This document shows positions 1-23,542 of a DNA stretch of 23,542 nt, piece after piece (position 1 is the stretch's first letter; each line of letters opens with the position of its first letter). The position numbers were made by a program, and so were the translations under genes. The DNA is taken from the IMG/VR virus record IMGVR_UViG_3300021089_000022, positions 1-23,542 of that record; one strand, written 5' to 3'. This DNA is from a virus. The notes beneath the pieces were generated by a model. That model made no database searches. It was not told the DNA's origin and saw only the letters and a list, made by a program, of their open reading frames with translations.

Positions 1-890
1 CAGTGTGCTGTCTCTCTAGTGTCAATTTAGAATACTTTGACGAATGGAAAGACCACCCTGCGTTCATTCCTGATTTAATAAGAATGTTAGACAATGTTCT
101 AACCGAGTTTATTGCTCGAGCTCCAGAACCCCTATATAAAGCTAAATTTTCTGCTATGCGGGAAAGAAGTTTAGGTCTTGGTGCAATGGGATTTCATGCG
201 TTCTTACAAAAGAATAATATTCCTTTTGAAAGTGCACAAGCGACAGGCGCTAATCTAAGGATATTTGCACATATTAAGGAAAACGCCTCAAAAACAACAA
301 GAAAACTTGCAGTAGAAAAAGGCGCTTGCCCTGATGATGATACTTGTACAGTACGAAATGCACATCTTTTGGCTATAGCTCCTAATGCAAGTTCTAGTAT
401 TATATGTGGAAACACAAGTCCTAGTATAGAACCTTTCCGTGCTAATGCTTTTAATCAGAAAACAAAGTCTGGAAGTAATCTTATGAAGAATAAGTTTTTG
501 GAAAACGTATTAGAAAAGTATGAAAGTAATACTGATGAAATATGGAAAAGTATAGTAACACAAAAAGGAAGTGTTCAACATTTAGAGTTCTTAACTGAGT
601 GGGAAAGAAGTGTATTTAAAACAGCAGTTGAAATAAATCAATCATGGATTATAGATCATGCAGCTCATAGACAAGAATATATTTGTCAATCGCAAAGTTT
701 AAACTTATTCTTTCCACCTGATGTAAATAAAGGGGATCTACATAATGTACATATGCTAGCATGGGCGAGAAACTTAAAAACTCTTTATTATTTAAGGAGT
801 GAGGCTATATCCAGAGCGGATGTAGTATCTGATCTAGTAAAAAGAGAAATTTTATTTGAGCAATCAGATTGTTTAGCGTGTGAGGGTTAA
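1..890 (+). CDS. nrdA: Ribonucleoside-diphosphate reductase class Ia, alpha subunit (3' part)
   Basis: Reduces ribonucleoside diphosphates to deoxyribonucleotides in the cytoplasm together with NrdB. The gene is cut by the window edge: the reading frame is open from base 3, and about 295 C-terminal residues are present, well under half of a usual NrdA. Visible landmarks: an opening VCCLSSVNL that aligns with the active-site Cys462 region of E. coli NrdA (ALCTLSAFNL); the conserved loop PNASSSIICGNTSPSIEP; the radical-transfer Tyr pair in NLKTLYYLRS (E. coli Tyr730/731); and a C-terminal CLACEG whose CxxC pair would be the thioredoxin/glutaredoxin-reducible cysteines. The catalytic NxCxE loop lies just off the window. 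The stop (888-890) is followed one base later by nrdB, so the two are co-transcribed. The ending CLACEG is one I associate with phage and proteobacterial NrdA. Family assignment is secure. Confidence 0.96.
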   Translation, partial: VCCLSSVNLEYFDEWKDHPAFIPDLIRMLDNVLTEFIARAPEPLYKAKFSAMRERSLGLGAMGFHAFLQKNNIPFESAQATGANLRIFAHIKENASKTTRKLAVEKGACPDDDTCTVRNAHLLAIAPNASSSIICGNTSPSIEPFRANAFNQKTKSGSNLMKNKFLENVLEKYESNTDEIWKSIVTQKGSVQHLEFLTEWERSVFKTAVEINQSWIIDHAAHRQEYICQSQSLNLFFPPDVNKGDLHNVHMLAWARNLKTLYYLRSEAISRADVVSDLVKREILFEQSDCLACEG

Positions 891-891
891 T

Positions 892-1851
892 ATGGGTTTA
901 CTAACGGAAAGACATTATTATAAACCTTTTAACTATGACTGGGCTTTTCAAGCCTATAAGACGCAACAGCAAATGCATTGGATGCCTGATGAAGTAAATC
1001 TACATGATGATGTTAGAGATTACAGAGAGAAACTTCCAGTAGAAAGTAGACGACTTATAGATAATATATTTAGATTCTTTACTCAAGCTGATGTAGATGT
1101 AGCTAGTGGATATGCTACGCATTTTTTGCCTACATTCAAGCAACCAGAAATAAGAATGATGTTATCCGCTTTTGCAGGAATGGAAGCTGTACATATGGAA
1201 GCCTATGCCTTGTTACTTGATACTCTTGGCAAAGAAGAAGAAATTTACCAAGAATTTATGAAGATTCAAGAAATGGCTGATAAACATGAGTACTTAACTG
1301 ACTTTAATATGGAGAGTCCTCATGAGATAGCTAAAACATTAGCTGTCTATAGTGGTTTCACAGAGGGAGTACAATTGTTTAGTAGTTTTGCAATACTATT
1401 AAATTTCCCTAGACATAACCTTATGAAAGGTATGGGACAAATTATAACTTGGAGTGTACGTGATGAGTCACTTCATGTAGACAGTATGTCAAGATTATTT
1501 AGGACTTTCATTCAAGAAAATCCTGAGATATGGAATGACAAACTGAAGTATGAAATCTATTGTGCTGCAGAAAGAGTAGTAGAGTTAGAAAATAACTTTA
1601 TTGATACTTGCTTTGAAAAAGCTGAGCTACCTGATTTAACTAAAGAAGATGTTAAAGAGTATATCAGATTTATAGCAGGTCGTAGACTACTTGGACTTGG
1701 TATGAAGAATATCTTTCATACAAAAGTTAATCCACTACCATGGATTGATTATCAATTAAACGCAGTTGAGCATACCAACTTTTTTGAAAACCGTGCTACC
1801 GAGTATGCGAAGGCTAGTACACAAGGAAATTGGCAGGATATATTCAAATGA
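892..1851 (+). CDS. nrdB: Ribonucleoside-diphosphate reductase class Ia, beta subunit
   Basis: Complete 319-residue small subunit that carries the di-iron centre and tyrosyl radical used by NrdA. Every metal ligand can be read: Asp67, Glu98 and His101 (in EAVHMEAY), Glu158 (SGFTEG), Glu192 and His195 (RDESLH). Tyr105 sits at the position of the radical Tyr122 of E. coli. The spacings Asp67-Glu98 (31) and Glu158-Glu192 (34) equal those in the E. coli enzyme, so this is a tyrosyl-radical class Ia protein. I chose ATG 892 because GAGGG (882-886) stands just upstream as a ribosome binding site. An upstream in-frame GTG at 880 would overlap nrdA and lacks this support. The 3' end overlaps the next gene in an ATGA junction (1848-1851), so translation is probably coupled. 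Nothing suggests inactivation. Confidence 0.97.
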   Translation: MGLLTERHYYKPFNYDWAFQAYKTQQQMHWMPDEVNLHDDVRDYREKLPVESRRLIDNIFRFFTQADVDVASGYATHFLPTFKQPEIRMMLSAFAGMEAVHMEAYALLLDTLGKEEEIYQEFMKIQEMADKHEYLTDFNMESPHEIAKTLAVYSGFTEGVQLFSSFAILLNFPRHNLMKGMGQIITWSVRDESLHVDSMSRLFRTFIQENPEIWNDKLKYEIYCAAERVVELENNFIDTCFEKAELPDLTKEDVKEYIRFIAGRRLLGLGMKNIFHTKVNPLPWIDYQLNAVEHTNFFENRATEYAKASTQGNWQDIFK

Positions 1852-2105
1852 GTGAAGAACAACAACCAACCCAAAGTCAAATGACAGCAACTGTAACTAT
1901 TGATGGAGTAGTCCATAATATAGACAGTTTAAGCGAACAGCATAGAGTCGTTATGGGGCATGTACAAGTTGCTGACCAAGAAATAGCAAAATTACAAAAT
2001 TTAATTGCTATTCTTACAACAGGCAGACAGGCTTACATTAACGAACTGGGTAAAGAATTAAACGGAACAGATCAAGAATTTACAGACGAAGCATCTGGTG
2101 ATTAG
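1848..2105 (+). CDS. Small DUF6447-like protein
   Basis: An 85-residue acidic protein starting at ATG 1848 inside the ATGA overlap with nrdB. The core, about residues 13-72, reads VTIDG, then a short turn and DSLSEQ, then a predicted long helix containing DQEIAKLQNLIAIL and TGRQAYINELG. This order (TIDG strand, DSLS, D-EI-LQ helix, T-R-AY) matches my memory of the DUF6447 family of small phage and bacterial proteins, whose function is unknown to me. The N-terminus (SEEQQPTQSQ) and the acidic C-terminus look disordered, and no signal or membrane segment is seen. It sits between nrdB and two glycosyltransferase genes and overlaps the next gene in a TAGTG junction. A helical oligomer or adaptor is possible, but nothing here shows a specific role. 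The family call is from memory and unverified. Confidence 0.72.
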   Translation: MSEEQQPTQSQMTATVTIDGVVHNIDSLSEQHRVVMGHVQVADQEIAKLQNLIAILTTGRQAYINELGKELNGTDQEFTDEASGD

Positions 2106-2758
2106 TGAAAATCTTTATAGGATATGAAAGCGCACACCCAGAAATGTACGAAGTGTGCAAAGCTTCTATTGAAAGATTTAATACCTCACACCAGATCCAA
2201 CCTCTAGTAAAAGAAGAACTAATAGAAGCAGGACATTACCGTAGACCCTATCAAGGCGAGTCTACTGAGTTTGCCTTTACCCGTTTTTTAGTACCTTTTC
2301 TATGTAACTATACAGGATATGCTCTCTTTTGTGATGGAGACTTTTTATGGAGGAGCGATCCACAGGAATTAACGCATTTTAAACAGAGTAAACATGATGT
2401 TCATGTCGTTAAACACCCTAACTTAGTTACTAAAAATAAAACTAAAATGGATGGCAAAATAAACAGACCTTATGAAAGAAAATACTGGTCTAGTTTAATG
2501 TATATAAATTGTGCAGGGGCAACCAGATTAACACCAACAAGTGTATCTGCAGCCCCAGCGGGTGATTTGCATGGTTTTTCATGGACAACCAAAGAAATAG
2601 GAAGTCTCCCCGCAAGTTTTAATGCTCTTGTAGGTTACTATAGTTTCCCTAACCCAAAAGCAGTTCATTTCACAGACGGAGGTCCATGGCTTGAAGGCTA
2701 TGAAGATACTCCCTATGCGGATGAATGGAACAATATATGGAAGTTATTAAGACACTAA
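2105..2758 (+). CDS. GT-A glycosyltransferase, GT8-like
   Basis: A 217-residue protein starting at GTG 2105, which shares its G with the stop of the preceding gene (TAGTG). It opens with MKIFIGYESAHPEMYEVCKASI, the beta-strand and helix start of GT-A enzymes. FAFTRFLVP (57-64) and FCDGDFLW (75-82) follow; DGD at 77-79 is the metal- and nucleotide-sugar-binding DxD motif. Near the C-terminus VHFTDGGPW (187-195) resembles the HxxG-type element of GT8 relatives. There is no membrane anchor, so it should act in the cytoplasm, transferring a sugar from an NDP-sugar donor; donor and acceptor cannot be read from the sequence. It is translationally coupled to the GT29-like gene (TAATG), so the two may act in series. 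At 217 residues it is shorter than many GT8 enzymes, but the core motifs are present. The broader GT-A call is surer than GT8. Confidence 0.78.
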   Translation: MKIFIGYESAHPEMYEVCKASIERFNTSHQIQPLVKEELIEAGHYRRPYQGESTEFAFTRFLVPFLCNYTGYALFCDGDFLWRSDPQELTHFKQSKHDVHVVKHPNLVTKNKTKMDGKINRPYERKYWSSLMYINCAGATRLTPTSVSAAPAGDLHGFSWTTKEIGSLPASFNALVGYYSFPNPKAVHFTDGGPWLEGYEDTPYADEWNNIWKLLRH

Positions 2759-3483
2759 TGGATCAATTCTACAACAAAAATATTATCTTAGTAGGCAATT
2801 CGGTAGAAATGTTAAACTATGAACACGGAAAATTTATTGATTCCCATGATGTAATTATTCGTATGGGTAGAGGGATTCCAAACCCCGACGGGTTAGAAGA
2901 TAATATGAAAGCTATTGGTACTAGAACAGACGTATGGTGCACTGGATTCCTAAGAGAGAATATGATCAAAATGCCACATATTAAAACTGTTCCAATTATA
3001 CTACTTAATAGAACACGAATGTATATGAAAACTCCCCGAGAGCCGTATTATTTAAAAGACTTTTATACAATGTTTACAGATAATCAAATTCTTGATATTT
3101 ATGATGAGTTTAAATTTGTGGACACCAGATCAAGAAAAAATACTATTACAGAAAGTGTAAAGGCGGATCTACTTGGAATGAAAAATAAAACTGTACCTAA
3201 TTATGGACGTCCGTCCAACGGTTTTATTACTTTACTTTGGTTAATACGAAAAGCGAATAATTGGAAAAGTTTAACCTTGATAGGATTTGATTTCTTTGCA
3301 AAATACTTTCCAGTTAATGTAGGTCGTGCAAAACCACAAAGTTGGCATTTACCTCACAATAAACATCATGAAACCCCGCATCGTGGAGATATAGAAAGAG
3401 AGTATGCTTTAGAGTTAAAGCAAAAAGGATTGATAAATTGGATTATTCTTTCTGATTTGAAGGAAGAAGTCTTAGAGTTTTAA
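2758..3483 (+). CDS. GT29 sialyltransferase-like glycosyltransferase
   Basis: A 241-residue protein. I start it at ATG 2758, which overlaps the preceding stop (TAATG), like the other junctions of this operon; an earlier in-frame ATG at 2725 lies inside the upstream gene. The N-terminal block NIILVGNSVEML (8-19), IDSHDVIIRMGRG (27-39) and GTRTDVWCTG (54-63) has the layout of the GT29 large sialylmotif. GRPSNGFITLLWLI (150-163) and LTLIGFDFF (172-180) match the small-motif region, and NKHHE (201-205) resembles the His/Glu 'VS' motif. GT29 enzymes transfer from CMP-activated sugars (sialic acid or other nonulosonates). No transmembrane anchor is present, unlike the animal enzymes. Donor and acceptor are unknown, and no CMP-sugar synthetase is seen here. 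Its stop overlaps the convergent coq4 gene by 4 bases. Confidence 0.75.
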   Translation: MDQFYNKNIILVGNSVEMLNYEHGKFIDSHDVIIRMGRGIPNPDGLEDNMKAIGTRTDVWCTGFLRENMIKMPHIKTVPIILLNRTRMYMKTPREPYYLKDFYTMFTDNQILDIYDEFKFVDTRSRKNTITESVKADLLGMKNKTVPNYGRPSNGFITLLWLIRKANNWKSLTLIGFDFFAKYFPVNVGRAKPQSWHLPHNKHHETPHRGDIEREYALELKQKGLINWIILSDLKEEVLEF

Positions 3484-4136
3484 GTACTTTTCCAGTGGTA
3501 TTTAGTTGTCGGAAGGGTGTTGAGATTTTCGCGAACTTTATTGATATCCTCACCTAGAATATTGAACCAATCTGCAAATATATAATTCTTTGACATTTTA
3601 CCCATCTGACGGGCTTCTTTGTACAGAGGTCGACAGGAATACCATTCTCTTATTCCATTAAAGAATATCCGCATTTTTCCAACACGACTGAGAACTTTCC
3701 AACCATTACCCTCAAAATCTTTACCATATTCAATTCTTAATAGCTCTCCTATAGGATCGGGCGGATAACCACTAAGTACATGAGTAAAGTCATGAATATC
3801 TGCAATAAACTTTCGAAAAGCTTCATCTAGTTTAGCATCTTCACTACGCGTAGGAACAAGATCACTCAACTTTCCATAATAGTATTTATTTACAAACTCA
3901 AAGTATTCGCTAGCCAAAGTATTCTCTGTATTTTTATACTGTGAAACATTAGTTATAATACTATCTCCTTTCAAATATCTTTTTCCAGTAGGTGACATAG
4001 ACCAGACGATCATAGTTTTATCGAGTGAGGTTTTATTGAAGTGACGAATAAATATGGCTAGAAAGGCAGTATCGTAATTGCCTGGTTTCATCTGAATAGA
4101 AATTAGCTTTAGAATAAAAGCTAGACTTTTGAACAT
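3480..4136 (-). CDS. coq4: Coq4-family ubiquinone biosynthesis protein
   Basis: A 218-residue protein with the Coq4 signature HDxxHx11E intact: His115, Asp116, His119 and Glu131 within HDFTHVLSGYPPDPIGELL. That motif binds a divalent metal. Surrounding features also fit Coq4: MSPTGKRYL (47-55) near the N-terminus, the GYPPDPIGE turn, a central helix, and a C-terminal LPTTKYHW. Coq4 is needed for ubiquinone synthesis; recent work on the eukaryotic protein links it to oxidative decarboxylation at ring carbon C1. It usually works as a peripheral membrane protein in the Q-synthesis complex. Residues 1-15 (FKSLAFILKLISI) are hydrophobic or amphipathic and could touch the membrane. The alternative start Met16 would remove them. 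It is the last gene of the - strand operon, one base after an 18-residue hydrophobic ORF, and overlaps the convergent GT29-like gene. A Coq4 gene in a phage is unusual. Confidence 0.86.
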   Translation of the reverse strand: MFKSLAFILKLISIQMKPGNYDTAFLAIFIRHFNKTSLDKTMIVWSMSPTGKRYLKGDSIITNVSQYKNTENTLASEYFEFVNKYYYGKLSDLVPTRSEDAKLDEAFRKFIADIHDFTHVLSGYPPDPIGELLRIEYGKDFEGNGWKVLSRVGKMRIFFNGIREWYSCRPLYKEARQMGKMSKNYIFADWFNILGEDINKVRENLNTLPTTKYHWKST

Positions 4137-4137
4137 C

Positions 4138-4194
4138 TTAAAATAACCAAAAGAAAGTTATTAAGTAAAGTATTAAAATTACTAATCCTTCCAT
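4138..4194 (-). CDS. 18-residue hydrophobic micro-ORF
   Basis: What looks like a 57-base gap between the 345-residue protein and coq4 is completely filled by an ORF reading MEGLVILILYLITFFWLF. Its ATG overlaps the upstream stop (TAATG, 4192-4196). Its TAA (4138-4140) lies one base before the coq4 ATG. Both junctions copy the overlap style of the other genes here. After Met-Glu-Gly the peptide is almost wholly Leu, Ile, Phe, Val, Tyr and Trp, enough for one short membrane helix. GGA early in the ORF cannot act for its own start, so translation would depend on coupling from the upstream gene. It could be a membrane micropeptide, or merely a coupling leader that delivers ribosomes to coq4. Very short ORFs occur by chance, and an AT-rich stretch gives hydrophobic codons easily, so confidence is moderate. 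Confidence 0.5.
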   Translation of the reverse strand: MEGLVILILYLITFFWLF

Positions 4195-5231
4195 TATATT
4201 TTACCGAATAGATACCCAGCTTTAGTGACAGATTCAATCATTTTTCTCTGTCTCTCTGCTTTATCTAATAAATTATCACAGATAGCAGCTCCTCTCAGAT
4301 TAAGAGGTATATTGTCTATCTGTTTTGCCCATAGATCCCAAGGCATTGCTAAGAAGTATAAAGTTGGTACGTTCCAATAAGGACTCCAAAGCATAGGCAT
4401 ACTTTTCAATTGAACTGTATACGCTTTCCGTAACATAATATTACAGTTGATTGCGTCTTTTGGTCCGAGAGCTTCCCTTAAAAAGAGTTCATCTACTTTT
4501 CCATTAAAATAAGTTGGAGCCATTCCAACCCCTATATTATAGAATGAAGAAAATAAATCTTTATTAGTTGTAGAAAGAATAAAAGAATCTGGATCATGAT
4601 GCCATGTACCAGCAGACTCCAACTGACGACCAGATGGTGAAACTTTCATACGAGGTTTTATCTTCGGATGACGTGTTGCCCTTCCATTTTTAAAGAAATT
4701 TCTATAATCCAGTTTATCTATTTTATTCCAGTCTAGAAGTATAAGACTAGCATCGTGATCTTTTTCCGTTGCTGGAATATCTAATATATCATAGTAGTTT
4801 TTAAACATAGGATGATCTAAATAAGTCCATTGTTTTCCAAAGTAGGCAATCTTTTCGCCCATTTGTGCAATAGTGGGTAGTTGTCCTTTATCTAGAGTGG
4901 CTTGATTAAATATGCGTGGAGTATGATCCATAACTAAAACTTTTTGCATATCATGAGACTTATGGCTCCAATGGTTTTTTAGTTGTAGTATCATTCTTGA
5001 TTGAGTTTGCGGTCCGTGTCCCTTTGCTAGAGAACCTTTAATTTGCCAAGCACTTTGATAAATATGTACCTCTCTAAAATTAGCTAATGCCCATCTATGG
5101 ACAGGAGTCATTTTATCCCAAGTTTGGGGTGAGGTAAAGAGATGCAGGCGAAAGTTCTCCGCTTTGTCAAGTAGAGACGAAAGTGTGAACATAGTGTTCA
5201 GCTCTTGTGTATTTATTGCTATATCAATCAT
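4194..5231 (-). CDS. Unrecognised 345-residue protein, possibly carbohydrate-related
   Basis: I do not recognise this family. The start is ATG 5231, placed in an ATGA overlap with the upstream gene's stop (5228-5231); an in-frame TTG at 5252 is less likely. The protein looks globular and cytoplasmic, with no signal peptide or clear membrane helix. It begins with a strand-helix unit (IDIAINTQELNTMFTLSSLL), then LRLF-type strand regions and VLVMDHTP. A His/Trp-rich centre contains SAGTWHHDPDSF. The C-terminal third is rich in Trp, Pro and Tyr (MPMLWSPYWNVPTLYFLAMPWDLW) and ends in a basic helix (DNLLDKAERQRKMIESV). The alternating alpha/beta start and its coupling to a GT-B-like gene make a glycosyltransferase or related sugar enzyme plausible, but no catalytic motif can be named. 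Its stop overlaps the 18-residue ORF. Confidence 0.8.
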   Translation of the reverse strand: MIDIAINTQELNTMFTLSSLLDKAENFRLHLFTSPQTWDKMTPVHRWALANFREVHIYQSAWQIKGSLAKGHGPQTQSRMILQLKNHWSHKSHDMQKVLVMDHTPRIFNQATLDKGQLPTIAQMGEKIAYFGKQWTYLDHPMFKNYYDILDIPATEKDHDASLILLDWNKIDKLDYRNFFKNGRATRHPKIKPRMKVSPSGRQLESAGTWHHDPDSFILSTTNKDLFSSFYNIGVGMAPTYFNGKVDELFLREALGPKDAINCNIMLRKAYTVQLKSMPMLWSPYWNVPTLYFLAMPWDLWAKQIDNIPLNLRGAAICDNLLDKAERQRKMIESVTKAGYLFGKI

Positions 5232-6127
5232 GTCGTTAATGTATATTCCCAAAAATTATCTAAGTAGTTTTGTAATCTTTCCTTTGGATCAGGATCAAAA
5301 TTAAATATAATTCCTGATCGCCTACTTGATAGTATCTTTCTTAAAGCAGTTCCTGAACCTTCTTTATGCCCTGCCACTGCTTGATAAATCGCTTCATAAG
5401 TAAGATGGTTTTTTTCTCTTGCTTTTACTGGAATTGCTACTGTTGAAATCTTTTTTCCTAAAAGTAATCCTATTAGTCCCATTTCGCTATTTGGACATAT
5501 AGCCAACTCTTTACAATTCAAAAGTAATTCAAATCCTCCTGCTTTTTTATTTAAAATTTTATCTTCCCCGTATCTCCCTTTCATCTTTGCTATCCAGAGA
5601 TGGGCAGTTATAGGATGAGGCTTAATTACATAGCCATCTTCTACTAAAGCGTCCATCTTTTTCCAATTCATTATATTTTTCTGTATCAAATTGCTTCCTG
5701 GTGGGAAGATAACCTTGTCATAAAATTCTGTGTTCCATTGTAACACATATTTATTCTCTAGGTTTTTGATGATTTTTTCTATTCGATCTTCATCAATTAT
5801 TATTTCTGAATCATCTGCAAGATTGCTCATCAATCTATTATTTATTATTACACTATTTACTCTTATATAAATTGCTTTACTTAAAAAGTCTGTATACAAC
5901 CAAGATCTAACAGTCATATTCTCATTAGTATTATACCAAAGATCATACTCAAAAGGACTTCCTCTGTACTTCTCTGGTATAAGCAAGTGCTTAAACTTAT
6001 TTAGCTCTTGCAGTTGAGACTTAGGTCTCATTGTACTGCCCGACTTCATATAATGAGTAGGTAAATCACCTAATTCTTCATTTATGGAAAGAGCATCTAA
6101 TTTTGCAGCTCTTCCGTTAGCTGCCAT
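5228..6127 (-). CDS. GT-B-like / capsule-polysaccharide-synthesis-like glycosyltransferase
   Basis: A 299-residue protein whose C-terminal half resembles capsule synthesis enzymes of the KpsC/KpsS type and other GT-B folds. DGYVIKPHPITAHLW (164-178) carries the characteristic KPHP motif, and CKELAICPNSEMGLIGLLLGKK (205-226) matches the 'S-x-x-x-x-E-x-x-x-x-G-K' loop that contacts a nucleotide sugar in those families. The N-terminal half (1-130) is not recognisable to me. GAGAAAGAG stands upstream of ATG 6127 as a ribosome binding site, and the start overlaps the upstream gene by 11 bases. The stop overlaps the next gene (ATGA). No signal peptide is seen, so a cytoplasmic role on a lipid-linked glycan or a protein is likely. 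If active it would add a third glycosyltransferase near the Thr-rich fibre. The fold call is inference from two motifs. Confidence 0.65.
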   Translation of the reverse strand: MAANGRAAKLDALSINEELGDLPTHYMKSGSTMRPKSQLQELNKFKHLLIPEKYRGSPFEYDLWYNTNENMTVRSWLYTDFLSKAIYIRVNSVIINNRLMSNLADDSEIIIDEDRIEKIIKNLENKYVLQWNTEFYDKVIFPPGSNLIQKNIMNWKKMDALVEDGYVIKPHPITAHLWIAKMKGRYGEDKILNKKAGGFELLLNCKELAICPNSEMGLIGLLLGKKISTVAIPVKAREKNHLTYEAIYQAVAGHKEGSGTALRKILSSRRSGIIFNFDPDPKERLQNYLDNFWEYTLTT

Positions 6128-6314
6128 CTCTTTCTCTCTTTTTAAGTTCGTGAACTTGTTGTTCTAAGACTTTTGTTCTATTTTCAAAATCTTCTATTGT
6201 ATCAAAGAGAGCTGCCATCATGCCCTCCATTTTTCTATTTACATATTCAGGGGTAACATTCCCTTGGGTGTTATCCCTTCTAAAGCCTTTGTCTTTATTT
6301 GTGTCTTTCGCCAT
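6117..6314 (-). CDS. Small coiled-coil protein
   Basis: A 65-residue protein starting at ATG 6314, one base after the stop of the large repeat protein. Upstream in-frame ATGs (6383, 6335) lie inside that gene and are less likely. A hydrophilic charged N-terminus (MAKDTNKDKGFRRDN, 1-15) is followed by a continuous predicted helix from about residue 24 to 62: PEYVNRKMEGMMAALF, then DTIEDFENRTKVLEQQVHELKKRE, with hydrophobic residues at heptad-like spacing (M, L, I, F, V, L, V, L). It has no membrane segment. Position directly after a fibre gene suggests a trimeric coiled-coil adaptor or a fibre-assembly chaperone, the sort of small protein often found there, but no family is recognised and the role is inference. 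Confidence 0.72.
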   Translation of the reverse strand: MAKDTNKDKGFRRDNTQGNVTPEYVNRKMEGMMAALFDTIEDFENRTKVLEQQVHELKKRERDGS

Positions 6315-6315
6315 G

Positions 6316-9219
6316 TTAGTTCCATTTTGAGCCATCCCAGTAAGAAGCATCATAATCTGTAGCGCTTGACACTTCAGTATCATATATAGTTCCTGCTGAA
6401 CTGGCAGTTATTCTTTCAAATATTTGAGTTCCCGTTGCAGTTGCAAAGGTAGTCACATGTCCCGTTAATATCGTAGTATCCGTTGCTCTACTTGTATTAT
6501 AAACTGTTGAAGTTGTTAATGAAGTAGCATAAACCGTACCCGATTCTCTTGTAGTATTAAACGTAGTAGTAGTGGCTTGCGAAGTATTAAACGTCGAAGT
6601 AGTACTCTTACTAGTTGATGTAGCCCTACTACTTGCTGTACTGTGCGTAGTATTATATACTGTATCAGTACTCTTAGTTGTACTAGTAGCTCTGCTACTT
6701 GCTGTACTGTGTGTAGTATTATAGGTCGTAGTAGTACTCTTACTAGTTGCTGTAGCACGACTTGTAAGTGTACCAAGCGTAGTAGCATATACTGTAGTAG
6801 TAGATTTACTTGTTGCAGTCGCTCTACTACTTGCTGTACTATGTGCAGTATTATAGGTCGTAGTAGTACTCTTACTAGTTGCTGTAGCTCTGCTGCTTGC
6901 TGTACTATGTGCAGTATTATAAACCGTAGTGGTACTCCTACTCGTGCTAGTAGCACGACTCGAGATCCTAGAAGTACCGTAAGCGGTTTCATAATTAGTG
7001 CTTCTTGAAGTATTTGTATTCCAAGTTGTAGTTTTACTTGTGTTAGTACTCCACGTTGTAGTTTTACTCGTGTTAGTACTCCATGTTGTAGTTTTACTTG
7101 TATTAGTACTCCATGTGGTAGTATTGCTTGTATTAGTATTATTTGTTTGAGCAGTTGCGTTAGTAAATCCTGTATTCCAAGTTGTAGTTTGACTTGTATT
7201 AGTATTATTTGTTTGAGCAGTTGCGTTAGTAAATCCTGTATTCCAAGTTGTAGTATGACTCGTATTAGTATTCCAAGATGTTGCCGTATTTCTAGAAGTT
7301 GCTGTATTCCATGTGGTTGTCCAGGAAGTGTTAGTATTATTAGTAAATCCTGTAGAATTTGTACCACTATCTGTCCAGGATGTTGCTGTATTCCTACTAG
7401 TACCGTAAGCGGTATTATTAGTCGACCCAGTACTATTAGTAAATCCTGTACTCCACGTTGTGGGATTAGTTCCAGAAGTTGGATTAGTTCCAGAAGTATT
7501 ATGTGAGGAACTCCAACCAGTATTTGTATTCCAAGATGTTGCAGTATTATTAGTCGACCCAGTACTATTAGTACCACTCTGTCCAAAAGACGTAGTTCTG
7601 GTATCCCCTTGTGAAGTACTATTAGTACCACTATCTCCAAAAGTCGTAGTTCTGCTTGAACCTTGAGTAGTATCGTATGCGGTATTATCAGCGTACGCTG
7701 TAGTCCAAGATGTGTTTGTTAGGAAGACTGTAGGTTGCCCTTCTGGTCCCACGAAACTAACCGTTATGTTCGTTCCTGTTGTTGATCTAGAAGTATTAGT
7801 ACTTCTGGTTGTACTCCAAGTGGTATTGTAGGCAGTACTTTGTGAAGTATTCCACGATGTATTAGTATTCCAAGTTGTAGTGTAGGCAGTACTTTGTGAA
7901 GTATTCCATGATGTATTAGTATTCCAAGCAGTATTAGTACTATTAGTTCCGGCAGTACTATTAGTTCCAGTTGTATTATGTGTGGAACTCCAACTAGTAT
8001 TTGTATTCCAAGATGTATTTGTATTTTGTGAAGTATTCCTAGCAGTATTAGTATTCCAAGCAGTGTTTGTACTTCTACTAGAATCATACCCCGTACTGTT
8101 ACTACTTGAGGTAGTCCATGAAGTTGCTGTGTTCCTAGAGGTTGAGGTACTAGCTCCGCCTGCTGGATCTGTGACTTGTGAGGTTGAATTAGTAAATCCC
8201 GTACTATTAGTTTGGGCAGTACTAACTGTATACTGAGTAGTCTGTGAGGTGCTTCTAGTAGTATTCGTATTCCAACTAGTATTTGTAGCAACTACATAAT
8301 CGGTAGTCTGTGAAGTACTCCGTGTAGTATTCGTATTCCAACTCGTATTTGTACTAACTGTGTATTCAGTAGTCTGCGCAGTATTATCTGCATACTGAGT
8401 AGTCTGCGCAGTATTATCTGCATACTGAGTAGTTTGTGCAGTATTATCCGCATACTGAGTAGTTTGTGAGGTTGAATTAGTAAATCCCGTATTTCTACTA
8501 GTTGTTATTGTAGTATCATAACTAGTAGTATAAGTAGTGGTAGTATCATATACTGTGGTAGTTGCATGACTAGTATTATAAGTCGTGGTAGTCGTATATA
8601 AAGTAGTAGTGTCAAATGTAGTAGTCGTTGCATGACTTGTCAGATAAGTAGTAGTAGTGGTATATAAAGTAGTTGTATCCCACGTAGTAGTTGTTGCCTT
8701 ACTTGTATTAAACGTAGTTGTAGTTGTATAAGTAGTAGTGGAATCAAAAGTAGTAGTAGTACTTCTAGTAGTTTCATACTCGGTCGTCGTTGTAAATAAC
8801 GTAGTAGTTGCAAAAGTTGTAGTGGTTGCAAGAGTAGTTTCGTATGCAGTAGTAGTAGTATATAAAGTAGTTGTATTAAATACAGTAGTTGTGTCTCTAG
8901 TAGTTGCCCACGTAGTCGTTGTAGACCTAGTTGTATTAAAAGTAGTTGTGGTATCTCTAGTTGTATCAAATACAGTAGTTGTATCTCTATTTGTATTAAA
9001 TGTCGAAGTTGTGCTGTAAGCAGTTTCTTGAGTTCCTGAAACATAGGTTGTTTCAGTATTTGTTGTTCTAGTAGTTGTATGAACAGCCGAGAACGGCCCC
9101 TCTAAACTACCGCCATCATTTACGTAGACTTCATTGACACGACGAATCGTCCCACTATCATTTATAGCAAGAAATCGTAATGTGCGGAGTGTTCCCCCAT
9201 CATTTACGTAAATTGACAT
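6316..9219 (-). CDS. Giant Thr/Asn/Ser-rich repeat protein, putative tail fibre
   Basis: A 967-residue protein with a clear TAGGAG ribosome binding site before ATG 9219. The N-terminus (1-40) has three copies of a YVNDGGTLR-type motif (IYVNDGGTLR, AINDSGTIR, VYVNDGGSL), which I know from phage structural proteins. Residues 47 to about 925 are almost entirely Thr, Ser, Asn, aromatics and Arg. The first part repeats in 10-12 residue units of the form aromatic-x-T-x-R-x-TTT. The middle uses NTSWNTNTSW- and QTTQYADNTA-type units, and the end uses 22-residue units (STASSRATATSKSTTT). A short non-repetitive insert near residue 490 contains VGPEGQPTVFL. The C-terminus (about 930-967) returns to mixed sequence ending YWDGSKWN. 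N-x-S/T tripeptides occur by the dozen. Cys is absent from the regions I read. Clean stop-free length and adjacency to fibre genes support a real structural protein. A beta-solenoid or extended, possibly glycosylated stalk is inference. Confidence 0.85.
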   Translation of the reverse strand: MSIYVNDGGTLRTLRFLAINDSGTIRRVNEVYVNDGGSLEGPFSAVHTTTRTTNTETTYVSGTQETAYSTTSTFNTNRDTTTVFDTTRDTTTTFNTTRSTTTTWATTRDTTTVFNTTTLYTTTTAYETTLATTTTFATTTLFTTTTEYETTRSTTTTFDSTTTYTTTTTFNTSKATTTTWDTTTLYTTTTTYLTSHATTTTFDTTTLYTTTTTYNTSHATTTVYDTTTTYTTSYDTTITTSRNTGFTNSTSQTTQYADNTAQTTQYADNTAQTTQYADNTAQTTEYTVSTNTSWNTNTTRSTSQTTDYVVATNTSWNTNTTRSTSQTTQYTVSTAQTNSTGFTNSTSQVTDPAGGASTSTSRNTATSWTTSSSNSTGYDSSRSTNTAWNTNTARNTSQNTNTSWNTNTSWSSTHNTTGTNSTAGTNSTNTAWNTNTSWNTSQSTAYTTTWNTNTSWNTSQSTAYNTTWSTTRSTNTSRSTTGTNITVSFVGPEGQPTVFLTNTSWTTAYADNTAYDTTQGSSRTTTFGDSGTNSTSQGDTRTTSFGQSGTNSTGSTNNTATSWNTNTGWSSSHNTSGTNPTSGTNPTTWSTGFTNSTGSTNNTAYGTSRNTATSWTDSGTNSTGFTNNTNTSWTTTWNTATSRNTATSWNTNTSHTTTWNTGFTNATAQTNNTNTSQTTTWNTGFTNATAQTNNTNTSNTTTWSTNTSKTTTWSTNTSKTTTWSTNTSKTTTWNTNTSRSTNYETAYGTSRISSRATSTSRSTTTVYNTAHSTASSRATATSKSTTTTYNTAHSTASSRATATSKSTTTVYATTLGTLTSRATATSKSTTTTYNTTHSTASSRATSTTKSTDTVYNTTHSTASSRATSTSKSTTSTFNTSQATTTTFNTTRESGTVYATSLTTSTVYNTSRATDTTILTGHVTTFATATGTQIFERITASSAGTIYDTEVSSATDYDASYWDGSKWN
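6620..6949 (-). repeat. 66-bp imperfect tandem repeats, about five units
   Basis: These encode 22-residue units of the type NTAHSTASSRATATSKSTTTTY near the C-terminus of the Thr-rich protein. The + strand anchor CTTGCTGTACT recurs at 6632, 6698, 6830 and 6896, exact multiples of 66; the unit between 6698 and 6830 is diverged. The period is a multiple of three, so copy changes keep the frame. Outer limits are approximate. Confidence 0.85.
7021..7140 (-). repeat. 30-bp tandem repeat, four units
   Basis: Four consecutive 30-base units (7021, 7051, 7081, 7111) share the + strand core GTTGTAGTTTTACT with few substitutions; the last unit is the most diverged. They encode the decapeptide TNTSKTTTWS and variants. 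The units are in frame within the Thr-rich protein. Confidence 0.93.
7141..7272 (-). repeat. 66-bp tandem duplication, two units
   Basis: The 66 bases at 7141-7206 recur at 7207-7272 with about two substitutions. They encode 22-residue units containing WNTGFTNATAQTNNTNTS. The near identity points to a recent duplication or gene conversion within the Thr-rich gene. Confidence 0.93.
8371..8460 (-). repeat. 30-bp tandem repeat, three units
   Basis: Units 8371-8400 and 8401-8430 are identical, and 8431-8460 differs at only a few bases. They encode QTTQYADNTA three times. There is no spacer variation, so this is a coding tandem repeat, not a CRISPR array. Confidence 0.95.
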
Positions 9220-9227
9220 CTAAACTC

Positions 9228-9449
9228 CTATGAATACACGTACCATACGTGTCCGCTAGATGTTGCTCCTACTCCTGTTGGCGCGGATGAAGTAATAGTA
9301 TAGGGTAATCTACCTGCCGTTACTGTACCGCTCGTAATCTTACCAGCTGCAATATCTAAGTTACTTACGGCTCTACCAGAAGTAATAACTTCAGTACCGT
9401 CTACACTCAAACCTGCATCTTCAATATTAAATTGTAATTTTGTTCCCAT
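9228..9449 (-). CDS. Small tail-fibre-associated structural protein
   Basis: A 73-residue protein starting at ATG 9449, one base after the stop of the 1009-residue fibre. Residues 1-30 (GTKLQFNIEDAGLSVDGTEVI) look like beta strands. The middle AVSNLDIAAGKITSGTVTAGRLPY echoes the 'xIAAxxI' solenoid repeats of the neighbouring fibre. The C-terminus APTGVGATSSGHVWYVYS resembles endings I have seen in other phage fibre proteins (a Gly-rich turn followed by WYVY). This suggests a short cap, chaperone or detached fibre tip that assembles with the upstream fibre, but the role is inference. Its stop overlaps the TAGGAG ribosome binding site of the Thr-rich gene, so the two are probably co-translated. 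Confidence 0.75.
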   Translation of the reverse strand: MGTKLQFNIEDAGLSVDGTEVITSGRAVSNLDIAAGKITSGTVTAGRLPYTITSSAPTGVGATSSGHVWYVYS

Positions 9450-9450
9450 T

Positions 9451-12400
9451 TTATGCCTCTATTGTTGTCCTTACAAATTTGTAAGCCATTGTATCGCCCG
9501 AAGCAGGAGTCACTCGTAATCTTAAATCACTACCGTTTATATCTGCGTCAAAGGCTGCTTGTGCGCCATTATCAAAAATTGACGCATATTGTGTTAAATA
9601 AACTGTTGAACCGTCATGGAATAATACAATTTCCAGTGCTTGATAGTCGCTGTCCGTTGAGTTTGTAATCTGTACAAAGTATTTTGCACTTCTAAATGTT
9701 GCATGAGCAAATGTATCTAAACTAAATACACTAGTGCTTGAACTAGTTCCTGTTCCTACATCGAATCCCCCAACTTCATCAATGTGTAGTTTTTGAAGTG
9801 GTACAGAATCTTGTATTCCTAAGTTACCTGCAACATTAGTTACGTCGTTTGTTCCGTTTCCTAAATTAGCATTTCCATTTGCATTTACTATTCCACTAAA
9901 AGTAACAGTACCACTCATGGTTTGTCCACTAAGAGCATCGGATTTAAGTTCACTAGAACTTACTGCATTGGCTGCTATTTCTGCGGCTCCTACTGCGTTA
10001 CCTGCTATTTCTGCTGAACCTACTGCATTAGAGGCTATTAAATCTGCAGTAATTAAACCGCTAGAAATCATACCTACATTGTTGATAGCATTATCCGCTA
10101 TCAAAGCTGCTGTTATTTGATCATTCCCTATATGAGCTGTATCAATTGATGCAGCTGCATAATGCTCGCTATCAATAGCGTCATCTGCAATCTTTGTTCC
10201 GTCTACTGCGTCAGCGGCTAGCTGTGCAGTACCTACTTGACCATCATCAATGTGTCTAGTAAGAATAGAATTCATGGCAATCTTAGTGCCATCAACTGCG
10301 TTATCTGCTATATTGCCTGTAGCGATTGTATTCGCTGCTATTTCAGCAGTTGTAATACTTGCCGCTATAATCTTACTTGCATTAACCGAATTAACTGCTA
10401 GTTTTGCTAAAGTAACATTTAAATCTACTATTGCAGCAGTATCAACTGCATCATCTGCTAATTGGTCTGCTGTTACTTGTGCATCATCAATATGTCGGGT
10501 AAGTATCGAGTTCTGCGCGATTTTTGTACCGTCTATGGCATTATCTGCTATATTACCTGTTGCGATTGTATTAGCCGCAATTTCAGTAGTTGTTACACTA
10601 CCCGCTACTATAGAAGCAGTTACAACTGAATTAGTTGCTAGTTGATCTGCTCCAACCGCATCATCTGCGATCATAGATTGTTCTACTGCATCTGCTTGTA
10701 TTGTTGCTGTTCCAGTAACATTTCCTGATCCGTCAAAAGAGGCTGATGTCCAAACGACATCTCCCGTCATTCCTATTGTTCTTCCTGTTGCTAAAGTTGT
10801 AGCTGTACTAGAATTACCTGTTACGGCTCCTGTTACATCCCCTTCTATATTTGATACTAAGGTTGCTACTGCATATCCTGTTCCAGAAGTATTAACGGTT
10901 GTTGTAGGAACGGCTTGGTTATCTTTAAATAACTTCCATTTTCCTGAGTCACCCGCATCTCTGAATAATCCTGCGTATAAATCTTGTGAACCACTAGTGT
11001 CATATAAACCATAGAATCCTATATCAACGGCATCACTTGAATTATTTGTTGATGCCAAAGCAATTAGTGGATCTGCAGCAACGATAGTTGTTGAAGATAC
11101 TGTTGTTTCTGTTCCTGATACTGTTAAGTTGCCTGAGAGCGTTACGTTACCAGTAAACGTTTGCCCGCTAAGGGCATCACTCTTAAGCTCACTAGCAGAT
11201 ACAGCGTTTGCTGCAATCTCACTCGCAGTTACTGCGTTTGCTGCAATCTGGTCGGCTGTAATTTGGGCGTCATCTATATGACGAGTTAAAATTGAATTCT
11301 GTGCTATCTTTGTACCATCAATGGCGTTGTCAGCTATATTGCCAGTAGCAATAGTATTAGCCGCTATTTTCCCTGAAGTTACTTGAGCGTTTCCTATATG
11401 AGCTGTATCAATAGATAAGTCTGCATAATGTTCACTATCAATAGCATTATCAGCAATATGTTCATTATCTATTGAACCTGTTGCATAATGTTCACTATCA
11501 ATAGTATTATCAGCTATTAGAGCTCCTGTAATTGCATCTGCTGCTATATCTGCCGTAGCTATTGTGCCGTTTACTATTTTAGCACTTGTAACTGAATTGT
11601 TTGCTAAATGAATAGTATCTATACTAAGAGATACTATTTCTGCACTATCCACAGAATTTGCAGCCATTTGGTCTGCTGTAATCTGTGCATCATCTATGTG
11701 TTGAGTTAGAATAGCGTTATTTGCTATATCTGCAGCAACGATTGTTCCGTTTACTATTTTAGCTGTAGTAATTGAATTATCTGCTAAGTCTGCTGTCACG
11801 ATTGTTCCATTAACAATCTTAGCTGAAGTAATTGAATTATCTGCTATATCTGCTGTTACGATTGTTCCATTAACAATCTTAGCTGAAGTTACTGAATTTG
11901 CTGCTAACTGATCTACTGTTACTTGGTTATCATCTATGTGTTGAGTTAGAATAGCGTTATTTGCTATATAAACTGATGTTATTGTGCCTGTTAAGATTTC
12001 TCTTGCAGTAATATTATTTTCTGCTATCTTAACACTTGTAACTGCATTATCCGCTATTTGAAGTGTTGCTATCGAGTTAGTTGCAATTTCACTTGTGTCT
12101 ACTGCGTTAGCTGCTATCTTTGCGGAAGTAACTGCATTTGCAGCTATCTTAGCTGCTGTTACTTGTAAGTCCCCTATATGGATAGTATCTATACTACCCG
12201 TTGCTATTTCACTTGAATTTACTGAATTTTCTGCTATCATTGCAGCCGAGATAGCGTTGTCCGCTACCGAGGTTACTGCTGTTCCCTGTAAATGAATTGC
12301 TGATACCGCATTCGTTGCTAGTTCACTGGTGCCAATACTATTTGCGGCTACCTCAGAAGTCCCAACGGCGTTCGCGGCAACTTCACTAGCTGTAATCGAG

Positions 12401-12480
12401 TTACTTACTATTTCAGTAGTACCTACTGCATTAGCTTCTAAAGAAGCTACTAATGCCATTTGTTTACCTATGAGTGCCAT
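9451..12480 (-). CDS. Tail fibre with decapeptide solenoid repeats
   Basis: A 1009-residue fibre protein. Residues 1 to about 440 and about 600-850 consist of 10-residue repeats of the form IADNAIDGTK, IAANAVTSAK, LATNSVVTAS, with Ile/Leu/Val-Ala-x-Asn in each turn: a regular beta-solenoid-type pattern common in marine phage fibres. A non-repetitive island (about 440-600) holds LSGNLTVSGTETTVSSTTIV, then GFYGLYDTSG, and ATTLATGRTIGMTGDVVW, which matches a conserved module of phage fibres. The C-terminal approximately 140 residues (LQKLHIDEV, FRSAKYFVQI, LEIVLFHDGSTVYLTQYASIF, DLRLRVTPA, YKFVRTTIEA) form another domain I recognise from marine phage fibres, perhaps the receptor-binding or trimerisation tip. 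The block around IADNAIDGTKIAQNSILTRH occurs three times and LKSDALSGQT twice, showing internal duplication. The start ATG 12480 lies one base after the preceding stop. Function in host adhesion is inferred from family and context. Confidence 0.88.
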   Translation of the reverse strand: MALIGKQMALVASLEANAVGTTEIVSNSITASEVAANAVGTSEVAANSIGTSELATNAVSAIHLQGTAVTSVADNAISAAMIAENSVNSSEIATGSIDTIHIGDLQVTAAKIAANAVTSAKIAANAVDTSEIATNSIATLQIADNAVTSVKIAENNITAREILTGTITSVYIANNAILTQHIDDNQVTVDQLAANSVTSAKIVNGTIVTADIADNSITSAKIVNGTIVTADLADNSITTAKIVNGTIVAADIANNAILTQHIDDAQITADQMAANSVDSAEIVSLSIDTIHLANNSVTSAKIVNGTIATADIAADAITGALIADNTIDSEHYATGSIDNEHIADNAIDSEHYADLSIDTAHIGNAQVTSGKIAANTIATGNIADNAIDGTKIAQNSILTRHIDDAQITADQIAANAVTASEIAANAVSASELKSDALSGQTFTGNVTLSGNLTVSGTETTVSSTTIVAADPLIALASTNNSSDAVDIGFYGLYDTSGSQDLYAGLFRDAGDSGKWKLFKDNQAVPTTTVNTSGTGYAVATLVSNIEGDVTGAVTGNSSTATTLATGRTIGMTGDVVWTSASFDGSGNVTGTATIQADAVEQSMIADDAVGADQLATNSVVTASIVAGSVTTTEIAANTIATGNIADNAIDGTKIAQNSILTRHIDDAQVTADQLADDAVDTAAIVDLNVTLAKLAVNSVNASKIIAASITTAEIAANTIATGNIADNAVDGTKIAMNSILTRHIDDGQVGTAQLAADAVDGTKIADDAIDSEHYAAASIDTAHIGNDQITAALIADNAINNVGMISSGLITADLIASNAVGSAEIAGNAVGAAEIAANAVSSSELKSDALSGQTMSGTVTFSGIVNANGNANLGNGTNDVTNVAGNLGIQDSVPLQKLHIDEVGGFDVGTGTSSSTSVFSLDTFAHATFRSAKYFVQITNSTDSDYQALEIVLFHDGSTVYLTQYASIFDNGAQAAFDADINGSDLRLRVTPASGDTMAYKFVRTTIEA

Positions 12481-12481
12481 T

Positions 12482-12814
12482 TTATGTTTGCTCCAGATAC
12501 GATAGAACCACGTCTATCGAGCTTGCAACGTTACTTTGTACTTTAATTATATCACCAGCTTCTAATACAACCTTACCATCTCCTCCGACTAGTACTAAAG
12601 TTGAACCACTCGGTATAGGGGAATTATGTATTAAGCTTATATGTGCCGAAGCACTTGTATTATACATTTGACAAATACCTTCTATTTGTCCCCCGGATTG
12701 ATTACACAAATACAAACCAATAATTGTTGATGTTGTATTTGCGGGGCAGGTGTAAACCGATGTTAACGAAGTTCCTACATCTGCTGCTGTTGCTGTTTTA
12801 AATGCTGATGCCAT
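12482..12814 (-). CDS. Small virion structural protein (beta-sandwich)
   Basis: A 110-residue protein of a type common in marine tailed phages: MASAFKTATAADVGTSLTSV, YTCPANTTSTIIGLYLCNQSG, SPIPSGSTLVLVGGDGKVVLEAGD, IIKVQSNVASSIDVVLSYLE. The order 'YTCP', a strand with LCN, 'PIPSGST', 'KVVLEAGD', and a final 'VxLSxLE' strand is how I recognise it. It is all-beta, has no signal peptide, and is probably part of the tail or fibre complex, perhaps as a decoration or connector; the exact place in the virion is unknown. ATG 12814 follows the preceding stop by six bases, and an AGGAT element lies slightly far upstream, so translation may rely on reinitiation. The next gene starts one base after its stop. 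Confidence 0.78.
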   Translation of the reverse strand: MASAFKTATAADVGTSLTSVYTCPANTTSTIIGLYLCNQSGGQIEGICQMYNTSASAHISLIHNSPIPSGSTLVLVGGDGKVVLEAGDIIKVQSNVASSIDVVLSYLEQT

Positions 12815-12820
12815 GTTGCG

Positions 12821-13036
12821 TTATCCTAATGCTATACTTAATGCTAGAATATCGTCTTCCGTTACTGAGCTACTCTCGTCTGAGTGTGAAGCCACCGTTA
12901 CGATATTGCCTGCTGCATTTTTTGTATAGATCTTTTGATCAGCTACATTCATCGCAATCTCATGTGTTGCTAAATCACTTGTTGAGGGTGTAGATGAAGA
13001 TGTTTCTGACCTTTTAATTTTAATTACCTGACTCAC
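12821..13036 (-). CDS. Short fibre-attachment protein (IKIKRS type)
   Basis: A 71-residue protein starting at GTG 13036, whose G overlaps the upstream TAG (TAGTG). MSQVIKIKRS, LATHEIAMNVADQKIYTKNAAGNIVTV is the conserved N-terminal attachment module of many phage fibres ('IKIKRS ... L..GElA.N..d.klY'), here standing alone with only a short acidic tail (SSSVTEDDILALSIALG). It is paralogous to the N-terminus of the gene just upstream (MAQVIKIKRS). It may be an independent small adaptor, or the remnant of a longer fibre that lost its shaft. The clean reading frame and coupling favour a working gene. Confidence 0.75.
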   Translation of the reverse strand: MSQVIKIKRSETSSSTPSTSDLATHEIAMNVADQKIYTKNAAGNIVTVASHSDESSSVTEDDILALSIALG

Positions 13037-15003
13037 TAGAAAGTTCCTCCATCTAATGTGTTAGACCATGTTACTGTAGATGATGCTCCTACTTGTAAGA
13101 GCTGTCCTACACTATTGGTCGAATCGTATGTTCCTATTGATAGTGCTGAGTATCCCCCACTTCCACCATTTGCTCCGTATATAATATCTCCGTTTGCGGT
13201 ATCTGCTATACCTTTAAGTTGGAGAGTATCAGCGGTAATTGCTAATGATTGATTATCTACATTTACAGAAAGAGTGTTACCTGATTTGCCAAGCCCTGAT
13301 CCCGCAGATACTTGTCCAGCTCCTGAGAACTGAGTAAATGTAAGGGTTGAGGTGCCTAAGGTTGCTGAACCTGTAATTGAAGTAAGAACGTATGCATTAT
13401 CCGCATTGGCAGAACCTGCCTCAACGAATGTAAACATTCCGCCTGTTACTTCTGAATTAGAGTCTGCGTCTGTTGCCCTAGTAAAGATACCTGCTACTCC
13501 AACAGCACCTGCTGTTGTAACTTTATAGATACCATTTTGTTCTGCTGAAGACTGATTCATAACCAGAACTCTGTCATTAACTGCTGTTAAGGTACCATCT
13601 ATGGTTACCGTTCCAGTAGCATCCATTGTAAGAGTTCCAGAACCATTATTATAAGTGGCTCCTAAATTAGCTGTTGTTCCTAATTTAACAGAATCTTTAA
13701 TATCTAGTGCTTGTTTAACGCTGTCTACATATGCTTTGGTTGTTGCATCAGTACTCTGTGTTGGAGTACCTATATTAGTTACTCTGTTAGTTCCCATATC
13801 AACAGTTTGAGAACTGGCGACTGTGAAGCCTCCGTCAAAGTCTGCTGATGGGGTAAAAGTAGGTGTTCCAGTAAATGTTATTGCATCTGCTGAAGCATTA
13901 CCTAAAGTAACTGCTCCATTGAAAGTTGCTGCTCCGTCTACATTTAGTGTAGAATCGAAGTCTGCTGCTCCTTGTCCGTTAAGTGTTCCTGCTACTACCG
14001 TATTACCTGTTCCAGATGCAACTGTAAATTTGTTTGTTGCAACTGTTAAGTTTCCAGTTGAATTAACTGTTCCACTAAAGTCTGTAGTAGTTGCATTTAC
14101 ATCTAATGTTGGTGCTGTAATTTCTACTTCAGTATCTGCATCAATATCTAATTGTCCATTTGCTGAAGAACCGATAGTTAATGCATCATCTCTGAATTGA
14201 AGTTCCATTGCTCCATTGAGCAATAAACCTGTATCCGCTACGTGAGTTAAGTTTACATCTTTATCTGCTCCAAAATTAAGGACTGCCGCGTCAGATAATA
14301 AACTTGCATCATTCGCGAAGGTTATGTCTTTACCGACTACAACTTTTTCGCTAGAGTCAGTTGTAACTAACTTAAGGTAAGAGTTACCACCTTCATTGAA
14401 GTCTAGTGCTGCTCCTACATTGTCTTTAATTGTTACTGAGTTTGCCTGTCCAGCTAAAGCTAATGTGCCATTATGTGTAATAGTTAAACTACCTGATGCA
14501 GCAATAGTTGCTACTTCAAGTGATTTACCGATTACTACTTTTTCACTACCGTTAGTAGTGACTAATTTAAGATATGAGGTCCCATTCTCATTAAAGTTTA
14601 GGGATGCCCCTTCATTATCTTTAATTAGTACTGATGTTGCTTGTGCATCTAAATCAACTGCTCCACCATGAGTAATAATTAAATTACCTGCAGGAGTTAA
14701 ACTTAGAGCTCCCGAGCTTGTTGAAATAGTATTGTTTGAACCAGTTAATACTGTATTACCTAGTTTTAGTTGATCAATTTTGCTATTCGCATCGACTAGT
14801 ACAGCTGAGCTTGCGGTAAGTGTACCAGCAGTATGATCTAACATATTTACATATACTGCCCCACCAATCGCTGTTACTGCAGCACTACTAGGATGACCTA
14901 CAAATAGCTTATTTGAATTCGAAGAATACGCTAGCTCACCTGCGTTTAATGACGTAGGCGCGGCCGTAGACGTACTTCGTTTAATTTTAATAACTTGTGC
15001 CAT
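13036..15003 (-). CDS. Tail fibre protein (IKIKRS N-terminus)
   Basis: A 655-residue fibre. Residues 1-50 (MAQVIKIKRSTSTAAPTSLN, GELAYSSNSNKLFVGHP) are the attachment module found at the N-terminus of many phage fibres. About 55-400 is a beta-rich shaft with two near copies of a block holding GASLNFNENGTSYLKLVTTN and KVVIGKSLE or KVVVGKDIT, followed by TLNVDGAATFNGAVTLG-type strands. About 410-565 is a conserved fibre domain I recognise by TKAYVDSVKQALDIKDSVKL, DRVLVMNQSSAEQNGIYKVT, ATDADSNSEVTGGMFTFVEAG and FTQFSGAGQVSAGSG. The end (about 570-655) is Gly/Ser/Thr-rich and closes with SNTLDGGTF. An AGGAAA ribosome binding site precedes ATG 15003. Likely role: adsorption fibre linked to the tail tip; the receptor is unknown. 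Its ending resembles that of the 126-residue neighbour (IDAGSF). Confidence 0.87.
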   Translation of the reverse strand: MAQVIKIKRSTSTAAPTSLNAGELAYSSNSNKLFVGHPSSAAVTAIGGAVYVNMLDHTAGTLTASSAVLVDANSKIDQLKLGNTVLTGSNNTISTSSGALSLTPAGNLIITHGGAVDLDAQATSVLIKDNEGASLNFNENGTSYLKLVTTNGSEKVVIGKSLEVATIAASGSLTITHNGTLALAGQANSVTIKDNVGAALDFNEGGNSYLKLVTTDSSEKVVVGKDITFANDASLLSDAAVLNFGADKDVNLTHVADTGLLLNGAMELQFRDDALTIGSSANGQLDIDADTEVEITAPTLDVNATTTDFSGTVNSTGNLTVATNKFTVASGTGNTVVAGTLNGQGAADFDSTLNVDGAATFNGAVTLGNASADAITFTGTPTFTPSADFDGGFTVASSQTVDMGTNRVTNIGTPTQSTDATTKAYVDSVKQALDIKDSVKLGTTANLGATYNNGSGTLTMDATGTVTIDGTLTAVNDRVLVMNQSSAEQNGIYKVTTAGAVGVAGIFTRATDADSNSEVTGGMFTFVEAGSANADNAYVLTSITGSATLGTSTLTFTQFSGAGQVSAGSGLGKSGNTLSVNVDNQSLAITADTLQLKGIADTANGDIIYGANGGSGGYSALSIGTYDSTNSVGQLLQVGASSTVTWSNTLDGGTF

Positions 15004-15022
15004 TATTTTTTCCTATATGAGC

Positions 15023-15403
15023 TTAAAAGCTCCCTGCGTCTATCGTATCTGAGTCCGCCGAATCGTTTCCTATCATTATAGGTACAAATTCATAGTTCCC
15101 ACTTGATGTTTCTCGATAGATCTTTAACTGATTATCGTCAGTATCGTAAAAAAAGTCACCCTCTGCTAAGTTTGTTGTATTAGCTGTGGGTGCTGTAGTC
15201 TGTATAAAGTGCTGGTCTGCTAAAAAATTTAATGCGTTTTCTACATTATTTTGTGAGGATAGAAGTGTATTATTTCCAGTATAGGTTATACCTCCTGAAT
15301 CCGTTGCTGCTCCTGCCACCGCACTTGATATTGTGAGAGTAGTAGTATTATTAGTTACAGCTAACGCTGTAGTCTGTGGTGTAATTGTTAATGTGACAGC
15401 CAT
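15023..15403 (-). CDS. Small tail-fibre-associated protein
   Basis: A 126-residue protein starting at ATG 15403, overlapping the preceding stop (TAATG). The N-terminal approximately 30 residues (MAVTLTITPQTTALAVTNNT) are Thr/Ala/Val-rich beta strands. The centre (LLSSQNNVENALNFLADQHF) includes a helix. The C-terminal part EGDFFYDTDDNQLKIYRETS, YEFVPIM is a 'G-D-x-x-Y-D-T-D-x-x-x-L-K-x-Y' element found in many phage fibre and neck-associated proteins. The end DSDTIDAGSF resembles the end of the adjacent 655-residue fibre, which hints at a shared docking motif. Role within the fibre or baseplate complex is inferred from context. Confidence 0.78.
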   Translation of the reverse strand: MAVTLTITPQTTALAVTNNTTTLTISSAVAGAATDSGGITYTGNNTLLSSQNNVENALNFLADQHFIQTTAPTANTTNLAEGDFFYDTDDNQLKIYRETSSGNYEFVPIMIGNDSADSDTIDAGSF

Positions 15404-15741
15404 TATCTAGTTACCTCTTGTGTTACTCTCGCTACTCCTTGTAAAAGTCTAGTAACTACACTATTTGAAGTGTTTACTAGTTCACAATCGTAGTAATATT
15501 TTCCTGAGGAGATACCTGCTGTTTGGGAATTACTTAAGTTCATAGTGAATTTACCACCAGATGCGTCAGTTATTGAACAAGTGAAATCCGCCGTCTTCGT
15601 TGATGAAGAAGGTGTCGGACGCAATTGCGCGCGCACTGAATGCGTTGCTATGCCTACCGCTGTTCCACCCTCTGCTATTGCTACTTCAATAGAGAAATCA
15701 GAACCTTGATCGATAACTATATCGTAAGTTCCTGCCGCCAT
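15403..15741 (-). CDS. Small virion structural protein, first gene after the promoter
   Basis: A 112-residue protein: MAAGTYDIVIDQGSDFSIEV, HSVRAQLRPTPSSSTKTADF, KFTMNLSNSQTAGISSGKYY, DCELVNTSNSVVTRLLQGVA, RVTQEVTR. The pattern 'I-x-Q-G-x-D-F', 'R-A-Q-x-R', 'YDxEL', 'V-T-R-L-L-x-G-x-x-x-V' and final 'EVTR' marks a widespread small phage protein with a beta-sandwich look, usually next to tail-fibre genes. A baseplate or fibre adaptor role (similar to N-terminal BppU-type domains) is possible but not certain. ATG 15741 lies 19 bases downstream of the inferred start of the strong promoter, with AGGAG at 15754-15758 as the ribosome binding site (12-base spacing, rather long). Its stop overlaps the next start (TAATG). 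Confidence 0.8.
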   Translation of the reverse strand: MAAGTYDIVIDQGSDFSIEVAIAEGGTAVGIATHSVRAQLRPTPSSSTKTADFTCSITDASGGKFTMNLSNSQTAGISSGKYYYDCELVNTSNSVVTRLLQGVARVTQEVTR

Positions 15742-15759
15742 AATATTTTTATACTCCTA

Positions 15760-15795
15760 TTTATACATTATACTAAAAATCACAGGTGATGTCAA
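15760..15795 (-). promoter_or_regulatory. Consensus sigma70 promoter for the fibre operon
   Basis: On the - strand, TTGACA (15795-15790) and TATAAT (15772-15767) are separated by exactly 17 bases, a perfect match to the bacterial sigma70 consensus. The predicted start near 15760 gives a 19-base leader with AGGAG before ATG 15741. Directly after the -10 box lies TATAAATA (15765-15758), identical to the T4 late-promoter element; used that way it would start the RNA too far downstream to include the ribosome binding site, so I prefer sigma70. This is the only sizeable gap in the - strand operon, which supports a real promoter. Confidence 0.85.
15779..15790. promoter_or_regulatory. Inverted repeat in the promoter spacer, possible operator
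   Basis: ATCAC-AG-GTGAT is an inverted repeat with 5-base arms and a 2-base centre. It lies inside the 17-base spacer and touches the last base of the -35 box, where a bound repressor would block RNA polymerase. No matching regulator gene is in the window. Twelve bases of dyad could be chance, so this is a candidate only. Confidence 0.35.
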
Positions 15796-15799
15796 GAAC

Positions 15800-15866
15800 T
15801 ATTTTTGGAACGTGACTGGAACTTAAACCCCCTGTTCGCCTTATCCGAGTCAGAGAACTGTGAACA
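15800..15866 (-). other. Untranslated stretch with faint tRNA 3'-half resemblance
   Basis: This part of the gap between the GNAT gene and the promoter has no gene on either strand that I believe. Read on the - strand, it contains GGGGGTTTAAGTTCCAG followed by TCACGTTCCA, which resembles a T-arm and 3' acceptor strand of a tRNA with TTTAAGT in place of TTCRANY. Only about three of five T-stem pairs form and no proper anticodon arm can be built, so it is not a working tRNA. It could be a decayed tRNA, an att-like tRNA fragment, or coincidence. Confidence 0.2.
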
Positions 15867-15867
15867 A

Positions 15868-15887
15868 AAATTTATGGTTATAAATTT
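15868..15887 (-). terminator. AT-rich hairpin after the GNAT gene, possible terminator
   Basis: AAATTTAT-AACC-ATAAATTT (- strand) is a perfect 8-base inverted repeat with a 4-base loop. It lies 9 bases downstream of the GNAT stop, and its 3' arm runs into a stretch of five T. The stem has no G-C pair, so a rho-independent terminator would be weak, but placement between a gene end and a new promoter fits. It could instead be an RNA-end stabiliser or a binding site. Confidence 0.4.
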
Positions 15888-15896
15888 CTCAGGATA

Positions 15897-16529
15897 CTAT
15901 GAAATAATGCATGTGATATCTTTCCAGGTCGCACTCGAGGCTACTAAAGCTTCTGCTTGTGCATATGTCGCAATCAAATCCTTACAATCTATAGTATTAC
16001 CACTTGCATCTAATGAAGTAGGCTTTGATGGGTGATCCCCAGCATCAACATTTATGGAATGGCTAGCGTATGTGGCTTTTAGGGCTGCCATACCCGCATG
16101 TGAGGGTGTGGCTTCTAGTCTTGATTTTATAGTGGTTATATTATAATGTTCCCACAGACCCATTGCTAAAGCAGATATTCCCATACTATACCCTTGTTGT
16201 CTGTGATCGGGGTGTACAGTTAAATTTAATATATTTACTTCCCCCGCTGTAAAAAATCCATAAGTTCTTTGTCCAACAAAAGTTCCATCTGGTTTATACA
16301 TCCCATATACTCTAAAAATTCCATCAATTTTATCTGAAGTTATAGGTAGTGTTCCAACATCATTCACCATTAAAGATTCACTAAATCTAGTTAACCTCTC
16401 TTCGTATGAAATAGGAGTTTCTCCTGGACTTATTGGGTAGTCCCTAAAACTCATCATGAAAGCAGCAGCATCTGCTTCTGTTATAGGTTTATGTACCCAA
16501 CCATTGCTTGCTGTAACTGTTACGCTCAT
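15897..16529 (-). CDS. GNAT-family N-acetyltransferase
   Basis: A 210-residue protein starting at ATG 16529, which overlaps the stop of the tail-tip gene (TAATG). The acetyl-CoA-binding motif A is visible: strand VNILNLTVHPDHRQ (98-111), then R110-Q-Q-G113-Y-S115, the R/QxxGxG/A loop with Ser at the last position, leading into helix ISALAMGLWEHY. FRVYGMYKPDGTFVGQRTYG (72-91) is the preceding hairpin, and the helix at HAGMAALKATY is typical of motif B. GNAT enzymes transfer an acetyl group from acetyl-CoA to an amine; the substrate (host protein, small molecule, or virion protein) cannot be told. The approximately 65 C-terminal residues extend beyond a standard GNAT core. Its place between tail-tip and fibre genes suggests it acts late. 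It is the last gene before the operon's internal promoter. Confidence 0.8.
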   Translation of the reverse strand: MSVTVTASNGWVHKPITEADAAAFMMSFRDYPISPGETPISYEERLTRFSESLMVNDVGTLPITSDKIDGIFRVYGMYKPDGTFVGQRTYGFFTAGEVNILNLTVHPDHRQQGYSMGISALAMGLWEHYNITTIKSRLEATPSHAGMAALKATYASHSINVDAGDHPSKPTSLDASGNTIDCKDLIATYAQAEALVASSATWKDITCIIS

Positions 16530-19500
16530 TAGTATTTACCTCCAACTGTCCAGCCTTTGACAGTCAATAATTCGTTTTCTGTTTCCACATAGATAACTTC
16601 TGTTGATTCGTCTATGTATTCTTTCTTGCCTTGATATTCTTCCGCTAGTATCCATTCTCCCTCAATCAGTATTGGGTGATCATTTGTTATCTCTAACTCA
16701 TCTTCTAATATATAGTATCCTTCTCGTTGTTTCTCTACTATCTTCACTACTTTAGTTTTGCCTACGGGACTGTCTACTTCATCCCCCACTTCTAGTCCTT
16801 CAGGTAGCATAGCAGGAGTAAGACATTTACCACCACCAAAGTTAGCATTTGTTACCTTCGTTGTTATTGCCATTATTTTATTTGAATTACTATGTTGTAC
16901 ATAAATAGTCTTTGTCCCATGAGCAGTAGAGTCAGATCCGAAAGCATTATCAGCACTACCAGAATCTGAGTTGACATCTCCAAATGTCCATGCATTATTA
17001 CCACTTCCAGTTGCTCCACTACCAGTTCCTTCTGGTGAGCCAGATAAACCAAAGTCGCTGACTAAATTTCCATTTCTTGTCCAAGTACATACGATTGAAC
17101 TAGTTCCATAAGTTGGGTGAGTAACAGCCATAGTTACAGAAACTGTTGTTCCACTTGGTACATATATGCCGCTACCGACAAAGGCCCATCCTAAGTCTGC
17201 TGTTCCGACTGTAATCGAAATAGAACCCCATTCCATATCGTCTGCTGTAACACTTCCTGTTATTGTATTTACGGCAGCTGCGTTATCTGCTGTTATGATG
17301 TTAAACATAGGGAAATCTCCCGCATCAAATCTATCGGGGTCTATATCTCCAGTTAAATCACCAGCTGAACCACTAAAGCTTGAGGTTCCTGCTCCTACTG
17401 AACTTCTAAAGGTTGCAGCGGCTTCTGCTACCCATGCACTTCCATTCCATCTTGGAACTTTTCCTGTGCCTGTTCCCACTAAAGCGTCTATGTCTACTCC
17501 AAATCCACCTTTTGTTCTTGGAACTGTTCCACCTAAACTAGCTAAGGAAGGTGCTACTGCTGTTGTACCATCATAGTTAAGTGTTCCATCAGCTTTAGTT
17601 GTTATCTTACTGTTCTTCCAAGTAGTATCTGCCGTAACTCCAGTACCCCCTTTAGTTACTGGAGTTGTACCAGTTATATTAGATAGATTAGGAGCTATTG
17701 CTGTTGTACCATCATAGTTTAAGGAGCCATCGGCTTTAGTAGTTATTTTACTGTTCTTCCAAGTAGTATCTGCTGTAACTCCCGTTCCACCTTTAGTTAC
17801 TGGAGTTGTACCAGTTATATTAGATAGATTAGGAGCTATTGCTGTTGTACCGTCATAGTTTAATGAGCCATCAGCTTTAGTAGTTATTTTACTATTTTTC
17901 CAAGTAGTATCTGCCGTAACTCCCGTTCCACCTTTAGTTACTGGAGTTGTACCAGTTATATTAGATAGATTGGGCGCTACAGCAGTTGTACCATCATAAT
18001 TAAGTGTACCATCAGCTTTAACAGTTACCTGTGAGTTTTTAAGTGTAGTAGGAACAGAGGCAGTAGAATTAGTTCCAGTCCTTGTTAGACTTAGAGTTCC
18101 TTCTGTGAGACTAACTCCTAAATCACTATTTAAAAAGTCAGAGGTTGTAGTAGTACCTGTTCCACCTTTTGCTGTTGGAACTGCTCTACCGACATCTCCA
18201 TTAGCTGCTAGTCCTGCATTAGCTCTTACCGCTCCACTTTTTGTAGTGCCTGCATCTGGTAGAGAGTTTATATTTGGCTGTACTGCTGTAGTACCATCAT
18301 AGTTAAGCGTACCATCAGCTTTAGTTGTTATCTTACTATTCTTCCAAGTAGTATCTGATGTGACTCCAGTTCCTCCAACACTTGCAGGCAAAGTACCTGC
18401 TGATGCAGTTCCTGAAGAAAAAGATATAGCTCCTGTAGCTCCTGACATATCTTCTCCAAATCCACCGTATTCACCAGCTACTACTCGTTTAACATTACCA
18501 CTTCCATCAAATCCAGCTTGTGTTCTTGTATTTGAATCTCTTAGAGTAGCTACAGTAATAGCTGCATTAGCACCATCTTTTAGTCCCTTTATGTTATAGC
18601 CATCTGCATTTAATCCTGCAAAAGCCATTTCTTTTGCGCCTCTCATATCTTCTGCGGATACATTTACACCACCATAAGTGACTCCTAATTTTACATAACC
18701 AGTTGAGGATAATCCAGTATTAGCATAGCCTGCATAAGTTTTAGTAGTACTATAATCCCCAGAGATATTGTCTATATCTATTTCATCTTCATCAAGAACA
18801 ATAGTATCACCAAATCCTGTTACTCTTGGTGTAGGAGTTCCAAAACTAGGCGTTCCTGTATTTCCAGCTGCAGTAGTTTCTGTAACTGCATAAGAGCATT
18901 GATACCAAGTGTTTACACTCGCTCCTACTAAAGCCGGAGGTGAAAGTGTCCAACTGGAAGCATTTCCTCCAGTGAATACCCTAGTGCTAAAGGTATAATT
19001 TGTCATACTAGGAGTAGTGCTGTAGCCTGCTGCTGTTGCATAGAGTACACCCACGACTTCTTTTTTACCTACTGCTCCTGGAGCTCCGTCAGAGCCTTCT
19101 ATTTGTGATGAGGCTCCCCAATCCCATATGAAACCATATGTTCCACTACTTACAGTCCAAGCTGCTACACCTTTTGAAACCCATATTGAATTACTGCCTG
19201 CAGGTACATCTGCTATATTATCATACCATTGACCTCCTGATGAAGGTAAAGCAGCACCATAAGCAGTATCTCCCGGAGTATTAGTAGCTGTATCTCTCCT
19301 AAAAATGAAGTTAACATCACCGTGTGGATATCCTTCAATACTAGGAGTACTCCAAGAAAGGGCATCAGAGGTAGTTCCACCAGAGCTTTCTGTAGCTAGT
19401 GTTTCTGATTGAAGAACCAGAACTCCAACTGCAGCTGCTGGTTTTACTTGTGTCCACCCAGTAGGTAGACTAGCTACTACCTTAGTACTAAAATTATATG

Positions 19501-22500
19501 TTCCTGTGCTTGGCGCACTACCAAGAGTAGTTGTAGTATTATTAAAAGTATGATATTTGTATATTGAAAGTTCTGCTACTTTTCTTCCTACTGCTCCTGC
19601 TGTTCCGTCTGTTCTTTTTGCGTAAACTGCTGGAGTACCCCAAGCAACACTAGCTGCGGTTGCTGTAGAAGCTCCAGTAGCTAAACCTACAGATACATAT
19701 ACTGTGTCACCATCGGCTGAAAGGGCTGGAGGATCTTTAACCCAATTTGTAGGAACAGTCAAAACATTAGTTGTAAAGTTATAACTACCCCCACTATTAC
19801 CAGCACTACTGTTTTTTCTATAAATATATACTTCAGCGTGTGCGGCACCCTCTACTTGGAAAGGTGTAGTCCACGTATAGTTAGTAGCTCCTACTCCTTT
19901 TTCTCCGCGAGAAGCCCATAGTAAATTTGTCCCTGAAGGAGGGCTATCATACCACTGAATATCAGCAGCAGGTACTCCTGCAGAAGCGGTTGGGGTATTT
20001 GGTTTGGTAGCTGCTCTAGCAAAAACTATATTTACAGACGCTCCAGTAGATCCGTCTGTTTTTCTTGCAAAAATAGTTGGGTTTGACCATGAAACAGGTA
20101 CACTTGTATCTGAAGGAGAGCCGCTCACAAGAGCAGTACATGAATATACTGTATCTCCGTTGCTTGATACGCTTGGAGGTGTAGCGTTCCAATCAGTATT
20201 ACCGATTGTAAGAACAGAAGTAGTAAGATTAAAAAATGATTGAGATGTAGTAGGTTTAGTAGGAGATGATCCAGCACTTGCTACAACATCTGAATAAATT
20301 TTTATCTCTGAAACTGCTGTTCCTTCTACTTGAAATACATTACCCCAAACATATGCGGTTCCGCCTGTTGCTACTGTACCTTTTGATGACCATAAAGTCT
20401 CTAAAGGTGTAGTTGGTGGATCGTCATACCATTGAACATTTTGGGAAGGAATATTTAATCCATCGGCTGTTGGTGTATCAGGTTTAGCGGTTTGTCTTCT
20501 AAATACAAAATTAGTGCCTGCTCCTGTAGCTCCATCTGTTTTCCTTGCGTAAATAACTGGATTCCCCCATGTAATAGATATGCTAGTATCTGAGGGGGAT
20601 CCACTTACAAGAGCTGAACAAGAATATACTGTATCTCCGTTGCTTGATACGCCCGGAGGAGTAAGATTCCAGTCTGTATCTCCTAATGTAATAACGGAAG
20701 TAGTTGCATTATATGTAGACGAAGTAGGCTTAGCAGGAGAAGCTCCATTACTTGCTACAACATCTGAATAACATTTTATTTCTGCAACATGAGATCCTTC
20801 TACTTGGAATACAGCACCCCAAGCATACACGGTTCCTCCCGCGGCTACTGTACCCTTAGATGACCATAAAAGGTCTGTTCCACTTGGTGGGTCATCATAC
20901 CATTGGATATCCGCAGAAGGAATATTGAGACCATCAGCCGTTGGAACATTAGGTTTGGTAGCGGCTCTTGCGAATACAAAGTTAGAACCTGCTCCTGTAA
21001 CTCCGTCTGTTCCATCTAAATTCTTATTAAAAGTTTGACTTGATGTATAAGTTTGAGCTCCTTCAATATCTATAGAGTATTCAATCTCTGCTGTTGCTGC
21101 TGAAATAGTATTAGCGACTCCATATACTATAGTTTCAAGAGTAGGTGTTGCAGGATCAGTAATAATATTTGTAGCTGTACCGTGTAGACTATTAGCAGCG
21201 TTAGGGTTAATACCAGTTCCTGAAGCTGTAACTTTAAATTTACCTGTTGTTACACTTCCTGTATGTATAGCTTCTAATAAGTTTCCTCCTTTCCATACTC
21301 TTATCTGTGTTCCAGATCCTGTATAATTTTGGGCATTACTATTATTAGTATCAATAGGTATCGCGTGCGCTTGGTTTGTATTTACTACCGTATACGCATC
21401 GGTTCCTGATTTAATAGCTGCTATAGTTAGTCTATCTGAGGCTACTTCTACTGTGTTATCAGATTCTCCACTATTTTCGGAAACACTTACTGTTATAGTA
21501 GTAGGATTACTAAAGTCATCAATATCCGCGGGAACTTGAAATGTAAAAGTATCTTGATTTGCTCCAGTACCATTTGTATAAGCGGTTTCATAAGTTGTGC
21601 CTGTTGAAGCAGTTCCTGTAAATTTAAACCACGCATCAGTAAAGCCTGCTGAATTTGCTGTTATAGTAATATCTGTGCCCGTACTTGGTGATGGATTTAA
21701 TCCGTCAGTATCATATAAAACAGTATAGTGAGATGATACTATACTTACGTTATTTCCGCCTGCTCCTGCCGCTCCGTCTGCTCCTGTTCCTGCTTTAGTA
21801 AAAGAGATGATTCTAGTACTAATAGTATAATCTCTTTGTAAATCTTTAACTACTATAGTCGCAGTTGCTGAGAACTGATCAGCATCATCTAAAGAATTAT
21901 CATCTATTGTAATTACACCTGATCCAGATATATTTACATCACTAGTTGCATCAAGTCCTGTTACTGCTGTACATGTTAACCCAAAAGTACTTGCTACTGT
22001 TCCACTTGCTGCATATGTAAAAGCTTCTCCATCTCTTTCTACTGTATAAGTATTAGAATATGCTGCATAGTTTGAAGTAGTTACTAAACCATCAGAATCT
22101 GCTGCGAAAGTATGAGATTCATTAGTTCCCTGAACATTATAAGCTCCTTGCCCTTTTGATGTTCCATATTGAGTTAGCTCATAAGTTGAAGCTCCTGTTT
22201 TCGTAACCATTCCTATTATAGTATCATTTTGAAAGTCTACATGGAAAGTGTTTTTACTAAAGGCTTGATTATCTGCGTCTACTATAGTAATGTTTACTGC
22301 TGGGTCTACTATAATTTCCGAATCCGAGGTTAGAGTTCTTACTCTATGATAATGATCAACTGTAGGAGATGTTGTAGTAAACTTAAGTATATTATCGACT
22401 GCTAATTCTGGGTCAAAGTTAGTATTATCCAGTCCTAGTATATGATTAGGAGTGTGAGTTGCAGTGCTAGTCATATTTGGTGTACAAGTAATTGTTCCTG

Positions 22501-23542
22501 TACCTGTTGCAAAAGGCGATCCGCCTACTGCATAAAATTGATCTGATGTTTCATCATGTGCTATTGCATAAAATTTATTTAAATGATGATCCATGTAGAC
22601 ATACCCAGTATCTCCCCCAGTAGTTGAAGTATGATCTAATCCTGTAAAGTCTAATTGAGGTTGCCCGGTTACTGCGTGTGAATTTCTACCATCGTCGTGT
22701 TGTTGATTGGCTGGGCTGAAAGTAACTTTACCTCCATCTATAGAATAACCACCACTAATAGTACCGATTTTATTTATAGTAAAGTCTCCGTTACCAACGG
22801 TTCCTTCACTCGGTCCTACTGCTCTTTGGAAATTTACTAATAGATTAGCTGTTGTAGGTGCAGATCGTCTCTCTTGAACACTTTTCGTAAACACTCTTAC
22901 ATAATATCTACCACTGGTTTTACCGTCTAGGTCTATAGAAGTATTTGAGGTATTTCCTGCATGTTTCCAATCTTGCCCGTCCTCCGCATAATAAACTTCA
23001 TACTCTCTAACGAATTTATAAGGCATAGCATCGTCTATATTTCTGGGAGGATCCCAGCTAAAAGTTATACGGTTTGAAGAGGCATCATTATCGTTTAGTT
23101 TAAGTAAGGAAGCCTGATATCCTATATTAGTAACTGGAGGTACTTTTAAGGCAGAAGAAGGTAGAATAATTGTTCGATCTGGATTTAAGGCTTCATTCTT
23201 ATCAACTGAATCAAATTTTGAAGCATTATACTCTAGTGCTTGTATCTCAAATTCCATACTTTCATTTTCTGCTATTTGTAGTACTCTATATAATTTAGCT
23301 TCTTCTTTGACTTTCCCTGTTGAAATAGCAGATCTTGAAATAATCCACATTGATTCTACTGCTGGAGCTTCTGAAAATACAGTAGTATTAAGTCCATCAG
23401 TATTTATAACAATACCACTAGTTAGTAGTGTTGTATTATCATTACTATCTATAAATTTAGTTTCTGTACTAGTAAATGGAGTCCATTGAACAAAAACCAT
23501 GTTTCCGTCAGCATCAAACACATTAGCAGCTTTTTCTTCGCT
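16529..23542 (-). CDS. Giant tail-tip (lambda J-like) protein with C-terminal Hint domain, 5' end missing
   Basis: At least 2337 residues are visible. The frame stays open to the window edge, so the true start lies beyond 23542. From the visible end: about 1-125 resembles the distal part of J-like tail-tip proteins (VESMWIISRSAISTGKV, KLYRVLQIAENESMEFEIQA, EYNASKFDSV); about 133-237 is an FN3 domain (ITFSWDPPRN, YEVYYAEDGQDW, SGRYYVRVFTKS). A long beta region with AGTGADGAAGAGG linkers follows, then about four roughly 155-residue modules with IQWYDDPP, LLWSSKG and FQVEG. Next come KGGTGVTADTTWKNSKIT repeats, more fibre-like sequence, and a 98-residue Hint-like domain. The protein would sit at the tail end and contact the host. 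Large size and repeats suggest a fused tip-plus-fibre. The stop overlaps the GNAT start. A J-like protein favours a long non-contractile tail, but that is inference. Confidence 0.88.
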   Translation of the reverse strand, partial: SEEKAANVFDADGNMVFVQWTPFTSTETKFIDSNDNTTLLTSGIVINTDGLNTTVFSEAPAVESMWIISRSAISTGKVKEEAKLYRVLQIAENESMEFEIQALEYNASKFDSVDKNEALNPDRTIILPSSALKVPPVTNIGYQASLLKLNDNDASSNRITFSWDPPRNIDDAMPYKFVREYEVYYAEDGQDWKHAGNTSNTSIDLDGKTSGRYYVRVFTKSVQERRSAPTTANLLVNFQRAVGPSEGTVGNGDFTINKIGTISGGYSIDGGKVTFSPANQQHDDGRNSHAVTGQPQLDFTGLDHTSTTGGDTGYVYMDHHLNKFYAIAHDETSDQFYAVGGSPFATGTGTITCTPNMTSTATHTPNHILGLDNTNFDPELAVDNILKFTTTSPTVDHYHRVRTLTSDSEIIVDPAVNITIVDADNQAFSKNTFHVDFQNDTIIGMVTKTGASTYELTQYGTSKGQGAYNVQGTNESHTFAADSDGLVTTSNYAAYSNTYTVERDGEAFTYAASGTVASTFGLTCTAVTGLDATSDVNISGSGVITIDDNSLDDADQFSATATIVVKDLQRDYTISTRIISFTKAGTGADGAAGAGGNNVSIVSSHYTVLYDTDGLNPSPSTGTDITITANSAGFTDAWFKFTGTASTGTTYETAYTNGTGANQDTFTFQVPADIDDFSNPTTITVSVSENSGESDNTVEVASDRLTIAAIKSGTDAYTVVNTNQAHAIPIDTNNSNAQNYTGSGTQIRVWKGGNLLEAIHTGSVTTGKFKVTASGTGINPNAANSLHGTATNIITDPATPTLETIVYGVANTISAATAEIEYSIDIEGAQTYTSSQTFNKNLDGTDGVTGAGSNFVFARAATKPNVPTADGLNIPSADIQWYDDPPSGTDLLWSSKGTVAAGGTVYAWGAVFQVEGSHVAEIKCYSDVVASNGASPAKPTSSTYNATTSVITLGDTDWNLTPPGVSSNGDTVYSCSALVSGSPSDTSISITWGNPVIYARKTDGATGAGTNFVFRRQTAKPDTPTADGLNIPSQNVQWYDDPPTTPLETLWSSKGTVATGGTAYVWGNVFQVEGTAVSEIKIYSDVVASAGSSPTKPTTSQSFFNLTTSVLTIGNTDWNATPPSVSSNGDTVYSCTALVSGSPSDTSVPVSWSNPTIFARKTDGSTGASVNIVFARAATKPNTPTASAGVPAADIQWYDSPPSGTNLLWASRGEKGVGATNYTWTTPFQVEGAAHAEVYIYRKNSSAGNSGGSYNFTTNVLTVPTNWVKDPPALSADGDTVYVSVGLATGASTATAASVAWGTPAVYAKRTDGTAGAVGRKVAELSIYKYHTFNNTTTTLGSAPSTGTYNFSTKVVASLPTGWTQVKPAAAVGVLVLQSETLATESSGGTTSDALSWSTPSIEGYPHGDVNFIFRRDTATNTPGDTAYGAALPSSGGQWYDNIADVPAGSNSIWVSKGVAAWTVSSGTYGFIWDWGASSQIEGSDGAPGAVGKKEVVGVLYATAAGYSTTPSMTNYTFSTRVFTGGNASSWTLSPPALVGASVNTWYQCSYAVTETTAAGNTGTPSFGTPTPRVTGFGDTIVLDEDEIDIDNISGDYSTTKTYAGYANTGLSSTGYVKLGVTYGGVNVSAEDMRGAKEMAFAGLNADGYNIKGLKDGANAAITVATLRDSNTRTQAGFDGSGNVKRVVAGEYGGFGEDMSGATGAISFSSGTASAGTLPASVGGTGVTSDTTWKNSKITTKADGTLNYDGTTAVQPNINSLPDAGTTKSGAVRANAGLAANGDVGRAVPTAKGGTGTTTTSDFLNSDLGVSLTEGTLSLTRTGTNSTASVPTTLKNSQVTVKADGTLNYDGTTAVAPNLSNITGTTPVTKGGTGVTADTTWKNSKITTKADGSLNYDGTTAIAPNLSNITGTTPVTKGGTGVTADTTWKNSKITTKADGSLNYDGTTAIAPNLSNITGTTPVTKGGTGVTADTTWKNSKITTKADGTLNYDGTTAVAPSLASLGGTVPRTKGGFGVDIDALVGTGTGKVPRWNGSAWVAEAAATFRSSVGAGTSSFSGSAGDLTGDIDPDRFDAGDFPMFNIITADNAAAVNTITGSVTADDMEWGSISITVGTADLGWAFVGSGIYVPSGTTVSVTMAVTHPTYGTSSIVCTWTRNGNLVSDFGLSGSPEGTGSGATGSGNNAWTFGDVNSDSGSADNAFGSDSTAHGTKTIYVQHSNSNKIMAITTKVTNANFGGGKCLTPAMLPEGLEVGDEVDSPVGKTKVVKIVEKQREGYYILEDELEITNDHPILIEGEWILAEEYQGKKEYIDESTEVIYVETENELLTVKGWTVGGKY
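16532..16825 (-). other. C-terminal Hint (hedgehog/intein-like) domain of the tail-tip protein
   Basis: The last 98 residues begin at a Cys (codon 16823-16825) after a Gly-rich linker: GGGK-CLTPAMLPEGLEVGDEV. Block-B-like EITNDHPIL carries the Thr-x-x-His of Hint folds, and VIYVETENELLTVKGW looks like the final strands. The protein stops after TVGGKY, without the His-Asn and extein nucleophile needed for splicing. An N-S acyl shift at the Cys could cleave or transfer the tail, as in hedgehog or BIL domains. Activity is inferred, not shown. An in-frame Met at 16873 has no ribosome binding site. Confidence 0.65.
17553..18027 (-). repeat. 141-bp tandem repeats, about three and a third units
   Basis: The + strand anchor AGTAGTATCTGC recurs at 17621, 17762 and 17903 (exactly 141 apart; one copy of the flanking sequence is slightly changed). 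Each unit encodes 47 residues with GGTGVTADTTWKNSKITTK and LNYDGTTA. Neighbouring units are nearly identical at the base level. A more diverged relative lies near 18345. All are in frame within the tail-tip gene. Limits are approximate. Confidence 0.9.
18815..20985 (-). repeat. Four large (about 440-500 bp) repeat modules plus a partial one
   Basis: Modules start (in protein order) at about 20985, 20514, 20035 and 19315, each with N-F/I-V/I-F-x-R, WYD, LLW or similar, and qvEG. A partial module lacking the WYD half lies at about 19320-19585. The first two are the most alike at the base level: TGCTTGATACGC is found at 20161 and 20641. Modules 3 and 4 are diverged. The modules look like independent beta domains, possibly carbohydrate-binding; that role is inference. 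Confidence 0.75.

Follow-up and report, generated by a model that had tools for sequence, protein, structure and literature searches.

A divergent Coq4-family gene in an uncultivated tailed-phage lineage and its possible role in host quinone chemistry

Few viral genes are known to act on the respiratory quinone pool, and the presence of a gene for a Coq4-like protein in an uncultivated tailed phage raises the question of whether the encoded protein acts on quinones in the infected host or serves a different purpose. The gene is located in a 23,542-base IMG/VR virus record that represents a genome fragment and was analyzed at its full length (hereinafter, the window). The initial annotation described a phage-borne Coq4 homolog with an intact metal-binding motif that would sustain respiration, or change quinone chemistry, in a ubiquinone-using host. 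This interpretation is partly supported by the results presented here and remains a hypothesis that has to be corrected as to the strand, the inference of the host and the necessity of Coq4.

The predicted open reading frame (ORF) occupies exactly the interval originally assigned to it but is encoded on the minus strand (Table 1); the plus-strand frame across the same interval contains 12 stop codons. The motif HDFTHVLSGYPPDPIGE contributes H115, D116, H119 and E131, with 11 residues separating H119 from E131, so that all four residues of the HDxxHx11E signature and their spacing are as initially described. The match to the Pfam Coq4 family (PF05019) is narrow, with a score of 23.7 bits (E = 3.4e-5) against a curated cut-off of 22.9 bits, and aligns residues 46-206 with positions 53-216 of the 221-position profile. 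However, a profile derived from cellular and other phage Coq4 proteins, without the phage group of the window, recognizes the window protein with 79.9 bits (E = 1.7e-23), which indicates that the narrow Pfam score reflects divergence rather than doubtful family membership. The best of 2,000 composition-matched shuffled sequences reached 6.6 bits against this profile, and none of the other window ORFs scored. Searches of PHROGs and NCBIfam with the window protein yielded nothing significant. When the five phage groups described below are aligned with two cellular proteins, 15 positions are invariant, namely, the metal ligands and 11 more; these positions include D113, H115, D116, H119, G123, Y124, G130, E131, G179, R202, L205 and N206.

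Table 1. Coordinates of the coq4-like gene, its neighbors and other loci discussed in the text (window positions unless a contig is named)
Feature	Location	Strand	Basis
coq4-like gene, 218 aa, Coq4 family (PF05019)	3480..4136	minus	ORF, Pfam, profile, fold
metal motif HDxxH-x11-E, codons H115, D116, H119, E131	3744..3794	minus	sequence; ligand roles from 6e12 (PMC9774615)
nrdA, C-terminal part, ribonucleotide reductase large subunit	3..890	plus	viral context
nrdB, ribonucleotide reductase small subunit	880..1851	plus	viral context
217-aa gene (PHROG 28018), DGDFLWR pattern like GT8-type nucleotide-sugar transferases	2105..2758	plus	inference from sequence
GT29-like (sialyltransferase family) gene	2725..3483	plus	PF00777, 27.8 bits vs 23
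352-aa gene, just upstream of coq4	4194..5252	minus	ORF
299-aa gene (PHROG 26179), HP..../CPNSE pattern recalling GT-B glycosyltransferases	5228..6127	minus	inference from sequence
967-aa repeat protein	6316..9219	minus	
2330-aa fiber-like protein	16529..23521	minus	
Group B coq4, 21 T4-like contigs, up to 128 kb (L132, L136-L155, L157)	e.g. L136:7980-8708		
Group C coq4	L156		
Group D coq4	L158 (360 kb):7941-8636; L159 (90 kb)		
Group E coq4, 46-kb phage contig, beside lysozyme-like gene	L133:4133-4816		
Coq4-family gene, Sphingobium plasmid pF2	L013:3854-4651		
Metabolic gene set of a sister phage of L007	L094:1-9300		

Structure prediction agrees with this family assignment. The AlphaFold2 model of the window protein, obtained with 35 aligned sequences, is almost all-helical (pLDDT 86, pTM 0.82). 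A Foldseek search of the PDB with this model retrieved 6e12 (E = 6.6e-6, TM-score about 0.7) and 3msq (E = 1.2e-3), with all remaining matches no better than E = 0.7; thus, the only credible matches of the predicted structure are the two crystal structures of Coq4-family proteins. A search of the BFVD viral structures with the window protein gave no match. The AlphaFold2 alignment contains cellular Coq4 proteins, and therefore, the agreement of the folds lends support without being evidence separate from the sequence comparisons. The proteins with solved structures, Alr8543 (6e12) and Npun02000094 (3msq), share the fold and the HDxxHx11E motif with the window protein but are cellular, cyanobacterial proteins with only 14-18% identity to it. 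In 6e12, the equivalent residues H120, D121, H124 and E136 have been reported as ligands of two Mg2+ ions (PMC9774615).

The genomic context of the gene is viral. The window encodes ribonucleotide reductase subunits, a relative of L-shaped-tail-fiber-assembly proteins, and large repeat-containing and fiber-like ORFs, and contains no tRNA, no Rfam RNA and no host-type housekeeping gene, in agreement with the initial description of a phage setting devoid of host genes. The window-type coq4 is present in ten other viral contigs, with 55-100% identity, which brings this lineage (group A) to 11 contigs; three of these are 100% identical, L005 and L007 (C-terminal part) show 67% and 70% identity, respectively, and searches with the neighboring genes added sister contigs at 67% (L180/L165) and 55% (L181/L166 and two more) as well as a partial one. 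The shared gene order consists of the 299-aa gene, the 352-aa gene and coq4, followed by the convergent GT29-like gene, the GT8-like gene, a DUF6447 gene, nrdB and nrdA. All contigs of the lineage in which this spot is covered contain coq4, in the same gene order. Because the order is identical in independent, divergent contigs, chimeric assembly at this locus is excluded. Comparison of the coq4 genes of the window and L005 (dN 0.21, dS 0.81, dN/dS about 0.26) indicates purifying selection which, together with the shared gene order, implies that this phage lineage stably maintains coq4. None of the phage Coq4 copies seen, whether from the other groups or at only 55% identity to the window protein, has lost any of the metal ligands. 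Thus, sequence comparison and modeling jointly confirm that the window gene encodes a genuine, conserved, phage-borne member of the Coq4 family with the metal motif and the predicted fold.

The immediate neighbors of coq4 are mostly glycosyltransferase-like, with the qualification that, among these, only the GT29 match passes the curated cut-off, the other glycosyltransferase-like assignments being made by eye. The GT29-like gene and coq4 overlap by 4 bases at their 3' ends. On the other side, the 352-aa gene is separated from coq4 by 57 bases in the window, and in the sister contigs checked, the start codon of coq4 overlaps the stop codon of this gene (TAATG). A low-confidence model (pLDDT 36) suggests a Rossmann-like N-terminus for the 352-aa protein, which has no relative in deposited phages. 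In the sister contigs, the same neighborhood continues to genes interpreted here as encoding an RNase H-like protein, a gp46/gp47-like nuclease (gp46 identified by similarity), an acyl carrier protein (identified with Pfam) and DNA polymerase A.

The window lineage is not the only group of phages that carry Coq4. A scan with a mixed alignment detected two unrelated viral Coq4 contigs, and a follow-up yielded 24 loci. Altogether, viral Coq4 genes were identified in 36 contigs and in five gene settings, those of group A and of four further groups (B to E), so that the original notion of a Coq4 carried by a phage, while true, was an understatement. The Pfam scores of groups B to E (61-86 bits) are above that of the window copy. 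In group B, all contigs that include the flanks have coq4 between the tail sheath gene and the large terminase gene, and T4-like cyanophages encode the nearest terminases (about 55% identity); the coq4 genes of this group (60-73% identity) are far more variable than the flanking structural genes (81-96%). In the jumbo-phage contig of group D, the Coq4 gene directly follows a glycosyltransferase-like gene, and a radical-SAM-like gene is found nearby. The further neighbors of coq4 in L133 encode 2OG-Fe-oxygenase-like, ThyX-like and DNA-ligase-like proteins.

In the phylogenetic tree, groups B, C and D form a single clade (support 100/99) that is nested among proteins of Caulobacterales and Sphingomonadales, and the Coq4 of L133 is the sister of a protein from a marine gammaproteobacterial metagenome-assembled genome (MAG), L022 (100/100). 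Judging from these placements, the origin from host genes is clear for L133, which is a recent capture, and for groups B to D. Group A is very divergent and stands alone on a stem of more than 5 changes per site; an attempt to place the window copy inside a cellular clade failed on account of this long branch. In topology tests, joining group A with groups B to D gave AU p-values of 0.46 and 0.38, so that this relationship is neither shown nor rejected. Because it is not rejected, the minimum number of captures of Coq4 by phages supported by the tree is two, with three being probable.

A tblastn search with three types of viral Coq4 against 50,697 deposited phage genomes gave no match, and in a literature search with most subscription journals and all preprints outside its scope, Coq4 was nowhere reported as a viral or auxiliary metabolic gene. 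Viral contigs have been reported to carry two other genes of the quinone pathway, ubiG and ubiE (PMC9301287, PMC8226683); like the phage coq4, these are quinone-pathway homologs but, unlike Coq4, they belong to methyltransferase families. The recurrence of Coq4 in several phage groups suggests that phages may alter the quinone or prenyl-lipid chemistry of their hosts more often than is currently known.

Among the cellular homologs, the mitochondrial Coq4 carries out one of the steps by which the respiratory carrier ubiquinone is synthesized. Human COQ4 is a C1 oxidative decarboxylase that removes the carboxyl group and adds a hydroxyl in one step (reviewed in PMC11495197). The eukaryotic COQ4 proteins, oxidative decarboxylases of coenzyme Q precursors, have the Pfam family and the HDxxHx11E motif in common with the window protein, from which they are otherwise divergent. 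A genome scan for Coq4 yielded 80 loci, mainly from Alphaproteobacteria, with some from Gammaproteobacteria, Burkholderiales and Myxococcota. The bacterial proteins from Alphaproteobacteria and their relatives show up to 32% identity to the window protein over part of its length and share the invariant residues, but their motif usually reads GYxRDxxGE, in contrast to GYPPxPxGE in the window group, which branches alone. Coq4 was detected in 34 of the 385 sampled alphaproteobacterial genomes (about 91% are without it), with up to six matches per genome, and PF05019 had no match in the control genomes of E. coli and Caulobacter. In bacteria, decarboxylation and hydroxylation at C1 are performed by UbiD together with monooxygenases, or by UbiN; some proteobacteria that make ubiquinone lack UbiD (PMC10626278). 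Hence the initial statement that Coq4 is needed for ubiquinone synthesis applies to eukaryotes (PMC11495197) but does not extend to bacteria in general. UbiD-family matches were found in 169 of the 385 alphaproteobacterial genomes, that is, in 11 of the 34 with Coq4 versus 158 of the 351 without it, a difference that is not significant (Fisher p = 0.20); the mutual exclusion that a replacement of UbiD by Coq4 would predict is thus not clearly seen.

Several features of the bacterial family point away from a uniform role. On the Sphingobium plasmid pF2, a Coq4-family gene belongs to an apparent catabolic operon, among genes for a cytochrome P450, a 2Fe-2S ferredoxin, a nitronate monooxygenase and acyl-CoA dehydrogenases. 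Quinone genes do not adjoin coq4 at the chromosomal cellular loci examined, and some paralogs in sphingomonads and related bacteria (L043, L053, L058, L070 and others) have lost the HDxxHx11E motif but retain the rest of the protein. Given the multiple copies, the motif-less paralogs, the catabolic-operon copy and the lack of quinone neighbors, the bacterial Coq4 family probably has further roles outside ubiquinone synthesis. The phage finding also exposes a large, uncharacterized bacterial Coq4 family. An alphaproteobacterial-type Coq4 also occurs on a contig labeled as a Klebsiella pneumoniae MAG (L024), which is probably mislabeled or derives from a contaminated bin.

The identity of the host bears on the same question. 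The initial annotation took the gene to imply a ubiquinone-using, proteobacterial host. Cyanobacteria use plastoquinone, and the Coq4 family is nevertheless represented in Synechococcus elongatus and in Nostoc, the source of both solved structures of the family; Coq4 alone, therefore, does not imply ubiquinone, and the host inference does not follow. The closest relatives of the window nrdA (62-65% identity) and nrdB (about 54%) are those of Pelagibacter phages, which weakly favors a proteobacterial host. Furthermore, three Alphaproteobacteria with a genome size of 1.4 Mb carry Coq4, in surroundings of 30-34% GC. Taken together, the relatives of the ribonucleotide reductase and these three genomes fit, but do not prove, a marine alphaproteobacterium as the host.

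By analogy with human COQ4, we tentatively propose, as the leading explanation but with a confidence that falls somewhat short of even, that the window Coq4 catalyzes C1 oxidative decarboxylation of prenylated hydroxybenzoate in the host. Under this scenario, the phage protein would be located on the host inner membrane, as homology suggests, and would hold a divalent metal with H115, D116, H119 and E131; its helical pocket would bind the prenylated aromatic acid, the presumed substrate, and the C1 carboxyl would be exchanged for a hydroxyl in a single oxidative step, as reported for the human enzyme. One phage gene would then take over the tasks that UbiD/UbiX together with a monooxygenase, or UbiN, perform as decarboxylase and C1 hydroxylase, and ubiquinone supply and respiration would presumably be maintained during infection. 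Because the bacterial C1 step is carried out by other enzymes and UbiD is not universal, the phage Coq4 could provide a one-gene bypass; and the stronger Coq4 matches in other phages, including the L133 protein with its gammaproteobacterial sister, fit an activity that is of use during infection. COQ7 and UbiE were sought in 14 viral records, most of them fragments, and none was found. Against the quinone role count this lack of other quinone genes in the viral records searched and the fixed neighbors of the window coq4, which are glycosyltransferase-like rather than respiratory, as well as the multiplicity, motif loss, catabolic-operon copy and non-quinone neighborhoods of the bacterial Coq4s, the lack of a clear exclusion between Coq4 and UbiD, and the divergence of group A. 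If the proposal is correct, a two-step bypass by one repeatedly gained phage gene would offer a handle on phage-maintained membrane energization.

A serious alternative, which we regard as somewhat less likely than the quinone role, is that the metalloenzyme fold acts on another prenyl or acyl lipid, such as a prenyl-phosphate-linked or aromatic intermediate of the adjacent glycosyltransferase-like genes, in surface glycan remodeling or virion modification, with no involvement of quinones. The fixed order with the 299-aa, 352-aa, GT29-like and GT8-like genes in all sisters, including the start-stop overlap with the 352-aa gene, is readily accommodated by such a role, as are the position of the jumbo-phage coq4 after a glycosyltransferase-like gene, the multicopy bacterial paralogs with one in a catabolic operon, and the ligands of the Nostoc homolog, of which an earlier model was described with bound geranylgeranyl monophosphate and the current one with oleic acid (PMC9774615). 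However, the T4-like coq4 genes between terminase and tail sheath have no glycosyltransferase-like neighbors; glycosyltransferase genes are common beside tail-fiber genes, so that the link may be positional; and GT29 alone among these assignments is above a curated threshold. A composite of both roles, in which a Coq4-fold enzyme of the window lineage would belong to a dedicated module with the glycosyltransferase-like genes and act on a non-quinone prenyl-linked substrate, and other phages would have taken Coq4 independently for quinone chemistry, seems unlikely; if true, it would imply a new activity for the Coq4 fold and a new phage system for lipid or glycan modification.

Less likely still is that the phage protein acts as a non-catalytic scaffold, tuning or blocking quinone synthesis in the host by binding to the enzymes of this pathway or to prenyl lipids. 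Coq4 was long viewed as an organizer of the yeast CoQ complex (PMC11495197), and many bacteria do not need it; yet the metal ligands never vary among the phage copies, which points to catalysis and renders a scaffold role less probable. An artifact (contamination with host DNA or misassembly) or a passenger gene in decay might be suspected from a Pfam score barely over the cut-off in a fragmentary record, but an artifact or decay of this kind is exceedingly improbable in view of the ten additional contigs with a single gene order where covered, the purifying selection, and the specific profile and fold matches; contamination and chimerism are ruled out by the synteny in divergent contigs.

Some other genes of these phages deserve mention. 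The large metabolic cargo of the sister phage of L007 comprises genes for a sulfotransferase, an asparagine synthase with a glutamine amidotransferase domain, a methyltransferase-like protein and an acyl carrier protein. The 967-aa protein of the window consists almost entirely of Thr/Asn/Ser repeats (NTSWNT-like units) and is conserved in the sister phages, near the tail-fiber region. The C-terminal portion of about 100 aa of the 2330-aa fiber-like protein shows similarity to Hint domains (Pfam Vint, E = 0.006, below the cut-off) and could possibly be a self-processing end of a phage fiber protein.

Follow-up and report, generated by a model that had tools for sequence, protein, structure and literature searches.

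A threonine-rich phage protein with a mirror-complementary residue code, probably a tail fibre folded as a giant antiparallel beta-hairpin

The fibre gene and its neighbourhood

The window, which is the whole stretch of 23,542 nucleotides that was analysed (positions 1 to 23,542 of IMG/VR virus record IMGVR_UViG_3300021089_000022), carries an open reading frame for a 967-residue protein on its minus strand. The protein and its neighbours are listed below, with the parts of the protein named for the structure proposed later in the text.

4194..5252, minus: 352-aa protein without assigned function, the next gene after the glycosyltransferase-like gene (53/53 loci)
5228..6127, minus: 299-aa glycosyltransferase-like partner with KPHP and PNSEMG motifs, downstream of the fibre in 53/53 loci
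6117..6314, minus: 65-aa coiled-coil-like ORF directly downstream of the fibre; similar small ORFs occur in cultured phages
6316..9219, minus: fibre gene, 967 aa (open reading frame, composition, relatives)
6319..6420, minus: conserved C-terminal domain, aa 934-967, FERITASSAGTIYDTEVSSATDYDASYWDGSKWN, putative base (relatives)
6421..7710, minus: putative return (C) arm, aa 504-933, complementary to the N arm (mirror test, pairing)
7711..7779, minus: apex or turn, aa 481-503, TGTNITVSFVGPEGQPTVFLTNT, at the midpoint of the repeat region; predicted tip
7780..9090, minus: putative outward (N) arm, aa 44-480 (mirror test, beta-alternation)
9091..9219, minus: conserved N-terminal domain, aa 1-43, putative base (relatives; short strands in AF2)
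9225..9229, minus: ribosome binding site AGGAG, 5 nt before the ATG
9228..9449, minus: 73-aa ORF directly upstream of the fibre, clustered in 30/53 loci
9451..12480, minus: decapeptide-repeat tail fibre, upstream of the fibre gene in 53/53 loci

The 967-residue frame had been described in a first-pass annotation, which omitted its strand, and most of what was said there about the gene itself holds. The strong ribosome binding site is present at 9229-9225, ahead of the ATG at 9219, and the bias towards Thr, Ser, Asn and aromatic residues is borne out by the counts (T 359, S 136, N 95, Y 39, W 29, F 25), with T, S and N together making up about 61% of residues. The frame, noted as open throughout despite this bias, is kept open by selection: over 125 pairs of relatives, 65% of the differing codons were synonymous, which argues for selection at the protein level, and all four Thr codons are in use. 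Scans of the fibre protein against Pfam and PHROG returned zero matches, and membership in the decapeptide fibres (phrog_892 / PF25296) was rejected for want of a profile match.

Searching IMG/VR identified about 200 loci, 68 by the whole protein, 168 by the N-terminal domain and 204 by the C-terminal domain, and a relative of the fibre was not found in GTDB genomes at the sensitivity used. The relatives range from 668 to 3108 aa, the longest being the L203 protein; the segments corresponding to aa 1-43 and 934-967 are conserved and the middle between them is hypervariable. The N-terminal domain consists of three IYVNDxGTxR.. hairpin-like repeats with GPF at the end. The large terminase of a ~105-kb relative is nearest to T5-like phages (48% to Pectobacterium phage My1). 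Among cultured phages, tblastn with the whole protein and with the C-terminus gave zero matches, although such negatives are weak for the repeat region because BLAST masks low-complexity sequence, and the N-terminal motif matched weakly to gp68 of Pectobacterium phage ZF40, the rest of which is different. A PDB sequence search with the fibre protein gave no credible match.

Gene order was constant across 53 loci: decapeptide fibre, (73-aa ORF), fibre, (small ORF), glycosyltransferase-like gene and 352-aa-type gene, followed on the opposite strand by a GT29-like gene (51/53 loci), another conserved gene and nrdB/nrdA. The fibre gene always comes after the decapeptide tail fibre, among tail genes. 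Its glycosyltransferase-like partner weakly resembles Kdo/sialic-type transferases, judging from low similarity to KpsC (6mgb, E 0.083) and from single members matching GT52 (6e-4) and Capsule_synth (6e-3). KVP40 and V05 have small ORFs similar to the 65-aa ORF, placed between fibre and glycosyltransferase, and in DLP_6 such an ORF precedes the glycosyltransferase homologue. A glycosyltransferase-like gene is also found near the coded fibre (see below) in KVP40/V05 and Lullwater.

Repeat grammar, midpoint apex and mirrored pairing

Cutting the chain at every large residue (X = F/Y/W/R/K/Q/H) resolved the repeat region into four-residue X-s-T-s and six-residue X-s-T-s-T-s (also X-s-T-n-T-s) units, where s is small. 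Across 35 nonredundant relatives this yielded 2,979 six-residue and 1,919 four-residue units, and Thr occupied position -2 from X in 94-97% of both. The periodicity reported by the first-pass annotation stands, with aromatic spacings mainly of 10, 6, 4, 12 and 22, but its 10-12 and 22-residue units turned out to be sums of the four- and six-residue ones; the protein is far from random, and this organising rule had been missed. In the repeat region of the window protein, 80 of 82 aromatic spacings are even (binomial p = 7e-22), and a model of two alternating faces needs just two phase slips over 878 residues, at aa 64 and at aa 481, the second of which is the apex; shuffled controls show no gain under this model. 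One face carries T/F/R/Y/Q and the opposite face T/S/N/A/G/D/E, with R, K, H, F, W and Y at ~0% on the small face. X residues were also seen to be seldom at spacing 2 and to be flanked by Thr.

The sole long non-repeat stretch of the window protein, aa ~481-503, lies in the middle of the repeat region, flanked by arms of 436 and 431 residues. When the apex was picked blindly as the T-poorest 16-residue window, 51 of 52 distinct clusters (668-3108 aa) had it at 0.48-0.52 of the repeat region, and the lone exception, L020, was a mis-pick. Defining the apex by the worst fit to the repeat model instead picked a 'RNTALAAVNT'-like segment in L013, L020 and L051, and the T-poorest window was used in its place. 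The midpoint stretch is always distinct from the repeats and rich in the turn residues G/E/P/D/N; L012 has an asymmetry of 14-20 aa near the tip.

In the mirror test, residue a was set to face residue S-a, and S was searched in each protein for the best coincidence of X between the arms. The best S equalled (end of GPF)+(start of FER)+7 in 30 of 31 discovery proteins, with z values of 7.5-20 versus maxima of 4.5-9.0 under shuffling of unit order. At this family register the discovery set contained 2,006 X-X pairs versus 469 expected, with an aromatic opposite R/K/Q/H in 1932 of the 2006, and odd offsets were depleted to about 0.2-0.3 of expectation. For the family in total, 3151 of 3282 pairs were complementary (1783 expected) and 131 were same-class, versus 1499 expected. 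The partners are specific: F pairs with R, Q and K, Y with R, K and H but hardly Q, and W with Q or G, while same-residue pairs are rare (F-F 8 with 172 expected, Y-Y 0 with 55, R-R 17 with 191).

The window protein has the mirrored X that define the coded hairpin group proposed here; of its 51 X-X pairs at the family register, 50 are complementary (p = 1.4e-13). Its ladder runs from F74-R911 to Q348-W637 at a sum of 985, after which the register moves by 2 toward the tip; pairing of X at the family register is poor from aa ~352 to ~490. With bulges of 2 to 4 residues permitted, the counts became 66 complementary, 0 same and 19 unpaired, in an alignment optimised for complementarity; bulge parity taken from the gapped arm alignment held no informative signal.

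Validation used 18 clusters outside the discovery set. The register was +7 in 16 of these and +5 in the other two, the apex fell at 0.492-0.507, and 966 of 1,016 pairs were complementary; in the 3,108-aa L203 protein the count was 220/220. In several validation clusters many X had no partner at the fixed register, 1,183 altogether, which is expected if bulges shift the register. Arms pair with their own partner: the complementary fraction by depth was 0.85/0.76/0.59/0.51 for arms of the same protein and 0.22/0.15/0.12/0.12 for arms of other members. Between relatives, the orientation of pairs flipped 149 times versus 2.1 expected if positions were independent, and the code was violated 14 times versus 327 expected, both being raw counts uncorrected for phylogeny. 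Lengths co-vary as well, since L061 is short of 42 aa per arm relative to L054 at corresponding depth, and L046 differs from L068 by minus 32+32 and plus 2+2. One-sided 20-aa indels in L029, L034 and L048 may be collapsed tandem repeats or real.

The one-sided indels would also occur if the mirror were a by-product of tandem-repeat slippage or of metagenome assembly, devoid of structural meaning, and moderate mirror scores do arise in tandem periodic proteins. One of these is the decapeptide fibre, a simple tandem repeat with few X, at a z of about 6-7.5, so a moderate z alone is no proof; the proof of the mirror is complementarity and the common register. Slippage accounts for neither the failure of pairing across proteins, nor the excess over unit-order shuffles, nor the complementarity with its 149 compensatory flips, and no long inverted repeat was found as a DNA palindrome behind the protein mirror. 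An assembly artefact, which the first-pass annotation had kept in view, is contradicted by the same protein or its relatives in many independent assemblies and by the same code in isolated phages. This explanation retains scarcely any probability.

The short repeats, the beta-type alternation and the Thr ladders would equally suit a beta-solenoid, single-chain or trimeric, as the first-pass annotation proposed. However, the units vary freely between 4 and 6 residues and are mixed without a constant coil, and neither the mirror symmetry around the midpoint nor the compensating indels of the two arms would be expected of a solenoid, which makes this reading highly improbable.

The isolates were reached through homologues of the glycosyltransferase-like partner gene in KVP40-like vibriophages, Caulobacter phages and Stenotrophomonas phage DLP_6, which led to coded proteins. 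Short proteins gave complementary/same counts of 8/0 (KVP40), 8/0 (V05), 13/0 (D479) and 12/0 (K575). Apices among these KVP40-like proteins read TKGS, C-WSSGKSGS-C and C-GKGV-C, and the GKSG or GKG turn is enclosed by two Cys in Vibrio phages D479 and K575. The baseplate wedge protein of DLP_6 holds a ~520-residue version (38/2, apex NPGLSQ) with a score of 19 versus 3.5 for the next best register. Lullwater gp41, with 11 complementary, 1 same and 24 unpaired, showed the signal only in part and was left out of the confirmed cases. No Thr-rich arms were seen in the stretches read of Rb1, OC and BUCTxx99, which share the V05 N-domain, or of phiN3, which shares the DLP_6 wedge domain. PDB sequence searches with the DLP_6, V05 and Lullwater proteins returned nothing useful, their matches to factor X probably reflecting composition. 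On inspection, the N-terminal domains of the cultured-phage proteins look unrelated to that of the window protein, so the code seems to be modular.

A proposed giant hairpin

Taken together, the window protein is likely to be a tail fibre and to fold as a giant antiparallel beta-hairpin, probably as a homotrimer. Very probably the chain extends to a tip, reverses direction at its exact midpoint and pairs with itself on the way back, making one enormous, thin spike. There is also a good chance that a base-pair-like side-chain code sets the register of a self-complementary chain of up to 3,108 residues, with a single hairpin possibly reaching 0.5 micrometre, and that it does so in several otherwise unrelated phage lineages, namely T5-like marine phages, KVP40-like vibriophages and a DLP_6 baseplate protein.

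In this structure the conserved N- and C-terminal domains would sit together at the base, aa 44-480 would form one nearly continuous strand path outward, the apex with its GPEG turn (aa 481-503) would be the tip and the likeliest site of receptor contact, and aa 504-933 would return in mirror register. Each strand would present Thr plus an X every 4 or 6 residues on one face and only small polar residues on the other. At each X level an aromatic from one arm would meet R/K/Q/H from the other (F with R/K/Q, Y with R/K/H, W with Q or G), and the resulting cross-arm ladder of cation-pi and amide-pi contacts, with Thr-Thr layers between, would set the register as base pairs do. I favour the Thr/X face as the inward one because X residues, rarely at spacing 2 and framed by Thr, require partners that complement them. 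This would leave the S/N/A/T/G face exposed to solvent, where it could carry sugars; glycosylation of its Ser and Thr is conceivable given the glycosyltransferase-like gene that follows the fibre in every one of the 53 loci.

If phage fibres are a guide, three hairpins would probably come together as a six-stranded needle, trimerisation being probable from tail fibres in general. With ~445 residues per arm at ~3.2 Angstrom, the needle of the window protein would measure ~140 nm, and the arms of L203 would approach 500 nm. Both lengths are scaled from T4 gp37, in which the outward arm with the HxH motifs covers about 49 residues. The length of the T4 needle is about 150 Angstrom (PMC3004832).

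An antiparallel homodimer ribbon, in which two chains, each extended over its full length, pair in opposite directions with the midpoint on a two-fold axis, predicts an identical mirror sum and the same complementarity. I nevertheless consider it unlikely: a straight ribbon needs no distinct turn-rich stretch at its midpoint, the apex Cys pairs of D479 and K575 bracket the turn as in a closed hairpin loop, and both termini are conserved domains, as would be expected if they shared one base.

The AF2 monomer models of the full window protein (20-sequence alignment, pLDDT 33) and of the L043 tip (pLDDT 28) are both unusable as evidence; short N-terminal strands at aa 3-28 had a pLDDT of 55-59. 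The longest strands of the first model (pLDDT 33), aa 44-84 and 899-938, are mirror partners of each other. Low AF2 confidence would fit a mucin-like stalk, mainly disordered and O-glycosylated, as would the Thr/Ser-rich composition, the glycosyltransferase-like gene at all loci and the GT29-like gene on the other strand. Such a stalk is quite improbable, since a two-residue register and mirrored, complementary and co-varying X would be functionless in a disordered chain, and glycosylation of an outward face is equally compatible with the hairpin. The earlier reading is partly supported. Its thin extended beta fibre pointed in the right direction, its solenoid is not supported and its mucin-like stalk has little in its favour. 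Its term 'self-adhesive' fits in a way that was not foreseen, since each half of the chain is complementary to the other.

If the hairpin is correct, a fold and its residue contact map become readable from low-complexity sequence that has no structural homologue, since its residues covary much as paired bases do in RNA. The model would account for a thin fibre that is built from a single gene and whose length is changed by matched insertions in both arms, and would make the position of the tip predictable as the midpoint. It would also supply simple rules (X-s-T-s units, F/Y/W against R/K/Q/H) for beta fibres that are long and set their own register, and suggest functions for many genes recorded as 'hypothetical' or 'cell wall mannoprotein', one of them in the classical phage KVP40.

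Comparison with known systems

The receptor-binding tip of T4 gp37 (PDB 2XGF) resembles the window protein in being Ser/Thr/Asn/Gly-rich, and its out-and-back antiparallel topology is the one that the mirror, apex and covariation suggest, at the level of sequence, for the window protein. The T4 tip is a six-stranded antiparallel needle (PMC9659904). It differs in having about 50 residues per arm versus ~445 in the window protein and ~1,500 in L203, and in its HxH iron sites, the window protein having 11 His and zero HxH. The mirrored X code is absent from gp37, which as a positive control for the X mirror gave no signal because it uses HxH at its own heights. The window protein also has no collar domain (no Pfam/PHROG match) and no sequence similarity to gp37, and since iron motifs, collar and similarity are all absent it was not filed as a gp37-type member.

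Closer in code are KVP40.0254 and its Schizotequatrovirus relatives (PHROG 30374), which share the X-s-T-s grammar, mirrored complementary arms, a turn-like apex, and a small coiled-coil ORF followed by a homologue of the window's glycosyltransferase-like gene. Unlike the window protein, they have about 50 residues per arm, another N-terminal domain and no conserved C-terminal domain that could be seen. Their function is unassigned, and some records label them 'cell wall mannoprotein'. The C-terminal part of DLP_6 AAY80_265 is similarly Thr-rich over its ~520 residues and has one mirror register, but is fused to a baseplate wedge protein (PHROG 17744) rather than being a separate fibre.

Decapeptide fibres (phrog_892) are repetitive tail fibres of the same gene cluster, yet are made of Ala/Ile/Asn decapeptides without an aromatic/Arg code. 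The triple-stranded beta-helix of T4 gp5C, with octapeptide repeats, is likewise a thin beta needle of phage tails (PMC3004832). It winds a constant 8-residue repeat around its axis with no return arm, in contrast to the 4/6 units and mirror found here. Literature on threonine-rich fibres, cation-pi tail fibres and related subjects did not describe the code, although coverage was incomplete and an earlier account was possibly missed. A tail or receptor fibre function would be ordinary; the mirror-complementary residue code as a building principle would be the unusual part.

Composition of the two arms and breaks in the mirror

Throughout the family, aromatic residues were enriched in the N arm and Arg in the C arm, so that charge differs between the two strands of the proposed hairpin; W-G pairs were enriched as well. 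In three loci (L029, L034 and L048) the mirror was broken locally by one-sided 20-aa indels, which are either tandem repeats collapsed in assembly or real bulges. The longest family member is encoded at locus L203:

contig IMGVR_UViG_3300017909_005256, start at about base 791: fibre ORF, 3,108 aa

All 220 of its mirrored pairs were complementary (220/220), with F-Q predominant, and this protein, if a hairpin, would be of extraordinary length.

Other genes and reading frames in the window

2725-3483, +: gene resembling GT29 sialyltransferases (PF00777, 27.8 bits)
3480-4136, -: Coq4-like protein (PF05019, 23.7 bits)
6516-7640 and 8640-9044, both -: long Leu/Ile-rich ORFs, in other frames than the fibre gene
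16529-23521, -: 2,330-aa tail protein similar to 'Pb4'/host-specificity J proteins

The sialyltransferase-like phage gene was found in 51 of the 53 loci compared and the Coq4-like gene in 10. The C-terminus of the tail protein was weakly Hint-like (Vint, 16.8 bits). The Leu/Ile-rich ORFs merely shadow the ACN-rich fibre gene and are probably not genes.

Counterparts in cultured phages

L214:2938-3531 (KVP40.0254), L212:4941-5471, L215 and L216: short coded hairpins of cultured vibriophages
L213:1408-5274: baseplate wedge subunit AAY80_265 of Stenotrophomonas phage DLP_6, with a C-terminal coded hairpin of ~520 residues
window 9091-9219 and L071:5001-5129: N-terminal motif of VND/IND..GTI+R.. 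repeats

The short vibriophage hairpins are annotated as hypothetical or 'cell wall mannoprotein', and in the coded proteins of two vibriophages, D479 and K575, Cys pairs flank the turn. Pectobacterium phage ZF40 gp68, which adjoins the tail-fibre genes of that phage, begins with this N-terminal motif too, as a weak match to that of the window fibre.
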